Shown here piece after piece: positions 1 to 64,000 of a DNA stretch of 64,000 nt. A program made the translations under genes and the position numbers. The stretch is from Thermogutta terrifontis (lineage in GTDB: Bacteria; Planctomycetota; Planctomycetia; Pirellulales; Thermoguttaceae), in NCBI RefSeq assembly GCF_002277955.1, contig NZ_CP018477.1, forward strand, positions 2,439,206 to 2,503,205, written 5' to 3'. The stretch's first letter is position 1. Each line of letters opens with the position of its first letter. The notes under the pieces were generated by a model. It worked only from the letters and a program-made list of their open reading frames with translations, had not been told where the DNA came from and ran no database searches.

Positions 1-926
1 AGACAGGGGATGCCCAAGGCCGTACTCTCTTCCTGCAACCCTCCTGAATCAGTGATCACCACCTTGGCCTGCGAGGTTAATGAAAGAAACTCCAAGTATC
101 CTAGTGGTGGTAATGCCCAGATCCTTCGACGTCCTGTTCCCTGGCCGTCCAGGAGGTGCCCTAACCCGAATGCCTCAATCCTGTGCCGTGTGCGGGGGTG
201 AATCGGAAAGACTACGGGAAGCTCGGCCGCCACTTCTGCGAGAACCTCCAGGAGACCTGAGAGCGTCTCGGCGTGGTCCACGTTGCTCGGCCGATGAAGC
301 GTCACCACTGCGTATCTGCCGACTGGGAGTCCCAAACGCTGCGGGGTGCCAACTTCTCGGGCGCGCGGCAGAAGAGCCAGCAGCGTATCGATCATCACGT
401 TGCCGACGAGGTGAATTTGCTCCTCGGGATGCCCCTCCCGGACGAGGTTCTCCACACCGGACGGCTCAGAGACGAATAGCATGTCCGCGACTGCGTCGGT
501 CACGATGCGATTGATTTCCTCCGGCATGGAGCGGTCGAAGCTCCGCAGCCCCGCTTCAACATGAGCCACCGGAATCCCCAGCTTGATGGCCGCAAGGGCC
601 GCTGCCATTGTTGAGTTCACGTCGCCCACCACAATGACGCGGTCAAATTTTCGGCCGTCGGGCGTGCCCGCCAGGAGCACTTCCTCCATTTTTTCCAGAA
701 TTCTTGCGGTTTGCTGGGCATGTGTCCCCGAACCAACGTTGAGATGCACATCCGGTCGCGGCATCTCCAAATCCTGAAAAAACACGTCGCTCAGTTGTGG
801 ATCGTAGTGCTGACCGGTGTGAATCAGAACGGGACGAATCTGGGAGTACGCCCGCAATGCCCGCAAGATCGGGGCCATCTTCATGAAATTCGGTCGCGCA
901 CCGACAACGCAGGCAAAAACCTTCAT
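1..926 (-). CDS. wecB: UDP-N-acetylglucosamine 2-epimerase (non-hydrolysing), C-terminus cut by window edge
   Basis: This enzyme interconverts UDP-GlcNAc and UDP-ManNAc, supplying ManNAc units for surface polysaccharide. The frame opens with ATG at 926 (MKVFACVVGARPNFMKMAP) and stays open to the window edge, about 308 codons of a family usually near 370. Family hallmarks read in order: GARPNFMK at the N-terminus, HTGQHYD, GDVNST, the HVEAGLRS motif, HPRTR, and TDSGGLQEE near the edge. It is the last gene visible in the leftward polysaccharide block, 169 bp beyond the heparinase-like gene. The next step to ManNAcA would need a WecC dehydrogenase, which is not in the window. The identification is firm; only the final ~60 residues are unseen. 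Confidence 0.93.
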   Translation of the reverse strand, partial: MKVFACVVGARPNFMKMAPILRALRAYSQIRPVLIHTGQHYDPQLSDVFFQDLEMPRPDVHLNVGSGTHAQQTARILEKMEEVLLAGTPDGRKFDRVIVVGDVNSTMAAALAAIKLGIPVAHVEAGLRSFDRSMPEEINRIVTDAVADMLFVSEPSGVENLVREGHPEEQIHLVGNVMIDTLLALLPRAREVGTPQRLGLPVGRYAVVTLHRPSNVDHAETLSGLLEVLAEVAAELPVVFPIHPRTRHRIEAFGLGHLLDGQGTGRRRIWALPPLGYLEFLSLTSQAKVVITDSGGLQEESTALGIPC

Positions 927-1095
927 CGTCACCCCGTTTGTCTCAGCAAGTCCATAAATAAAGTTCCACTTCAGTCGCTAGGAAACCTACCTTGCGGAAT
1001 AGCCACGATCAAGACCGCTGCCCAGGCCAAGATCCTCTGGAAAACAGTCCATAGAGCCCGGGTTATCAGATAATTAGGATTATAGAAATGTGATG

Positions 1096-2892
1096 TCAAT
1101 TTCTTTCTTCAAAGAAAAACACTATACACTCGTGCCCGCAATGCACGATACTTGCTGCCCTATCGCTGACAACGCATCCAGCCGATTCCACATCGTGGCT
1201 ACGGATTTGCCAAATGAGGACGTTGGGCGTGGTTCCTTCCAGCACCAGTTCGTGGGCCGATTCTTTCACACCAAACTGGGGAAAATAATTTGCCGTTCCA
1301 TGCTTCCAGGTGTGCCCCGAAGCCGATCCGGGCTCGATCATCAACCGAGCCGGTGGGAGTTCCAGCAGTGCCCCGTTCTCAGAAGGACTGCAAATATTCC
1401 ACTCGCTTGGAATGTGGAGCCGACTCGCCAAGCTTGCCTGGGACCGCCCCATCACCCAATCCGCGATCAGCCATGGTCCCTTCTCGATACAGATGATCAG
1501 ACGTCTGACCTCGGGGCAACCCAGATGACGGTACGCATTGTGCGTGCACCACGCATAGTGGAAGGGCCCTGCCCGATCGCAATGCATGTTTCCCGGCCAG
1601 CCACGGCGCCCCATCCGGAAGCGTGACCAAACGTCACACTGATTTTGCCCATTGATTTCCAACGTGTTATGTGCGCGAGTACCTCGGCAATAGGCTCGTT
1701 CAGGAGAATCCTCGTAATCGTACACCCCGGCATCCACCACCAACCTTTTCCCACCCCAGGATGCCTCAAAAGTCAGCAAATCAGCATGGGCATGGGCGGG
1801 CAAGTGGTCCAGACCGACGGGACCGGCGTCGAAGATAAGGAAATTTCCACCTTCGCGATAGACCCAGTAATCGCCCACCTGGTACGACACAGCTCGCTCC
1901 GGCTCAAGGTTGGGAAAGTCCATTCTCAGTCGCGCAAACACCTGGCGAGGCGAAGGTGTTAGATCGAGTGTGCTATCGCCGAAAAGAGGGATTTGGCCGT
2001 CGGGATGGAGCACCTTTCCTAGGAATTCCGCCATCTTGGCGATTACCGCATCCAGATAATCGGGAGCACCTCCCCAGGCGGCCTGGAACGCATCTCGCAT
2101 GTCGGCGAGCGCCAGCAGAACATCGACATGGTACATGGGCGAGCGTTCAAAATGCTCTCCGGAACTGAGAATCTGTTCCTGGCACTCGCGAAAAAGCACC
2201 TTAGAGGCGGTGCGTAGCCATTCGTCGGGTTCAGACCCCGCAAAAAAAGCCCCCGCCACCGCCAGCCCCCGAAGGTTTTGAATAAGATGGTTGCCCCTCA
2301 CATCGAATTCCAGATTCTTCCTCAGCCACCGCGCCTGGGCAGACAGCGAGTCGAGCACCCGCTGCGCTAAAAGGCCTTCGGGCGGATACACAGAGAAGAG
2401 CTTAACCCAAACGGGAATGCGTCTGGAAACGACATACGGATGCCACGCGTCGGGCGAATAGGCACTTGAAGGAAGGCTGTAGCTTTCTATCCAATTACCA
2501 ATCCAATTCCAAATTTGGTGAGGTGCCGCAGGCAAGACGTCGCCCCCGCACTTGGGTAGAAAAAACTCGTGGTAGTGAAGATGAAATCGGCCAAGACGTG
2601 AGACGATCTGTCTCTCGATGACCCGCCACTCTAAGTGGAAAGAAGTATAATACTCTCGGTTGAGAAGCCGGAGCGTGATTCCGCGGTCGTTCAGCACGAG
2701 GCGGGCACCTTCGGCGACCGGCTCAGCGATTCCATCAAGCGGTCCACGGACTTCTAAACCCCTTTGGACACAAAGCCTTCGCACCAGCCCCGGCGCCCGA
2801 TGAGCCATACTCCTCGCAACAAAGCGATAAAAAATCTGTCGCGGTCGGTAGTATCGAAGGGTATGATAAAGGCGAGAGATGGTAGGCTGCAC
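1096..2892 (-). CDS. Heparinase II/III family protein
   Basis: A 598-residue protein of the heparinase II/III type. It has an N-terminal alpha-helical toroid (about residues 60-340) followed by the heparinase II/III beta-sandwich domain, with the characteristic stretch AHAHADLLTFEASWGG near residue 370 and a downstream RGTRAHNTLEING motif. Members of this family are polysaccharide lyases or epimerase-like enzymes, and the ones in EPS clusters are often cytoplasmic with no signal peptide. None is visible here: the N-terminus (MQPTISRLYHTLRYYRP) is basic and not hydrophobic. It sits 15 bp after a GT4 glycosyltransferase and upstream of wecB, so it probably acts on the polysaccharide or its precursors rather than in catabolism. 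The substrate cannot be told from sequence. Confidence 0.85.
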   Translation of the reverse strand: MQPTISRLYHTLRYYRPRQIFYRFVARSMAHRAPGLVRRLCVQRGLEVRGPLDGIAEPVAEGARLVLNDRGITLRLLNREYYTSFHLEWRVIERQIVSRLGRFHLHYHEFFLPKCGGDVLPAAPHQIWNWIGNWIESYSLPSSAYSPDAWHPYVVSRRIPVWVKLFSVYPPEGLLAQRVLDSLSAQARWLRKNLEFDVRGNHLIQNLRGLAVAGAFFAGSEPDEWLRTASKVLFRECQEQILSSGEHFERSPMYHVDVLLALADMRDAFQAAWGGAPDYLDAVIAKMAEFLGKVLHPDGQIPLFGDSTLDLTPSPRQVFARLRMDFPNLEPERAVSYQVGDYWVYREGGNFLIFDAGPVGLDHLPAHAHADLLTFEASWGGKRLVVDAGVYDYEDSPERAYCRGTRAHNTLEINGQNQCDVWSRFRMGRRGWPGNMHCDRAGPFHYAWCTHNAYRHLGCPEVRRLIICIEKGPWLIADWVMGRSQASLASRLHIPSEWNICSPSENGALLELPPARLMIEPGSASGHTWKHGTANYFPQFGVKESAHELVLEGTTPNVLIWQIRSHDVESAGCVVSDRAASIVHCGHECIVFFFEERN

Positions 2893-2907
2893 AACAGGTG
2901 GGGCTTA

Positions 2908-4209
2908 TTACTGACCAGCCCGTGTGAAGCAGGGAGATTCCAGACGTGTACCCCGGGAATCCTGAGCACACTTTGCCATGCCCGCCGATTCGCAAACGAC
3001 GTTGAGCATTTTTTCCGCGAGAGCGTCTCGGGAATAGTTCTGCTGGAGATATTCGCGCACACGTTGCGGATAGTCCGCAGGAAAGAAATTGCCCGCGCGA
3101 AGTTTTTCAATGCACGCCAGCAGCGACTCGGCCGATTCCGGTTCCATTGCCACCCCTGCCCCAGCCTCTTCGACAATTCGCAACGCTTCGCCGCGGACGC
3201 CCATGATGATCGGCTTGCCCATCGCCATCATCTCGAAAATCTTGCTGGGAATGACCGTCTCAAACAGTTCCGTCTTGCGGAGATGGACCAAACAGGCGTC
3301 AGCACTGGCGATGACCCGGGGCATCTCCTCTTTCGGCAACCGACCAGTGAAGATGACCCTGCCGTCCAGGCCCCGCCGCCGCGCTTCGTGTTCCAGTTCT
3401 TCTTTTCTGGCCCCCTCCCCTACCAGCCAGAACACAACATCGTCACGACCACTGTCCCGCAGCTTTTCGGCGGCCTCCAGGACGACGTCCAGTCCATGGG
3501 CCATGCCGATTGTGCCCACGTAAGCGCAGACGAATTTCCCCTCTCCGTTCCATCGACGGCGGAGCTCGCTGTCGACTGGCTGGGGGCAAAAACGTTCCAA
3601 ATCCACGCCGTTCATCACGACGGAAATCCGCTCCGGAATGTTGACCTTTTCAAGGATTTTCCTGCGATAGCCTTCACCCACTGCCACAATATGGTCGGCC
3701 GAGCGATACATAACTCTCTCGAGAAACTGTAAGAATCGTAAGATCGGTCGAAACCGGATGGCCCCGACGGTTTCAATCGACTCCGGCCAGATATCGCGGA
3801 TTTCCAGCACAAACGGCCGCCGCCGCAGTCGCGAAAGGATCACCCCGGCCCAGCCGCAAAAGAATTGTGGGCTGGTGGCGACGATGATGTCAGGGCTTTC
3901 GACCCACAGGCCCGCAAGGACACTACTTAACATATATGAGAGGTAGTTGATGATTCGTCTCACTGTTCCCGCGTTGGGAGCGAGGTAGGTCCACACCCGG
4001 ATTACCTCGATTCCGTCTATCAATTCCCGCTGAGGTCGGAGCCTGTTTTTGTAGCCAGGAAAGAGAATGCCGGTGGGACAGTTTGGATTGCAGGTGATGA
4101 CGGTAACCCGGTGTCCTGCCCGAACCCACCGCACAGCATGTTCATAGGTGCGGCTGGCCGGAGCGTTCACTTCCGGCGGGAAATAATGAGTGAGAAACAA
4201 AATGTGCAT
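2908..4209 (-). CDS. GT4 glycosyltransferase (WbuB-like)
   Basis: A 433-residue GT-B fold retaining glycosyltransferase. The N-terminus (MHILFLTHYFPPEVNAPASR, then GHRVTVITCNPNCPTG) is typical of WbuB-like amino-sugar transferases. The GT4 donor-binding half begins near residue 220 (VCAYVGTIGMAHGLDVVLEA), with GRLPKEEMP and the E-x7-E-type region ETVIPSKIFEMMAMGKPIIM near residue 330. It would add one sugar to the lipid-linked repeat unit on the cytoplasmic face of the membrane. It follows the SDR epimerase gene by 27 bp. The sugar specificity is unknown; the WbuB resemblance hints at a deoxy-amino sugar but is only suggestive. Confidence 0.9.
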   Translation of the reverse strand: MHILFLTHYFPPEVNAPASRTYEHAVRWVRAGHRVTVITCNPNCPTGILFPGYKNRLRPQRELIDGIEVIRVWTYLAPNAGTVRRIINYLSYMLSSVLAGLWVESPDIIVATSPQFFCGWAGVILSRLRRRPFVLEIRDIWPESIETVGAIRFRPILRFLQFLERVMYRSADHIVAVGEGYRRKILEKVNIPERISVVMNGVDLERFCPQPVDSELRRRWNGEGKFVCAYVGTIGMAHGLDVVLEAAEKLRDSGRDDVVFWLVGEGARKEELEHEARRRGLDGRVIFTGRLPKEEMPRVIASADACLVHLRKTELFETVIPSKIFEMMAMGKPIIMGVRGEALRIVEEAGAGVAMEPESAESLLACIEKLRAGNFFPADYPQRVREYLQQNYSRDALAEKMLNVVCESAGMAKCAQDSRGTRLESPCFTRAGQ

Positions 4210-4236
4210 AGTCCGGCAAATATGCCCACTTGGTCG

Positions 4237-5232
4237 CTACCGCGTTATTCCTGCGCGTAGGCTCAAACCAAGCTTGTTCGCATAGTACTCCACAATATCG
4301 CGAATAATATCATCAAGCGAATAGCGAGGTCGGTAGCCGATGGCTTTTTCGATCTTCGTCAAATCAGGAACGCGGCGCTGCATGTCCTCGAAGTCAGCCC
4401 CGTAAGCTTCTTCAAATGGAATATAGCGAATTTGCGAGCGGCTTCCTGTAATATTGATCACCCGCTCTGCCAGTTCCCTAATAGACACTTCCTCCCGGTT
4501 GCCTACGTTGAACACCTGCCCCCTGGCTTCCGGCAATTCCATGAGCTTCACCAGTGCTCCCACGGCGTCCTTCACATGGCAAAAGCAACGCGTCTGACTG
4601 CCGTCACCATACACCGTCAGCGGCTCCTCCTTGAGCGCCTGCTGCACAAAACGGGGCAGTACCATCCCGTATTGCCCGGACTGCCGCGGTCCCACCGTGT
4701 TAAACAGTCGCACGATCACCACGGGCATCCGCGAATGGTGCCAGTAGGCCATGGCCAAAAACTCATCGAGGGCTTTAGAGCAGGCATATCCCCAGCGGCG
4801 ACGGTAGGAGGGGCCGATGACCAGGTCGTCATCTTCTGAAAATGGGACCTTGGTGGATTTGCCGTACACCTCGGAGGTCGATGTAATTAGGACCGGCTTG
4901 CGATATCGGGAACATGCCTTCATCACCACTGAGGTGCCGTGGACGATTGTTTCAATCGTGCGGACCGGCTGTTCCACGATCAATCGCACCCCGACCGCGG
5001 ATGCCAGGTGGTAGACCCGATCAGCCTTGGCCACGCACTCGCGGACGATGCCTTCATCAGCGATGTCGGCACAGACAAGTTCAAACAGCGGGTGGCCTTC
5101 CAGGTGCGCGACATTTTCATGGCGTCCCGTGGAAAAATCATCGAGCACCGTCACGGAATGGCCACTGGCAATCAGGGCATCGCACAAATGAGAACCGATA
5201 AACCCCGCACCACCGGTAATGAGGATACGCAT
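4237..5232 (-). CDS. NAD-dependent nucleotide-sugar epimerase/dehydratase (SDR)
   Basis: A 331-residue extended short-chain dehydrogenase acting on a nucleotide sugar. The Rossmann glycine motif GGAGFIG lies at residues 7-13, followed by VLDDFSTG; the catalytic Ser-Thr region TSTSEVYG is near residue 119 and the Tyr-x3-Lys pair is Y149/K153 (GYACSK). GPRQSGQYGMVLPRFV and the DAVGALV segment match UDP-glucose 4-epimerase and UDP-glucuronate decarboxylase relatives. It lies between two GT4 genes, 14 bp after the upstream one. The reaction could be a 4-epimerisation or a decarboxylation to UDP-xylose; the motifs do not decide, so no gene symbol is given. Confidence 0.88.
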   Translation of the reverse strand: MRILITGGAGFIGSHLCDALIASGHSVTVLDDFSTGRHENVAHLEGHPLFELVCADIADEGIVRECVAKADRVYHLASAVGVRLIVEQPVRTIETIVHGTSVVMKACSRYRKPVLITSTSEVYGKSTKVPFSEDDDLVIGPSYRRRWGYACSKALDEFLAMAYWHHSRMPVVIVRLFNTVGPRQSGQYGMVLPRFVQQALKEEPLTVYGDGSQTRCFCHVKDAVGALVKLMELPEARGQVFNVGNREEVSIRELAERVINITGSRSQIRYIPFEEAYGADFEDMQRRVPDLTKIEKAIGYRPRYSLDDIIRDIVEYYANKLGLSLRAGITR

Positions 5233-5246
5233 GTTATATCTCGCAA

Positions 5247-6449
5247 TCAGTTCTTAAGGTCAGGAAATATCACCTGTTTGTTCAAACCGTCCTCTTTCAA
5301 TATAGCTCGAACCAACCCCACGAGGTTAGACGCCACAACCGGGTGACGCATCCTCTGGTAGACAGGTTCCCAAATTTGGTGCACCCTGTTTTTGTCGGGC
5401 CGCTTCAACAAATAATCTCTCATAGCCTCGGCCAGAGAATGAGGATCCTCCGGGGCAACAACTCTTCCAACCTGATCATCGTTGATCACGTCGGGATAGC
5501 AGCCGACCAAGTTCGAGACCACCACCGGCAACCCCGACGCCAGCGCCTCCATAACCACTACCCCCCAGGGTTCTGTCCGGGAGGGGAGGACAAAAAGGTC
5601 TGCAGCACAGTAAAACCTTGGCAAATCTTTCGGCTGCTGAAATCCAACGAAATGAACGCGATCGTTCACACGGAGCCGAGCCGCCTGCTCTTCCAGCTTC
5701 GTCCGTTCTGGGCCATCACCGGCGATCAAAAGCTGACTGGGCACATTTTGAACCACCCGCGCGAAGGCTTCCAACAGGATGTCCACACCCTTTTTATTAA
5801 TGAGCCGCCCCACGAAAAGAACCACAGGCTCGTTTCCCAAATTCATACTTTCACGAATAACCTGCCGATTTGGGTAAAGAGCAAAAGCTGTGTGGCGAAG
5901 AGAGTCCAAATCAGGCGAGTTCGGAACAAATGCACAACGATCAGCCCGTCCACCGTATGAGATGAGGTATTCCCGCGCTAGTTGCCCTGTCGGAAGAATT
6001 CCGGCAGCCCCACCAACAACCCATCGGACAAGCGGTGTTTTTAGGGTCTTCCGGTACCGGGCCCGCTTCAAGCCGTGAAAACTTTCGCACATCACAAGAT
6101 ACGGGATCCGCTTTTTTCTCGCGTACCACGCCGCAGCCAGCATGGTGAAGTGGTTGTATCCACCGAGAATGATCGCATCATACCGCTTCGCACGCAGTTT
6201 CTTCAGAATCGACGGGTTCCAGTAGCCATTATGCTGGCCCAACCATGCGCGGCCGGGAAGTACCTCTGCATGGAACCTAAATGGCCAGTCGATCTCCCAT
6301 GGCCGATCATCGCCCTTGGCGTAACAGTAAAACACGTCCAGCTCAACGCCTGGTTGCTCGGCGACCGTATTCCAAAATGGATCGCGGTACGGCGTCGGCT
6401 GAGGTGTGACGACACAGAGGCTGATTTTCGAGCGATCAGAATATTCCAT
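5247..6449 (-). CDS. GT4 glycosyltransferase
   Basis: A 400-residue GT-B glycosyltransferase. The acceptor half starts with SLCVVTPQPTPYRDPFW and carries ILGGYNHFTMLAAAWYARK; the donor half begins near residue 205 (VVLFVGRLINKKGVDILLEA) and has the nucleotide-sugar motif PSRTEPWGVVVMEALASGLP near residue 310 with both conserved glutamates. It lies 9 bp after the GT2 gene and 14 bp before the SDR gene, inside the polysaccharide assembly run. A cytoplasmic, membrane-associated sugar transferase is expected; donor and acceptor are unknown. Confidence 0.9.
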   Translation of the reverse strand: MEYSDRSKISLCVVTPQPTPYRDPFWNTVAEQPGVELDVFYCYAKGDDRPWEIDWPFRFHAEVLPGRAWLGQHNGYWNPSILKKLRAKRYDAIILGGYNHFTMLAAAWYARKKRIPYLVMCESFHGLKRARYRKTLKTPLVRWVVGGAAGILPTGQLAREYLISYGGRADRCAFVPNSPDLDSLRHTAFALYPNRQVIRESMNLGNEPVVLFVGRLINKKGVDILLEAFARVVQNVPSQLLIAGDGPERTKLEEQAARLRVNDRVHFVGFQQPKDLPRFYCAADLFVLPSRTEPWGVVVMEALASGLPVVVSNLVGCYPDVINDDQVGRVVAPEDPHSLAEAMRDYLLKRPDKNRVHQIWEPVYQRMRHPVVASNLVGLVRAILKEDGLNKQVIFPDLKN

Positions 6450-6458
6450 CGGTTGGTA

Positions 6459-7460
6459 TTAAAGCTGTCTATTATCGTTGTCTATAGAACTAGATGAATT
6501 ACAGGAGTTGCTCGTTGTATTCACTCCAGCAACTGCCGCCATCAATACCTCCCGAATGGAATACTGTGGCTGTTTATTAATGTTCAGATGTATCCTTCCA
6601 AGGTATTCACCAATAATCCCCAAAGCGAGCAATTGTAACCCGCCGAGAAATAATACCGCCACGATCAGCGACGCATAGCCAGGGACGGCGATATTCCCAA
6701 CGATCTTCTGGACAAAATAATATAGCCCCAGAACCAGGCCAGCAAGAGCCACCACAAACCCGGTGGCCGAGACTATTTGAAGTGGCAAAAGCGAAAAATT
6801 CGTAAAAAGGTTCATCGCCAGAGTAAAGAGCTTGGCGAAATTATAGCCCGATTGGCCGAGCTTCCTCGGCCGATGCTCAACCTCAATTTGTGCGATCCGA
6901 TCCGTGTTCCAAGCGAGCAGTCCATCAATGTAAGTGTAATTCAGGTCATAGGAAAGAATCGCCTCCACCACCTGCCGCCGCATGACCCGAAACGCACTGG
7001 GAGTCACGTGTGTACGAAACACCAGCTTATAAAACGTCACCACAATCCAGGACCCCAGGTTGCGCCATGGCGCGTGGCTGCGCTCACGAGGAACCCCATA
7101 AACGACATCCGCCCCCGTTTGCTCAATGGCCCGAAGTAGCTTCGGGATTTCCTCCGGTGGATGCTGCCCATCATCGTCCATGGTGATGATGTAATCCCCC
7201 TTTGCATGCCGAAGCCCACACATGATTGCATTGTGTTGGCCGAAATTGCGCATCAATTGAATGGCCTTAATCACGTTCGGTCGCTCTTGGTGTATGCGAT
7301 GGAGGATTGACCAAGTCTCGTCGGGACTGCCATCGTCTACCAGAATGATTTCGAAGGCGATCCCGGCCTCTGCCAGAATTCTTACAACCCCCTCGACAAC
7401 CTGCTGAACGGTGTTTACCCCACAATAGACGGGAATAACCACCGAAATAGAGGGCATCAT
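6459..7460 (-). CDS. GT2 membrane glycosyltransferase (ArnC/GtrB-like)
   Basis: A 333-residue GT2 protein with a polyprenyl-phosphate glycosyltransferase layout. The catalytic domain starts PSISVVIPVYCG, with VDDGSPDETW and the DxD-type MDDDGQHPPEEIPKLL near residue 95. Two C-terminal membrane segments follow (about residues 230-255 and 265-290). Relatives such as ArnC and GtrB move a sugar onto undecaprenyl phosphate for use outside the membrane. The start at 7460 is chosen because its ATGA overlaps the stop of the upstream acetyltransferase; a further in-frame start at 7502 would overlap that gene by 46 bp. Such enzymes often pair with a flippase or a GT-C enzyme; the GT87 protein three genes upstream is a possible partner. 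Confidence 0.9.
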   Translation of the reverse strand: MMPSISVVIPVYCGVNTVQQVVEGVVRILAEAGIAFEIILVDDGSPDETWSILHRIHQERPNVIKAIQLMRNFGQHNAIMCGLRHAKGDYIITMDDDGQHPPEEIPKLLRAIEQTGADVVYGVPRERSHAPWRNLGSWIVVTFYKLVFRTHVTPSAFRVMRRQVVEAILSYDLNYTYIDGLLAWNTDRIAQIEVEHRPRKLGQSGYNFAKLFTLAMNLFTNFSLLPLQIVSATGFVVALAGLVLGLYYFVQKIVGNIAVPGYASLIVAVLFLGGLQLLALGIIGEYLGRIHLNINKQPQYSIREVLMAAVAGVNTTSNSCNSSSSIDNDNRQL

Positions 7461-8224
7461 GCCATTGTGTTCCACGACGGCGGTTTCAGCCACACGTGCC
7501 ACACCCGAGAGCGAGCCAGTTCTTTGTATCCGGACGAGCGATACAAACCAAGAGCCGGCTCATTATGCCCCTGAGTTGCAACCGTGATTTTATCACCGCC
7601 AGTTGCTGCCACGTAGCTTTCCGCGGCGCGAACCAGTCGCGATCCAATTCCTTTTCCTCGAACCTCCGGTCTAACGGCAATGAGCGTGATTCTTCCAGCC
7701 CTTTCCTGCCGTCGAACCGAAACAAATCCCATAATCCGAGTATCGCTCAAATAACCAAAGCTTGCGTCTGCGAGGATGCCCCGGAGGCTGTTTTCCGCCC
7801 AAATGCGAAAAAGTCTTTCTCCAATCGTTCGAGGAATCATCGGGTCGCACATAAAGCGCGAATGTGAGCCCGCAATAACCCCCAATTCCGAGATTTCTTC
7901 AACATTACAATTAATTTCGGTAAGTGCCACGATACTTTCACGCTCTTCACGGAGATTAGGAGCATCCGTCAGCCCTTTTTCAAGTTCCACACGCTGGCAT
8001 GTAAATACGCTGATGACATTATTGAGAATACTGGCTGGTGGGGCTGCGTTGGGCGGAGCGAAGACATAAAGAAGCGTCACATTGATCTTTCGGGCATCGG
8101 CAATGGCCTCAGCAATCTCGCTCAGATTCCCTGACCAGTCCGTCCGCGCGACCGGGAATCCGAAAAAGTCACTATCCCATTCCAGCACAACGGGTGTCAT
8201 GAAACTCCGCAGCCAATTTGCCAA
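7457..8224 (-). CDS. GNAT N-acetyltransferase, WecD/RffC-like
   Basis: A 255-residue acetyl-CoA-dependent acetyltransferase. It opens with VLEWDSDFFGFPVARTD, matching the start of enterobacterial WecD (RffC), which N-acetylates dTDP-4-amino-4,6-dideoxygalactose. The GNAT acetyl-CoA loop is at about residues 185-200 (AVRPEVRGKGIGSRLVRAAE), and the NEPALGLYRSSGYKE segment follows. It lies directly after wecE (3 bp gap), the aminotransferase that would make its substrate, so an N-acetyl step in dTDP-Fuc4NAc synthesis is a good inference. An alternative start (MTPVVLEW, 8200) would remove eight residues. The specificity for Fuc4N is inferred from context, not proven by any residue. Confidence 0.85.
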   Translation of the reverse strand: MANWLRSFMTPVVLEWDSDFFGFPVARTDWSGNLSEIAEAIADARKINVTLLYVFAPPNAAPPASILNNVISVFTCQRVELEKGLTDAPNLREERESIVALTEINCNVEEISELGVIAGSHSRFMCDPMIPRTIGERLFRIWAENSLRGILADASFGYLSDTRIMGFVSVRRQERAGRITLIAVRPEVRGKGIGSRLVRAAESYVAATGGDKITVATQGHNEPALGLYRSSGYKELARSRVWHVWLKPPSWNTMA

Positions 8225-8227
8225 TCA

Positions 8228-9376
8228 CTATGCAGAAATAGATGCAGACTCTCGACAAAACGCATTGACTAGATTCACAACCCGTTGCTGCTGTTCCATC
8301 GAGAGTTCGTGAAACATGGGCAGCCTTATCACGCGGGATGCTAGATCTTCCGTCAAAGGCAAATCCCCTAACCTATATCCTAATCGGCTCCCCATGGGCG
8401 ATGAATGGAGCGGCACGTAATGGAAGATGGCAAGGACGCCATGATCGCAAAGGTACCGCAACATTTCGTCCCGTTCCTCCCCTGTCCGCGCGAGAATATA
8501 GAATAAATGATAATTGCTTTGACAGTCCGCCGGTATGTGCGGCAGTCCCAGCAACCCGGCCTCTGCAAGAGGGCGAAGAGCAGCCCGATAGTACTCGTAA
8601 ATCTCCCGTCGGCGGCTGGTGATCGAGTCGAGGCACTCCAGCTGGCCCCACAAAAAGGCGGCCAGAATTTCCGCCATCACGTATGACGAACCCACATCCA
8701 CCCAGGTATATTTATCTACCTCTCCGCGGAAGAACTTCTGTCGGTTGGTGCCTTTGTCGCGGAGAATTTCTGCACGCTCGATAAACCGCTCGTCGTTGAT
8801 GCACAGGGCCCCACCCTCGCCACAGATATAATTTTTCGTCTCATGAAAGCTGTAGCACCCAAGATGCCCGATAGACCCCAGGGCACGCCCTTTATAGAAG
8901 GCATTGACTCCCTGGGCGGCATCTTCCACAACCAGTAAATTATACCGCCGGGCAATATCCATAATCGTGTCCATCTCACAGGCAACGCCCGCATAATGGA
9001 CGGGCACGATCACCCGGGTTCGCTCTGTAATGGCGGCTTCAATCTTGGTTTCGTCGATATTGAGAGTATCCGGGCGAATGTCCACAAACACCGGTTTGGC
9101 GCCGACACGCACAAAGGCGCTGGCCGTGGAGACAAACGTGTACGAGGGCATGATGACCTCGTCGCCCGGCTGAAGATCGCAAAGCATCGCGGCCAGCTCG
9201 AGGGCAGCCGTCCCGGAAGGCACCAAGAGGACCTTTTTGATACCGAAGCGTTCTTCCAGGAATCGGCTGCAGAGCTTGGTGAAATGCCCATCCGCGGCGA
9301 TATTTCCCATCGTCACCGCCTGGGCAATATAGTACAGCTCTTTCCCAGCGATAAACGGCTTATTGAAGGGGATCAT
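8228..9376 (-). CDS. wecE: dTDP-4-amino-4,6-dideoxygalactose transaminase
   Basis: A 382-residue PLP-dependent aminotransferase of the DegT/DnrJ/EryC1 family. It resembles enterobacterial WecE along its whole length: MIPFNKPFIAGKEL at the start, VLLVPSGTAALELAAML, PGDEVIMPSYTFVSTASAFV, VPVHYAGVACEMDTIM, DAAQGV, and SFHETKNYICGEGGA with the Schiff-base lysine at residue 181. It converts dTDP-4-keto-6-deoxyglucose to dTDP-4-amino-4,6-dideoxygalactose using glutamate. The start at 9376 is fixed by an ATGA overlap with the GT87 gene; the frame also extends upstream to 9418, but WecE proteins begin at MIPF. RmlA and RmlB, which supply its substrate, are not in the window. Confidence 0.94.
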   Translation of the reverse strand: MIPFNKPFIAGKELYYIAQAVTMGNIAADGHFTKLCSRFLEERFGIKKVLLVPSGTAALELAAMLCDLQPGDEVIMPSYTFVSTASAFVRVGAKPVFVDIRPDTLNIDETKIEAAITERTRVIVPVHYAGVACEMDTIMDIARRYNLLVVEDAAQGVNAFYKGRALGSIGHLGCYSFHETKNYICGEGGALCINDERFIERAEILRDKGTNRQKFFRGEVDKYTWVDVGSSYVMAEILAAFLWGQLECLDSITSRRREIYEYYRAALRPLAEAGLLGLPHIPADCQSNYHLFYILARTGEERDEMLRYLCDHGVLAIFHYVPLHSSPMGSRLGYRLGDLPLTEDLASRVIRLPMFHELSMEQQQRVVNLVNAFCRESASISA

Positions 9377-10695
9377 GGAATCTCGTACAAGGCGCGTGTT
9401 CTGACACAGACGGCGCAATATAACCCAAAGGCGATCGCCATAAAAAGCGCATAAATATGCAGCGGCCCTAAAACGAAATTATATAATGCGCCTTGTAAAA
9501 ATGCAGACGATGCCCCAAATCGATAGACGAGATTGTAAGATAGGGAACGCAATAGAAAGAGTGACATGAATAACGTTAGAACGCTACCAATCCAAGTTAA
9601 ACCGATACCACGTACCGCTACGGTCCATGCTAGAAGAATAGGAAACGCCAGCAAAGCCGAATCGTAGTATCTATGGTAGGTAAATGTTAAAAACGCTGGA
9701 GCTAATATTGCAAGCGATATTAGTACGCCGTCTTTTCTTACGGCGGCGACATAACACGCCAGGATCGTGACCGAAAAGAGCAGGCCTAGGGTGAGCGTGT
9801 GCGCGATCGTGCGGTCAATCCCGAGCGTGTTAAAGAAAGCTACGGCTGCCAATGTTGAATATTTACCACGGGTATTAGCTGAAAACCAGCTGTGAAAGCC
9901 GGACTCGTCGTAGCCGCCAACATGTGATAGTCCGGCCAAAACTGAATGCGGTACTTTGCTCACGTCGTGCCCAGTCAGCATAAGCCATCCAGTGGCCAGA
10001 ATGTTAAGGGTTGCGAATATCGCTATAGCTAAAATGATCGGCCTGGTATGTCGCCCGAAAGCTAGCACTAATATTATTGGTAGGGCCAGCGGATACTTGA
10101 GTGCTAGGGACAGTCCAATTGCGATGCCTGCGCTATGTGGCTTTTGTTGGATAACGAATAATGCTCCCATAACTGCAAGTGGTGCGGCAATATTGCCGGG
10201 GTTCCCGCTCTTTGCAGTGAATCCTGCCAGGAGGCCTATATGCAGTAGGCACAGCCAGGTTACGGCAGCCGGTAAGGATAGTTTTTCATGGCACATTCGA
10301 TACACCAGTACCAGGGTGCCACAAGCAACGCCAATCGTTACGATCTTGAAAAGCACCCATCCGGTCGGCTTTTCGAACAAAGCAAAAGCCGCCCAGAGTA
10401 GCATTGACGATGGAAGATAGGGATTGCCTCCAGAGTACACATCTTTTCCTTCGAGAAAATCGCGTCCGAAATTATGCACGGTGTGGAAATCGGGATGGTA
10501 ACTGCGATAATAAAAAAGGGGCAATGCCACTAGATTTATGGAAAGGAGCGTCAAGCAAACAAGTTGGAATGCACGTGTGTACGGTGAGACCTTTGTAGTG
10601 GCGGGCCGGAGATTATTTGCGGATTGAACCGAGCTGTGGGTACCATATTGGGCTTGAGAAAAAGGGAAATCTCTGCGAGTGTCCATTTTAGTCAC
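9373..10695 (-). CDS. GT87-family polytopic membrane glycosyltransferase
   Basis: A 440-residue integral membrane protein with about ten hydrophobic segments after a polar 40-residue N-terminus. The pattern FYRSYHPDFHTVHNFGRDFLEGKDVYSGGNPYLP near residues 62-95 is typical of GT87 (DUF2029), a GT-C family of polyprenyl-phosphate-sugar-dependent mannosyl or arabinosyl transferases. The aspartates of DFHTVHNFGRDF, facing the periplasm, are the expected catalytic region. It is the first gene after an 860-bp spacer and overlaps wecE by 4 bp. Its base composition is clearly more AT-rich than the flanking genes to the left. Sugar and acceptor are unknown. Confidence 0.85.
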   Translation of the reverse strand: MTKMDTRRDFPFSQAQYGTHSSVQSANNLRPATTKVSPYTRAFQLVCLTLLSINLVALPLFYYRSYHPDFHTVHNFGRDFLEGKDVYSGGNPYLPSSMLLWAAFALFEKPTGWVLFKIVTIGVACGTLVLVYRMCHEKLSLPAAVTWLCLLHIGLLAGFTAKSGNPGNIAAPLAVMGALFVIQQKPHSAGIAIGLSLALKYPLALPIILVLAFGRHTRPIILAIAIFATLNILATGWLMLTGHDVSKVPHSVLAGLSHVGGYDESGFHSWFSANTRGKYSTLAAVAFFNTLGIDRTIAHTLTLGLLFSVTILACYVAAVRKDGVLISLAILAPAFLTFTYHRYYDSALLAFPILLAWTVAVRGIGLTWIGSVLTLFMSLFLLRSLSYNLVYRFGASSAFLQGALYNFVLGPLHIYALFMAIAFGLYCAVCVRTRALYEIP

Positions 10696-11551
10696 TGTTG
10701 TTGTTTGTAGAATTCAGGTAATAAGACTTCGACCTTTAAAGGATATATTAGACAGGCCAAGCTGACGTCGTCTTTCCAAGAAGCTGGAAAACCGGTAGCG
10801 AATTTCGGTTCTCACAAGCATCTAATGGTTTGGGCCGGGTAGGTGGCAGGCGTGTGGTGCCGTCTTTGACTAAGGCATTAACCAATTCGCACGTGATGTG
10901 ACGGCGCCGAGGCTCAATACTCGCCTACCCTATCTGCCTATTGGTGTCGTTCCGAAAGAAAGTTCCACGAGTAATATACTCTAATTTCTACATCAGGGCG
11001 CTAAAAAATTGCGAAAACTTGCGATCATGCAGACCATTCCGGTTGCTTTCTTTCCGTACTTTTCGGTCCGGCGTCGAAATCTTCTCGCTACAGTGGGCGA
11101 AGGGCTACACTCGGCTAGTTGCGATCTGGGTACCTTGCTTACTTGTAAACAGCTGGTGAGAGGCTTAAAAATTCTGATTCTGGACTTCTGCGGATGTGAC
11201 ATGTTGAGAACCGGTCTGCCTAAACTTTACCACTTCGCTTTCTTTAGCTACCATCAAAGGACGATGGATTGTCCGGACGGAGGCCTTAGGTCACTATGCA
11301 AAACCTCAATATCGTGCGTGCATTACGGGCCCACCTCACCCCGGCGGCGAGGTTGGCCGCATGGAATTTCTTCTGGATGGCGCTGGGCCGGGTGGTCGGT
11401 GACGACTATCTCGTAGGGCGTATACACTTGGCTCAAAAGACTGTCGGTCCATCGTATTGCGTCATGCGGTCAGTTGTACACGCATACTACCACCCAGGCG
11501 AGCGGTGGCTCCTGGTTCTCTGGGTGGCTTATGGTCGGCTCGGACTGTGTG
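10696..11551. other. 856-bp spacer inside the polysaccharide block
   Basis: This is the longest gap in an otherwise gapless run of genes. No convincing gene was found on either strand. A plus-strand frame at 11296-11601 opens with MQNLNIVRALRAHLTPAAR and is richer in plausible residues than random, but ends abruptly over the start of the neighbouring gene and resembles no family I recognise. The segment 10833-10935 has complementary GGGTAGG and CCTACCC tracts about 80 bp apart. It may be the scar of a lost gene or mobile element, and may hold a promoter for the GT87-wecE group. Confidence 0.5.
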
Positions 11552-12400
11552 TTAGTGAATGCGTCGTCGTTCATAACGATCGGGACGCTTGGAACGTGTG
11601 AAGGTCACAACGGCAAACAAGCGATAAACCCAGCGCGGCGGCAGAAAGAGAAGACAAAACTCAAGAAAAATACGTAGCCGATCGCCGAGGTCCATTTCCG
11701 TGCCGAAATACTCTTTCTTAATGCGGATTGTCTCGCGAAGAACGTGCCGAAGGTGTGTCGTTTTGGATCCGCCCGATGAGTGAATTCGATACCGGGTTAA
11801 TGCCTGAGGAATATTAGCAAATCGGGCGCCGTTTCTTAGCATTCGGCACCACAGTTCGTAATCTTCCACGTAGATCTGACCGGAATACCCGCCGATCCGG
11901 TCTACCGAGGGCCTGTGGATGACGGCAGCGGGCTGGGCGATCGCGTTGTATCGCCGCATCGTCCGCATAATCGCATCGTGACACTCCGGATAGCGGCGAA
12001 GGCCTACGAGTTGCCCATTTTGGTCGATGATCTCAATCCAGGATCCGAGCACCCTAATACTCGGATTCACATGGAGGAACTCCCACTGCTTTTGCAGACG
12101 TTCTGGCCTGGCCACGTCGTCCGCATCGAGGATTGCCACCCAGTCACAGCGTGACTCTTTGAGGGCCTGATTTCGCTGGGCAATCAGGCCGGTTCGTTGG
12201 TCATTATGAATATAGCGTATTCTGCTGTCTGAAAGCAAATCGGAAATGATTTCCCGGCCATCAACTTCCGAAGGGTCTTCGACGATGATCAGCTCAAAAT
12301 CTTCAAATGTTTGATTGAGGACACTCTGCACCGCTTCGCGAAAATAAACTGGATGCGGCCGGTAAACACACATGTTGACAGAAATTAATAACTTTCCCAT
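11552..12400 (-). CDS. GT2 glycosyltransferase
   Basis: A 282-residue inverting GT-A glycosyltransferase without membrane segments. Visible motifs are LISVNMCVYRPHPVYFREAVQSVLNQ at the N-terminus, LIIVEDPS, AQRNQALKESRCDWVAILDADDVARPERL (DxD near residue 93), and the acceptor-side GGYSGQIYVEDYELWCRM near residue 175. It would add one sugar to the growing polysaccharide unit in the cytoplasm. It follows the methyltransferase gene by 6 bp and is the last gene before the 856-bp spacer. The donor sugar is unknown. Confidence 0.9.
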   Translation of the reverse strand: MGKLLISVNMCVYRPHPVYFREAVQSVLNQTFEDFELIIVEDPSEVDGREIISDLLSDSRIRYIHNDQRTGLIAQRNQALKESRCDWVAILDADDVARPERLQKQWEFLHVNPSIRVLGSWIEIIDQNGQLVGLRRYPECHDAIMRTMRRYNAIAQPAAVIHRPSVDRIGGYSGQIYVEDYELWCRMLRNGARFANIPQALTRYRIHSSGGSKTTHLRHVLRETIRIKKEYFGTEMDLGDRLRIFLEFCLLFLPPRWVYRLFAVVTFTRSKRPDRYERRRIH

Positions 12401-12406
12401 AGAAAG

Positions 12407-13210
12407 TCACCTCTTTATCGCAACGACCACGAAAGCCTTAGAAATTATCCACAACAGCGGGATTCGACGAAGCAGCCGCGCTCCTAGGCGATAATACCAC
12501 ACGTCTCCTTTCATGGTGTTAGCCAAATTAGCTGGTACGACAAAATAAAATTCGCGAAATCCGGCCGCATTGAGAAGTCGGCGGAGGGTCCAGAATGTTG
12601 GAGCATAGCATGCATCACTATAATCTGTACCCTTGCCCGTCAGCCGAAGGTAGATGTTCGCCAGGGAAAGTGGCAAATAGGACAGAAAGGGCAGTCGGTA
12701 GTGAACCTCAATTGGCCAAAGCTTATTAGGGACGACTATGAATAACACCCCATTAGGACGCAGAGCGTGGAAAATGCGTTGTAGGGCCTGGAGCTGTTCT
12801 CGAATGTGCTCGAGTACGTTATCCAGAACTACAAGATCATAAACGTTATGATCCGAAAGAGTCTCAGCCCCGATGTTCGCGAATGATAAATTGGCAAGAT
12901 GCTTTTCCTGTTGAATCCTCACAGCCTCGACATAGAGCGTGTGGCTAGGCTCAATTCCTTTCACACGTTTACAGCGCTTTGCCAACTCCGCCGCCGTGAA
13001 TCCATAGCCTGAGCCGCAATCTAGAACCTCCCATTCGCTCACGGGTTTCGACAGGTAGGGCGAACAGGTGTCAATTATTTGACACGCCAGTCGCTCGGCA
13101 ATGCGCGAGCGTTCGTAAAGCATTTTTTCATACTGTTGTTCGTAAAGGGGTCTGTCATCCATTTCGAATAAGTCTGTCACGTAAGGGCTCAAGACCAACG
13201 AGTGGGTCAA
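12407..13210 (-). CDS. Class I SAM-dependent methyltransferase
   Basis: A 267-residue methyltransferase of the Methyltransf_11/23 type. Motif I is VLDCGSGYGFTAAELAKRC near residue 63, followed by KGIEPSHTLYVEA; motif IV is DLVVLDNVLEHIREQ near residue 130 and post-motif RPNGVLFIVVPNKLWP near residue 152. In a polysaccharide locus the likely role is O-methylation of a sugar or of a chain terminus. The latter could matter for export by the Wzm/Wzt system, where terminal modification can set chain length. That link is inference; the gene is not adjacent to the transporter. Confidence 0.85.
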   Translation of the reverse strand: MTHSLVLSPYVTDLFEMDDRPLYEQQYEKMLYERSRIAERLACQIIDTCSPYLSKPVSEWEVLDCGSGYGFTAAELAKRCKRVKGIEPSHTLYVEAVRIQQEKHLANLSFANIGAETLSDHNVYDLVVLDNVLEHIREQLQALQRIFHALRPNGVLFIVVPNKLWPIEVHYRLPFLSYLPLSLANIYLRLTGKGTDYSDACYAPTFWTLRRLLNAAGFREFYFVVPANLANTMKGDVWYYRLGARLLRRIPLLWIISKAFVVVAIKR

Positions 13211-13241
13211 GGGACATGGAATGACAAGGTTCTTTTGTCCC

Positions 13242-13580
13242 CTATTCGCGGCCTGTCAGTGCCTGCCGTATAGCCATCTCCCGTGCCAACTGCGTCACCA
13301 TGTTCTCCAATCGGCGATAGCGATTGTAGAACACCCGGAGGAAAAACAGCAGGCCGAGGGTCACAAGGTACAGGACAAAGTCGCTCCCTCGGGTGATTCC
13401 GAAAGCGCTGGCGGCCAGGGACGTGATCGGCGGGTAGGCAATGGCCACCGCACCGGCTGTCCAAACGACAAACCAGAACAGGCCGGCCAACCAGCTCGTT
13501 TGCCCGCGGCGGAGTCGCCAGAGGTTGCTGAGGGCGGCGAAGGCGCAAAGCGGCACAAACACAATCTGGAACAGGTTCAT
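13242..13580 (-). CDS. DUF2304 small membrane protein
   Basis: A 112-residue protein with three hydrophobic segments (about residues 3-20, 30-50 and 65-85) and a basic, helical C-terminus (YRRLENMVTQLAREMAIRQ). This is the DUF2304 pattern. Its start overlaps the stop of the adjacent GT2 gene by 4 bp, and DUF2304 genes recurrently sit next to such GT2 genes. A role as membrane anchor or partner for the polyprenyl-phosphate sugar synthase, analogous to DPM2/DPM3 for dolichol-phosphate mannose synthase, has been a natural guess but is inference only. Confidence 0.82.
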   Translation of the reverse strand: MNLFQIVFVPLCAFAALSNLWRLRRGQTSWLAGLFWFVVWTAGAVAIAYPPITSLAASAFGITRGSDFVLYLVTLGLLFFLRVFYNRYRRLENMVTQLAREMAIRQALTGRE

Positions 13581-14278
13581 CGCATGACCCTTTCGGCGAT
13601 AATCTGCAGGGCCAACCGGAAAACGTCGCTCGTGCGTTGTCCTTTTCTCAGTGAGTCCGCTGAGTATAAGATCGTGGCTGGCCCCTCGGCGAATCGCAAT
13701 TTCTTGACACGAACTTGGTGTAAAAGGTCAATTGGGTGTTCGAAGCGGTTCATCGTGATCTTGATCATGCGAGCCGCTTTAGCATCCATGAGACGCAGAC
13801 CTGTTGTAACATCGGTAACCCAGATTCCGCACAACACCCAAACGGCCGCGGATGCAACTTTGAGCATGACCTTCCGGTGGAATGGCATATCAATCGCTTT
13901 TCCCAAGAATCGCGATCCAAACACGATATTGGCTTTGTTATTCAATAGAATTTGCATCAACTTGGGCAAATCCTCCGCTCGATGTTGACCATCGGCGTCG
14001 AATGTAGCAACATATTCAGCCCCTTGCCGTAACGCGAAGCTGATACCGGTCTGGGTTGCAGCACCAGCACCCAGATTGACCGGATGACGCAGAACCCAAA
14101 CGGGATAGTTCAGGGCGACCTCCGCCGTGTTGTCGGCCGAGCCGTCATCGACAACCACCACCGACCGGGCCACCTGGAGCAGGCTCTCCAGGGTTCGGCC
14201 AATCCGCGGGGCCTCGTTGAATGCTGGAACGACCACAAAACAGGACTCAGGCAGAACGGAATCAGCAAGCGTCGTCAT
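13577..14278 (-). CDS. GT2 glycosyltransferase, dolichyl-phosphate mannose synthase-like
   Basis: A 233-residue soluble GT2 domain lacking the C-terminal membrane segments of ArnC-type enzymes. It shows CFVVVPAFNEAPRIGRTLESLL, VVVDDGSADNTAE, NLGAGAATQTGISFAL, and the DxD motif FDADGQHRAEDLPKL near residue 100, then GSRFLG and DVTTGLRLMD. This is the dolichyl/polyprenyl-phosphate sugar synthase signature. The start at 14278 is preferred because it has GGGGTGA just upstream and begins 4 bp after the preceding stop; an earlier start (14323) would overlap that gene by 41 bp. The DUF2304 gene follows with an ATGA overlap, so the two probably form one membrane complex. Confidence 0.9.
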   Translation of the reverse strand: MTTLADSVLPESCFVVVPAFNEAPRIGRTLESLLQVARSVVVVDDGSADNTAEVALNYPVWVLRHPVNLGAGAATQTGISFALRQGAEYVATFDADGQHRAEDLPKLMQILLNNKANIVFGSRFLGKAIDMPFHRKVMLKVASAAVWVLCGIWVTDVTTGLRLMDAKAARMIKITMNRFEHPIDLLHQVRVKKLRFAEGPATILYSADSLRKGQRTSDVFRLALQIIAERVMR

Positions 14279-14282
14279 GGTT

Positions 14283-16412
14283 TCACCCCGTCGCTGGCAG
14301 TCGCTCCACAACCCCGGCTGCACACAAGGTGAGAAGCGTCACATGGATGAAGGTCTCCGGGGCGATGAGCGGCCGCGAATCTGCCAGACTGGCCAGAAAC
14401 GCCGCGATAGCGCGACTGTGCCCCTTATCCGCCGTCCAAAGATTTTTTTTGTGCCGCCGGATGCCGTCATCGAGGATCAGCGTCTTAAAATCTTCCAGCA
14501 CCGCCGAGCAGCCACCGGCGTGGACCTCGATCCGCTCTTTACTGAAGCCCGGTGAACCGTTAGTCGAATAAATGAGATGACAGATGGAACCGTCTTTATA
14601 ACGCACTAAAAACTGCCCGTCGTCACGCGGTGAGACACCCTGGGGACTAAGGCGCTGCAGTTCCAATGGCTCCGAGTCAGTCAGGAATGCGAAGAAGTCG
14701 AAGAAATGGCAGGCCTCGCCGATGATGCGGCCACCCTCGGCCGGGTCGGCCAGCCAGTGGTCGCGCGGAATTGGACCGGCGTTGACACGATAGGTGACGC
14801 TGAGCGGCCCTCGGCCTTTTGTGAACTGTTTTAATTCCTGGGCCAGCGGGGCGAAGCGGCGGTTGAAGCCCACCATGAGGTGGCCACCCGTTTTTTGTAA
14901 AGTTGCCTGCACAGCTTCGAGTTGGTCCGGAGTGATGGCGAGGGGCTTTTCGCAGAAGACCGCCTTACCGGCCTCAAGGGCCCGGCACACAAGCGGCGCG
15001 TGCTGCGAGTGCCGGGTCACGATGAACACGACGTCCGTGTCTGAGTCGTTCAGAATTTCGTCGACATCCGTTGCGCACCATTGGAAGCCGTACTTTTTGC
15101 CCACAGTTTGGGCCGTCATCCCCGAGGCGGTCACAATTCCCCGAAACCGCACCTGGGGCAGCTTTTTCAAAATGGGGAGCAGGACTGCCTGGGCGAAGTT
15201 GCCCGCCCCGATAAAGGACACACCCAGCGTGGCCTTGTCGATCGGGCGGGCCGGAGCTAGCAGTTCGATTCGCCGGGCAGAAGCCGTCTCACGGGAGGGA
15301 TACGTGAGGACGATTCCCAGATAGGGCTCCCTGCCGTGGAGCATGAGCTCAAAGGCCTCGATTGCCCGATCGATGGGGAAACGATGCGTGGTGAGGATAC
15401 TCGGTCGAACGGAACCGGCCGCGACTAATTCTAAAAATGCCTGTAAGTTTCTCTGCTCGGTCCAGCGAATATATCCCGGTGGATAGTCGTGGCCATGTTC
15501 TTCATAGTCGGGATCATAACGACCCGGTCCGTAGGAGCGAGAAACAATAAACGTCAGCTCTTTTTCGTAATAGGGTTTTCGCGGGATATTCATTCCCGTG
15601 ACGCCGACCATGATGACCCGGGCACGGTCCCGTGCGAGTTCGGCGGCCAGTTCCACCGGGGCATTGCTGGAGGTGGCGGCTGTGATGATGATCGCGTCGG
15701 CACCCAGACCGTGTGTCCAGGTCCGAACGGCCGAGATGGAAGCCGAGTCAGGCGGCAGAGCCAGTGAGGCGCCCCCGGTGAGTGCGAGCTCGCGTCGCGC
15801 GGGGACCGGATCGAGGCCCGCGACCTGGCAGCCGGCAGCCTTCAGAATCTGCACAGCAAGCTGGCCCAAAAGCCCCAGGCCGATGACGACGACGTATTCG
15901 CCGACTTGCACATCGGCATTGCGAATGCCCTGCAGGGCGATGGCGCCCAGCGTGGCGTAGGCCGCGTCTTCGCAGGCGACGCCATCGGGAATCGGAGCGG
16001 CCAGGAGCTCGGGCACGGCGTTGTATTCGGCGTGATTGGCTATTCCCGCCCCGGCGCATGCCACCCGCTGACCAACACGGAAATGCCGCACGGCAGGCCC
16101 CGCGGCGACGATTTCACCCGCACAGCTATAGCCAAGCGGCATCCAGCGGTCGAGCTGCTGCTGGACGCTTCGGAGCGTGGCCCAGAGGCCATCGCGCTGG
16201 AGTTTGGTCAGTACTTTCTTGACGAGATCAGGCCTGGCCCGGGCTTTGCCAAGCAGTCCCTTCCGGGCAAGCTGGGCGACCATGCGCTCGGTGCCGGCGG
16301 AAATGAGCGAGGCCTCCGTGCGGACCAGCAGTCTATTCCCACCGACCTGCGGAAGCGGAATATCCGCAAGCTCTAATCGACCATTACGAACGTTTTGGAG
16401 GAGTTGGTACAT
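14283..16412 (-). CDS. Bi-domain oxidoreductase: zinc alcohol dehydrogenase fused to Gfo/Idh/MocA
   Basis: A 709-residue fusion. The N-terminal half (about 1-360) is a medium-chain alcohol dehydrogenase with a GroES-like fold (NRLLVRTEASLISAGTERM), PLGYSCAGEIVAAG, GAGIANHAEYN and the nucleotide-binding VVIGLGLLGQLAVQILKAAG. The C-terminal half (about 375-709) is a Gfo/Idh/MocA oxidoreductase with VSFIGAGNFAQAVLLPIL, the FCEKPLAI motif and MVGFNRRFAP. Such fusions are found in EPS loci beside heparinase-like genes and probably oxidise or reduce a nucleotide sugar in two steps. The start MYQLLQNVRNGRL (16412) matches the family; the frame is open a further 11 codons. Confidence 0.9.
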   Translation of the reverse strand: MYQLLQNVRNGRLELADIPLPQVGGNRLLVRTEASLISAGTERMVAQLARKGLLGKARARPDLVKKVLTKLQRDGLWATLRSVQQQLDRWMPLGYSCAGEIVAAGPAVRHFRVGQRVACAGAGIANHAEYNAVPELLAAPIPDGVACEDAAYATLGAIALQGIRNADVQVGEYVVVIGLGLLGQLAVQILKAAGCQVAGLDPVPARRELALTGGASLALPPDSASISAVRTWTHGLGADAIIITAATSSNAPVELAAELARDRARVIMVGVTGMNIPRKPYYEKELTFIVSRSYGPGRYDPDYEEHGHDYPPGYIRWTEQRNLQAFLELVAAGSVRPSILTTHRFPIDRAIEAFELMLHGREPYLGIVLTYPSRETASARRIELLAPARPIDKATLGVSFIGAGNFAQAVLLPILKKLPQVRFRGIVTASGMTAQTVGKKYGFQWCATDVDEILNDSDTDVVFIVTRHSQHAPLVCRALEAGKAVFCEKPLAITPDQLEAVQATLQKTGGHLMVGFNRRFAPLAQELKQFTKGRGPLSVTYRVNAGPIPRDHWLADPAEGGRIIGEACHFFDFFAFLTDSEPLELQRLSPQGVSPRDDGQFLVRYKDGSICHLIYSTNGSPGFSKERIEVHAGGCSAVLEDFKTLILDDGIRRHKKNLWTADKGHSRAIAAFLASLADSRPLIAPETFIHVTLLTLCAAGVVERLPATG

Positions 16413-16570
16413 GGGGAGAAAAGAGTACCTTGATCCAAGGACCAAGCCACTGCTTACGTGGAACTCGGCGACTAATAGCAGGATTTCAAATGCGTTACAA
16501 CGTCATCCAATCATAGCCCAACACAAGGCAAACATACCGCTGCAAGAGGACTTTGAGTGCCATCTAAGGT

Positions 16571-17095
16571 TCATGCAGAATAGTCGCTAATAACTTCCTG
16601 GGGAATTTCATCAAATAAATGTGTCGGCCTTGCAGGGGCGTACTTGCCGGCACTTCGTAAGCGCCACACCCAGCCGAATCGCTCAGCAGCCCGCATTCGC
16701 AGCGCAACATCTTGTGGCCGGAAACCAGGGTGAACTTGAATTCGATACAGTCGATAAGTGCATGACTTTGGAGAATTAGTTCCACGTCGGGTTGTAGCCA
16801 CGGTGTAATAAATATTTTGTTCGCGAATAAGCGTTTCGATTCTACGATTAAATATCCCAAATGGATACGCGAAATGTAAAATTTCAATTCCGAGCTTGTC
16901 TTCCAAGATGTTTTTTGATTCCAGCAACTCCTGGCACAATCTCTGATCGCTGCAATATGTTAGAGGAATGTGCGTGAGAGAGTGTGCTCCAACCTCGTGC
17001 CCACGCGCCAGCCATTCTTTTAATTCTGACCAATGCATTGCGAAACCGATTTTACCTCCTAGTTCGAATTTCCGCTGTTTTACATAGCCCGGCAC
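16571..17095 (-). pseudogene. Polysaccharide deacetylase (NodB) C-terminal part, separated by a frameshift
   Basis: This frame continues the deacetylase domain begun in the neighbouring GT4 gene. It reads from VPGYVKQRKFELGG through GHEVGAHSLTHIPLT, which holds the H-x3-H metal ligands, FAYPFGIFN, and the C-terminal YTVATTRRG segment. The metal-binding aspartates (TFDD) lie in the other frame. The only start codon is a GTG at 17095 inside the overlap, with no ribosome site, so independent translation would give a domain lacking its first aspartates. Deleting one AT from the ATAT at 17099-17102 restores a continuous reading (T-Y-A-V-P-G-Y-V). It is either a recent frameshift, a sequencing error or a site of slippage. 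Confidence 0.8.
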
Positions 17096-18561
17096 GGCAT
17101 ATAAGTGCAGGCCTTCAGATTATGGCCTTCTAAAATCGGTAAAACGGTCTCATAAACACTTTTTTCTGCATCGTCGAAGGTGATCGTCAGTAACGGTGAA
17201 GTATGTCTTGCGTCACCGAGTCTCCTAAGAGCTTCAGAAATGGTTGCGACTTCGAACCTTTCTTTCAGCCATTTAACCTGCTTTTCAAATGCTTCGGCAC
17301 AATTCTTAGGCACATCATGATATAGCAGAATGTACCACCTGTGCCGAGGCCACCTCGATACTGTAGAAAAAGCAAACGCTCTGAGTAAAACCTCTTGATA
17401 CCTCATCATTTCTGGGATCCGAGCAATGCCTGCTCGTAAATGGAAGTCAAAACACTGACGTGAAAGCCGATGGTGAAGGGTTTGACTTTGTCGGATGTCC
17501 CGATCGACGTAATAGCCCCGCCTCCTCGCGAGATTCAAAGCACACGACGCCCACTCAGAAGGGGAAGCCGACAGAGACAAGAACTGGAGGTTCTCTGATA
17601 GGATTACCTCTCTCGTGACATTGTCAGAAGCCACGATGGGAATGCCACACAATTGTGCCTCAACAAGTGCAATTGGTAAACCTTCCCACTTGGAGGGAAA
17701 AACCATTACATCGAGGGCACCCAAGAGCGTATGAACGTCATTTCGATAACCCATCATGCGGATATGATGGGATATTCCCATACTCCTAGCCATTTTTTCG
17801 ACCTTCTGACGAAGGGGACCCTCTCCAACCAGTAGCAGGCATGCGTCTTTCCGACGATTAACCAACTCTCTGAAGACTTCGAGCAGAAATACGTGATTCT
17901 TTGCCTCTAAAAAATTTCCAACGTGACCCACTACGAAAGCGTTTGGGTCAATATTGAGCTCGCGCCGTATGTCGTCTTGATTCAGATGAGGGCTGTGGAT
18001 CGCGGGGTCGATACCTCCAGGAAGGATATGCAGTTTTCCACGCTCCTTCGCCTTCTTTGAGAATTTGCATCCAAATAGCGAGTACGCCGCCGCCTGAGAG
18101 CACGCTAGCCAATGGGTAGGAAACAGGTTGATCAACTTGCTGACAACTGTAGGCACAACCCGCAAAACAGTCGTCGTTTGTCTGCCCGCTGTTTGAGCAT
18201 GCGCTATTCGGACGGGCACGTGATTTGAGGCAGCAATTTGCAGGGGCACAATGCTAAAAAAATGGTAATGGGTGTGCACAGCGTCATACGCATTATTTTT
18301 GAGAATCTTGCTAAGAGATCTTCGGTATCCAAGCAAATGTTTCCTATTTGGCAATCGGTAAATCTGGGCCCCCTGCGCAAGAAGGTTTTCTGGAGCCTCA
18401 GACGAGCATTCCATATGCACTGCGAAGTCGAAATGAAAACGTCTTGGATCTAGGCGATCCCTAATGCGGCTTAGCCATTTAGAGACTCCCCCTCCGGACA
18501 ACCTGGGCAAAACATGAAGCACTCGTATAGGACGGTTTCCCATTTTAGGGTTACCCATCAA
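17080..18561 (-). CDS. GT4 glycosyltransferase fused to the start of a polysaccharide deacetylase
   Basis: A 493-residue product. Residues 7-385 are a GT4 glycosyltransferase: RVLHVLPRLSGGGVSKWLSR, THYHFFSIVPLQIA, donor half from VVGHVGNFLEAKNHVFLLEV and FPSKWEGLPIALVEAQLCGIP near residue 300. From about residue 420 the chain changes to a NodB deacetylase opening (YILLYHDVPKN, LLTITFDDAEKSVYETVLPIL) and stops at a TAA within the fold. The remainder continues in another frame at 16571-17095. GT4-NodB fusion is unusual; it would combine sugar transfer and N-deacetylation. Start may be 18561 or 18543 (MGNRPIRVLHV). The glycosyltransferase half should still be functional. Confidence 0.85.
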   Translation of the reverse strand: MMGNPKMGNRPIRVLHVLPRLSGGGVSKWLSRIRDRLDPRRFHFDFAVHMECSSEAPENLLAQGAQIYRLPNRKHLLGYRRSLSKILKNNAYDAVHTHYHFFSIVPLQIAASNHVPVRIAHAQTAGRQTTTVLRVVPTVVSKLINLFPTHWLACSQAAAYSLFGCKFSKKAKERGKLHILPGGIDPAIHSPHLNQDDIRRELNIDPNAFVVGHVGNFLEAKNHVFLLEVFRELVNRRKDACLLLVGEGPLRQKVEKMARSMGISHHIRMMGYRNDVHTLLGALDVMVFPSKWEGLPIALVEAQLCGIPIVASDNVTREVILSENLQFLSLSASPSEWASCALNLARRRGYYVDRDIRQSQTLHHRLSRQCFDFHLRAGIARIPEMMRYQEVLLRAFAFSTVSRWPRHRWYILLYHDVPKNCAEAFEKQVKWLKERFEVATISEALRRLGDARHTSPLLTITFDDAEKSVYETVLPILEGHNLKACTYMPCRAM

Positions 18562-18653
18562 GTTGCACTCCCAATCTATTTATCGTCAATGCAGCCAGCG
18601 ACCTAAACAAAAGGAAAACCTACGCGAAAACAGTTGTTATATATATGCAAAGC

Positions 18654-19415
18654 TTAGCACCGAATCCTATCGAGAGGATGAATCGGCCAGCCATAGCGGT
18701 CTCTAGGCAGATTTGTTTTTTGCCGGGGCGTTAATAGAAGCTTGATAATGTCGCCAAGTGTTCCGCGGCGTCTACCACTGTGATAAACAGGGTCATAAAG
18801 AGACGAATCCTGGGCGGCGCTCAGCATGTGCAAGCCTCGCTGCTTCGCATATCGTGCTATCTCGTACATTCGCTGATGGTCTTCGCGGCTTCTATACGGA
18901 ATGTCAGGATGGATCCCGCCGATACCGTCGACTGCGGAGCGACGAATGAACTGATTGGGACCAGTCCATGCATGGATACGAGGAGCTTTACCAAAAACTA
19001 AGGCAACTGTGCGAAGAATCCGAAACAACGGATGCGTGTACTCATAAACGATGCCCGTGGAAAGGGCGATCACGTTATCGCGCTCTTTCAAGGTTCTTAA
19101 GTTCGTTTGCAAAATGGTAATGTGTGCAGCCAGCTGATTTCGATTTAAGGGTGGAACTACTCGGGCATCGCAATCGGTAAGCCACACGAACTCAACTGTC
19201 GGAGCCATACAATCGTAAGCCGCTCGGCGGGCCTTGCCCATACCGGGAATGGGCGCAAATGCCCTCTTAACACCGCAAGCTTCAATGACGAGGGGTGTTT
19301 CATCTGTGCTCGCGTTGTCAGCAACAATCAATTCCGCTTCGCCGGGAACCACGTCCAAAAGCGTATAGGAAACGAGAGTAGCGAGTAATTCCATCGCGTC
19401 GTTTCGTGTTGGCAT
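18654..19415 (-). CDS. GT2 glycosyltransferase, 5' end uncertain (possibly frameshifted)
   Basis: A GT2 catalytic domain with MPTRNDAMELLATL, ELIVADNASTDETPLV, VEFVWLTDCDARVVPPL (DxD-type), NQFIRRSAVDGIGG and YRSREDHQRMYEIA. The first ATG (19415) falls after the first beta strand. The same frame stays open upstream for about 43 codons and encodes SPVVSIQ directly before MPTRND, the strand every GT2 needs, plus ETEFRRFCEPIRERI. No ATG, GTG or TTG lies in that stretch before a stop at about 19547. A second frame supplies ATG codons at 19558 and 19522, so a one-base deletion near 19515 would explain it. The annotated start is therefore a minimum. Confidence 0.75.
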   Translation of the reverse strand: MPTRNDAMELLATLVSYTLLDVVPGEAELIVADNASTDETPLVIEACGVKRAFAPIPGMGKARRAAYDCMAPTVEFVWLTDCDARVVPPLNRNQLAAHITILQTNLRTLKERDNVIALSTGIVYEYTHPLFRILRTVALVFGKAPRIHAWTGPNQFIRRSAVDGIGGIHPDIPYRSREDHQRMYEIARYAKQRGLHMLSAAQDSSLYDPVYHSGRRRGTLGDIIKLLLTPRQKTNLPRDRYGWPIHPLDRIRC

Positions 19416-19658
19416 CTGGATTGAGACGACAGGAGAGCTGTCGCTAAACTTAGCCGTAATTCGTTCTCGAATCGGCTCGCAAAATCGCCTAAACTCAGTC
19501 TCGCCAATAAGCTTACATACATTCGGTTCGCGTTGCTTGGCCCGCGATTATGCGGCATTTCGACACAGAAAGTAACTTAGATATTCATCCCAGGACCAAG
19601 ATTGCCAATCCCGCAGGCTAGGGCGATGTGACAAGAGCATGGTTTACCTTTTCCGAAA

Positions 19659-20591
19659 TTACTCTGATAACTTGGTCCTCATCTCCCACATTTTTGCATT
19701 GATATGAAACTCTTGAATCGCTTTTAACACGGCATAAATGAAACCTGGTTTACCGTCGAGGAAGCCCAGGCGGATGACGTACATGTAAATGAATCTCAGA
19801 AGAGGCCGGCAAGGCAGCCGAATCCACAGCTTTTTCAGCCATCGTTTGCGTTCGACCGGGTTACCAAGCAACCGTGCAGGGATCGAATGTGAAAGATCCT
19901 TCCCCTGCAGTAAATTGAGCCGCAGTTTAGCATCCCAGGTAGAATAGTTGTTATGCCGGACAATCCAGCGGGAAAGATCTTTATAGTCGAGGTGTAGCAG
20001 AGGCTCCCGCAAATATCCCGCTTTACCCTGAAGGACGACGTGTTCGTGGACTTCTACATCGCCCGCCGACTCTAATTCCTCGGTATCTAACTTTTCATAT
20101 CGGCCAAGCTCATGTCTAAATAGTCGCAAATTCCAACTGGGGTAATTCCCGCCAAAGCGGAGCCACCGCCCCATAAAAATGAGTTTCCGATTCAGGTAAT
20201 ATCCGTCGAACCGGGGACCTTGTACAAACTCCTGTCGTATTTCCCGTTCGAGCTCGGGGGTAACCCGTTCGTCGGCATCCAGTAGAAGAACCCATTCGTT
20301 GCGAAAAGGTAAATTTTCCAGGGCCCAATTCTTTTTGCGAGGCCCGCCGGGTACGAATCTAAACTGGACCACCTTCGCCCCCATTGACTCCGCGATGGCG
20401 GCGGTCCGGTCCGTACTACCCGAGTCGACGACAAACACCTCATCGGCAAAACGGACACTTTCGAGGCACGCTGCGATATTCTGTTCTTCGTTGAGAACGG
20501 GCACGATAACCGAGATCGGCAGAGTGTCTTGCTTCGGCCGATCCGGTTCTTCGGCAATATTCGACCTTTCAGCAACTATACCTTCCGACAT
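19659..20591 (-). CDS. GT2 glycosyltransferase (WaaE/KdtX-like)
   Basis: A 310-residue GT2 enzyme of the WaaE/KdtX type, which add glucose or heptose to lipopolysaccharide cores. Seen in order: PISVIVPVLNEEQNIAACL, DEVFVVDSGSTDRTAAIAE, the RKKNWALENLP acceptor loop, WVLLLDADERVTPELE (DxD near residue 120), GRWLRFGGNYPSWNLRLFR and VEVHEHVVLQGK. The start MSEGIVAERSNI at 20591 is preferred; it overlaps the preceding GT4 remnant by 16 bp. It is the gene directly downstream of the duplicated GT4 segment. The LPS resemblance is structural; the acceptor here is unknown. Confidence 0.9.
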   Translation of the reverse strand: MSEGIVAERSNIAEEPDRPKQDTLPISVIVPVLNEEQNIAACLESVRFADEVFVVDSGSTDRTAAIAESMGAKVVQFRFVPGGPRKKNWALENLPFRNEWVLLLDADERVTPELEREIRQEFVQGPRFDGYYLNRKLIFMGRWLRFGGNYPSWNLRLFRHELGRYEKLDTEELESAGDVEVHEHVVLQGKAGYLREPLLHLDYKDLSRWIVRHNNYSTWDAKLRLNLLQGKDLSHSIPARLLGNPVERKRWLKKLWIRLPCRPLLRFIYMYVIRLGFLDGKPGFIYAVLKAIQEFHINAKMWEMRTKLSE

Positions 20592-20911
20592 TGGGCAACC
20601 TTGCAATACACCAGTTCCAACTGATCTGCCACCGCCTGCCAAGTTAGGTGCTGTTGTACATACTCCCTTCCGCGTTGGCCGAGTTTGGTCTTATCGGCCT
20701 GGAGGATTTTTCGGATTCCCTCGGTCAGTCCTTCTACGCTGTCGTCAACCGTGAGCCCACAGCCAGAGGCATTGACATAAATGTGGCTGGCCACGCCTGG
20801 CGTCACCACAACTGGCAAGCCGTGGGCCATGGCCTCAACCACCACCACGCCGAAGTTTTCCGACTGAGACAGCAAGAACACGATGCTGCACCAATCATTT
20901 ATTCTATGCAT
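20576..20911 (-). pseudogene. GT4 glycosyltransferase C-terminal remnant
   Basis: A 111-codon frame that is only the last quarter of a GT4 enzyme: SQSENFGVVVVEAMAHGLP onward. The acceptor half and the start of the donor half are missing. Over 77 residues it matches the C-terminal part of the complete GT4 gene at 22739-23995 at about 68 positions by my count, and the DNA (20639-20869 versus 22850-23080) is nearly as similar. It opens one base after the stop of the FkbM methyltransferase and ends inside the start of the WaaE-like gene. It cannot be catalytic alone and is best read as the residue of a duplication or recombination event. Confidence 0.85.
20639..20869. repeat. Direct repeat, left copy (231 bp, GT4 C-terminal coding)
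   Basis: This 77-codon block pairs with 22850-23080 in the same orientation. Long identical runs are seen, for example around the SQSENFGVVVVEAMAH coding part, with scattered substitutions elsewhere. Flanking sequence diverges abruptly on both sides of both copies. The two copies bracket the FkbM and GT genes. Confidence 0.85.
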
Positions 20912-20912
20912 G

Positions 20913-21674
20913 TCAATGAAAAATCACCGTTAAGTATTCCCCAAGTGGAAGAATAGAACCCTTTCTCTTGTGAACATACCGCCGAAAAAGTTCTGTGACA
21001 CCCGGGTAATAACGCTCATGAAGCTCAATAACCAAAGCGCGACAAGTAGTAAATAGGGTAGTGTCGAACAAAAGCCCTTCCGCACCCTCGATATCGCACT
21101 TTATAAGGTCCACCGGTCCACCTACAGCATGGACGAGCTCATCTGGTGTGACAACTGGCACCGTAAGTCCGAGGTGTTCTGATTTGGTGCGAAAAGACAC
21201 TGTTAGAGCCTCTGGGTTCTCGATAACAACTGTTTCTTTTCGGGGCCAACATGCTGCTTCGACGACATGTACGTTAGTATATGGTCGGAGATTGCGCCGC
21301 AGTATCCTAGCATTGTCTGGATGGGGTTCCACGCACAGGATTTTGGCACGTGGCCATACTGCAACATACAGCAAGCTACAGTACCCCACATTTGCCCCCA
21401 AATCGACGATGGAACGAGGTTCAAAAGAAAGACTGGGCAAACACTCTCGATCTCTAACAATCTTTCGAAGTAACGCGAAGTCACTGGCATCTCGGCGAAT
21501 CCACACACGTGATGGAATACCCCGTACGCGCACACCAAACTCCTTGGATGCGCAGAGTCGGTGCCAAACGATCTCAACCGCTCCTCTGAACCCGAATTCG
21601 CGGCAGTAGGCTATGAAGTTTCGGATTCTACCTCGCCATTGGGACCTAGCGGTGCGCATTCTTGTAGGCTTCAA
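20913..21674 (-). CDS. FkbM family methyltransferase
   Basis: A 253-residue SAM-dependent O-methyltransferase. Motif I is SIVDLGANVGYCSLLYVAVWP near residue 90, followed by CVEPHPDNARILRRNLRPYTN, the typical FkbM signature, and VDLIKCDIEGAEGLLFDTTLF near residue 190. FkbM proteins methylate hydroxyl groups on sugars and lipids. Its start overlaps the end of the upstream GT gene by 29 bp, and together they form the two-gene cassette enclosed by the duplicated GT4 segment. The cassette is more AT-rich than genes outside the block, consistent with later acquisition. Confidence 0.88.
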   Translation of the reverse strand: MKPTRMRTARSQWRGRIRNFIAYCREFGFRGAVEIVWHRLCASKEFGVRVRGIPSRVWIRRDASDFALLRKIVRDRECLPSLSFEPRSIVDLGANVGYCSLLYVAVWPRAKILCVEPHPDNARILRRNLRPYTNVHVVEAACWPRKETVVIENPEALTVSFRTKSEHLGLTVPVVTPDELVHAVGGPVDLIKCDIEGAEGLLFDTTLFTTCRALVIELHERYYPGVTELFRRYVHKRKGSILPLGEYLTVIFH

Positions 21675-22734
21675 GGTCAGCTTCCAAACATTTCAGGAAA
21701 TCATCTGGCTGACAGAACCGTTTTGCTTTATTTGGTATATGCCGAAATAACTCTGCGGCGGCCACCGGTCCACTGCCGTTCTCCAGAAGAATACCATTAA
21801 TCAGCGTACAGAACCGGTGACGGTACTCTTCGATTTTTTCCAGGACGCACGTTCGCACCCACTCTGGATGGAGGTTACGCGACGCAAGCTCATCCACAGC
21901 ACGGGCTACGCTTTCTGGATTGTCATCTGCTATCAAGAAACAACCCTTTGGGAAAAGCGTGTCTCGTCCTCCCCGACAATGCGTGGAAACCACCGGTATG
22001 CCGCATAGCAAGTACTCACCAACAGCCTGACACTGTCCTTCTGTGGCACTAAGAGCGAGGCCAACTTTGGCACTCGAGATAACGGTGCGCAGTTCCGAAC
22101 CTACAAGTTTTCGATATGTTCCAGTAACCCAGTTGGCCCAAGTCGCGTGGCTAAGAAGGCTCTTCGTACTATCGAGATACCGTACTTCGCTCGGGCTACT
22201 TGGCCGCAGATGGATTACAACCAGAGAGGATACGTTTTTTGCCAGGTAGTGTCTCTTGAACGGGCTTGGTCTGGCGTTTAAGCAAGCTAAGTACAATTGT
22301 TTAGTCCGCTCTGGATAGTATTCGTACTCACTTAAAAAGCAATTCTTATTGATGTGAATTGCTGTGAGTCCTAGTTTCTTAAGTAATATCATTTCTTGTT
22401 CTGAATTACAAAGGAATATCAAAGCATGATGGGGAGATTTTCGCTCTAAAGTCCTCGCCTGCCGCCGTAATCGTACAGCGTGATATAAGGATTCCATTGA
22501 CCAGGAAAATGCGACCAGAATTGTAACCGGCACACTCTCAAGTTGATTGGATATCCAAGCAACGTTCCAGAGCGACCGCATCACGGATGTCATAATAATT
22601 AGAGGTTTAGGGTGGATTAAACAGTAGTTAAATGGGCCTGAGGGCCGCATCGCATCGTGCGTGACCAAGGCTTTGATCGAGCGTAGGAACTCCCGAATTG
22701 TGCCCATGGTTCCGGCTATTGTGCTCCAAATCAA
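21646..22734 (-). CDS. Divergent GT-B glycosyltransferase
   Basis: A 362-residue protein whose second half looks like a GT4/GT1-type donor domain: VIHLRPSSPSEVRYLDSTKSLL near residue 190, and the sugar-nucleotide site LALSATEGQCQAVGEYLLCGIPVV near residue 240, followed by HCRGGRDTLFP. The N-terminal half carries IHPKPLIIMTSVMRS and an FLCNSEQEMILLKKLGLTAIHIN segment and is weakly conserved with anything I know. A likely start is M10 (MGTIREFLRSIK, 22707) rather than the first ATG. It lies 4 bp after the complete GT4 gene and overlaps the FkbM gene. A sugar transfer role is likely; the family placement is less certain than for the other GTs. Confidence 0.75.
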   Translation of the reverse strand: MIWSTIAGTMGTIREFLRSIKALVTHDAMRPSGPFNYCLIHPKPLIIMTSVMRSLWNVAWISNQLESVPVTILVAFSWSMESLYHAVRLRRQARTLERKSPHHALIFLCNSEQEMILLKKLGLTAIHINKNCFLSEYEYYPERTKQLYLACLNARPSPFKRHYLAKNVSSLVVIHLRPSSPSEVRYLDSTKSLLSHATWANWVTGTYRKLVGSELRTVISSAKVGLALSATEGQCQAVGEYLLCGIPVVSTHCRGGRDTLFPKGCFLIADDNPESVARAVDELASRNLHPEWVRTCVLEKIEEYRHRFCTLINGILLENGSGPVAAAELFRHIPNKAKRFCQPDDFLKCLEADLEAYKNAHR

Positions 22735-22738
22735 GGAT

Positions 22739-23995
22739 TTATTTGGTTGTTAACCGTATCTGTTGGTTTACAGACCGGTTTCTCCTGCGAGTCCTTTGGT
22801 TTCGAATTATTGCTGCATAGACTTCACTTATCTTCTCGCTCACTACAATCCATGTTAGGTGTTGTCTCACATACTCCCTTCCGCGTTGGCCGAGTTCGGT
22901 CTTATCGGCCTGGAGGATTTTTTTAATCCCGTCGGTCAGCGCGTCGACGCTGTCCTCCACTGTCAGCCCGCAGCCTGAAGCGTCCACGTAGATGTGGCTG
23001 GCCACGCCCGGTGTCACCACAACTGGCAAGCGGTGGGCCATGGCCTCAACCACCACCACGCCGAAGTTTTCCGACTGAGACGGAAGCACGAGAACGTCAG
23101 CCGCCTCGAACAGTTGTCGTTTTTGATCGCCCGTCACAAAACCGAAGCGTTTCACCTGTCCATTGAGTCCGCTTGATGCGATGGCGGCAGCAAGTTGTGA
23201 TTCGGCACCCGCGTCAGGCCCGGCAAAGATAGTAAATAAATCTGGATATTCTGAAAGAAGTTTAGACGCGGCCTGAATGACCCAATCAGGACGTTTTTTC
23301 GGAGTTAATCGGGAGAGATAAAGAAGCACTTTCGCCCGCTCCGGTATATTTAACGCCCGGCGTGCTGCCGGAGCATCGGTTTGCGCATCCTTCACGCCGG
23401 CTACTCCATGGGGTATAACCACCACATTGTTCAATCCAAACTGTTCGCGCAGCTCATCTTTCTCGGCGGGAGTTGTTGCCTGAACCGCCGCGGCCAGTCG
23501 CAGGTCCTTCGCCACAAAGAGCGTGGTGAACCACCTTTTCATTGCGGTGCGGCCAAGGGCCATGCAACGGGGGGCGAAGGTACCTGCGGGGCGCATGATA
23601 TAGGGGACGCCGAACCTGCGGGCCAGCCGGGGGGCGAATGTCGTCAGGTGGCTGAACACCCCATGGATGTGGACGATATCGGGTCGAGCATCTAAATCCG
23701 CCAGCCGACGCCGAAGCCACCGATATGCTTGTGGGGTCCAGGTAAATCGAGCAACGGGGCGCGTACGACCATAACCACGGGCAATGAACAGCTCGGCCCC
23801 TGAAAAGGCTGGATCATTGTTCATTCGCTCGCGAAATTGATCATCCGGCATCCACGGTTCGGCAGATTGGGCATTGGTCGTGAGAATACTCACCTGATGG
23901 CCACGCCGCACCTGCTCCTGGACCAGGCCCCTCAACGCGTGGCTTGGACCACCGGACCGGGGATCAATGCTGTGGATGATGTGGAGGATACGCAC
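22739..23995 (-). CDS. GT4 glycosyltransferase
   Basis: A complete 418-residue GT4 enzyme. The acceptor half has MRILHIIHSIDPRSGGPSHA, HQVSILTTNAQS and DIVHIHGVFSHLTTFAPRLA; the donor half has VLLYLSRLTPKKRPDWVIQA near residue 235 and VLPSQSENFGVVVVEAMAHR near residue 310 with both conserved glutamates. Its last quarter is duplicated at 20639-20869. After the shared 77 residues its tail is unrelated to the remnant and strongly basic (RNQRTRRRNR), suggesting that the downstream end was replaced when the cassette entered. It begins 4 bp after the O-antigen ligase-like gene. Confidence 0.92.
   Translation of the reverse strand: MRILHIIHSIDPRSGGPSHALRGLVQEQVRRGHQVSILTTNAQSAEPWMPDDQFRERMNNDPAFSGAELFIARGYGRTRPVARFTWTPQAYRWLRRRLADLDARPDIVHIHGVFSHLTTFAPRLARRFGVPYIMRPAGTFAPRCMALGRTAMKRWFTTLFVAKDLRLAAAVQATTPAEKDELREQFGLNNVVVIPHGVAGVKDAQTDAPAARRALNIPERAKVLLYLSRLTPKKRPDWVIQAASKLLSEYPDLFTIFAGPDAGAESQLAAAIASSGLNGQVKRFGFVTGDQKRQLFEAADVLVLPSQSENFGVVVVEAMAHRLPVVVTPGVASHIYVDASGCGLTVEDSVDALTDGIKKILQADKTELGQRGREYVRQHLTWIVVSEKISEVYAAIIRNQRTRRRNRSVNQQIRLTTK
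22850..23080. repeat. Direct repeat, right copy (231 bp, GT4 C-terminal coding)
   Basis: Partner of the repeat at 20639-20869, lying in the intact GT4 gene. About 2.2 kb separates the two copies. Confidence 0.85.
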
Positions 23996-23998
23996 GGA

Positions 23999-25249
23999 TC
24001 AAGAATGCCCAATAACAACACACTGATATTCGGGAGTTCTCGTCTTTACAAGGCGGGACTGTGTCGTGCCAATGCGGGATAAGAAATCCAGAACCCCCAG
24101 TCCGAATCCAAATAGGAAGGTGTTGATGGTCGATCCCAAAATCAGGGCCGATTCCGCCATCCCATGAACCGCAAGCCCAATCACGATTGCCAAAGCGAAC
24201 CAAAACTGCGGAGCCCATTCCGGCGATAAAGATTTGTAAACACGTCGAGCCGTGCTGAGAATAGACATACCTGCTATCACAAGCGCAATTGCCCCGAAAA
24301 TGCCAGATTCCGCAACTGTTTGCAAATAGAGGTTTTGCAAATTCCCTGTACTTCTGCCAGAGCTTGATAACCAGCCGTGACCGAAAACAGGCTGACTGAG
24401 AATTAACTTGATTCCAACTTGCCACATTCCAGCACGCGTGTTCTTCTCGAAATCAGTCAATCTCTCGGTGGCCTCAACCGGAAGTTGAGCGCTCCAAACC
24501 AGCAATATCAGCGTCACACCAGCAACCGGCAATAAGAATCTTGCAGGACGGCGTATCCAAGGGACTAATTGAAGTGAACCACCAAGAACCGCTAACGCCA
24601 ATGCAGCCCTCGACCCAGTTGCCACGACCAACAGTATCAAAATTGCTGTCCCTAAAGTACCTAGAAGGCGCCAAATGCCTCGATCGTTTATTGCTAAATA
24701 TGACGTAAGAAATAGATAGCCTCCGGCTGTCATTCCAACCGCGTTGGCATTAATTCCATAAATAGCCAGCCGGCCAAGACGCGTCGTTTCTGCAGGATTT
24801 CTCAAATACTCGTACCAGGTCACGACAGCGGCCACTGTGGCAATCCCTCCCAGCCACTTCATCAGTTGTCGGAGAGATGCTGAAGTTGGGGAGGACAACC
24901 CCATCGCAATACCGAAGCACAGCGAGCTTAAAAACAGGGTCTTGTAAGCGATGCCCTGAAGCGGGTATCTTGACCACGTAGCGGCTAACACATAAATGAA
25001 GGCAAACCAAAGTATCGCTGGGGTTGCTCCGCCGCTGCGTCTTAACGCACCACTGAGCAATGCTGCAATTCCACCTAAGAAACACAACCCGATTCGAAGC
25101 AATTTCAGTTGCGATGACGACTCCCATTGGGTTGCCAACGACAACGGTGCAATTACGAGAAAAACCCCTGCAATGACGGCAGGAAAAAATACCAGGGGAC
25201 GTGTTGTTGTCGCGAAGTTCACATCAAGTCTCCACCCGGTATGTCCCAC
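23999..25249 (-). CDS. O-antigen ligase / polymerase-like membrane protein (Wzy_C)
   Basis: A 416-residue integral membrane protein with ten or more hydrophobic segments. The Wzy_C/O-antigen ligase hallmark is a large periplasmic loop with FGHGWLSSSGRSTGNLQNLYLQTVAESGIFGAIAL near residues 285-320; the family has a conserved H or Q-N-x-L and a downstream E-x-G-x2-G, seen here. Members either polymerise repeat units (Wzy) or ligate chains to an acceptor (WaaL, PglL-type). Its presence beside an ABC exporter is notable, since ABC systems normally do not need a Wzy. It lies 4 bp upstream of the GT4 gene and 3 bp downstream of another. Confidence 0.85.
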   Translation of the reverse strand: MGHTGWRLDVNFATTTRPLVFFPAVIAGVFLVIAPLSLATQWESSSQLKLLRIGLCFLGGIAALLSGALRRSGGATPAILWFAFIYVLAATWSRYPLQGIAYKTLFLSSLCFGIAMGLSSPTSASLRQLMKWLGGIATVAAVVTWYEYLRNPAETTRLGRLAIYGINANAVGMTAGGYLFLTSYLAINDRGIWRLLGTLGTAILILLVVATGSRAALALAVLGGSLQLVPWIRRPARFLLPVAGVTLILLVWSAQLPVEATERLTDFEKNTRAGMWQVGIKLILSQPVFGHGWLSSSGRSTGNLQNLYLQTVAESGIFGAIALVIAGMSILSTARRVYKSLSPEWAPQFWFALAIVIGLAVHGMAESALILGSTINTFLFGFGLGVLDFLSRIGTTQSRLVKTRTPEYQCVVIGHS

Positions 25250-25252
25250 ATG

Positions 25253-26443
25253 TCAAAACGGCTTTGCACTGCTTGCAAGAGCCAGGTAACATTGTTTAGT
25301 AGTGAGCACGTTCCGCTCCCACGAGAATTCATGGGCAACGCGTTCACACTCCCACTGCCTATCGCCTTCAATTGCCTGGATAATTTCCCGTATCCCCTCA
25401 CGCAGGTGTTCGACATCATCCGGTGGCACGAGAACTCCCACCTGATATTTCTTAAAGATCTCCCTGAAAGTGGGCAACGCCGATGCGAGCATGGGGCAGT
25501 TGTGCGCGATGGCGACGTTTAACACCCCGCTTTGCGAAGTAAAGGAACGGCTGTAAGGAAGGGCGAGCCAATCTGCCAAGGTAAATAGATTTGGAACTTC
25601 CTCGTACGGGATATAGTACGTCATCCATTTGACATGAACGCCATCGTGAAGCCCCAATTGCTCGGCCAGTGACCGAAGTTGGGAGATCGACGTACTGCGT
25701 TTAGCCTGTCCCGCTACGACGAGGAATAGCCGATCTTTATAAGGCACCATGGCCTGCAGAAAAAGATCAAGGTTTTTATCCGGGCGAATATCACCAAAAA
25801 AGAGGGCCACTTGTTTGTCCAAAGGTACTCCGTAACGCTTGCGGAGCGTTAGCTTGTCGCCTGCGGGTAGTCCATGGTAATATGGACCATGAGGCACAAT
25901 ATGCACTTTTTCTGGGGAAACGCCTGCAAAGTTAATCAAGTCTTGTTTCTGATACTCGCTATGGACAAAAAGGGCATCGCACGCTCGATAAAGACGTTTG
26001 AGTTGTTCGATCTCGTAGGGATAGCAGATTAAGCCCTGGGAACGGCGCACGTCATGCGCGGTGACCACGAGCCGAAGCCCGGCTTTTTTTAACTTTCGAG
26101 ACCACAGCGCAAAGGTTACATGAGGAATCGTCGATAGGTGCAGAATTTGGGCTCCTGTCAGTCGCGCCCGCCTTATTGCCCGAATCGGGTTCACGAACAG
26201 GTTGATTGCGAACCGCAATCGCCGCCGGAGTGGTACAGGATGCGTTATTTCGCGGAGGCCCGGCCAAGTCGGATAGTTTGCCTGCTTCAGATAGTGATAA
26301 CTGGGAATACACGCAAGCTCAACTTCGACTTCTGGCTGGTCCCGCAGGCGGGTCAGCAGTTCATGAACGTAGCGCCCAATTCCTCCGCCGGGGAAAGCGA
26401 AATAATGGAGCACGCGAACAGGAGTTTTGTTGTCCGACATCAT
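25253..26443 (-). CDS. GT4 glycosyltransferase
   Basis: A 396-residue GT4 enzyme. N-terminal VRVLHYFAFPGGGIGRYVHELLTRL is a classic GT4 opening; ILHLSTIPHVTFALWSRKLKK and FVHSEYQKQDLI follow in the acceptor half. The donor half has VALFFGDIRPDKNLDLFLQA near residue 215 and LALPYSRSFTSQSGVLNVAIA near residue 300, where a Ser-rich loop replaces the usual E-GxP-x-E motif, as in some GT4 relatives. It overlaps the stop of the upstream GT4 gene by 4 bp. Role: addition of one sugar to the repeat unit. Confidence 0.9.
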   Translation of the reverse strand: MMSDNKTPVRVLHYFAFPGGGIGRYVHELLTRLRDQPEVEVELACIPSYHYLKQANYPTWPGLREITHPVPLRRRLRFAINLFVNPIRAIRRARLTGAQILHLSTIPHVTFALWSRKLKKAGLRLVVTAHDVRRSQGLICYPYEIEQLKRLYRACDALFVHSEYQKQDLINFAGVSPEKVHIVPHGPYYHGLPAGDKLTLRKRYGVPLDKQVALFFGDIRPDKNLDLFLQAMVPYKDRLFLVVAGQAKRSTSISQLRSLAEQLGLHDGVHVKWMTYYIPYEEVPNLFTLADWLALPYSRSFTSQSGVLNVAIAHNCPMLASALPTFREIFKKYQVGVLVPPDDVEHLREGIREIIQAIEGDRQWECERVAHEFSWERNVLTTKQCYLALASSAKPF

Positions 26444-27648
26444 TTGCTTTCAATCGTTGCCGCCGCTGTTGTATTCACAGCTTGATAATAAAGGCTCATC
26501 AGATTTTCAACATGCTGCCCCAGAAGAAAGCCTTCCTTAATTGTCCGAATGGCGTTCTGGCTCATCCGTTGAAGGCTCTCGGGCGAGTTGAGAAGCCGTC
26601 GGACTGCATCGGCTAGGGCGGTCGCATCGCGCGGGGGAACGAGAGCACCGTTGACTCCGTCCCGCAGCCATTGTCTAACTCCGCCGACGTCACTGGCAAC
26701 AACGGGCACACCGTGGGCCATAGCTTCCAGACCAACGATGCCGAGGGTTTCAGGCCAAACAGATGGAAAGACGAATATCGTCGCGGATTTGAATAGTTCC
26801 GGGATTTGGCCACGGGATGCCCAGGGATGGACTTCCAACCTTGACGCACAATCCCATTTCTTTGCAAGTTCATTGATCCGCCTTGATGTGTCGCCATTTA
26901 AATCACCTACCAGGATCCCTCGCACTTCTGCGAGCTGGCCGAGGGCTCTAATGAAGACATCATAACCCTTTATTGGGCGAATCCGCCCCACAAAAAGGAT
27001 TGTCGGCTTAGGGGGCGTCGGCCGCGGCTCATCCAACGGTTCGATAGGACAGAAGTAGGGCAGGGTTTGCGTTTTTTCCGCGGGGAAGCCAGCGCTGAGA
27101 AGTCGCTCCCGTACTGATTCACTCGGACATATGATCTTCGCAAAGCGTTCTCGCCATTGAAGGAACGTTTTGACTCGTCGATAGTAGGCCAGTGCGTACC
27201 TGGGTTTTGGGGTTAAACAATGTTTAAAGAGCGTCACTGCGAAACACGCAAGGCCGGCTTGCCGCTGGCAGATCGTTTTTGTCCGTCGATAAAAGAAGCT
27301 TCCGGCGGGGCACAGATACAAATAGTCATGACAGGTTACGACAGTGGGGCAAGATTCGAGACATGCTCGCAGCGCTCCCAAATTATAAACGCGATGGACG
27401 TGAATCACATCCGGCTTTATTTGATCCAGAATGCACCTTACCCGCTCGTATCCCAATTGTTCGGCGCGCTTTCCGAAGTGGCCGAGCTCCGGTACCTCAA
27501 ACGAGTTAGGGAGAAGAGACGAATTGCCCTTGGCAAAGGCGTAGTACTGTTCGAGCCCATGCGACTCGAGCGCCGGAATTAAGTGGAGGAGATAGGTTTC
27601 GACTCCCCCGGTCCAGTTGAGATGTTCATTTAGGTGAAGGATTCGCAC
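26440..27648 (-). CDS. GT4 glycosyltransferase
   Basis: A 402-residue GT4 enzyme. It opens VRILHLNEHLNWTGGVETYL, with PDVIHVHRVYNLGALRACL, a cysteine-containing LYLCPAGSFFYRRTKTICQR loop typical of a GT4 subgroup, and CPSESVRERLL; the donor half starts TILFVGRIRPIKGYDVFIRA and has FPSVWPETLGIVGLEAMAHGVP near residue 310. The start is taken as the GTG at 27648, two bases after the upstream stop; the frame is open to 27741, but that would add 31 residues of unlikely sequence and overlap the upstream gene by 91 bp. Confidence 0.88.
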   Translation of the reverse strand: MRILHLNEHLNWTGGVETYLLHLIPALESHGLEQYYAFAKGNSSLLPNSFEVPELGHFGKRAEQLGYERVRCILDQIKPDVIHVHRVYNLGALRACLESCPTVVTCHDYLYLCPAGSFFYRRTKTICQRQAGLACFAVTLFKHCLTPKPRYALAYYRRVKTFLQWRERFAKIICPSESVRERLLSAGFPAEKTQTLPYFCPIEPLDEPRPTPPKPTILFVGRIRPIKGYDVFIRALGQLAEVRGILVGDLNGDTSRRINELAKKWDCASRLEVHPWASRGQIPELFKSATIFVFPSVWPETLGIVGLEAMAHGVPVVASDVGGVRQWLRDGVNGALVPPRDATALADAVRRLLNSPESLQRMSQNAIRTIKEGFLLGQHVENLMSLYYQAVNTTAAATIESK

Positions 27649-27650
27649 GG

Positions 27651-28655
27651 CTATCGTGTCGCACTGCTCGTTTGGGATGTCTGCACGGAACGCTGTTCGA
27701 CCACCGCGAGCCAGCCAATATCTCGCAAATAGCAGCTCCAAGCCAGCTTGTCACGATGTGCCGAAAGGAGCCGGGGCAGAATAGAGACAAGGTCTAGATG
27801 GGCACGAAGGAACGCTCGAAACGGGATCGCGGATCGTCCCAAGGCCGCCCGTGCCGCATTCCGAGGCATTTCCCAGCTGATATATTTCAGAAATCCGCCG
27901 ATACGGCTTTTCCATTTCCACCGGGCTGCGTAGATTATGCGATTTCGGGCAATCCACCTGGCCCGGCGGAGGAACGCCTGGCGATTTGTGGTTGCTGACC
28001 CGCCGAAATGGCCCACCCGAGCCCGCGTGCAAATGCCCACCTTGTATCCCGCCGACGAAATGCGCCGGCAAAGGTCATAGTCTTCGTAATAACTGCCATA
28101 AATGGGATCGAATGGCCCCGCCTTTTTGAGGGCTTCCGTGCGCACGACCATCGCGGCGGCCGTGATCTCGGGAACCTCGATAAATGCCGGAAGATCATCG
28201 ACACTAACCTTGAGTCCCTCTCGCACCCTTGCATTTAGGGCAGGGTCGGCTCGCGAGCAGGTCAGAAAGGCCTCGTCCCAGGCCGTGCCGTCGTAGTTCT
28301 CGATAAGTGGGATTACAGCCCCGATATGCTCATCCTGTTTCATCACATCCAGGCAGGCCGACAGCCAATCTTCGCGGGAAACGGTGTCTTGGTTCAGGAA
28401 ACAGATATACTCGCTGTCCATTCCGCCGTTGATGAGTGCGAAATTGTTGGCCTCGGAGAAGGGCATCGTCCATGGCGTTGCGATCGTCGAAAGATCTTCT
28501 GTGGCGTTCACAAGCTCAAGTAACTTTTCATTTCCGCCGTTATCGACAATCATTATCTTCGAATCTGCCGACGACACAACTTCTAGCGACTCAAGACAAC
28601 ACTTGAGCCAGGGGTCACCCTGATGTGCAGCTACTATTACAGTTATCTCGTCCAT
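27651..28655 (-). CDS. GT2 glycosyltransferase (rhamnosyltransferase-like)
   Basis: A 334-residue GT2 enzyme resembling WbbL-type rhamnosyltransferases. Motifs: EITVIVAAHQGDPWLKCCLESL, KIMIVDNGGNEKLLEL, NNFALINGGMDSEYICFLNQDT (the NQD variant of DxD near residue 93), AMVVRTEALKKAGPFDPIYG and YYEDYDLCRRISSAGYKVG near residue 190. The C-terminal part is basic and may sit on the membrane (ARWIARNRIIYAARWKWKSR). It abuts the sulfotransferase stop-start region with no gap. Donor unknown, though the NQD motif is common in rhamnosyltransferases. Confidence 0.9.
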   Translation of the reverse strand: MDEITVIVAAHQGDPWLKCCLESLEVVSSADSKIMIVDNGGNEKLLELVNATEDLSTIATPWTMPFSEANNFALINGGMDSEYICFLNQDTVSREDWLSACLDVMKQDEHIGAVIPLIENYDGTAWDEAFLTCSRADPALNARVREGLKVSVDDLPAFIEVPEITAAAMVVRTEALKKAGPFDPIYGSYYEDYDLCRRISSAGYKVGICTRARVGHFGGSATTNRQAFLRRARWIARNRIIYAARWKWKSRIGGFLKYISWEMPRNAARAALGRSAIPFRAFLRAHLDLVSILPRLLSAHRDKLAWSCYLRDIGWLAVVEQRSVQTSQTSSATR

Positions 28656-29465
28656 TCAGTTTTTCGCTTTCGGCATGACAAGATTACTGAGTTCTAGGTT
28701 TTGCTGGTTGAGCAAGTCTGCTACATCCGCAAAATTCTCAACACATTCGGCTAGAGTGCGAGGGTTTTGTTTTCTCAAGCGAGAATTGACTCTAACCGGC
28801 CGAACACCGAGAAATGGGAATATTGACTCCTCTAGAGCGAGTTGGGGATTTGCCGCAAGTGCTTCGTAAGATAAGGATACACTATTTCGCCATAATTCGG
28901 GACAGTTAACCGCCTCCATATACCTGCTTTTCACCGCGGTACACCATTCGATGAACTCCTCACGATCTACTCGACACTTTGTGGTGTGCACAGCCGTCTG
29001 TGTCGTCCCGACCCACTTCCCGGTTTGCTTTGCCAACTTCCACGAGACGTATTGTTCTGCCAGGCTGCGGCGGTAGAGTAGTATATAGCGGAAATCCGGA
29101 AGCTGCTCAACCAAGTAAGATAACGGGATGCTGTGCATTCTAAAATGGAGAAGATGAGTCTGAGCCCCCCGACATTTGCCCGGTTGAGCCAGCAGGCTTC
29201 GTTTGATATGCTTTATCACTGCCGTTTTTCTCCGAAAATGGAGCCGAATCCCTTCGGGATTGTATGGATTTAAAATTTCGCCGGCCACCGAGATATCCGG
29301 ATGACTGCGAAGTAAATCAGCCAAGAAATTGGTTCCAGTTCTGGCCTCCCCAATTATTAAGAACGGAACCTCAGCTGGACATGAAACGCAGCTCGTTGAG
29401 TAAATCCTGATCCGATGAATAATTCGTTTGGCGGATCTTCGCAGATATTGATAGAGATTAGTCAT
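28656..29465 (-). CDS. Sulfotransferase
   Basis: A 269-residue PAPS-dependent sulfotransferase. The 5'-phosphosulfate loop is FLIIGEARTGTNFLADLLRSH near residues 36-56, followed by VAGEILNPYN; the 3'-phosphate-binding region is YILLYRRSLAEQYVSWKLAK near residue 128. LSYEALAANPQLALEES near residue 198 matches the usual C-terminal segment. It would transfer sulfate to a sugar hydroxyl. It overlaps the GT4 gene upstream by 8 bp and is contiguous with the GT2 gene downstream. It is the first of two unrelated-looking sulfotransferases in the block. Confidence 0.88.
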   Translation of the reverse strand: MTNLYQYLRRSAKRIIHRIRIYSTSCVSCPAEVPFLIIGEARTGTNFLADLLRSHPDISVAGEILNPYNPEGIRLHFRRKTAVIKHIKRSLLAQPGKCRGAQTHLLHFRMHSIPLSYLVEQLPDFRYILLYRRSLAEQYVSWKLAKQTGKWVGTTQTAVHTTKCRVDREEFIEWCTAVKSRYMEAVNCPELWRNSVSLSYEALAANPQLALEESIFPFLGVRPVRVNSRLRKQNPRTLAECVENFADVADLLNQQNLELSNLVMPKAKN

Positions 29466-30648
29466 TTTTGCCGAGGTTTCGGATATGGCTTACCAACTCA
29501 ACGATTGCTTTGCGGTAACTTTGGCTTCCAAATAGGCGGCGAATTAACTCCGCCCGCCTATGGATGCTTCCTGATGAAGGGCGCACAAGTAAATCCCTGA
29601 CCGTCCACGCAATTTGACTAGTATCCCCAAACTCCACCAAAAAGCCGGTTTCGCCGTGCTGGATCGTCTCCCCCAGGCCGCCCACCCGCGTGGCCACCAC
29701 CGGCGTTCCTACGGCCATGGCTTCAATGGCCGTTCGGCCGAACGGCTCAGCACGGCTCGGGATACAGATGACATCACACGCCCGGTAAAACACGGCCATA
29801 TCGGGCACAGTGCCGAGAAATACGACGTGTTCATTCAAATGATTGGCTGCCACCAGGTCCAACAGTTTTTGGCGGTAAGCAGGATCGCCGTCCCCAGTGA
29901 TCGCCGCCAAGACCGAGGGCACGGACGCGACCACTCCCGGTAATGCTTCCAGAAAGAATTCGTGGCCCTTCACGGGTCGCAAGGTTCCCGGCACGCCCAC
30001 GATAGGTCGCTCGATCGGCAAGCCGAGTTGGCGGCGGGCTTCCTCGCGAGTCAGGGTAAGTTCGAAGAACCGGTCTTCCACGGCATTGGGAATAAGTACC
30101 GTCTTGCCCGCGCAGCTCGATCCGAGCACGTTCTCCCACACAGCCCGGGAGATGACCACAACCCGGTCGGCCAGGGATTCGAGGCACCACCGCACCGCTT
30201 TGCGTCCGCCCGGCCAGGGGTCGTGCATCTCGCCGCCGACGTCGTCAAACAGTTCACGGATATGCCAAATGCAGGGCACGCGACACCACTTGGCGGCCAA
30301 CGCCCCGGAAAGGCCCGTCAATGTGTTGACGTACACCAGAGCCGGACGCAACCGCCGCAGGCGTTGTGCGATTTGCCGGGCCGCCTGCCAATCGCGTATC
30401 CAGCGACGAAGACGACGGTGCTTTGGCCCGCCGGCCAGCCATTGACCGTGGGGCAGGATCTCAGTCGTGCAACCGCGGGCCTCATAGTCCGAGCGCATGG
30501 AGCCGTCCTGGGCAAAGATGACGTGCACCTGCGCCCCCAATTCTTGTAGGGCCTCAACCACCATCAGCCCGCTGGTCGGCGAGCCGGATGGCTTCGCGGT
30601 GGGTTGGAGAAATACGGCGGAAAAAGGCGTACCCACTTCAGACTGCAC
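29458..30648 (-). CDS. GT4 glycosyltransferase
   Basis: A 396-residue GT4 enzyme with AVFLQPTAKPSGSPTSGLMV at the N-terminus, ALVYVNTLTGLSGALAAKWC and IWHIRELFDDVGG in the acceptor half. The donor half has IVGVPGTLRPVKGHEFFLEA near residue 230 and IPSRAEPFGRTAIEAMAVGTPVV near residue 310 with both conserved glutamates. It overlaps the pyruvyl transferase gene by 11 bp and the sulfotransferase gene by 8 bp, so the three are almost certainly co-translated. Its base composition is GC-rich compared with the AT-rich genes to its left. Confidence 0.92.
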   Translation of the reverse strand: MQSEVGTPFSAVFLQPTAKPSGSPTSGLMVVEALQELGAQVHVIFAQDGSMRSDYEARGCTTEILPHGQWLAGGPKHRRLRRWIRDWQAARQIAQRLRRLRPALVYVNTLTGLSGALAAKWCRVPCIWHIRELFDDVGGEMHDPWPGGRKAVRWCLESLADRVVVISRAVWENVLGSSCAGKTVLIPNAVEDRFFELTLTREEARRQLGLPIERPIVGVPGTLRPVKGHEFFLEALPGVVASVPSVLAAITGDGDPAYRQKLLDLVAANHLNEHVVFLGTVPDMAVFYRACDVICIPSRAEPFGRTAIEAMAVGTPVVATRVGGLGETIQHGETGFLVEFGDTSQIAWTVRDLLVRPSSGSIHRRAELIRRLFGSQSYRKAIVELVSHIRNLGKND

Positions 30649-31795
30649 TTGTGGGCCTCACCAAGGATTGTACTGGAGCGAGGACCTCATCCACTGCGGA
30701 CCACATTGCGTCGATCTCTTGCCGAATCCGATCGTTAGCCTCCCGGATTCGGTCGATTATGGTTGATCGCGTTGGCTCTTTGAGAATTTGTCCCATGATA
30801 GCTGTAAGTCCGTTCTGATCGCCAGCCTGAACGGCTGCCTCCGGGCAACCATGTTCGCGCATCAACTGGTCGTACTTGTGGCTCCAGCCCACGGCCAACG
30901 CGGGGACGTTTTGCGATAAAGCCCCGACCAAGGCGTGAAAACGGGAGCTGATCACCGCGTAGGCCGTTCCCAGAATCCCTTTCAGCCGCAGCGGGCAACT
31001 CTCTTCCACCACATCGATTTGAAAGCCGCAGGCATTTTGAATGGGTCCCACCAATGCCCGGTCTTCTGGTGTATGGATGAGGAGACTGGCGTTGAGGTCG
31101 TGGTTGATGACGCCTTTGATTGCTTCCGCGAGAAATGGAATATACCGTTCGGCCAGGCTGCGATCGGTTTTATCGAGCATTCGCATATTGGGCACGACAA
31201 ACACTGTGCCGTTCCTTGGCTGAAATCCCTCGGGCAAAATGCCCTGTACAAGCGGCGTAAAATCGGGTGCTATCTTGATATTGGCCCGCTCCCCCACGAC
31301 ATCCACCAGATGGCGGTACGACTCTTCTTCCCGGGCGAAAACAAGATCGCAGTTCTCGACCAACTCCCGACAGGCCGTTCGAATAGCTGGCGTTGTGAAG
31401 GGGCCAAAGGCCTGCGGGAGGAGGATGATCTTCTTACCTTGTCTTTTCCATCGTCGGCAATTTCGGGCCATCAGCTGGGTAGGCCGAGGACCGTGTTGGT
31501 CGCCAAAGGCAAATCCAGAGGCATCGATGACGGCAGCGATGTTTTCCTCGGCGGCCAGCCCGTATTTTTTTCGGAACGAGCGATGGGCCAGCGAGGCAAC
31601 CAGCTTGGATCGACCAAAGCGTTTTTCCGCGAGGAGCGTCCACAGGCCGTATTTTGCCCGATCGCGAAACGGGCCAAATTGGGCTGGGACGACGAACTCG
31701 GGCGGGTTGGGCTTTGCCCGAAAGTGCTGAAGCACGGCGATCGCCATGAGTTCAGCCCCTTTATTGTGTGTTCCCGTACCGTGGAGGAGGATCAT
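30638..31795 (-). CDS. Polysaccharide pyruvyl transferase family protein
   Basis: A 385-residue member of the WcaK/CsaB/AmsJ family, which transfers pyruvate from phosphoenolpyruvate to a sugar as a ketal, giving the polymer negative charge. Seen: MILLHGTGTHNKGAELMAIA at the N-terminus (the family's G-x-N-x-G-x-E start), IIDASGFAFGDQHG, KIILLPQAFGPFTTP, FAREEESYRHL, IHTPEDRALV and the C-terminal VISSRFHALVGALSQNVPAL with the conserved SRFH near residue 295. It shares a 4-bp overlap with the nitroreductase gene, a pairing also found in other capsule loci. The acceptor sugar is unknown. Confidence 0.9.
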   Translation of the reverse strand: MILLHGTGTHNKGAELMAIAVLQHFRAKPNPPEFVVPAQFGPFRDRAKYGLWTLLAEKRFGRSKLVASLAHRSFRKKYGLAAEENIAAVIDASGFAFGDQHGPRPTQLMARNCRRWKRQGKKIILLPQAFGPFTTPAIRTACRELVENCDLVFAREEESYRHLVDVVGERANIKIAPDFTPLVQGILPEGFQPRNGTVFVVPNMRMLDKTDRSLAERYIPFLAEAIKGVINHDLNASLLIHTPEDRALVGPIQNACGFQIDVVEESCPLRLKGILGTAYAVISSRFHALVGALSQNVPALAVGWSHKYDQLMREHGCPEAAVQAGDQNGLTAIMGQILKEPTRSTIIDRIREANDRIRQEIDAMWSAVDEVLAPVQSLVRPTSAV

Positions 31796-32811
31796 TCTTG
31801 CTCGAAGTTGTAAGTCCGGAAAAGTTTGAGCGGTTTCTTCACGGACCTGGGAACCATACCTTCAGGGTCCGGCCAGCCTAATGCGATAAGCATCACGGGG
31901 CGTTCGTCGGGCTCCAGCTTCAAAAGCTCGGCCATTTTCTTTTCTCGTTCCGGAATATCCGGCCAGTTGATGCAGCAGGAACTCAAGCCGAGCGTTTCCA
32001 ATGCCAGGATAAAGCTCATCGCTGCCAGCGCGGAATCAATATAGATGAGGTGGCGGTCACGGGCGTCAAAAAAATTCCGCAACTGTCCCACGATCACCAC
32101 AATAACAGGGATCTGATGTTCATAACCAATGACTCCGTAAGGGATTGACGCCACCTGGCGAACCAATTCCGGATCGTCAAAAATGCGGAAGACGAAGGGC
32201 TGTCGATTGCACGCACTGGGTGACTGGGCAGCAACTTCTAACGCTTTGTCGATGAGCTCCCGGGGTACGGGCTTGGGCAGGAACCACCGCACCGATCGCC
32301 GCCTGTGTGCAAGTGCAGCGAGCGCTCCATACGATACCGGTGGCGGTTGGGATAAATCTCTACGATAGGGAATGAGCGGCTCGTCGCAAATCCGCGGGGG
32401 AGCGGGCAAACGCCGGAAGCGTTCCCGAAGCGGGTCAATCTTAGGATGACTGCCAGTGACCGCGAAATACTCGGCGAGTACGTCATGGGTCCACTGCAGT
32501 TGCTCTGCGGGAAGACCATGCTTGCCGTTTTGGGCCGCTTTAAGGGCCGCTTCGTATGCTTTCACTGTTTCTTCAATGTAATCGAGAGCGAAGACATCGC
32601 GTCTCGGCCGCATAATGAGGCCTTTTTCCAGCCGGTGGGTGTTGCGACGGAGGAGAACAAACCCTGGACTACCTATTGTTGCTTTATAGATCGCAATCCC
32701 ATGCGTCGTTGCACTTTTTTCTCTGACCAACAGACGGAGGGGTTCTGCCCTTTGAAGTAAAATTTGCTTGATCCTGGGCAAAGCGCGACGTAATATGCCG
32801 AAAATCCTCAT
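31792..32811 (-). CDS. Nitroreductase family protein
   Basis: A 339-residue protein with a C-terminal FMN-binding nitroreductase domain: LAHRRRSVRWFLPKPVPREL near residue 180, AAQSPSACNRQPFVFRIFD near residue 205, and LETLGLSSCCINWPDIPE near residue 285. The first 150 residues are an extra N-terminal region with a LLRRNTHRLEKGLIMRPRR segment. Nitroreductase genes next to pyruvyl transferases are a recurring arrangement in surface polysaccharide loci, but their reaction there is not established. It overlaps its neighbours by 4 bp on both sides, which ties it firmly to the operon. Confidence 0.87.
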   Translation of the reverse strand: MRIFGILRRALPRIKQILLQRAEPLRLLVREKSATTHGIAIYKATIGSPGFVLLRRNTHRLEKGLIMRPRRDVFALDYIEETVKAYEAALKAAQNGKHGLPAEQLQWTHDVLAEYFAVTGSHPKIDPLRERFRRLPAPPRICDEPLIPYRRDLSQPPPVSYGALAALAHRRRSVRWFLPKPVPRELIDKALEVAAQSPSACNRQPFVFRIFDDPELVRQVASIPYGVIGYEHQIPVIVVIVGQLRNFFDARDRHLIYIDSALAAMSFILALETLGLSSCCINWPDIPEREKKMAELLKLEPDERPVMLIALGWPDPEGMVPRSVKKPLKLFRTYNFEQE

Positions 32812-33782
32812 GACACCGTCGCAAGATCATATCCAGAGAAATATCGGTCAACTACTTTGCTACGCCAGCGCGGAGACAAAAGCGAAAACGCTTGAATGAC
32901 ATGCTTTCGGGAAGCCACACCCAGGCAGAGGGCCTTCAGCCACGCCCTGAAAAACGCTTGCCTCATTCCTGAGAGGAAATAGTAGTCGAGTTCAAGCGGC
33001 AACAGGCGTGCTTCAAGCTTTGCTCGAACGCTCCACGGCACCGCGTATTGCCGCGCCACTTCCCTTTGAAGACGATGAGATCCATACACTTTTCTTTTAA
33101 GTCGCTCAAGACTCTTCGCTCGTGAGCGACTGTTGCTCCGCACAGTTAACTCCACCGTCTCCGCGTCTAAGTACAAACATCTGCCTCGTGCAGCCGTGTG
33201 AAGCAGCAATTCGAGATTTTGGGCTTGATATTCTGGAGTAAATTGTTTATTCGGAAGATAATCCAGGCAGCGTCGTCGATAGCAATAAGCGCCCGCGGGA
33301 ATGAACATACCATATCGGAGCAAGTTGTAAAGCAGGTTGCTTGAGTCCTTTAACCGAGGACTAAGTTTCGGACGAAGCAATGGTTGGAAGTTCTCATCAC
33401 ACCTTCTGTGCTCAGCGTAGACCAAATCAACAGTGGGATTGTCCTCAAAAGCCTTCACAAAAGCGTGCACTGCCCCTGGCAACAACATATCATCCGCATC
33501 CACGGGAAGGATAAGATCTCCTGTGGCAAATCGCAAGCCGTGGTTCATCGCGACGTGAGGTCCTCGATTCTCTTGACGTAACGTTATAAAGAGCTCGGCC
33601 GCGAAGTTGACCCGCGTCACCCAATACTGGATAAACTCCAGACTACCATCTGTGGACCCATCGTCGACAAAGACAATTTGAAGGGGTGTGTAATCTTGAA
33701 GTACGAGCCCCTCTAAATACCGTTTGAGGTACTTGCGTGCGTTAAACCCTGCAGTCAAGACAGTTACAAGGAACGAAGGCAT
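32808..33782 (-). CDS. GT2 glycosyltransferase
   Basis: A 324-residue GT2 enzyme: FLVTVLTAGFNARKYLKRYL, LQIVFVDDGSTDGSLEFI, NHGLRFATGDLILPVDADDMLLPG (DxD near residue 97), and AYCYRRRCLDYLP. The C-terminal quarter is basic, with RAKLEARLLPLELDYYFLSG, suggesting peripheral membrane contact. It overlaps the nitroreductase start by 4 bp and follows the methyltransferase-like gene by 20 bp. Donor unknown. Confidence 0.9.
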   Translation of the reverse strand: MPSFLVTVLTAGFNARKYLKRYLEGLVLQDYTPLQIVFVDDGSTDGSLEFIQYWVTRVNFAAELFITLRQENRGPHVAMNHGLRFATGDLILPVDADDMLLPGAVHAFVKAFEDNPTVDLVYAEHRRCDENFQPLLRPKLSPRLKDSSNLLYNLLRYGMFIPAGAYCYRRRCLDYLPNKQFTPEYQAQNLELLLHTAARGRCLYLDAETVELTVRSNSRSRAKSLERLKRKVYGSHRLQREVARQYAVPWSVRAKLEARLLPLELDYYFLSGMRQAFFRAWLKALCLGVASRKHVIQAFSLLSPRWRSKVVDRYFSGYDLATVS

Positions 33783-33802
33783 ATTGTGAGTCCGGCGATA
33801 TT

Positions 33803-34549
33803 CTAACGCCCGGTAAATCGTCCTATTATTACGCCATGCGGTACAAAGTACAGTCTAGCGCTTCGAATCAATCGTCGGTTGCGCCAGACGTAAACACATT
33901 CCCTTTCGTGGCGTCGGAAGCCGTCATCCAAAACAAACACGCCGTTGTGTTGCAAAGCAGGCCGTAGGGACGGCGGGGTCTCCACGCGGCCTTGGCCAAA
34001 GGTACGAGGAGGCCCATCAACCAATACCATATCTATTAAACTATCGTGGACGGACTCCAAGAACTCGGGTATGTCAGTGGGGTATTTAAGAATATGTGCA
34101 AAGTCTTGCAAACCAAAACTCGCTAGTATACTCCTGGTCTGGTGCGCATATTGATCACTGTGTTCAAACGCAACAACCCTAAAGGGGGCCTGGGCGGATC
34201 GAGCGTAATTTGCAAACACCACTGTGCTTAAGCCGGATCCGAATTCACAAATGGTCTTGGGTGTATATTGCCGACAGAGCCTGGAAAGCAGCGCCAACGT
34301 TTCGCGCGGAAGACTGTAAACGGTTTCCATTTCGAGAAGCCGCGCTATTTCAGTATCGATCGAGACATTTTTGCCAGGTAGCGAGGCACGGGTCCTATCA
34401 CAAAAGCGGTTGACGACTGGTTCACCCAACACTGTGGTAACTACAGTCAGCGTGGTCAAGCTAACGCTGACACGAACCCCCTTTTGCAGAAGCGTACAAA
34501 CGGCGCGGTGTAAATGCCTGCTAATTCGTTCAATCGTTAGTGCGTTCAT
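33803..34549 (-). CDS. Class I methyltransferase-like protein
   Basis: A 248-residue protein with a Rossmann methyltransferase core in its second half: TICEFGSGLSTVVFANYARS near residue 98 (motif I), VVAFEHSDQYAHQT (the acidic residue of motif II), and LIDMVLVDGPPRTFGQGR near residue 170. This VDGPP variant occurs in class I methyltransferases of the TylF/Methyltransf_24 kind. The N-terminal 90 residues are helical with a hydrophobic stretch (VSLTTLTVVTTVL), possibly a membrane anchor. Likely role: O-methylation of a sugar. It sits between a GT2 and a sulfotransferase gene with 20 and 49 bp gaps. Confidence 0.72.
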   Translation of the reverse strand: MNALTIERISRHLHRAVCTLLQKGVRVSVSLTTLTVVTTVLGEPVVNRFCDRTRASLPGKNVSIDTEIARLLEMETVYSLPRETLALLSRLCRQYTPKTICEFGSGLSTVVFANYARSAQAPFRVVAFEHSDQYAHQTRSILASFGLQDFAHILKYPTDIPEFLESVHDSLIDMVLVDGPPRTFGQGRVETPPSLRPALQHNGVFVLDDGFRRHERECVYVWRNRRLIRSARLYFVPHGVIIGRFTGR

Positions 34550-34598
34550 TACACGTAAGTGCCATTTATCCTAAGGAGCACACTGTCGTAGCGACGGG

Positions 34599-35477
34599 TT
34601 ATGGCGCATAGCCCAAGCGCTTCGCAGTATCGCCGCACAAATTCCACAGGAGCGACCGGTTCTCGGAACATAACTCATTGTATGCAGAGCGAGGATATTT
34701 GGACGCATTATGCTTAACGGAAAGGACGGCTAAACATTGGTCGAGCATGTGCGTTTCGAAAGTCAGTCCTAGGAAAACCCACAGTCGCTGCAGTTGCTGA
34801 TTCGGATCTGCGATAAGGTCCTCGAGACGAACTAAGAGGTACCGCGATTCCGGGATAGTCTGTGCAAAATGAATCGCAAATGTGTTTATTTCTGACCACA
34901 GCCAGCATGCTTTTTCGAATGGGCTCATTCGGGACCATTCGTCCGCAGTTATCTGGAGGCTGGGATATGAATTGGGTTTTGTACCTTGTGAGTCGACCAG
35001 TAACGTTCGGGGCCGGATGCGCCAGCGGTCAAGGCTAGCCGCCTGATACCATCCACGGGCCAGACCTGACGCAACTACCTCGGCGGGATGGCGCACTAAA
35101 TGGATAAACTTACTCCGCGGAAGGGTAGTGCGAATGGCGGGGGCGAAGAACGTGAGCCAGTTGGACGTTTCGGCATAAAGGCGGCCTTTCAAATACGCGC
35201 TCGTTACGAGTTGCGATCGCGCTCGGTAAAGTATTTTAGCAAAACGCGCAAGTGGGATACATTCGTGCGCGTATGCGTCAAGCTCCTCAGCATATAAGTG
35301 TGGACGTGGTTCATGGTATGCGGCGATACGAGTGTCAATTGCGAGTAGTTTTGTGAGTGTTAAAGTTCCACTTCGACCGGTGGAAAGTACGAAGACGGCG
35401 TCTGTTTTTCTGAAAACAAAGGGCGAAATACAACGGATCAGAACCATTTTTAGCGGTCGGGGAATCATATGATACAT
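34599..35477 (-). CDS. Sulfotransferase
   Basis: A 292-residue PAPS-dependent sulfotransferase. The 5'-phosphosulfate loop is AVFVLSTGRSGTLTLTKLLA near residues 28-46, followed by AYHEPRPHLY; the 3'-phosphate region is FIHLVRHPAEVVASGLARGW near residue 123. SRYLLVRLEDLIADPNQQLQ near residue 210 is the usual closing segment. It lies just downstream of the Wzt gene, at the head of the sugar-assembly run, so it could sulfate the completed chain or its precursor. It is not closely similar to the sulfotransferase at 28656-29465. Confidence 0.88.
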   Translation of the reverse strand: MYHMIPRPLKMVLIRCISPFVFRKTDAVFVLSTGRSGTLTLTKLLAIDTRIAAYHEPRPHLYAEELDAYAHECIPLARFAKILYRARSQLVTSAYLKGRLYAETSNWLTFFAPAIRTTLPRSKFIHLVRHPAEVVASGLARGWYQAASLDRWRIRPRTLLVDSQGTKPNSYPSLQITADEWSRMSPFEKACWLWSEINTFAIHFAQTIPESRYLLVRLEDLIADPNQQLQRLWVFLGLTFETHMLDQCLAVLSVKHNASKYPRSAYNELCSENRSLLWNLCGDTAKRLGYAP

Positions 35478-35543
35478 AGCCGTGAACTGTCAACAAATGT
35501 GTACCGATAGTATTGGTGCTGGTAGGCAAGGACACACAGGGAC

Positions 35544-36824
35544 TTAGCCCCTCGGGGAGGCTCGAGCAAGCTCCCAGCGACATTTTGGGATATACAGGGC
35601 CTTTTCGTAATTCACACGGTGAACCTGTCCCATTTCTGGCGCGTCTGCAACTTCGAGGGGAACGTTTGCTACTCGGTCCAGTGCCCTTCCTTCGCTGGAG
35701 ACGTACACGGATAATCTGTATTGTCCCGGGGCCAAGCGGAGTTCTTCAAGGGTTAGTCGGAAGACTGATGCGGGTTTAATTTCCAGGCCTCGGGGCGAAC
35801 TATAGAGGCTAGACCAGGTTACCACCCTTTGGCCCAACAAGGTCAAAATGCGCACATTGAAGTGTGCGTGATTGATCGTTTCTGTTGTCTCTAGCTCTAA
35901 CTCAATGTGCAAGTCGTTTCCAAACCGGTGCACACCCGTAGAGCGATGATTTGCATCCGCCAAACGCAGCTTCTTGATTAGGGGCTTCAGGTGACTAGGT
36001 CGCTGCGCGTGGGAAAGATCAAACTCGCCCTGAGAAGGATAGTTGGCATCAAGGTGGTTTTGAACCGCTAGATCCGCAGGACCGTCAAGCACTACCCTAC
36101 CGCCTCGCAGAAGTATTCCCCGTTCACACAGCGCTTCCACGGCCGCCATGTTGTGGCTGACGAAGAGGACGGTGCGGCCGGAACGGGCGACCTCGTTCAT
36201 CTTGCCCAAACAGCGCTTCTGAAACTCGGCGTCGCCAACAGCGAGCACCTCATCGATGATGAGGATTTCCGGGTCGAGGTGGGCGGCCACGGCAAACGCC
36301 AATCGCACCTGCATGCCGCTGGAGTATCGCTTGACTGGCGTGTCGATGAATTTTTCCACCCCGGCAAAGGACACGATATCGTCGAACTTGCGGCGGATTT
36401 CGGCCTTGGACATGCCCAAGATCGCCCCGTTGAGATACACGTTTTCCCGGCCGGTCAACTCGGGGTGGAAGCCCGTACCGACTTCGAGAAGGCTTCCCAC
36501 CCGACCGCGGATTTCCGCGTAACCGCCGGTGGGCTCGGTGATCCGGCTGAGGATCTTCAAGAGTGTGCTCTTGCCCGCCCCATTTGGCCCGATGATCCCG
36601 AGAACCTCGCCGTGCTTGACCTCAAAGGACACCCCTTTGAGGGCCCAGATTTCGCGTTCGGTGTCCACTTTGTCCTGCCCGTCACCCTGGCCGTTCTTCC
36701 GCCACACGCGGAAGGGGGCGGTGACGAGGTCCTGAAGGGCCTCCCGGAAGGTCTTAATCCCGACACGTTCGCCAAGGAAGAATTTTTTCGTGAGGTTTTC
36801 GACTCGGATGGCAATGTCACTCAT
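35544..36824 (-). CDS. wzt: Polysaccharide ABC exporter ATP-binding protein with C-terminal substrate-binding domain
   Basis: A 426-residue ATPase. Residues 1-245 hold the ABC domain: Walker A GIIGPNGAGKST near residue 77, signature YSSGMQVRLAFAVAAHLDPE, Walker B ILIIDEVLAVGD and H-loop LFVSHNM. This is the KpsT/Wzt/TagH type. From about 270 to 420 is a beta-rich C-terminal domain (RLTLEELRLAPGQYRLSVYV) like that of Wzt proteins which recognise a modified chain end before export. It pairs with the permease upstream (37070-38128). A terminal-modification mechanism is plausible given the methyltransferases in the locus, but no residue here proves it. Confidence 0.92.
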   Translation of the reverse strand: MSDIAIRVENLTKKFFLGERVGIKTFREALQDLVTAPFRVWRKNGQGDGQDKVDTEREIWALKGVSFEVKHGEVLGIIGPNGAGKSTLLKILSRITEPTGGYAEIRGRVGSLLEVGTGFHPELTGRENVYLNGAILGMSKAEIRRKFDDIVSFAGVEKFIDTPVKRYSSGMQVRLAFAVAAHLDPEILIIDEVLAVGDAEFQKRCLGKMNEVARSGRTVLFVSHNMAAVEALCERGILLRGGRVVLDGPADLAVQNHLDANYPSQGEFDLSHAQRPSHLKPLIKKLRLADANHRSTGVHRFGNDLHIELELETTETINHAHFNVRILTLLGQRVVTWSSLYSSPRGLEIKPASVFRLTLEELRLAPGQYRLSVYVSSEGRALDRVANVPLEVADAPEMGQVHRVNYEKALYIPKCRWELARASPRG

Positions 36825-37069
36825 GATGGCAGGTTAGAATCGGGGGAAACTCGCGCCAATAGGGGAGAAGATACGCCGCGGTGGACTGATCATGCGGAGT
36901 CCAAATGCTGGGGAAAGCTTCGTCCGGCGATTTCGCTGTGACGTCTGCGCAGCCTTCGGTCCCGTGGGTTGCGCGGAACCCCTTTCTCCAAAAGTTTTCT
37001 GATCATGTTGTAACTTAGCTTGCACTCAATAGGTCGGCAAACGAAGTAACGTGCGACCTATTTGCGTTC

Positions 37070-38128
37070 TCAGATGACGTCCGCGAACAGGCGTTCCATT
37101 CGGCGGAAATAGAACATCCCGCCGACCAGGATGATGGCGGTCGCCACGGTGGAAAGGACCAGCATCGGTCCAGGGCCGTGCGAGGTGCCCAGGAGGGCCC
37201 AGCGAAATCCCTCGATGACGCCCGCCATAGGGTTGAGCGAATAGAGCGTCCACGCCCAGGGTGAAAGGCGGCCCTGGATGGATTCCATGCTGTACACAAC
37301 GGGGCTGACGAACATTCCAACCTGGATGATAAATGGAATCACGTAACGAAAGTCGCGGTAAATCGCATTGAGAGCCGCCAACCACAGTCCCACGGAGAGG
37401 GAGGCCATGATCGCCAGGATGACGAAAAATGGCAGAGTGAGCACAGCCCAGCCGGGAAAAATCCCGTAAAACGCCATCATCGCTAAAAGCGCTACAAAGG
37501 CGATGCCGAAATCGACCAGAGAGGAAAGCACCGCGGCCATCGGCAAGATAAGCCGGGGAAAATAGATCTTCGTGATCATGCTGCGGTACTGAATGAGGAT
37601 GTTGCCCGATTGATTGAGCGAGGTTGCGAAAAGCTGCCAGGGGAGCATGGCACAAAAAGTGGACACCGCGTAGGGAACGTCGCCTGCGCTGGGCTCGTTC
37701 CCTTTTCCCAAGAGCAGTCCGAATAAAACGCTGAAGATGCCCGTGGTCATAAGGGGCTGGATGATGGCCCAGGCAGCACCTAAAAAGGTCTGTTTGTATC
37801 TTATTGTAATTTCCCGCCAGGCGAGTGTAAGCATGAGCTCGCGATAGCGCCAGACTTCGCGCAGGTCGAGGGCCCGCCACCCGCTGGTGGGACGGATGAT
37901 CGTGACCGGCAGATCTTCCGCCAAAGGCCGCGATGTGGGTTGTGAACTGGGCCGCTCGATAATGTCCTCCCGCTCGCCCAGGTCCAGCGATTCCGTGGTC
38001 AGTTCGTCCGCGACCACCGCGGTGTGCTCGGCGGCTGGCGTGTCTGACTCGGGCAAGTCGTTTTCAGCGGCCAGTTCGTCGGACATCGAATCAGAGGCTG
38101 TCGGATCTTTTCGCATGGATTTTTTCAA
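37070..38128 (-). CDS. wzm: Polysaccharide ABC exporter permease
   Basis: A 352-residue ABC-2 type permease. The core starts near residue 88 (WRALDLREVWRYRELMLTLAWREITIRYKQ, the typical KpsM/Wzm amphipathic lead-in), followed by six hydrophobic segments and the GAAWAIIQPL motif; YSLNPMAGVIEGFRWALLG is near residue 305. The first 85 residues are an unusual acidic, Ser/Thr/Pro-rich extension with no homology seen. It is 245 bp upstream of wzt. Together they export the lipid-linked polysaccharide across the inner membrane. The alternative start M5 would change little. Confidence 0.92.
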   Translation of the reverse strand: MKKSMRKDPTASDSMSDELAAENDLPESDTPAAEHTAVVADELTTESLDLGEREDIIERPSSQPTSRPLAEDLPVTIIRPTSGWRALDLREVWRYRELMLTLAWREITIRYKQTFLGAAWAIIQPLMTTGIFSVLFGLLLGKGNEPSAGDVPYAVSTFCAMLPWQLFATSLNQSGNILIQYRSMITKIYFPRLILPMAAVLSSLVDFGIAFVALLAMMAFYGIFPGWAVLTLPFFVILAIMASLSVGLWLAALNAIYRDFRYVIPFIIQVGMFVSPVVYSMESIQGRLSPWAWTLYSLNPMAGVIEGFRWALLGTSHGPGPMLVLSTVATAIILVGGMFYFRRMERLFADVI

Positions 38129-38179
38129 TGGAGCGCCCTGAAATATTCCGTCCTTTCCGCGCTGGCAAAGGTCTTTCGG

Positions 38180-38932
38180 TTACCAGGTCTTTTCCATTTC
38201 GGCGAGTTTTTCCAAAGTCCGCCGGGCAAAGTCGAGACCGTCGTCCTCAGCCGTGCTGTCGGAGCCCGGCAGGTGGAACATCACCTTAACCAGGGGTGGC
38301 CGGGATTTCTGGCCTCGGTAACGCCAGAAGAGTCGCCGCACGGCGTCTCGATCGGCAGCGAACGGCCCGGCCAACTGATAACAGTATAGCACGGTCGCCG
38401 TCTGTTGGCCGGTTTCCTTTTCCAAAGTGAGGATGCGGATTGTCCCGGTTGTGCCATCTGAAAGATTAAGCGGGACGTCGCGGGTCCTTCGGACCCTCCA
38501 GCCCGTGCCTCCGTAGCACAATTCCGGGGGGTGGGGAAGTGAGAAGTCGGTGTACGTGAAAACGGCCGCGTGGAGACCGACGAACCGCTCCGCCGACTGG
38601 CGATACGTGCGATTGAGCGTGAGTTCAGCCCCGACGACCTGGAGAACTTTCTCGTCGACCACCTCATCCTCGCCCTTCCAGGGACCAAGCTGATAGGGGA
38701 AGCCGAGCAGTTGGTCGCGGTTTGGCAAACGGACTTCACTCGGAACCGCCTGAGAAGCGGCCCACCGAGCCCCAAGTCCCACCAGAATAAGAGACCCGAT
38801 CGCCACGCCAACCCGCACCGGCAAGCTAATGTTCACCATAGACTTATGTTTCAAAGGTCGGCCGGTCTTCTCCTCAGGCTTGGGGGTAGACGCCGAGACC
38901 AGTACTGGGACGGATCTTTTCTTTCGGGCCAT
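38180..38932 (-). CDS. epsI: EpsI family protein (exosortase-associated, DUF3485)
   Basis: A 250-residue protein with one membrane segment (about residues 37-58, VRVGVAIGSLILVGLGARWA) and a periplasmic EpsI/DUF3485 domain. The FPYQLGPWKGEDEVVDEKVL stretch near residue 80 and HPPELCYGGTGWRV near residue 135, with the conserved cysteine, are the family's signature. EpsI is usually encoded near or fused to exosortase, and is linked to EPS production. The gene ends 51 bp before wzm and starts 1 bp after the glycophosphotransferase stop. Confidence 0.88.
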   Translation of the reverse strand: MARKKRSVPVLVSASTPKPEEKTGRPLKHKSMVNISLPVRVGVAIGSLILVGLGARWAASQAVPSEVRLPNRDQLLGFPYQLGPWKGEDEVVDEKVLQVVGAELTLNRTYRQSAERFVGLHAAVFTYTDFSLPHPPELCYGGTGWRVRRTRDVPLNLSDGTTGTIRILTLEKETGQQTATVLYCYQLAGPFAADRDAVRRLFWRYRGQKSRPPLVKVMFHLPGSDSTAEDDGLDFARRTLEKLAEMEKTW

Positions 38933-38933
38933 G

Positions 38934-40601
38934 TCAGTGCGAAACCTCCTGCTTGGATTGGGACCGCCGAACAGTCGTCGGCTGAAGGGGATCGGGTGTC
39001 ACTTCTTTGCGGGCATGGCCATTCCCATTACCACCGTTATTCCATTCGTGCGTGGCATGATCCACACGGTTCACGATGTGAGGTGAGGCCACTGGTGATT
39101 GTTTCTGTATTGGTGTATTCACGCCCTGAGTGCTTGCCAGTTGCTGCAGTCGGGCTTCAAAGGGGTCGGCCAGGGACAGGACAAACTCCACATCCCTCTG
39201 GAACGTCTCACCTTGACGCAGGATGACGGCCTCGATTCTGCCCACCTCGCGATCATGCACCCACAACGGAATGATGTGGTGGCTGAGCGGTTGTTGATGC
39301 GAATCAACCGGAACGCCATTTCTTTGCCATTCCCCCACGTAATTTTCCCGCAGATGCGAATCATTCAGATCGATACGGGCATACACGAGGTTGTACTCGG
39401 AAGCAGGCCGAATAAGCTGCTCCCAAAGGTGTTGCCACGTTCCGCGGCCGCTTAACTGGAGCCCTTCACAAACGCAATCCTCTTGTCGTGAAAAGGCCCT
39501 TTTCAGGCGTCGGCCAACTTTGCGAAACGCCGCCCACAACAGGCGACATTCTGCCCGGCCGAACAGGCCTGTGGCGACCAACCCGACGACCATTGTCGCG
39601 CCACATCCCAGGGCGAGAAGGTCATTACCCACAACGAGGGTTGCAACGGATGCACAAGCCATAGAGAACGCAAGCACCGTGATGAGAAGAAGCGCACGCG
39701 TATTGTTGCCCAGCTTTTCGATGAATTGGTGATGGAGGTGGAATCTATCCGTTGCGTAAATGCTCCTTCGTGAAAGCTTCCGCCGGACAATTGCGGCTGC
39801 GGTGTCCAGCATGGGGAGCAACCAGAGAAGAAGTACCGTGGCCACCATGAGGGTACTGGGACCTTTGATAGACGCCCGCACGGCCAAAACACCGAGAATC
39901 AGGCCGATGAACATACTCCCGGCATCGCCGAGGAAGATTTTCGCGGGAGGCAAGTTGAAAATGAGGAACCCCAGAATCGCGGCAGCAAGCACGATGGCAA
40001 TGAAGGCCACAGCAAAGTGTCCGGTGAGGCAGGCCATCAAGGCAATTGTTACACTGAAAATGACTCCCAAAGTCCCCGCTTGACCGTCCATGCCATCGAG
40101 GAGATTGATGGAGTTGATGGTGCCCAAAAACCATATCACGGCGATCAGCGGGCCGAAATCCCCAAGATCGATAGAGATCCCAAAAATATCTGCCCGACCG
40201 AAACTGTAACCTCCTCCCACCACGAGAACCGCCGCAAGAATCTGCGCCAAGAGTTTGTACCGGCCGCGGAGATTGAAGCGGTCATCGTAGAGACCCACTC
40301 CCACAAGCCAGCCGGAGGCGACTAGAAGAACGAGCAGGTCATTCCAATCTCGTTGGATGTGAAAGCCCCAGGGATTTGGGAGCAGAAAGTTGCCCGCCAG
40401 AACAAGGCAGAGTGAGAGAAAAATCGCTACTCCGCCTCCCAGTGGGGTAGGCCGGCTGTGCAGTTTTCGCCGGGCGTCGGGATGATCCAGCAGGTTGATT
40501 TTGGGAGCCAGCCAATACAGGAGAGCCGTGAGAACAGTACTCAAGACCAACGCTGCTGCGGCGCTAACCCCAGCATAGATAACCATTGGTTGCGTGATCA
40601 T
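38934..40601 (-). CDS. MraY/WecA-like glycophosphotransferase with C-terminal cytoplasmic extension
   Basis: A 555-residue membrane enzyme. Residues 1-360 are a polyprenyl-phosphate HexNAc-1-phosphate transferase with about ten membrane segments. Visible motifs are LLDHPDARRKLHSRPTPLGGG, NSINLLDGMDGQAGTLG, FNLPPAKIFLGDAGSMFIGL and the histidine motif DRFHLHHQFIEKLG. It would start the lipid-linked unit by placing a sugar phosphate on undecaprenyl phosphate. The last ~190 residues are a soluble extension (QHLWEQLIRPASEYNLVYAR, GRIEAVILRQGETFQRDVE) not found in WecA or TagO; planctomycete relatives carry something like it. Start context: AGGG 14 bp upstream. Confidence 0.9.
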   Translation of the reverse strand: MITQPMVIYAGVSAAAALVLSTVLTALLYWLAPKINLLDHPDARRKLHSRPTPLGGGVAIFLSLCLVLAGNFLLPNPWGFHIQRDWNDLLVLLVASGWLVGVGLYDDRFNLRGRYKLLAQILAAVLVVGGGYSFGRADIFGISIDLGDFGPLIAVIWFLGTINSINLLDGMDGQAGTLGVIFSVTIALMACLTGHFAVAFIAIVLAAAILGFLIFNLPPAKIFLGDAGSMFIGLILGVLAVRASIKGPSTLMVATVLLLWLLPMLDTAAAIVRRKLSRRSIYATDRFHLHHQFIEKLGNNTRALLLITVLAFSMACASVATLVVGNDLLALGCGATMVVGLVATGLFGRAECRLLWAAFRKVGRRLKRAFSRQEDCVCEGLQLSGRGTWQHLWEQLIRPASEYNLVYARIDLNDSHLRENYVGEWQRNGVPVDSHQQPLSHHIIPLWVHDREVGRIEAVILRQGETFQRDVEFVLSLADPFEARLQQLASTQGVNTPIQKQSPVASPHIVNRVDHATHEWNNGGNGNGHARKEVTPDPLQPTTVRRSQSKQEVSH

Positions 40602-40631
40602 AGTTGCCGACCCTGGAGGTTTTCGCCGAAT

Positions 40632-40877
40632 TTAAGCCGCCATTTCGCCCAGCTTTTTTCCACTTCGTTTATCAAATTCGAGCAAACGTTTTCGCGAATC
40701 AGATAAGAGACGCTTCAATCGCGCCGCGACTTTCCAATCAGCCGTATGAAGAGGCGTCGCCGTAGTCCGGTTTGCTCGCCAGCAGAACAAAGAATCGCCC
40801 CGCATCCTCCATGCCCCGAAATCTATTCCAGGCCGCTCCTGCATACCGTCAAGATCGATATGAAGATGTGTACCCAA
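40632..40877 (-). CDS. Possible small ORF between BY-kinase and glycophosphotransferase
   Basis: An 81-codon frame starting with TTG directly after the BY-kinase stop (TGATTG) and ending 30 bp before the next gene. It fills the 276-bp gap without a stop. The C-terminal half is a charged, helix-prone stretch (RLKRLLSDSRKRLLEFDKRS). No family is recognised and no ribosome site was found, so this may be chance. Confidence 0.25.
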   Translation of the reverse strand: MGTHLHIDLDGMQERPGIDFGAWRMRGDSLFCWRANRTTATPLHTADWKVAARLKRLLSDSRKRLLEFDKRSGKKLGEMAA

Positions 40878-43166
40878 TCATCCCCTTTCTGGGGCTTCCT
40901 GCCGCTGTGAGTCGCCCTCTACAATTGGCGAGTGATAGGGATACGCATAGTACACGTCCTCGGCGGAACCGGTCATTACCGCTCCCAGCACCCGCACGTG
41001 GAAACTTTCAAGGACCTGCCGGGCCGCCCGCAGTTGTGGAGCCCGACTGATGTCTCGCACGACCGAAAGGACCACACCGTCGGTATGCGTACTGATGAAT
41101 CGTGTGTCGGCTACCGGAAGCACCGGTGATCCATCGACGATAACGAAATCGAAATCTTCACGAAGTTGCCGGAACAGTCCGCCGATGACACCGTTGGCAA
41201 GCACCGCCATCCGATGCGGCGACCAGTAGCCGGCTGTGACCACGAACAGATTCTCCAACTCAGTGGGCCGCACGACATCCTTGAGCGAGATTTCCGCCCG
41301 CAGGACTTCACTCACCCCCGGACTAATCGGCAGATTGAATACTTCATGGAGTGAGGGCCGTCGCAGGTCAAAATCCAGAATGACGGTTTTTTGGCCCATT
41401 TGCGCCAGGCTGGCCGCCAACTGGGACGCGAGCGTGGTCTTGCCCTCTCCCGGGACGGCGCTAGTCACCATGATCACCTGCAAACGTTCATGCTCCGACT
41501 CGCGGATGATCCTGGCAGCCACCTTGCGAACCGACTCGCTGAACAGCGCTCGCCACCGCTGGTATCGGCGTGACCGACCATTTTCCTCGGGAAGCATTTG
41601 CAGGGCTCGCGTCGGGACCAGCGGAATTGTGCCCCACACATCGACTCCGACTGCGTGCGGCAACTCGTGAGCGGTATTGACCGGCTTCCGCCGCACGTCC
41701 CACCAGAGAAGCACCGCACCGGGCAGAATGAAACCCGCTAGCCCACCCATAATCGCAAGCTGAATCCGCCGGTCACTGTCAGCCACCCGGGGGACTTCTG
41801 CTCGCTGAACAACGGTGATCCGTGGCTTGGCGCGGAGTTCAATAGCGAGGCGGTTGCGTTCTTCGGCAATCGTTTGCAGGGTCTTTCTGGCTAATTCGAC
41901 CTCCGCCCGCAGAAATTCCACCTCAATAGAACCTTTGCCAAACGTTTCAGCCGAACGGCGGACATTCTCGACTTCTTTCTGGAGCTGATCCTGCTGTTGT
42001 GCCAGGATAGAAAGCTCAAAGTTGAGGTTTTCAATCTCCTCGTCGAGATCGCGGACACGTCGCTGCTCCAACTCTTGACGAATCTCCTCCCGGCGGGCCT
42101 TGATCCGGCTCTGCACATCGGCTAGTTCCTGCACGTACCGATTGCCGTATCGGGCCGCGATCTCCGGCCGTAGCACATCGCGGGTTTGTGCGACCAGGTT
42201 TTTCAACTCGCTTTCGCGAAGCTGGAGCTGAAGAATGACGGGATCGGTCCGCGCGGCTGCTTCAATCTCGCGATCAGTGACAGGAATTTGGGCGGCCTTA
42301 TCCCGAATGGCCTTCTTGATGGACAGTTCGCCCTGAAGCCGCAGCATCCGCAACTGTACGTTGATCAGCTCGTTACGATACGTTGAAAACTGCTGCAGCG
42401 TGATCTGCTGCTTAAGACTCAAGGCCTGACTGTCCCCGGTTTCCAATTGCTGGCTCAAGGACTTCAAATCATTTTCCAGTTTTCGGACATCAGCCTCTTT
42501 TTCCGAATAAAGCTGGTCCAGTTCGCTCAGCCGCTGCCGTCGTTCGCGCTGTTCCGTATCCACAACCTCCCGCATGTACGCGTCCACGATCGCATTCACG
42601 ATGACCGCGGTTTCATCAGGGCGCGTACTTGTGAAGCTCACGTTCATGAATTCTGAATTTCCCGGAAATCTCACGCTCAGGTGCTCGCTCACCCATTGCA
42701 CCGGGTCGATCTGCTCGCGAATGGAGGGAAGCCGAGCTACCTCCGGCTGCCGCAGTGCAGCCACCAACACAAAACGGCTGCGCAGATATTCAAGCTGCGT
42801 CGCCTTATAGATATCGAAACTCGGACCCGCGCCCTGTTGCGTGGGAAATAGCACCGACTGAACCGACGAGGAAACGCGAATGAGGGCCGTCGCCGTGTAC
42901 TGAGGAATGAAGAGGAACCAAGCGGCTGCAGCCGCTGCTGCTCCACAAAGCATTCCCAAAAATGCGACGGCGAGCCACCGCCTGCGGAATGCGTGCAGAT
43001 ACGCTCCGAACCCCTGCCCTGCTTCAGCCGCCGGGATGGGTTGCCATTCAGCGTCCAAGTAAAGAGGTGCCGGCGCAGACGGCCTGGCCGCCCCGGTGCG
43101 ATCCTGGCCAACTGGTGCCGGGAGGTGTTGATGTTCACTCATGCCTGCTTCTCGTTCCGGTGTCAC
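40878..43166 (-). CDS. Polysaccharide co-polymerase and tyrosine autokinase (Wzz/BY-kinase)
   Basis: A 762-residue fused Wzc-type protein. A Wzz domain (from about residue 30) has a first membrane segment near 52-72, a long coiled coil (about 200-440, many ERRQRLSELDQLY-like heptads) and a second membrane segment near 470. The cytoplasmic BY-kinase domain from about 540 has Walker A SAVPGEGKTTLASQLAASLA, Walker A' VILDFDLRRPSLHE and Walker B FDFVIVDGSPVLPVAD. The tail DVYYAYPYHSP is a short tyrosine cluster, the expected autophosphorylation site. It controls chain length and assembly. Start may be M9 (43142). A matching outer-membrane Wza is not in the window. Confidence 0.93.
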   Translation of the reverse strand: MTPEREAGMSEHQHLPAPVGQDRTGAARPSAPAPLYLDAEWQPIPAAEAGQGFGAYLHAFRRRWLAVAFLGMLCGAAAAAAAWFLFIPQYTATALIRVSSSVQSVLFPTQQGAGPSFDIYKATQLEYLRSRFVLVAALRQPEVARLPSIREQIDPVQWVSEHLSVRFPGNSEFMNVSFTSTRPDETAVIVNAIVDAYMREVVDTEQRERRQRLSELDQLYSEKEADVRKLENDLKSLSQQLETGDSQALSLKQQITLQQFSTYRNELINVQLRMLRLQGELSIKKAIRDKAAQIPVTDREIEAAARTDPVILQLQLRESELKNLVAQTRDVLRPEIAARYGNRYVQELADVQSRIKARREEIRQELEQRRVRDLDEEIENLNFELSILAQQQDQLQKEVENVRRSAETFGKGSIEVEFLRAEVELARKTLQTIAEERNRLAIELRAKPRITVVQRAEVPRVADSDRRIQLAIMGGLAGFILPGAVLLWWDVRRKPVNTAHELPHAVGVDVWGTIPLVPTRALQMLPEENGRSRRYQRWRALFSESVRKVAARIIRESEHERLQVIMVTSAVPGEGKTTLASQLAASLAQMGQKTVILDFDLRRPSLHEVFNLPISPGVSEVLRAEISLKDVVRPTELENLFVVTAGYWSPHRMAVLANGVIGGLFRQLREDFDFVIVDGSPVLPVADTRFISTHTDGVVLSVVRDISRAPQLRAARQVLESFHVRVLGAVMTGSAEDVYYAYPYHSPIVEGDSQRQEAPERG

Positions 43167-43305
43167 GTCAGCAACCTCACAGGTGCCGAACCAGCCTCAG
43201 TGTCCTATTATGTACAGCGGAAAACTTGCACGCAACCTTTTGCCTGGGGGAAATACGCCACCAGGTTAGGATCCATTACCGGTGCAAGATTTGTGCCAAA
43301 TTCAT

Positions 43306-44307
43306 TCAGCGGGACTCACTCGCTCGCGCTGTGACAGCCTTGGGAGGGAACTCTCCCGTGATCACACGAGGTGGGCCTTCTTCCGCGGGGAGGAACATCT
43401 TGTCCCACAGGGCCATTTCACCGTAAAGAAGGAAGACCGCCATGGGCATCATCAGCCAGCCGGCCAGTTCGTGATCCAGATTCGCGCTGGTCAGCCCCCA
43501 TTCCACCAGGACGGCTGTCAACGTGATTCGTAGGATATTGGCAACAAGGGCCACCGGTGGCGCGCTGACAATCATCAACACACGATCCAGCCAGGGGCGA
43601 TCGGTGAGAAACGCGGCGCCCCAGCACACGGCAAAAAACAGGCTCATCATTTTCAAACCACTGCATGCCCGCACCACTTCGAGCTGTCCTTCTCGGAGTG
43701 TGATGACGTTGCCCTCGGCAATCGCAGGGATTCCCAAGGTTTGGATGATAAACGTTGAGGCAAGAGTTCCCACTCGCTGAAGCGGATGACTCAAGAGGGT
43801 CGCTACCGCCCCCGGCATGGGCAGCATAAAGACCAAAAACACCCCTGCCGGCCAGGCCCAGCGGAGGCCGCGCCATCCAAACAGACACAAGATGATTCCC
43901 ATGAAAGCTGGGATGATTGCCGCGGGGTCGACGATCCGTACATAGTAGAGCACGGAAACTGCTCGCGTCATGCCAGCCAGGACGAGACACAGGATCCCGG
44001 CCGCCAGCGCGGATGGAGTGACGGCTAAAGAATTGAAGTCACCGAGAAGTTTGCGCCGTCTCCACAAGAGATATCCCGCGAAAATCGGCACCAAAAATCC
44101 ATGATGATAGTCGGCCTCTTTGGCCCATCTCTGAACAAGGACGAGAAGGGCGTCCCAGAAGATCACGACGAGAACAATAAGCAATCCCGCGAAAGCCACC
44201 CAGATCCGGAAATGGGGCGGTTTGTTCACCCCCTGAGCGGATCGATCTTCTCCGCTGTGTTGCATTTTGACGACCTGTCGCTGCACTTCTGTTGCGTTTT
44301 CGATCAT
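43306..44307 (-). CDS. Exosortase
   Basis: A 333-residue polytopic membrane transpeptidase with about eight hydrophobic segments. In this numbering the predicted catalytic cysteine is C215 (EVVRACSGLKMM), the arginine R260 (VANILRIT) and the histidine H279 (NLDHELAGW), the exosortase triad. It cleaves PEP-CTERM proteins at the membrane and transfers them to an unknown acceptor, tying protein sorting to EPS. The start MIENATEVQRQ at 44307 is a choice; the frame is open to 44469 without good features there. The C-terminus carries a polar tail. It heads the export core, immediately upstream of the BY-kinase gene. Confidence 0.93.
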   Translation of the reverse strand: MIENATEVQRQVVKMQHSGEDRSAQGVNKPPHFRIWVAFAGLLIVLVVIFWDALLVLVQRWAKEADYHHGFLVPIFAGYLLWRRRKLLGDFNSLAVTPSALAAGILCLVLAGMTRAVSVLYYVRIVDPAAIIPAFMGIILCLFGWRGLRWAWPAGVFLVFMLPMPGAVATLLSHPLQRVGTLASTFIIQTLGIPAIAEGNVITLREGQLEVVRACSGLKMMSLFFAVCWGAAFLTDRPWLDRVLMIVSAPPVALVANILRITLTAVLVEWGLTSANLDHELAGWLMMPMAVFLLYGEMALWDKMFLPAEEGPPRVITGEFPPKAVTARASESR

Positions 44308-45091
44308 TTCGTAATTCTTGCTGCTTAACTCAGCCAACCTCCGCGCGCACTCCGTTCCTGTGGGTTGCGCAGGAAGCCCACGTGATGCGTCCCGGTAGAG
44401 CAGCCCAGCCTCGTGAGTCAAGGACCTGCTGCCGCGACATTCAGTTGCTCTCAGCCAGACCAAAGCCATCCATCGCGGCAGTTGATTGAAATACTACGCC
44501 CTTGCCCACCACCGGGCGTCCCTCGGTTGGGTTAGTCCGCATAAAAGCGGTTCGACCGCAATTCGTGTGCCGCACCACTTCACCTAAATAAAAGGCGTGC
44601 CTACTTCGATGGGGACCACCTATCAATCGCGAATCCCGCCAAAGAGGCAGAGAGAGCGGCACGCAGCGGATTTGCTAGGAATTCGGCCAAGATATGGCGC
44701 CTCGCGTTGCCAACCTAGTTCCCATCTTTCGTCGCGGTTTCTAAAGGAGAATTGCAACGATGACCTTCCACTTGCGGCGACCACCGCTTCTTTTAAGGCA
44801 TCTGCAACACAATCGGTTGGCAAAGCGGCGCACTGAATTGCCGGTTGTAGTCCTGACAAGCATGAAGGCTGCGGGGACCGATTGTTACAACGCCCCATTG
44901 TTTCACCCCTCTAAGATGCGGTACCGTTATTCCAGCATCCATCTCACGGACTGGAAGTCTGTTCTATCAAAACGTCTCTCACACAGGGCATGCCCTCCTG
45001 CGCGTCACCTGCCCTGGGTTGCCCCTAAGAGCGTTAAATATGCAGCTATAGCCGCAGCTTAAAGCAATCCGCCAATCATTCAATTTGCAAA
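44308..45091. other. Spacer between exosortase and PEP-CTERM gene
   Basis: No convincing gene. It should hold the promoter for the leftward exosortase-export operon. The 12-bp perfect palindrome AGGGCATGCCCT sits at 44985-44996, and CACGGACTGGAAGTCTGTTC (44945-44964) is an imperfect inverted repeat resembling short dispersed repeats of planctomycete spacers. Confidence 0.5.
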
Positions 45092-45125
45092 ACTTGGTGG
45101 AAGGCTTTGACACCTTCCACCAAGT
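45092..45125 (-). terminator. Rho-independent terminator-like hairpin after PEP-CTERM gene
   Basis: Perfect 13-bp arms (ACTTGGTGGAAGG / CCTTCCACCAAGT) with an 8-base loop, followed on the minus strand by a short T-run (GTTTTGC). It lies about 85 bp after the stop of the PEP-CTERM gene. It would separate that gene from the exosortase operon. Confidence 0.7.
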
Positions 45126-45210
45126 CTGATGGCCTCATTGCGTTTAATCTAAGATTCCCTAAATGGAATCGAATTCCACCGGTCGGTTTTCCCGGCGTAC
45201 CACGCCAAAG

Positions 45211-46089
45211 TCAGGCGCCGATCCGTCGCCGCCGGAGGAAACCAATCGCGCCAGCAGCCACGATGCCGAGCAGCGCCGATAAGGTTCCTGGCTCGGGGGT
45301 CGGCCGGATGCGGAACGGATCGTTACTGCTCAAGGGCCATTTGCTATTGCCGCCCGACTGTACACTATTCTCAAAGGTAGCGCTATATTGTCCTATGGGT
45401 AAGAACACCACATCAACGAATGACGAGCCAACGCTTTTAACATTCAACACACCAGATGAACTAATCGTACCCGTGTTTAAGTTGAGAGTGGAGGTAAGCT
45501 CCGTGTTTATTCCGGTTGCACCCCCACGATTGAAATCCACGGCAGCCCCGAACCCAAAAGTTGCAAATAAAATACCATCCGTAGCACTTTCTCGATCTTG
45601 CTGCCGTGTTAAGTAATTGACCCCGAAGTTTTCATTTGTATCAAAATAAATCGCGACCACTTCGTCGGCTTTCCATGTGTAACCAAGCTGGTCCGTGTAA
45701 TCCGATGAAGTCGTAACTGGCCCAAACGTGTACTCACGTTTGTTTCCAGATGCAACAACGTCAGTGACTTTTGCTACTGCATAGGCCGTGATTTCGCCAT
45801 CACCCACGGAGTCCTGCCACTTCAGCACAAGTCCAGAGCCGGGCACCTCCCAATAAATTTCGGTAGCTTTTAGTAACTGGTACACAACATCGTTAACCTG
45901 GGGTTGGTACGCCGCGTCCTTGAATCCTGTAGCTGGATTCCAGACGACTTCATAATTGATGAATTTAATTGTCGTCACATATTGCCCCGTCCAGTCAATG
46001 GCTTCCCATGGATAAATGGCTGCCGAAGCCTGGGATGCCGCGCAAACAACGATCGCTGCTGCTATCACAGAAACTAAATAACGCCTCAT
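45211..46089 (-). CDS. PEP-CTERM sorting-domain protein (exosortase substrate)
   Basis: A 292-residue secreted protein. It has a signal peptide (RRYLVSVIAAAIVVCAASQASA, cleavage after ASA near residue 23) and a C-terminal PEP-CTERM signal: PTPEPGT near residue 265, a hydrophobic helix LSALLGIVAAGAIGF and the basic end RRRRIGA. The middle is beta-rich with no recognised domain and Asn/Thr-rich parts (TELTSTLNLNTGTISSS). GGAGG lies 8 bases before the ATG, supporting the start. It is the only recognisable exosortase substrate in the window and lies about 0.9 kb upstream of the exosortase. It is expected to be anchored in or released to the cell surface matrix. Confidence 0.93.
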   Translation of the reverse strand: MRRYLVSVIAAAIVVCAASQASAAIYPWEAIDWTGQYVTTIKFINYEVVWNPATGFKDAAYQPQVNDVVYQLLKATEIYWEVPGSGLVLKWQDSVGDGEITAYAVAKVTDVVASGNKREYTFGPVTTSSDYTDQLGYTWKADEVVAIYFDTNENFGVNYLTRQQDRESATDGILFATFGFGAAVDFNRGGATGINTELTSTLNLNTGTISSSGVLNVKSVGSSFVDVVFLPIGQYSATFENSVQSGGNSKWPLSSNDPFRIRPTPEPGTLSALLGIVAAGAIGFLRRRRIGA

Positions 46090-46169
46090 ATTTCAATCCT
46101 CCGCTTGTTCGTTAGACCAATCGTATACTTCAAGACCGCCAAGCCCAGTCACTGATAACAACGCCCCAA

Positions 46170-46634
46170 CTACGCAGGGCGGAGCAGTTCAAAAACCGGG
46201 CCGCTGGGCAAGATGAGTTTGGGTTCATCCAGAATGCGATCGCGGAGAGGTGGATCGCTGAGATCGAGCGGTGGGCCGATGAAGGCCGCTTGGGAGTTGC
46301 TGGTACTGCTGCCGATGATCGAGAGCGACGTGCCGCTCATCCCGGCGGATTGACCGGCCTGCATGGCGGCCACTTGCACAAGCGTCGGCGACAGATGCCA
46401 AGGCCATGGAGCTTTGCTATCGGAATGCTCCGCCGGTGCCTGTGACGCGCCAGACATTGAACCGGCGCCATTCTGGCCCAGGGTAGCGTCGAAGTCGTCG
46501 CCAAAGAGGATCTGCGAGACGCTGGCGGAGTCGAGAGTGGAAATCCACCCGGCATGACAAGTGGACGCGCAAGATACCAGCACCAGGCTGGCGATCGTCA
46601 GCGTCGCAATTGTTCGCCGGGGTATTTTCACCAT
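46170..46634 (-). CDS. Small secreted protein, unknown
   Basis: A 154-residue protein with a likely signal peptide (MVKIPRRTIATLTIASLVLVSCASTCHAGW); the cysteine in VLVSCAS could also be a lipobox, though the spacing is not ideal. The rest is low-complexity Ser/Gly/Ala-rich (SGTSLSIIGSSTSNSQ) with no family recognised. It ends 80 bp before the PEP-CTERM gene and may be co-transcribed with it. It has no PEP-CTERM signal. Starts at 46649 or at a GTG (46697, GGGAG 10 bases upstream) are also possible. Confidence 0.6.
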   Translation of the reverse strand: MVKIPRRTIATLTIASLVLVSCASTCHAGWISTLDSASVSQILFGDDFDATLGQNGAGSMSGASQAPAEHSDSKAPWPWHLSPTLVQVAAMQAGQSAGMSGTSLSIIGSSTSNSQAAFIGPPLDLSDPPLRDRILDEPKLILPSGPVFELLRPA

Positions 46635-46697
46635 TGTTGCACGACCCATTGAAGCGCTGGCCCCGCTGTACGCTTTGCCCCGTGGCTCCCTTTCCAC

Positions 46698-47522
46698 TGT
46701 GCGCTTGCTCCCGGCTCCTTCCGATTCTGGGGCTATTGTAATTGCCCAACTCTCCCAGTCAATAGCCCGCCACCAAAATTTTTCGCACCTTTTCGAAACC
46801 AGCTACCGGTGTTCACACCACCATTTCGACACGCTCAATACTACCAACGCGCGCAACCCTGTCAATAACCCACCTGAGGGGGTTTTTAAAAAAATTTCCA
46901 GCAAATCCAAGGACGCTCCTGACCAGCAGAATACCACGAGACCGAGACCGTGAGCCGCGCTTTTCTCCCTGTCGCGAACAACATGACGCGCTACAACCGC
47001 AAACTATTGTGGCGGCCATTCACGAATCGCCGTACCCCGGACCGAGCCTTTGGACGTTCAAAGGCCCAAGAAAGAGCTGGGCATGGCTCAGCCCGGGCAC
47101 CAGTTCCCCGGATGTCCCCCTCGCTCGATTGGCCGTTCAAGCCGCACCAGAGCACGAAACAGCGGTATGTTCGAAGGGAACTTTACCACGTTGCGGAGGC
47201 CCCTCAACAAACCCGGGCCCCATCTGCCGAGCAACCAAACCGTGTCCGCGAGTTGGCCACCACCCTGGAAGAATGGCAGAAATCGGTTCTCCGGAGCGTT
47301 AACCGCAGAGATTGCCAGTTCTCCATCCCCCCACAAAGTGACAAACATGTCGCGCAGTGTTCCCTTCTCTTGATTGATCGCTCCCCACGCTGTGGTTGCC
47401 ACCGTGGGCAACGATTTCACAAGTCCTAGTTTGCCAATGTGGGCAGATGGGGCACCCGGTCGTGAGGACCCGCAACTACCGCAAATTCCGGTCAGGAAAG
47501 GACTTATCGCGTCGCGCTTTTG
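46698..47522. other. Spacer between secreted protein and GTPase genes
   Basis: No assured gene. A minus-strand frame at 47088-47420 (110 codons, starting MKSLPTVATTAWGAINQE) has an acceptable residue mix but no ribosome site and no relatives that I know. The segment 46862-46895 has a small AACCC/GGGTT hairpin followed by a T-run and then an A-run. The spacer probably holds the promoter of the secreted-protein/PEP-CTERM unit. Confidence 0.4.
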
Positions 47523-49460
47523 TCAGTGGTCGCTGACTTCCGCCGGCTGAGGTTGCCCGTTGGCTGGCTCTTCCATGATTGACACACCAGACTCGAGCGA
47601 TCTCTCTACGTTAGTAAATGCCACCCCATGAAAATTCGGCCGGACAGTGGCAAAACCCAGTTGAAGTGATTGCCGGAAACAGGCCGCCGTGTCGCGCAAG
47701 CTCTCGCACCGCTCCAGGACCTGACGGCAAAATTTTTCAGCCGCCGCAAGCGGTTCCAGAACGGGGAAGTCTTTTACTTGCTCAACGATCCGATCGCAGT
47801 GCAGGGACTTGCTCGAACGTCTCACGCGGCGCCCCATGAGAATCGCGCCGGGCAGAAGGGTCATGGCGAGCATCACGGCTGTCAGAAGGTAAAAGTGGCT
47901 GGAAGGGAAAACTGGTTCGGCGCTCAAGTAGGGGGCCGACTGCCACCAGAAATAGACCATCCGGCCAGCAAAGTCGATCGACACAGCAAAGGGCAAGAGG
48001 TTGACCATGAATTGGACCCAGGCCGAACCCACCGCTTTTTGGGCCTCGTCCACAGCAGTCCGCTCCACTTCTGCTCGTAGGGCTGCGACCGAACCGAACG
48101 GGTCGTCCACGTCCCAGACTGTGCTCAGGGATGCCAGCCAACGCGGAACGATGGCAGGCTCGGTCCCAAGTGCGCCCGCTTGTTGAGATGAGTCCCGCGA
48201 ACACTCTTCGCTCCATTCGAGCAGCCCCAGTTCTTTTAATAGACTGTTCACACCTAAGCGAATGTCTTCCAGTTTCCCCTTGCAGTGGCTGGCCAGGTGC
48301 TGGGTGATTTGCCAGATCGGCAGGAGATTGGTGAAAACGACGGCGGATGTGGTGACGAGAGTGTGAAGCAACTGAAAGAGGGAAAACCGGGTCGTGCTTA
48401 AACGCAGCAAGGCGTAGGCCAACCGAAACCGACTCCAGCGCCAGCGGAGCCAAGCGATGAGGGCCGCAAACCCCCATGATTTGTCCACCACGTATTGCCA
48501 GATGGCCTCATTCATGACCCGTTGAATCGCCATGGCGGCCACGGGATCCTGCAAACCCTCTCGGTAGACTTCTCGGGTCTCGCGCGTGAGCTCTTCTTGA
48601 AACTTACTGAGTCGATCCACGGCCTCCCGCAAGGGACGCAACCGCTCGTGGCTCAGGGCATCCTGCAACCGGCCTAGGAAGGCATCCAGCGCGCCAAGGC
48701 GGGCCACCTCCCGGGGATCGCGTTCGACCAGAAAATGGCGCAGCCGAGCAACCTCGCTATTTTCCGGGGCTCGAGCACTCGTTACGAACACGACATCTTC
48801 ATCCGGGGCAAAGCCGATCTCGGTTAGGCGCCGGCAAAAATCTTCCCGCACTGCGGACAAATCGGTTATTTCGTCCGCCTTGTTGAGAACAAACAACCAG
48901 CGTTTGGCGATTGCGTAGTTGCGAATCTCCTTGAGGACATCAAAATCTGCCCGGCGCTCGGACATCGTCACGTAAATCAAAAAGTGTGACTTTTCGATCA
49001 ATTGCTTTGCCAGTTGCCGGTTTGATTCAAGAATGCCATTGATGTCCGGTGCATCGCAAATCGCCCAACCCCTGAAGGGGATATCCACGTAGACTGGCTG
49101 CCATTCTTCCGGGAAATCAAGCAGGGGGCGGTCCGCCGGGTGAACGGCCACATATGGCCTGTCGGTAAAGCAGCGTCGATCATGAGACACCGGGCTGGCA
49201 TTAATTTTGCCGATGAGGGCGTTAAAGAGCGTTGATTTCCCCACGCCGGTACCGCCCACCAACGTCACGAGGGCGACGCCCTGAGGACGTCCCTGCCGCA
49301 ACTCCCGCACCGCCAGGTCCAGTGCGTCGCAAAGGTCGCTCACCCAGCTGCCCCCGTGGATTTTTCCTACCATCCGCTGGATCGCCTCCGCCTCGGCGAT
49401 AAGCTGCTCGACCCAGATGGGATGATCACTGTGGGATGGAGAGGATTGCTGCATCGTCAT
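47523..49460 (-). CDS. Dynamin/YfjP-like membrane GTPase
   Basis: A 645-residue P-loop GTPase. G1 is LVGGTGVGKST near residue 63, G3 CDAPDI near residue 130 and G4 VLNKAD near residue 195. A long helical region follows, and hydrophobic segments lie near 395-420 and 535-590 (SSHFYLLTAVMLAMTLLPGAILMG), so the protein is membrane-attached. This layout suits a bacterial dynamin-like or YfjP-type GTPase. The start at 49460 is supported by GGAGG ten bases upstream; an earlier frame opening at 49592 would overlap the next gene. The stop of the adjacent, related GTPase is 119 bp upstream. Function is unknown; membrane remodelling or envelope stress are guesses. Confidence 0.8.
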   Translation of the reverse strand: MTMQQSSPSHSDHPIWVEQLIAEAEAIQRMVGKIHGGSWVSDLCDALDLAVRELRQGRPQGVALVTLVGGTGVGKSTLFNALIGKINASPVSHDRRCFTDRPYVAVHPADRPLLDFPEEWQPVYVDIPFRGWAICDAPDINGILESNRQLAKQLIEKSHFLIYVTMSERRADFDVLKEIRNYAIAKRWLFVLNKADEITDLSAVREDFCRRLTEIGFAPDEDVVFVTSARAPENSEVARLRHFLVERDPREVARLGALDAFLGRLQDALSHERLRPLREAVDRLSKFQEELTRETREVYREGLQDPVAAMAIQRVMNEAIWQYVVDKSWGFAALIAWLRWRWSRFRLAYALLRLSTTRFSLFQLLHTLVTTSAVVFTNLLPIWQITQHLASHCKGKLEDIRLGVNSLLKELGLLEWSEECSRDSSQQAGALGTEPAIVPRWLASLSTVWDVDDPFGSVAALRAEVERTAVDEAQKAVGSAWVQFMVNLLPFAVSIDFAGRMVYFWWQSAPYLSAEPVFPSSHFYLLTAVMLAMTLLPGAILMGRRVRRSSKSLHCDRIVEQVKDFPVLEPLAAAEKFCRQVLERCESLRDTAACFRQSLQLGFATVRPNFHGVAFTNVERSLESGVSIMEEPANGQPQPAEVSDH

Positions 49461-49578
49461 TCGCAACACACCTCCGGTTCTGTTCCTAAATCGTGCCCAT
49501 GCGTGCACCTTGCCGAGAAGAAGTGCACCCCACTGTTTATTTGCCCCCGGCTGCCCAACGGGCCCGCAGTAACCTGCT

Positions 49579-51483
49579 TCATTGTGTGGCATTCACAAGT
49601 TGTTTCAGTTCTTCGCACGCCTGGAGGCTTCTCTTGATTTCGTCAATCGCGACCGTTCGAACGTCTTCGAGCCACGGCTTAAATAGAGCTTTAAAAAAGT
49701 GCTCCTCCAGAAAAGCTTGCAATTTGTTTGATCGCTGAGCCACCCAGGCTTCGTGAGCTTTTCGGCCAATCTCGTCCAGTTTCTTCAGCAAGGTTTCCCG
49801 CACCGTATGGGCCAGTGCGCTGCCCCCAACTCCTGCTAAGGTCAATGCCCCGATGGTCCAGATTAAGCCGCCGGTGGTCAACAGGTCCACCACGAACAGG
49901 CCGGTCCCCACAGTCCAGACAGCGTCGTCCAGAGTGGCCATCCACCGCGCGAACGCTGGATTCTCCTCGAGAAACTTCTCCACGTCTGTTCGCACGGCCT
50001 CTTGCCAGCCACTGGATGGTCTTGGCCAAGGTCGGGCGAGAACACACCTAATGAGTTCATGAGTTTGTTCGGTGGAAAATGGCCTTTGACCAGAATTCGA
50101 ATCTCCGAATGATTGTTCTGGCAGGCTTTGGGAAAATTCTCCCCGTATTCTTTGAACATATTCCTTGACTCCGCCCCGAAACTTCTCCTTTTCCAGTTCC
50201 ACGAGCGGTTTTCCCTGTTCTCGGATGACCTCTGCTACGGCCTCAGTGCTATCTTTTATCGCTTGAGGAGTCACCAGTTTGCCGACAGCTCTGTTCATGC
50301 TCCGTAAGACCCCACGAACGACCCCTGAAGTTTTTTCTCGAGCGAGCTCTGCAATAAAGTTCATAAGGTCCTGTAGGGGATAGATTTCGCTTACCACTTT
50401 TTTCACCAATTCGTCTAATGATGTCCTGGCATCCTCGAGAGCGTTGCTGATCTGCTCAATACACAGCTGCCCGAGCTTCAAGAGCTCTTCGCAGGCCAGT
50501 ATCGCGACATAAATGGACTCGACCAACCCGGCGAGAATCAACTCCTCGGCTGGTTGACCGCGGATCAGATCCAGAAAGGGGGGCTGGTTCGCCTCGAGCG
50601 GCTCGATCCGAAGTGTGTCTCCTTCGCCAGTAAGTCGCGGGCTGTAATAGCAGAGGCTCCCCTTGAGAAACTCGTGAAGGGTCCGACCGTCCCGGCGAGT
50701 TTCGCCAAAGACTTTCTGATCACCAGTTTTTTTCAGGAGGTCCTGCCATATCTCCGCAGGGTTTTGATCGGAGATCTTGGTCAAAACGTACACCAGCCTA
50801 CTGCTCAGCTGGCAGCACCAAGCAAGCGTCTCCACCGTGCACTTATCAAGGTAGCTTTCTGGGTAGGTAAGAAAAATGGTCAGCTCTGCCCGAGACAGCA
50901 TTTGCTTGGCCTGCTCCCAATTGGCGCATTCGACAGTGTTGAAGTCCGGCACGTCGGCCAGTATGAAAGGCAGCGAATTTGCCCGAGATTTCATGGGGGC
51001 GAAAAAGATTCGCCCGTCTCCTTGCGTCTTTTGAGCCACTTCTTCCGGGTTTCGAAGCGGCACCACCCTCCTATTGGGAAATACAAGCTGCAACACATCG
51101 GGCTTGGAAAAACTCTCGGGAACGGCCACAACCGAATGATAGGTCATGGGGCGGATGACCTCTCCTGCGGGAACATCGATTCCTGTTAACCAGCGGAAGA
51201 GAGTGCTTTTTCCCGCTCCGCTTGGGCCAAACATGGTCACCACCAGCGGGGGTTGCAGTCCTCGCTGCCGAAGCTGGCAAAAGGATTCATAGCGACTTTT
51301 CATCGCATCGAAGCCTGGCACGTCCGTGTCGCGCTTCAGTCGGTTAACCACCAAATGGCGGACGCGCGGAATCATTTTCAGCAACTGAGCCATCGCATTT
51401 TCGTAGGTGCGAAGTTTTTGCTCGAAGTCCCCGCACTGCATGGCTACCTCCGACATGACGCAACCGAGATCTGAATATTTCAT
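49579..51483 (-). CDS. Dynamin/YfjP-like GTPase, partner of the adjacent GTPase
   Basis: A 634-residue P-loop GTPase. G1 is TMFGPSGAGKST near residue 88, G3 ADVPDF near residue 175 and G4 VLTKISD near residue 238. A helical middle section (about 320-480, rich in KEKFRGGVKEYVQ-like stretches) precedes a hydrophobic hairpin near 530-575 (TVGTGLFVVDLLTTGGLIWTIG), a likely membrane insertion loop. G4 is TKxD rather than NKxD, as in several dynamin relatives. The two genes are collinear, 118 bp apart, and diverge strongly in sequence. Bacterial dynamin-like proteins often come as such unequal pairs that act together; this is inference. Confidence 0.8.
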   Translation of the reverse strand: MKYSDLGCVMSEVAMQCGDFEQKLRTYENAMAQLLKMIPRVRHLVVNRLKRDTDVPGFDAMKSRYESFCQLRQRGLQPPLVVTMFGPSGAGKSTLFRWLTGIDVPAGEVIRPMTYHSVVAVPESFSKPDVLQLVFPNRRVVPLRNPEEVAQKTQGDGRIFFAPMKSRANSLPFILADVPDFNTVECANWEQAKQMLSRAELTIFLTYPESYLDKCTVETLAWCCQLSSRLVYVLTKISDQNPAEIWQDLLKKTGDQKVFGETRRDGRTLHEFLKGSLCYYSPRLTGEGDTLRIEPLEANQPPFLDLIRGQPAEELILAGLVESIYVAILACEELLKLGQLCIEQISNALEDARTSLDELVKKVVSEIYPLQDLMNFIAELAREKTSGVVRGVLRSMNRAVGKLVTPQAIKDSTEAVAEVIREQGKPLVELEKEKFRGGVKEYVQRIRGEFSQSLPEQSFGDSNSGQRPFSTEQTHELIRCVLARPWPRPSSGWQEAVRTDVEKFLEENPAFARWMATLDDAVWTVGTGLFVVDLLTTGGLIWTIGALTLAGVGGSALAHTVRETLLKKLDEIGRKAHEAWVAQRSNKLQAFLEEHFFKALFKPWLEDVRTVAIDEIKRSLQACEELKQLVNATQ

Positions 51484-51856
51484 TGCTTATAGCTCAACAC
51501 AGTGGTGTCGGGTAACACCAATCCAGTTTTGGCACGGCAGGTGCCACCCACGGTGATGGTACCAGTCGCCCCTGGAGTTACGCTGAAACATGTTTGCCGG
51601 AATTCTATTAATGGCTAATCCGTTTTCACTCTTACAGTCCTTGACGTATCTACGCACGAATCGGCAGACAAATAACAAACCACCGGACAAACAGGAAAAG
51701 AAAGTCGGATTGGGACGGCTCCCGGCGCCATCGGCTAGGAAACCGAAAACATAGGCAAAATGCGCGGTCTACGTAAATAGTACAAGGAAACTCGTCCGGA
51801 AGACGGTTGGCTCCGTTTTCCCAAAAGCAGATCAGCCCATTCATTCGATTGGCGAA
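51484..51856. other. Spacer without recognised gene
   Basis: About 370 bp between the GTPase start and the GH42-like gene stop. No coding frame with a ribosome site and no clear hairpin were seen. It should contain the promoter of the GTPase pair and the 3' end signal of the glycosidase gene. Confidence 0.5.
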
Positions 51857-54607
51857 TCACTCCCCTGCCCTGCTGCTCTCCGCCGTGGTGGCGACAATCC
51901 GCTCGCCACATACGAGAATGCGCGTGTCACCTTTTTTCATGGCAAGAGGAATGCTGGGGCCTTGACCGAGACTTTCCCCGGTTAGGTAATCCCAAACGTG
52001 CGTAGGCATTCCCGTATCGATTGTCAGAACCCCATCACGAGCGGCGTGTACAGCAATGAAGGGCCCATTTGCATAAATATTGGCATCTTCCTGGCAGAAA
52101 AGATGTACCCCCGCCTGCCTGGCAGCCAGCCGGAGCAGTTCGCTTGTGAGATTGGGAACTCCCACAAACAGGGAAGGACCATCGGGAAGCCGTCGCAAAA
52201 CGACCGCCGCTGCCCCGTTGGGATAAGTAGCAAGAATTTCCCCTGGTCTCGCATCGACCACCGCGAATAACGGCTGGATTGGGCGTTTCACCCCAAAGGC
52301 TTCAGTCAGGCCCAACTGTCGTCCGCGGTCCGTAGGTTCCGCCCAAGCCGGTGTCCCAACGAGTTCCTCCAGTTCAAATCCCGTCAATTCCTGCATGGCC
52401 GTTTTTGGATCCTCGCGTTCAGTCAAAAATCCCGGTGCGTAGCACCAGATTTTCAGCTTTCCCGCGGTTGTTTTGCGCAATTGGTCGCGTTCCCCCTTCG
52501 AGAGATGCCAGGCGGCCAGAAACACCAGCATTTTTGCTGAGATTTCGCCGTGCAGCACATCGAAAAGGAGGTATTGTCCGTAGGGAGTACCCATACGGCC
52601 GAGGGGGCGTCGCACCTCGTAAATCAGAGGACGCGTCACCACATCGCTTCCAAAAGCCGCGTGCAAGATGCTCTTCTCGTCCACCACTGCTGCTACTTCC
52701 GGGGTGAATGCTGGGCCAAGGGTAAGCATTGTTTTATCCAGCTGCTGGAGATTGCACATCACCTTCCAGAGCTCAGGATCGTCGAACCAGCCGGTGGCCC
52801 CAAGATCCATCCACCATGTCCCAAAATGCCGCAGGGCAACCTCTGCTGTGTTCCGCAAAAGCAGCGACTGCGAGTCAGGAAGTGTGTCGGCACCATCGAT
52901 CCACCCAGGAAAACGACTATCCTTGGCCAGATACGTTCGGGTATCGTCTTCGAACAACCACAGCTTTCCTGCCCGCATGACACTTTCTGCTGCCGACATG
53001 GCAGGGGCACTTCCGCCAAGCCCTCGATCCCAATAGGAAATCGGTGAACAGAGAATATCGATATCCGGCGAGCGAAGGACTTTTGCGAGCGCATAATGAC
53101 CCGATGTTGCGGCTCCATTGTGAATTGCGCCAAATTCGAAAGTGTACCCGTAAAAGAACACCACCAGCTTTCGCCCCTCGGAGGCGTCTCGAACCGTCTT
53201 CGCGAGGTGGCAGACACAGTCGGCCATCATGTCCTGCTGAAATTCCGCAAAATCGATCAGGTCTTGCTCGCTCCTCGGCCGATGCAGCAGACCCGAGGGT
53301 TGGGAGCGTCTGCGTTGAGGTGTGGGGAGATCCACTGTGCTGAGTCGAACGGCTGGATTGTCCCAGGCCCGCTGCAATGCCTCGTCGGTGGCGTATTTTG
53401 ACTTGAGCCACTGTTGCCATGCTTCCACCGTGACCGGTGAGTAGTCGCTCAGGGCATTTCCCCACGTATCCTCGTAAAACCACTCACCCGTGTTTTGTCC
53501 GCAGGGATGATATCCTGCCACGTGGTCGCCCCAAACTTGTTCCAAATGGAGTACAAGGTCTCGAAGGCGTGCGGCGGCCTCCTCCCGATACAGCGTCGAG
53601 GCCACCGATGCCGGCACGCGGTCCTGGCCCGGTTGATCCCATTTCATCGCATGATCAGGATGTGCCGCGATCCACCAGGCCGGTGGATCCATCGGAATTC
53701 GGGGAATGAGCAGGGCGTTTGCGTTGCTCTCCAGAACCTCGCGACAGATCACGTCGACAGCCGTCCAGTCAGGTTTTTCCCCGGGCTTTGGCCAGGGCAT
53801 TGGTACTGGAAAGCTCACCAGGTTCACTCCTGCCCGCGCAGCGAGCCGAACTTGAGAAGGAAACGGGCCCGGTGGTCCCCCCAGAAATACAAAAGGATTG
53901 CCTGGCCGATATACAGCAATACTGACCTTGCGTTCCGTGTCCGCCTGGAGCCAGAGGGTCACACGATAGCGGTGGCCGCGGACAATCGGGAGAGACGGCC
54001 GGGAGTAAAGATGAAAGTCGGGCCATTGGCCGCCGGGTGGCTCCTGGAGACGCACAGCCAGGCACCCGGTTCCATTCTCGCCCGAATCCTTGCGACGCTC
54101 CACATGTCCGACCGTATTTCGCTTATCTGGTGGCCAAACATGCCAGTTCGCGGAAAATTCGGCGTCGCTTTCAAAATCACACGAAAACAACTTTTCGCCA
54201 GTGGCAGCATCCACGATTCGGACGCTGTCAATGAGAATCAACCCTGGCAAAGAGCCAAATCGCAAATGGAGCGTTGCTTGACCCTCGCCATCTTCCAGGG
54301 CCGTGAATTCGAACGTGATCTCCCGGCCGACTGGGCCCGTGCGAACAACACCGCGGCCCGGGGCTCCCCAAAAAATCCGCGCCGCAACTGGCTGGCCATT
54401 GATCACAAGGCGAGGAATACCGTCGATGACGCGCACCCGGGCCGTGCGGACAGGAGCGAGTGTTGAGTCGGCCTCGTCCGCCTGGCTGGGTAAAAGCACC
54501 GTCACAACCGCGATCCAAATCCCCGCAAGCAATGCCCACCTCGTATTTCTGACATTCCAGAAACCACCCTGCAAAAAACTTCCAGACATGGGCTTCTTGT
54601 GTGTCAT
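51857..54607 (-). CDS. Secreted GH42-like glycoside hydrolase family protein
   Basis: A 916-residue protein with a signal peptide (WALLAGIWIAVVTVLLPSQADEADS, near residues 23-47). It next has a beta-sandwich of the carbohydrate-binding kind (about 60-270, LILIDSVRIVDAATGEKLFSCDFES), then a GH-A clan barrel related to GH42 beta-galactosidases. There, CGQNTGEWFYEDTWG near residue 410 resembles the acid/base glutamate region, and KLWLFEDDTRTYL near residue 590 may hold the nucleophile side. The tail has a trimerisation-like domain (AKMLVFLAAWHLSKGERDQL). It is a probable exo-glycosidase; the sugar is unknown. The start at 54607 fits the signal peptide; the frame is open to 54856 but codes for nothing plausible there. 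Confidence 0.78.
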   Translation of the reverse strand: MTHKKPMSGSFLQGGFWNVRNTRWALLAGIWIAVVTVLLPSQADEADSTLAPVRTARVRVIDGIPRLVINGQPVAARIFWGAPGRGVVRTGPVGREITFEFTALEDGEGQATLHLRFGSLPGLILIDSVRIVDAATGEKLFSCDFESDAEFSANWHVWPPDKRNTVGHVERRKDSGENGTGCLAVRLQEPPGGQWPDFHLYSRPSLPIVRGHRYRVTLWLQADTERKVSIAVYRPGNPFVFLGGPPGPFPSQVRLAARAGVNLVSFPVPMPWPKPGEKPDWTAVDVICREVLESNANALLIPRIPMDPPAWWIAAHPDHAMKWDQPGQDRVPASVASTLYREEAAARLRDLVLHLEQVWGDHVAGYHPCGQNTGEWFYEDTWGNALSDYSPVTVEAWQQWLKSKYATDEALQRAWDNPAVRLSTVDLPTPQRRRSQPSGLLHRPRSEQDLIDFAEFQQDMMADCVCHLAKTVRDASEGRKLVVFFYGYTFEFGAIHNGAATSGHYALAKVLRSPDIDILCSPISYWDRGLGGSAPAMSAAESVMRAGKLWLFEDDTRTYLAKDSRFPGWIDGADTLPDSQSLLLRNTAEVALRHFGTWWMDLGATGWFDDPELWKVMCNLQQLDKTMLTLGPAFTPEVAAVVDEKSILHAAFGSDVVTRPLIYEVRRPLGRMGTPYGQYLLFDVLHGEISAKMLVFLAAWHLSKGERDQLRKTTAGKLKIWCYAPGFLTEREDPKTAMQELTGFELEELVGTPAWAEPTDRGRQLGLTEAFGVKRPIQPLFAVVDARPGEILATYPNGAAAVVLRRLPDGPSLFVGVPNLTSELLRLAARQAGVHLFCQEDANIYANGPFIAVHAARDGVLTIDTGMPTHVWDYLTGESLGQGPSIPLAMKKGDTRILVCGERIVATTAESSRAGE

Positions 54608-55309
54608 TTCTAAACCCGTCCTCTGCGTTACCATCCGAAACGTGAATTGTGTACAGGCGCCACAAAAGTGCGAGATTGTAAACATGCAGGCAAACGCCCC
54701 GATTATCGAACCGGGCTTGCCGCATGTCCAGACCGTGGGACTCTGCCCCATCCCCACTTTTTGTATGGGCCTGTAGGAAGCCAAAGGTTCGAAGTGCGGC
54801 AGGGGCAACTGATGAATTGCCCGTACGGTTAACCAGGTATTGAAGTGAGCGGACAAAGATGGGCCCGTTGAATTGGACTACCCAGCGTCGGAACGTGGAC
54901 CCGGCAAGCAGGTCCCTCCAAGCTGAACTTCATTCCCACGCAGGATCGCGGCGAGGCCCGGGCTCGTTACCGGCGGGAGAGGAAAAGCGGGGATGACCCA
55001 GCGAGGGGCTGTCATCGGCTCCCACCCGCCTGCACACCAAATACTCGAGGAGACTTCTAATTTTGTAATTTTGTCCAAACACTTGACGACTTTTCCGGTG
55101 GGCTCTTGACAAGCACGCCTGGCGTGAACACAGTAGGAGCACTTTGCGTTGGGCGGCATTCCGGAATGAAAGCCGGAGTGCCGGGACTAGGCATGTGCAC
55201 CTCTTGCCCTTGGGAGAATTTGACAATGAGACAGCGCTGTGACTTTTCGACACTGCATAATGGCTCGTCACCTTTGATGGAACGTCACCATCGGGATGGA
55301 GCGGCCAAT
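54608..55309. other. Divergent intergenic region with palindromes
   Basis: About 700 bp between the glycosidase gene (leftward) and a small plus-strand gene. It must carry promoters for both. Short inverted repeats lie at 54803-54822 (GGGCAA/TTGCCC, related to the larger element at 56221), 55114-55126 (CACGCC-T-GGCGTG) and 55157-55168 (CATTCCGGAATG). No gene was recognised here. Confidence 0.5.
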
Positions 55310-55816
55310 ATGGGGGTTGCACGAAAGACACATGGTTTGAATCTCCGTGTTTGGATGATAGCCCTCGTGCTCATCGTTGGCGCGGCACTGTCGGGAAATC
55401 ACATAAATTCTGCGGTGGCTGAATCTGGTGGACCTTCCGCCGCACCTCCCGCCGCGCAGGCTCAAGGAAATCCACAAGCAGGGCAGCCAGCCGCGACGCA
55501 GCCTCCAAGTGCCGCGGCTGAGAAGGAAAGCGTGCCGCCTTTTCGACCACGATTACCGGCCTATTACGGAAGAGTGGTCGACGAAAAGCAGCGGCAAAAG
55601 ATCTACGACATCCAACGAAAGTATCACGCCCAGATAGCCGAGCTACAGAGGCAACTCGAAAAACTCATCGCGCAGCGTGATGCGGAGATCGAGGCAGTCC
55701 TCACACCCGAACAAAAAGCAGAAATCCAAAAAATGCGGGAAGGAGCGGCCGCTCGGCGGAGCAATAGCGCCGCATCTCAGGGTGAGCAATCGGCGGCCCC
55801 GTCAGCGCAGCCGTAA
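55310..55816 (+). CDS. Small periplasmic protein with LTPEQ-type helical domain
   Basis: A 168-residue exported protein. A signal peptide (VWMIALVLIVGAALSG, cleavage near AVAE) is followed by a Pro/Ala/Gln-rich linker (PAAQAQGNPQAGQP). A helical domain near residues 90-150 comes next: RQKIYDIQRKYHAQIAELQRQ, then EAVLTPEQKAEIQKMREG, which resembles the LTxxQ motif of Spy/CpxP-like chaperones. The tail is low complexity. The start at 55310 has GGAG eight bases upstream and gives a good signal peptide; 55226 also has GGGAG upstream and would add 28 residues. A periplasmic chaperone-like or spacer function is possible but unproven. Confidence 0.65.
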   Translation: MGVARKTHGLNLRVWMIALVLIVGAALSGNHINSAVAESGGPSAAPPAAQAQGNPQAGQPAATQPPSAAAEKESVPPFRPRLPAYYGRVVDEKQRQKIYDIQRKYHAQIAELQRQLEKLIAQRDAEIEAVLTPEQKAEIQKMREGAAARRSNSAASQGEQSAAPSAQP

Positions 55817-55867
55817 CCGGCCTCGGAAGACTGCTGGCCAACTGGCTCCAGGCTGGAAGCCCGTTCC

Positions 55868-55884
55868 CGGAAATTCCGATTTTT
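55868..55884 (+). terminator. Weak terminator-like hairpin after the LTPEQ protein
   Basis: CGGAA and TTCCG arms around one base, followed by ATTTTT, about 50 bp after the stop. The stem is short, so this is only a candidate. Confidence 0.3.
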
Positions 55885-56433
55885 CCGACCTCCGGCAACC
55901 AATTGTTCTCGGTGCCCAATAAACGTGCACCTGGATAATACTGGGACTTTAAACAAGCGAAATCGCGTCTGAGCCGTCCCCACTTTTCCTCCGGCGAAGG
56001 GTCGCACACGTCCAAACAAGTTCGCGTCAACCCGGAGGGACATGCTGTCAAGTCTACTTTCAGAGGGACGTGCTCGTCACGTCCGCTTTCCAACGTTGGA
56101 ACATGTATTACGTTCCGGCGGGCACGACGAGCGTGCCGCTCCGTGTTGGCCGCATTCCGGGGAAGGCATTCCCCATTGGTTGAATTGGAGGGCCCGGCTT
56201 CACCCAGGCCACGCCACTGGTAGGGGCAATTCACGAATTGCCCCTAAAACAGTTTGTATTCGTGGCATGCCACGGGTTTTTGCAAAAGTAAGTACGGTTT
56301 AGAAATTCAGAAACCGCGTGGCTTGACTTACCACCCCGACCGTGCTAAATTGACGGCCGCTCGCAAATGGGGCGTGTTGATTTTCGGGCAATGCGTTCGA
56401 GGCAGGACTCAAGGGGAAGGAGGGCCAGTCGGA
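55885..56433. other. Spacer dense in short palindromes
   Basis: A 550-bp gap between two plus-strand genes. No gene was recognised. Six perfect inverted repeats lie within 56066-56274 and are listed as a repeat. The right part (56300-56433) carries the ribosome site GGAGG for the next gene. Confidence 0.6.
56066..56274. repeat. Array of six different perfect inverted repeats
   Basis: In order: 56066-56084 (GGACGTG/CACGTCC, loop 5), 56088-56101 (TTCCAACGTTGGAA, no loop), 56121-56137 (GGCACG/CGTGCC, loop 5), 56159-56174 (GGGGAA/TTCCCC, loop 4), 56221-56246 (TAGGGGCAATT/AATTGCCCCTA, loop 4) and 56261-56274 (CGTGGCATGCCACG, no loop). The units differ in sequence, so this is not a tandem repeat. 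The fifth resembles a diverged copy at 54801-54823. They could be mobile palindromic (REP/MITE-like) remnants or RNA structural elements. Confidence 0.8.
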
Positions 56434-56949
56434 ATGTCAAGAAAGAGGACGTGGGCGAGTCTTATAGTTTGTAGTGGCGTGGCTGTCAGCTTTGTAGCCA
56501 TATTAGCCTTTGCACTTTGGTGGTCCCAGCAAGGTTTGCGCAATACCACTTCGCGCAATCAGAGCAAGCCAGCGGCAGCGACCGAAGTCCGGGCGGAGTG
56601 GACCAAGGAACCTGTTCAACCGTCCGCTGGGTCTTCTGAAGCCTCAAACTTGCACGGAGATTTTTCTCGTCCCACCTTGCGACCTGACCCGGAGATGTTC
56701 GGCAAGCCAGAGTTGATTCCTCTCACACCGGGAGCAGGAGTGGGCAGTTTATCTCAGCCTTCACTGCCAATCGGGTCGGAAAATATCGAGGCGCAGCCGC
56801 CGTTGTCTCCTAATCCAAGTGGATATGGTGATTTACCAACCGTGCCGAATTCGGCCTGGAACTCGCCGCTATCCCCTCCATCTGTTCCGCTCAGCCCGAA
56901 ATTCCAGGAGACTGGAACCGTGCAAAACTTGCCTCCCCCGTCTTCGTAG
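56434..56949 (+). CDS. Membrane-anchored proline-rich protein, unknown
   Basis: A 171-residue protein. An N-terminal membrane anchor ([22 protein letters not shown], residues 9-30) is followed by about 140 residues of Pro/Ser/Asn-rich, presumably extended sequence ([32 protein letters not shown]) with no known domain. GGAGG lies ten bases before the ATG at 56434, which fixes the start; an upstream frame extension to 56254 is unlikely. Its last ~20 codons overlap the truncated sulfatase gene on the other strand, so one of the ends was created by rearrangement. Possible role: a spacer or envelope protein. Confidence 0.6.
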
Positions 56950-57478
56950 CATTTTCCAGCGGGAGGAGCTCCGCAATGGTGACTTCCTCTGCGGGTAACG
57001 GCCACTGGCCTTCCGGTTGGACCTCAGAATTGTCGCGAATTGCTGCATGCCCCAGGTGCTTACCGGTCAGGAGAACACATCGGGACGGGGCACAAACCGG
57101 TGCACCCGCGTAAAACTGGAGAAATCGCATTCCCTCCGCTGCCATACGATCAAGATTGGGAGTGTGGATTTTCTTCTGTCCATAGCAACCCACTTCTCCG
57201 TAGCCCAGGTCGTCAGCCAGAATGAGCACAATATTTGGCTGGCGGCCTCGCGATTCTGAAGTAGCCGTTGTGTCCGACGCAGTTTCCGCTCGCGTTGTTG
57301 TTCCCTTTACTTCAACAGATATTGTGGAACGACCAGTCGCGGAAAGCTCGTCAGCCGATAAGTTCCCCGTTTCCGCAGCCATGGCAATGAACTGAACAAG
57401 CGCAATAACGAATAGCATGTGAGCAAAAACTTTTTTCTTCAGATAAAATCCATTATTGCAGACGAAGCACCCACACAT
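56891..57478 (-). pseudogene. Sulfatase, truncated after the N-terminal third
   Basis: The frame begins with GGAGG six bases before an ATG and a signal-like segment ([16 protein letters not shown]), a linker, and then a type I sulfatase N-terminus: [39 protein letters not shown], and the formylglycine motif [13 protein letters not shown] with the modifiable cysteine. It is in frame to TIAELL, after which the sequence ([12 protein letters not shown]) is not sulfatase-like and stops at about residue 195 of an expected ~450-500. The rest of the enzyme is missing, and the lost part is occupied by the end of the plus-strand gene. It cannot be an active sulfatase. Confidence 0.82.
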
Positions 57479-57536
57479 GGTTGTCCTCCAATAAATAATA
57501 ATTTTCGGGTCATATCGCTTGAATTACTCGACATCT

Positions 57537-59579
57537 TTACGGATTATGTCTTTCATCACTTGGATGACCTGTCACGAACAATACGTCCTGCCAAAAGCTC
57601 AAAACAGGGACGGTTCCGCGAATGGCAATATACTCGTCTTCTAAAACTCCCTGTGTCGGTTGCTTTAATTCCAGACAGAGCGTTCGCGAGGAACTTGTCG
57701 CCTCACTCACGAAGGAACGCACATCCTGACATCCTTGTATCTCCCAAAGGATTGCCGCCCCTTCCGTCAGCCGCGCACCGACACATTCTCCGGGCGGGTC
57801 CCCCTGGACGCCTAGCCCTATCGGAGTATCAGGCGGAACGAAAAGATAAAACCGCCCTCGAGTTCCAATCATGTGGATGATGCCTCTATTCCCCACAATT
57901 CCTGCATAATGGCTTGTTGCAACCAGGCGAAGACTATTGGGCCCCGGCTCCGCTTCTATCTTGTAGACGCCCGTCTTGGATGCGAAAAACTCAATGCGGG
58001 TCTGTGCCTGAAACCTAAGCTTGGCTTGCTGAACCGTCTCACCAGATGGTCCACGGACAAGAAGCGGCAGATCGCGGCCAGTATTCTGACCCACCTTTTC
58101 ATAGGCAAGCTCACAAACGACCCGCTCTCCCTGCCGAGCGAAAATTGCATATTGAGCATTTTCGCGCAACCGGTGTGGAGGAACCGCAAGGATGGTCTTG
58201 GGAGAAACCGGTTCTTTTTCCACTCGCAACCTATCCGTGGAAATGATGGGCAAACGACGAATGGGATCGCAGGGAAACGATCTGTTGAGCCAGTTTTGAT
58301 CGACCAGGATGGTTTCCTGGCCCTTTTCCCGAGAAAGCGTGATCGTTCCTTTAATGTCAGTCAGGCAAACACCACCCGCATTTTGAAAAGACAAAAAAGG
58401 TCGGTCGATTCTATCGGTGATAATCACATTTTCCAGAGTCAGTCCACCTAAGTCATTCTCATCACCAGGTCGAGATACGAAAAGGATCGGCGATGGAGAA
58501 ACGGGACGCTCCGCTTTTTCAACAATTCTGCAATCTTTAAGACGAATTTGCAGCCTCCCGGCCGGCTTCGACCGCACAATCATTCCCGCGGTCCCGGAGT
58601 CCTCAAAACAGCAGTTGATAACCTCGACGACGCCCCGGACGGCCTCTGCATCGGAATTTCTGGCGACGATACTCAGAGAACCGGCGTTGGTCCCCTGCGT
58701 ATGACAGTTTTCTAATCTAATGGAGATTGGGCGTGAATCAGCATTTAACGCTCCGGCGTAGACATGGATCGCATAACCGCGATTGTTCTCGATGAGACAA
58801 TTTCGCATCACACAGTTGACGAGAACCTCGCCTGGCCGATTGGGTTCAAAATCGATTCCCGCCTGGGGTGGCGTTCCCGCGGTGTTGCGGAGCGTCACGT
58901 TTTCGATGAGCAAATCTTCGGCAGTTATGACACTAATCCCCTGGCGGTAATTGCTGTCACAGATGACATCCCGAATAATGATGTGCCTGTTTGGTTCGCC
59001 GTTCCGACCGGCCCCCAGATATATACCATCTCCGCCACTCTCGCGAAGCACCAGTCCTTGAACGACGACGTTCTCGCACCCTCGCAAGCTCAGGCAATGC
59101 CGCCATTCTGCCTTCTCGTATGGTGGTCGAGCATAATCCTCCCGCCACATGCGAAATACAGCGCCATTGCCAACGATGGTGAGATTTTCCTGGTTTGTGG
59201 CTGTGAATAAACAGTCTCCTTTTCCTAAAAAGGCTCCCCGTTTGGCTATGACTTCTACCCCCTGCTCGAAGATTATTTCCTTGTTGCCAACGAGTTCGAT
59301 TTTGTCGACGATCCATGGGTGCGGCATCTTGGGGACGATGACCTTCCTGGCAGGCGAACGCAGCGCCGCTTGCAGGGCCTTCGTGGAGTCCTCCGCGTCA
59401 AATCCCCACCACGCTGCGTTCGCCACTTCGCGTTGACCAGCCTCCACTTCACGAATCGCTTGATCGTCGGGGGGTACCAACACCCCAGGACGTTCTTCCG
59501 CGCCACTTTCTGTCGCAACTGCAGCAAGGAAGGCCATTAAGGCTATCCAGGCCGTATGCCGGTGAACATGAGTGATCAT
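57537..59579 (-). CDS. Secreted right-handed parallel beta-helix protein
   Basis: A 680-residue protein with a signal peptide (TAWIALMAFLAAVATESGAEE) and a parallel beta-helix core (about 100-400) made of repeated NxxI/V strands: LTIVGNGAVFRM, NVVVQGLVLRES, IIIRDVICDSNYRQGISVI, LLIENVTLRNTAG, LIENNRGYAIHVYAGAL. This is the pectate lyase/rhamnogalacturonase superfamily fold; no clear catalytic residues were identified. The remaining third (about 420-680) is a beta-rich domain of unknown type. The start at 59579 gives the signal peptide; a longer frame to 59726 exists. It follows the DUF4838 gene by 40 bp and probably acts on a polysaccharide. Confidence 0.8.
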   Translation of the reverse strand: MITHVHRHTAWIALMAFLAAVATESGAEERPGVLVPPDDQAIREVEAGQREVANAAWWGFDAEDSTKALQAALRSPARKVIVPKMPHPWIVDKIELVGNKEIIFEQGVEVIAKRGAFLGKGDCLFTATNQENLTIVGNGAVFRMWREDYARPPYEKAEWRHCLSLRGCENVVVQGLVLRESGGDGIYLGAGRNGEPNRHIIIRDVICDSNYRQGISVITAEDLLIENVTLRNTAGTPPQAGIDFEPNRPGEVLVNCVMRNCLIENNRGYAIHVYAGALNADSRPISIRLENCHTQGTNAGSLSIVARNSDAEAVRGVVEVINCCFEDSGTAGMIVRSKPAGRLQIRLKDCRIVEKAERPVSPSPILFVSRPGDENDLGGLTLENVIITDRIDRPFLSFQNAGGVCLTDIKGTITLSREKGQETILVDQNWLNRSFPCDPIRRLPIISTDRLRVEKEPVSPKTILAVPPHRLRENAQYAIFARQGERVVCELAYEKVGQNTGRDLPLLVRGPSGETVQQAKLRFQAQTRIEFFASKTGVYKIEAEPGPNSLRLVATSHYAGIVGNRGIIHMIGTRGRFYLFVPPDTPIGLGVQGDPPGECVGARLTEGAAILWEIQGCQDVRSFVSEATSSSRTLCLELKQPTQGVLEDEYIAIRGTVPVLSFWQDVLFVTGHPSDERHNP

Positions 59580-59619
59580 GGTCGAATCCCCATCATTATT
59601 CTGTTCACTTCTGCACCGA

Positions 59620-62343
59620 CTAATCGTAATCCACCTTGCGGCTCCCGTCCGACTGCGAATGGAAAACGGCGTCTTCTGGAATGAGCAACGTCTGTGGGCT
59701 GCACGCCAAATACGGTGGAACATCATACAATTCCACCACGCATCGCAATCCGGAAAGTTGGAGGCTCCAGATCTGGCCGTCGGTCCCGTTGGGGACTTCC
59801 ACGCTCTGTTGGGCGGACGGCAGGATACTGTGATTGGCCATCGCGGAGTCAGCCCCGTACGTCCGTTGGTCTTCCTCGACGATCACAGAAATCTCGCTCC
59901 CGGCAAGTACTCGGTCGTCAACAATAACTCGTCCATCGGGGGTATTAATTCGGAGCTGGGTCCACGGGTCGCCTCCCGATACGATCCCCACCACGAAGTG
60001 CCGAGTGCCTTGAGGGACGTAAAAGTAAAGCCGCTCGTTCATCGCGGGCAACCAGAAACGAAGCGGTACAGCCTTGGGGGCACCGGGCGTATCTGCCCGG
60101 GCTGCCCTAAAAACAAACGGTCGATTACCGATGTCCACCCGGGCAGCGCGCCAGAAATCGGTTCCGGGATTCAAAGTGTAAACACCGTTTTGAGGAAGTT
60201 TCACCGTCGCCTGCGCTGGCTCGCCTTTGGGGGCTTCCACGTGTCCCGTGGCAACTATCGTCTCTTCCGTTCGCAACGTCCAATCGCATGAGATTGTGTG
60301 CCCTTTGTCGAACGGTTGCCAGGAAATGGTCAATTCTTCCCCTGCTCGCCCCTGAAAAACAATTTCCCCGCTTTCAATCGCGGGCAGCGCCGACTTTGTT
60401 TCCTGCCAGCTCGCCACGGCGTCGGGCACCAAGTCTGTCACCGGACGCAGCGGACCACGCCAGATCCGGCCTTCTATCTCAACAGCCTGAAGGTCCGCAT
60501 ATCTTTTGAGGTCCTCTTGTCGGAATTGGGTGACCTCCTCGTGAGTTGGAATATTCTGCTTCTGGGCGGTCCACGCCTTGTGAGCTTCCCTGAGGTTGAA
60601 ACCCTCAACGAGTGTGAGTGCCCGAAATCGCTCATCAAACCACGACGAAAACAGCATTGGAAAAGTGTGGATCAAGCCAGTATCCATAATCCGGTGGGAA
60701 AACACGACACATTCCTTTGCCCGCGCGATGATCTCTTCGGGGGGCGCGACCACGAGGCGGTTCCATTGGTTGTGGCGGCTGGACTGATCATATTCCAACC
60801 ACAGTCGCAACCAGTGCAGATACATGGCCACGCGATCCAACCGTGCTACGATTTCCGGCGCGGATGTAGCCCGATAGGCGGCGTCGAGATCCTCCATGGC
60901 AAGTTTCAACGATCGTGGCGAAAATCGCTCACCACGGCTCCAGCGCGTATAGAGTCGCCGCATAGGTGCCGCTGCCTCACCGAATGCTTTTGTGCAAAAA
61001 TCCTCGAACAGGGATTGCGCGTCCTGTTGGGGGTTCCACATCAAGTGGGCTGCCATCCAGTAACCAGGTCCATTGGGCCCCCAGTTACACGAGGATTCTG
61101 CGTCGTAGGTCGAAAGACCGAGGCTATGATAATTTCGAATGGCTGTCGCAAGCTCAAAATCTCTCCCAGCTTTTGCCGCACCGGGGAGGTCCCAATCCCA
61201 GGGATAGACGCTGAAATAGTCATACACGCCGACCTGGGCGCCACACTGGCGAAAGGCACGAATTTGATCTTCCCACGACAATTTCGTGTAACGAAAGCCC
61301 GTTGTGACTTGGACGTAGACGTTGGGCTCAAGTGCGAAACTCGGTGGGTCCGCATGGTGAGCGTAGGCATAGAGACCGACATATTTCCCGGGGAACTCCT
61401 TTTGTACAGCTCGGGCGACCAAATTGGCTAAAAAGAATACTTGATCGCTTACCGAGCCGTTCCCGATTGCCCGACAGTTGGGGCATTCGCAATAGCCGCC
61501 TCCATCATTCGGCTCGACGGAAACCATCGTCTGTTCCGGGTGACGCCGGAGATATTCCAGGACGGCCTCCACAAATTGCTGCTGCACTTCAGGGTTGCTT
61601 ACACAGAGCTGAGGCGGTTGCCGCTTTCCTTTCACCAGGGCAAACCATTCGGGATGGGAGTCAAACATTTTGACCGGTATATATCGCTCCCAGGCGTGCC
61701 CACAGTCCACGCGGAACGCTCCGCCCTGGCGGTTGTGCCGCATCCAGGCATCGTAATCTTTTTGTAACTGAGGAGTTCGAGGTCCCCACCCATACCAGAT
61801 CCGTCGCCAGGCAAAAGCCGGTTGTTCCACCTTGCGAATTTGCACTGTGATATCCCGACAATGCGGCGTCACAGTCCACACCGGATCCGGAAAGTACCAG
61901 CGGAATCCCAGTTCCTCCAAGAACATGTATACCGCGTGAGAAACCCCTGCCGGGCTGTTGCCCAGGAGCCAAAGGCGCCCCCTACTGGTGCACACAGCCA
62001 CTCCCTCAGGCCCCATCGCATCAAGCCCAAACGCTTTTGCTTCCTCTGGAAAATCCATCGCCGTTCCCACAACTATCGCAGGGGAAGGGAGTGGACGGTC
62101 GGGCTCCCAGGGGAGGCGTTCCAAGGAGGCTCCCGTCGCCGCGGACAGCGCGTCGTGAAGTTCGTCAATCACCAGTTTCAGTTCGCTTTGTCGCCCTGCA
62201 GGAAACACAAGGCGGGCAGATGCCGAACCATTTTGGACCAAGGCGACGGATTCTGGAGCCTCAGTCGATAGAGCTAGCGGGCAGTAATTTATTACTAAGA
62301 TGCCAACCATTAATGGAATAAAGCGTGCGATCCGGAATGCCAT
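59620..62343 (-). CDS. DUF4838 domain protein (GH20-like), secreted
   Basis: A 907-residue secreted protein (signal FIPLMVGILVINYCPLALST). Residues 35-165 look like the small GH20-type alpha/beta domain (ARLVFPAGRQSELKLVIDEL, SPAIVVGT). A DUF4838 barrel follows with RWYFPDPVW near residue 148, AFRVDCGHAWERYIPVKMF, VSVEPNDGGGYCECPNCRA near residue 293 and VYDYFSVYPWDWDLPGA. The C-terminal 300 residues hold beta domains. DUF4838 proteins are glycosidase-like and common in planctomycetes and Bacteroidetes; activity is mostly unproven. The gene lies 36 bp from a GH-like gene on its right, so it is part of a degradation unit. Confidence 0.88.
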   Translation of the reverse strand: MAFRIARFIPLMVGILVINYCPLALSTEAPESVALVQNGSASARLVFPAGRQSELKLVIDELHDALSAATGASLERLPWEPDRPLPSPAIVVGTAMDFPEEAKAFGLDAMGPEGVAVCTSRGRLWLLGNSPAGVSHAVYMFLEELGFRWYFPDPVWTVTPHCRDITVQIRKVEQPAFAWRRIWYGWGPRTPQLQKDYDAWMRHNRQGGAFRVDCGHAWERYIPVKMFDSHPEWFALVKGKRQPPQLCVSNPEVQQQFVEAVLEYLRRHPEQTMVSVEPNDGGGYCECPNCRAIGNGSVSDQVFFLANLVARAVQKEFPGKYVGLYAYAHHADPPSFALEPNVYVQVTTGFRYTKLSWEDQIRAFRQCGAQVGVYDYFSVYPWDWDLPGAAKAGRDFELATAIRNYHSLGLSTYDAESSCNWGPNGPGYWMAAHLMWNPQQDAQSLFEDFCTKAFGEAAAPMRRLYTRWSRGERFSPRSLKLAMEDLDAAYRATSAPEIVARLDRVAMYLHWLRLWLEYDQSSRHNQWNRLVVAPPEEIIARAKECVVFSHRIMDTGLIHTFPMLFSSWFDERFRALTLVEGFNLREAHKAWTAQKQNIPTHEEVTQFRQEDLKRYADLQAVEIEGRIWRGPLRPVTDLVPDAVASWQETKSALPAIESGEIVFQGRAGEELTISWQPFDKGHTISCDWTLRTEETIVATGHVEAPKGEPAQATVKLPQNGVYTLNPGTDFWRAARVDIGNRPFVFRAARADTPGAPKAVPLRFWLPAMNERLYFYVPQGTRHFVVGIVSGGDPWTQLRINTPDGRVIVDDRVLAGSEISVIVEEDQRTYGADSAMANHSILPSAQQSVEVPNGTDGQIWSLQLSGLRCVVELYDVPPYLACSPQTLLIPEDAVFHSQSDGSRKVDYD

Positions 62344-62379
62344 AATTTGGTGCCTTATTCAGAATTTCCTGTTCAGCTC

Positions 62380-64000
62380 TTACTGGAGTTGTATTTTCGC
62401 GGCAACCTCGTGGCCACCGGCCAGTTCTCTTACTCGGACCTGCCACTCGCCCGGCGTATCATTGGGCGCGAAATCCACAAATACGTTCACAACGCCATCT
62501 CGCGCCGCATAGAAACCCGTAGGCTCTGCGGTCTGCCCCTGAGAATCGCGAATTTCGAGTTCTATCGGTATCACAGCCGATAAAGGCAAGCCGTTCTTGC
62601 CAACAACGCGAATCGTCAGGGATGCCCGTTGACCTCTCTCGGCTTTTTGCGGAACCAACACTTGGACCCCCTCAATTGCCTGGTCCGTGATCATGAACAC
62701 CCGCCCGTCACCTGGTCCGAGCTTCACCGACCACGTCAAAACCTCACCCATTCGTTGCGATTTAACTTCCTGATGTGCGACAAGATCATAAACAGTTTTC
62801 CCTTGTGTGACCACCGAGACGGTCCCTTCCAAAGGCAGGCCTTTTTCCATCACCAGGCCATGATGTCCGACGTAGTCCCCAAACGTGCGGCGATCATTGA
62901 TCGTAAAAACATATAGGGCAGAGCCATACTGTCGTGTCCGAACAATCAAGTCTGGATCTGATGAGTCAACGTGTCGGGGATAACGGTTTGCCAGCTCCTG
63001 CCGCAGTTTTTCAGCCAACCGTTGCAGCGCTGCCTTGTCTTCCTCGGCCTTTCCCGTTCGTCGGTAGGACTCCACGCGAATATCAGGCCGAATTGCCGGG
63101 CAGAGAAATTCGTCCCCCACCACCAATCCTCCCCGGGATTGAAATTCTTTGATCGCTTTGACGACAGCCGCGGGCAGCACATCACAGGCTGGAAGAACAA
63201 GCACCCGGTAGTTATCCAGTCCATCTCGCAGGATACTTTCTTCGTAAATGATCCGTGGCTGAAATCGTCCCCATTGGAGTACAAGATGCATGTCCGCTTC
63301 CCAGTTGCGACTCCAGCCGTAGGTCCCCCGACCGGCGAACATTTGGGAAGCAAAGCTTTCTAAAATGGCAATATCGGCGGGACTATCCGGAATATTCAAA
63401 AGAGCCGGCCCCAAAGGTCGAACCACGTCGTGAATAAGCTCCTGGAGCACTTCTCTGGTATGGGGATTGGTGTAGCGATAACTTGCGTGAGGAGCCGGCA
63501 CGAGCGAACTCCAACCGTGATACATGATGCCCCGGATAGGACGTGCCATCTTGCACCAAAACGCCTCACGCAGGTGATCTGGGGCAATCGTGATAAACTT
63601 CGCGTCGGGTATTTCCCTTTCCCACGGTGCCCGTTGACTTTCCTCCTCGAGCAGCTTTGGGGCCGTTTGAGACCGGTACCAGATAATCTGCGTCATCTTC
63701 ATGACCTGCTGGCCTGGTCGCCCTTCAGCCATCGCGAAGAGTTCGTCCGTTGCCTGGCCGATTTTGATCGGGTCGGGATAGGTATACGTCCACTGGGAAA
63801 GAACGTCCACCTCGCCTCCACTACCCCAGATGCTGGGAGCACGAACCGCCGGATCGAAAAACGTCCACAGATCGGGTCTTGCCGATTTCAAGCCACGGTG
63901 GACGGCTGAATGCAATCCGTTCCACCCATCGCCCTCTGTCCAGAACCATCGATAGAACTCAAGCAGATGGTCGTTATCAGGAATAACCCGGTCTTCCGGA
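62380..64000 (-). CDS. GH42-like glycoside hydrolase, N-terminus cut by window edge
   Basis: The frame is open from 64000 to the stop at 62380, about 540 codons. The visible part is the C-terminal half of a large glycosidase. It starts with DNDHLLEFYRWFWTEGDGWN, continues with WGSGGEVDVLSQWTYTYPDP and GIMYHGWSSLVP, then a GATase-like domain (NYRVLVLPACDVLPAAVVKAIKEFQSRGG) typical of the GH42 trimerisation domain. It ends in a beta-sandwich with SLTIRVVGKNGLPLSAVIPI. The nearest TTG or other start codons within the window are not the real start. It is 36 bp upstream of the DUF4838 gene and presumably in the same operon. The family assignment rests on the central and GATase-like parts. Confidence 0.7.
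   Translation of the reverse strand, partial: PEDRVIPDNDHLLEFYRWFWTEGDGWNGLHSAVHRGLKSARPDLWTFFDPAVRAPSIWGSGGEVDVLSQWTYTYPDPIKIGQATDELFAMAEGRPGQQVMKMTQIIWYRSQTAPKLLEEESQRAPWEREIPDAKFITIAPDHLREAFWCKMARPIRGIMYHGWSSLVPAPHASYRYTNPHTREVLQELIHDVVRPLGPALLNIPDSPADIAILESFASQMFAGRGTYGWSRNWEADMHLVLQWGRFQPRIIYEESILRDGLDNYRVLVLPACDVLPAAVVKAIKEFQSRGGLVVGDEFLCPAIRPDIRVESYRRTGKAEEDKAALQRLAEKLRQELANRYPRHVDSSDPDLIVRTRQYGSALYVFTINDRRTFGDYVGHHGLVMEKGLPLEGTVSVVTQGKTVYDLVAHQEVKSQRMGEVLTWSVKLGPGDGRVFMITDQAIEGVQVLVPQKAERGQRASLTIRVVGKNGLPLSAVIPIELEIRDSQGQTAEPTGFYAARDGVVNVFVDFAPNDTPGEWQVRVRELAGGHEVAAKIQLQ

Follow-up and report, generated by a model that had tools for sequence, protein, structure and literature searches.

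A duplicated GT4 gene end in a polysaccharide cluster of Thermogutta terrifontis R1: probable scar of a one-sided homologous insertion

In Thermogutta terrifontis R1, the end of a GT4 glycosyltransferase gene is found twice, on either side of two other genes, which raises the question of how the duplication arose and which of the two ends is the original one. The locus was analyzed within a window of 64,000 nucleotides (contig NZ_CP018477.1, positions 2,439,206 to 2,503,205); coordinates below are those of the window, and all genes and features listed lie on its minus strand.

The duplicated segment and its surroundings

The repeat comprises positions 20639-20870 and 22850-23081, in direct orientation and spaced by 2211 nt, with 202 of 232 nt identical (87%). 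The first-pass annotation had described directly oriented blocks of 231 bp (20639-20869 and 22850-23080), sharing by eye about 68 of 77 encoded residues; alignment of both copies confirms position and orientation, adds one further matching base, and gives the same count of 68/77 for the minus-strand translation. At both edges identity drops to background within about 20 nt. This is the sole direct repeat of at least 60 bp in the window (14-nt seeds), a single family of two copies.

As the annotation also recognized, one copy belongs to an intact GT4 gene and the other to a stranded remnant, with a glycosyltransferase and an FkbM gene between them. The intact gene (22739-23995, 418 codons) combines the C-terminal domain PF00534 (107 bits) with a GT4-type N-terminal domain (PF13579, 74.8 bits; PF13439, 67.4 bits) and is therefore assigned to GT4; HpsP (NF038295) is its best NCBIfam model, yet the score of 211.9 bits against a curated 550 places it outside that family. 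Its repeat copy (22850-23081) covers the later part of the C-terminal domain, including a Glu-x7-Glu pair, and is followed by a tail (22739-22849). The remnant (20576-20911, an open frame of 111 codons, repeat copy at 20639-20870) starts abruptly, the upstream repeat edge at 20870 being sharp. It matches C-terminal-domain models only (PF00534 profile positions 93-160 of 172) and no N-domain model, so that the two-domain GT-B architecture is absent. A single base separates the FkbM stop from the ATG that opens the remnant frame, and the end of the frame overlaps the start of a GT2 gene (19659-20591, likely ATG at 20591). Between the two copies are a GT-B-like glycosyltransferase of 362 aa (GTmid, 21646-22734) and an FkbM-family methyltransferase of 253 aa (20913-21674; TIGR01444, 77.7 bits against a cut-off of 37.7), named here the cassette. 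A 42-nt spacer (20871-20912), the putative insertion joint, separates the FkbM stop from the repeat edge; 27 of these nucleotides (20882-20908) have no second match in the window, even when 3 mismatches are tolerated. The locus is part of a surface-polysaccharide gene cluster.

The cassette genes had been called AT-rich. Their GC content of 48.9% is indeed low compared with the window mean of 54.5%, with 57.5% in the part of GT4 that precedes the repeat, and with 52.9% in the upstream flank (23082-26440), and a lower value is reached by just 2.6% of sliding windows of equal size; the downstream flank (16571-20575), however, has 49.2%. Since this flank is as low, AT-richness was dropped as a sign of foreign origin. 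In a donor search of 392 genomes of the phylum outside the window's genome, the best-scoring matches were 37% identical for GTmid and 34% for FkbM, shorter or weaker matches reaching 41% over 44 residues and 35%, respectively. The two genes were not found side by side in the 11 short loci and five longer stretches inspected. Given how diverse glycosyltransferases and FkbM enzymes are, the lack of a close homologue argues only weakly for a foreign origin. Both genes are probably foreign and, going by their families, their products probably attach a sugar to the polysaccharide and methylate that sugar.

Ancestral order and the native gene end

If a cassette had entered a GT4 gene, genomes with one GT4 and no cassette might be expected, as the first-pass annotation pointed out, and such genomes exist among other species. 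In G003 (same genus), G019, and G026 the GT4 gene is followed directly by the GT2 gene, the order in G003 being read across two contigs that overlap exactly by 55 bp at their ends. These relatives hold the empty site, and adjacency of GT4 and GT2 is the ancestral order. In a comparison set with one genome per species, the GT4 lineage is present in 8 of 101 family genomes (E ≤ 1e-25), with two matches in the window's genome (G000) and one in each of the other seven; two full GT4 genes, the arrangement named beforehand as speaking against insertion, were seen in none of these seven, which are other species and include several incomplete assemblies. A scan of genome contigs with GT4 as the query, which may omit the window's own and near genomes, returned one locus, on the G001 contig (Thermogutta sp. 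MAG-77). There, a GT4 88% identical to that of the window carries a third kind of tail and is followed by a different GT2. In G021, a transposase-like gene is inserted behind GT4.

The remnant together with GT2 gives a single collinear alignment with G003 (window 20860-19679, 67.9%). Downstream of the repeat, the tail of the remnant is closer than that of the intact GT4 to the four genomes with the native GT2 behind GT4, with 9 vs. 2 identities for G021, 5 vs. 3 for G003, 6 vs. 2 for G019, and 5 vs. 3 for G026, these counts resting on 16-18 columns (18 in the comparisons of the intact tail with G021 and G003). Repeat codons 23-77 do not assign the native copy: scores are equal against G001, G003, and G021, higher for the remnant against G019, and higher for the intact GT4 against G026, G016, and G030. 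Divergence between GT4 and the remnant is mostly synonymous (dS 0.48, dN/dS 0.12), and 4 of 12 remnant-private changes are nonsynonymous, compared with about 76% expected under neutrality (P = 0.002; P = 0.009 if 70% is expected). GT2 collinearity, the tail, and the mostly synonymous divergence show the remnant to be native-like, as would befit the native 3′ end of GT4, and the intact gene carries a different tail, probably imported, which would make it a hybrid of native body and foreign 3′ end. The nucleotide divergence of the copies, 13%, is about that between G000 and G001 (12-28% in four aligned pieces of a 10-kb query), suggesting that the copies stem from different lineages. In-place decay of a second GT4 was rejected as the main reading because 8 of the 12 private changes are synonymous and the seven other holders have a single copy.

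The route of insertion

Since the remnant is native-like and the intact GT4 has a foreign-type tail, the cassette appears to have entered by recombination inside GT4. The first-pass annotation had proposed such an entry, and the empty sites in G003, G019, and G026 support it in a refined form, in which the native end is the one left stranded and the non-native tail sits on the intact gene. In our judgment the locus is most probably the scar of a one-sided homologous insertion, made by a circularized fragment and one crossover. In the proposed sequence of events, the incoming DNA came from another Thermogutta-like lineage and comprised the 3′ portion of a homologous GT4 gene followed by genes for a second glycosyltransferase and an FkbM methyltransferase. 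This fragment would have closed into a circle by joining its truncated GT4 end to its other end at the 42-nt joint, and a single crossover inside the repeat, probably within the first 22 codons, would have integrated the circle. The result would be a hybrid GT4 with donor tail and new genes behind it, and the native 3′ end, its frame still open, would have been displaced 2.2 kb downstream, beside GT2. This is the simplest route; because the donor was not found, circle and joint, like the donor and the product, are what we infer.

The proposed position of the crossover follows the distribution of third-position differences between the copies, with none in codons 1-22 and 22 in codons 23-77. The statistical support is modest (longest run, p = 0.003; best split, p = 0.011), a Fisher value of 0.0002 having been obtained with the boundary picked after seeing the data, and such differences are likewise missing from a second run, the 18 codons 55-72. 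The structure agrees with a circle and a single crossover, but this route alone does not predict the identical first patch, so that either gene conversion close to the crossover or a linear-end mechanism has to be invoked. Exact matches to G001 of 323 bp (27479-27801) and 104 bp (27832-27935), lying inside an alignment of 83%, indicate that exchange with other lineages occurs in this neighborhood.

The linear-end mechanism, homology-facilitated illegitimate recombination (HFIR) by linear DNA, is the alternative that fares best, and it is considered unlikely. Here, a donor GT4 end would invade the native gene near codon 22 of the repeat, and the opposite end of the fragment would be joined illegitimately about 70 nt upstream on a sister copy of the chromosome, duplicating the 3′ end. 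This would explain the missing third-position differences without gene conversion, as well as the sharp edge at 20870. The repeat covers one anchor, and the 27 spacer nucleotides have no second copy in the window. Two chromosome copies are required, however, and in the E. coli test deletion of recipient DNA was expected from HFIR, whereas the locus has a duplication; 56 of 60 clones gave the duplication PCR product ascribed to a single crossover, and 4 were HFIR-like (PMC3240628). Still less probable is that two full GT4 genes once surrounded the GT-FkbM pair, through tandem duplication or import of a block, and that a deletion removed the 5′ part of the second. An identical end product would be expected, and the abrupt start of the remnant fits, but this history requires an extra event, and none of the seven other GT4-holding family genomes has two copies. 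That the remnant is an expressed small protein kept by selection for a role of its own, e.g., as partner of the new glycosyltransferase, is very improbable: the open frame, the position of its ATG, and the 8 synonymous changes of 12 are in favor, but such a pattern is equally expected if the remnant was recently part of a full gene, the remnant comprises just the last part of a GT4 C-terminal domain and lacks the N-terminal one, and none of the seven other genomes has a second separate copy matching at E ≤ 1e-25.

Variation at the junction and comparison with known systems

The suggestion that the locus is a hot spot of antigen or matrix switching found no support, as the window has no second such arrangement and the variation seen is between species. 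A switching cassette system would have several silent copies in the locus; beyond the pair described, the window contains no direct repeat reaching 60 bp. No second case was recognized in ten further stretches of the same genome (180,205 bases: eight other glycosyltransferase neighborhoods and the left flank of the window), although three of them (L103, L104, and L105) contain other direct repeats of at least 80 bp. Self-comparison of 20 sequences (the window, these ten, and nine stretches of relatives; 366,038 bases) gave direct repeats of at least 80 bp in the window (the present one), L103, L104, L105, L053, and L054. Between species, the 3′ boundary of GT4 carries the cassette in G000, another GT2 in G001, and a transposase-like gene in G021, vs. 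the simple order in G003, G019, and G026. On this basis it is conceivable, if doubtful, that, within its family, the GT4 end acts repeatedly as a docking site, a conserved anchor for Rhs-style swaps of downstream modules between species. If so, surface polysaccharide could be changed in one step with the anchor enzyme kept intact.

Mosaic O-antigen and capsule clusters, in which glycosyltransferase cassettes are exchanged by recombination in conserved cluster genes, are generally common; here, in contrast, a glycosyltransferase gene within the cluster serves as anchor, and the host is a thermophilic planctomycete. A search of literature titles and abstract openings returned no such event for a planctomycete or a glycosyltransferase gene, from which absence from print is not claimed. 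As a fossil of gene exchange, the locus is clear, though fairly ordinary: a polysaccharide cluster would have gained sugar-modifying enzymes while one conserved GT4 gave the homology, stayed whole, and received a new tail. Since the empty site, the native remnant, and the probable crossover interval can all be read, the displacement model becomes testable in a planctomycete.

The nearest precedents share some features with the locus. In E. coli, single crossovers by truncated, recircularized DNA left duplications of 109-950 bp (PMC3240628); the 232-bp partial duplication of the homologous gene around imported DNA is alike, whereas that case involved a laboratory plasmid with a lacZ piece, and the copies here are 13% diverged and known from sequence alone. 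In T6SS effector modules of Vibrio, homology anchors the incoming module on one side, and the gene that originally followed is conserved farther downstream (PMC5361080), as proposed here; those modules consist of effector and immunity genes instead of polysaccharide enzymes, and a duplicated gene end was not found described in the part of that source drawn on. In Rhs genes, a constant 5′ body acquires a different 3′ end through homologous recombination, the authors proposing a circular intermediate, and the old end is shunted downstream together with some of the conserved core, not deleted (Jackson et al., 2009; PMC2935791). The old GT4 end likewise persists downstream of the new one, unchanged in orientation and still attached to part of the conserved core. 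The gene is a GT4 glycosyltransferase and not an Rhs core protein, and unlike the Rhs arrays of dissociated tips described there, one displaced end is present and the imported unit brings whole downstream genes. The route described for Rhs genes would thereby extend to polysaccharide clusters.

Genomic setting and the duplicated segment

Thermogutta terrifontis R1 is a thermophilic planctomycete with a single circular chromosome of 4,810,751 bases and 57.34% GC, as given in its description (PMC5673643). The window occupies positions 2439206-2503205 of a 4,810,751-base contig, and domain and family matches of neighbouring genes place the locus in a surface-polysaccharide cluster. On the minus strand follow a Wzy/O-antigen-ligase-type gene (25249-23999), the intact GT4 glycosyltransferase gene (23995-22739), the cassette of GTmid (22734-21646) and FkbM (21674-20913), the stranded GT4 remnant (20911-20576), and GT2 (20591-19659). 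The remnant's end overlaps the likely ATG of GT2, judging from the sequence and its frames, which would resemble a coupled operon arrangement. The cluster also encodes several glycosyltransferases and, at 34599-44469, a sulfotransferase, a Wzt-type ABC protein, a PF00953 sugar transferase, a Wzz/ATPase protein and an exosortase; with the nearby Wzy-type protein (23999-25249), this set presumably combines two export routes. At 14283-16445, one 720-residue protein combines domains of zinc-type alcohol dehydrogenases and of GFO/IDH/MocA oxidoreductases.

The nearly identical direct blocks reported in GT4 and remnant by the first-pass annotation were recovered at 22850-23081 and 20639-20870, in direct orientation and 2211 bases apart; they share 202 of 232 bases and, once translated, 68 of 77 residues, and at both edges identity drops to background. 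A near-tandem, overlapping 542-bp direct repeat of 96% identity was seen elsewhere in this genome (L104, the stretch 658001-678000, at 5098-6069). Position 23032 (minus strand) encodes Arg in intact GT4 and Gly in the remnant (counterpart 20821) and in 7/7 aligned relatives, most of which carry EAMAHG.PVV there. Of 40 pattern matches in the window and the loci compared, 36 have G, two A and one E, and intact GT4 is the sole R; this Arg may alter the hybrid enzyme or may be a sequencing error.

Single-copy relatives and the native-like 3' end

The remnant's sequence was searched against 101 family genomes, taken from a larger group, at E<=1e-25, and is present in eight, with two matches in the window's own genome and one in each of the other seven; most simply, therefore, the single copy is ancestral and the duplication derived. 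The relatives compared, one genome per species, are mostly fragmented assemblies, some of them 79-87% complete, and they include genomes with one GT4 and no cassette, as the first-pass annotation envisaged. In the congener G003, Wzy, GT4 and GT2 keep the window's order, GT4 adjoins GT2 directly, and GT4 is split across two contigs whose ends overlap exactly by 55 bp; GT2 also directly follows GT4 in G019 and G026 of the same family. In G021, a transposase-like frame lies, together with short palindromic repeats, in the roughly 850 bp that separate the two genes (L053, about 6643-7506, with repeated GTCAGGCAC..GTGCCTGAC palindromes); we take this frame to resemble REP-associated transposases. 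The congener G001 (Thermogutta sp. MAG-77) has a GT4 of 88% identity; the GT2-like gene behind it is a different one, sharing 67% identity with the gene behind GT4 in G030, and the best-scoring match to native GT2 in G001 is only 37% identical. G002, the fourth member of the genus compared, has no close copy of GT4 (best 30%) or GT2 (best 40%). Three of the loci compared suggest between-species recurrence at the GT4 3' boundary. Within the genome, the proposed switching hot spot is unsupported, the window holding no other direct repeat 60 bp long or longer. An 82.6% alignment with G001 over 25701-28463 encloses two perfectly matching stretches, one of 323 bp (27479-27801) and one of 104 bp (27832-27935), in a region (27479-27935) spanning two adjacent glycosyltransferase genes; such runs inside an alignment of about 83% are a sign of recent exchange, apparently between species and a few kb from the GT4 locus.

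The remnant and GT2 align to G003 as one piece (20860-19679, 67.9%). Over the 16-18 columns of the tail, identities to the four genomes with native GT2 behind GT4 (G021, G003, G019, G026) are 9, 5, 6 and 5 for the remnant and 2, 3, 2 and 3 for intact GT4; to G001, G016 and G030 they are 3, 3 and 4 versus 5, 2 and 5. By these counts, the remnant's tail is native-like and that of intact GT4 is not. Codons 23-77 of the repeat do not separate the copies in any consistent way across seven relatives (remnant/GT4 identities of 55: 45/45 G001, 42/42 G003, 36/36 G021, 33/31 G019, 31/34 G026, 29/30 G016, 34/39 G030).

Cassette content

In Pfam, GTmid is recognised by C-terminal glycosyltransferase-group-1 models alone, and no NCBIfam model matches it. 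At E<=0.001 it is matched in 37 of 392 phylum genomes, its own included. None of the three congeners has a match; the best-scoring match outside its own genome is 37% identical, with short weak matches reaching 41% over 44 residues. FkbM matches TIGR01444 and, at E<=1e-15, seven of the 392 genomes, its own included (best-scoring other, 34%). In 11 short loci and five longer stretches around these matches, the two genes were never neighbours, and the searches of the 392 genomes with both yielded no donor. Judged from their families only, the enzymes would transfer and O-methylate a polysaccharide sugar. The description of the cassette as AT-rich holds against the window mean and the upstream flank (48.9% GC versus 54.5% and 52.9%) and fails against the downstream flank (49.2%).

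Probable exchange within the repeat

Codons 1-22 of the repeat show no third-position differences between the copies and one first-position change (23032, Arg versus Gly), with five third positions where G001 differs from both; the remaining 55 codons show 22 and 13, respectively. For this lack of third-position differences in the first patch, the longest run gives p=0.003, the best split p=0.011 and the comparison to G001 a Fisher p of 0.013. Codons 55-72 form a second such run, 18 codons long, and G001 shows few differences there as well. The distribution suggests exchange, accompanied by local homogenisation or shared origin, over the first ~70 bases of the repeat. A single crossover within the repeat, with local conversion, would insert the cassette into GT4; invasion by a linear DNA end also fits the crossover trace. 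Decay of the remnant in place is made unlikely by the GT4-remnant dN/dS of 0.12 (dS 0.48, dN 0.059), equal to that of the GT4-G001 pair, and by the 12 changes private to the remnant with G001 as outgroup, eight synonymous and four nonsynonymous, where a freely drifting fragment would have a nonsynonymous share of about 76% (binomial P=0.002; P=0.009 at 70%). As these changes are mostly synonymous, the remnant has probably spent most of its separate history as part of a functional gene. The 13% divergence of the copies is near that between this genome and G001 in a 10-kb query (40878-50878; four aligned pieces at 88, 82, 74 and 72%), so the two GT4 3' ends may well derive from different species-level lineages.

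We favour the single crossover with conversion over linear-end invasion because of a precedent in E. coli (PMC3240628) and the explanation given for Rhs displacement (PMC2935791). In E. coli, PCR indicated single-crossover integration of incoming DNA in 56/60 clones, presumably after truncation of that DNA inside the homologous gene and its recircularisation, and the duplications measured 109-950 bp in the 14 clones sequenced (PMC3240628). Rhs displacement is explained by a mechanism similar to a single crossover of recircularised DNA (PMC2935791).
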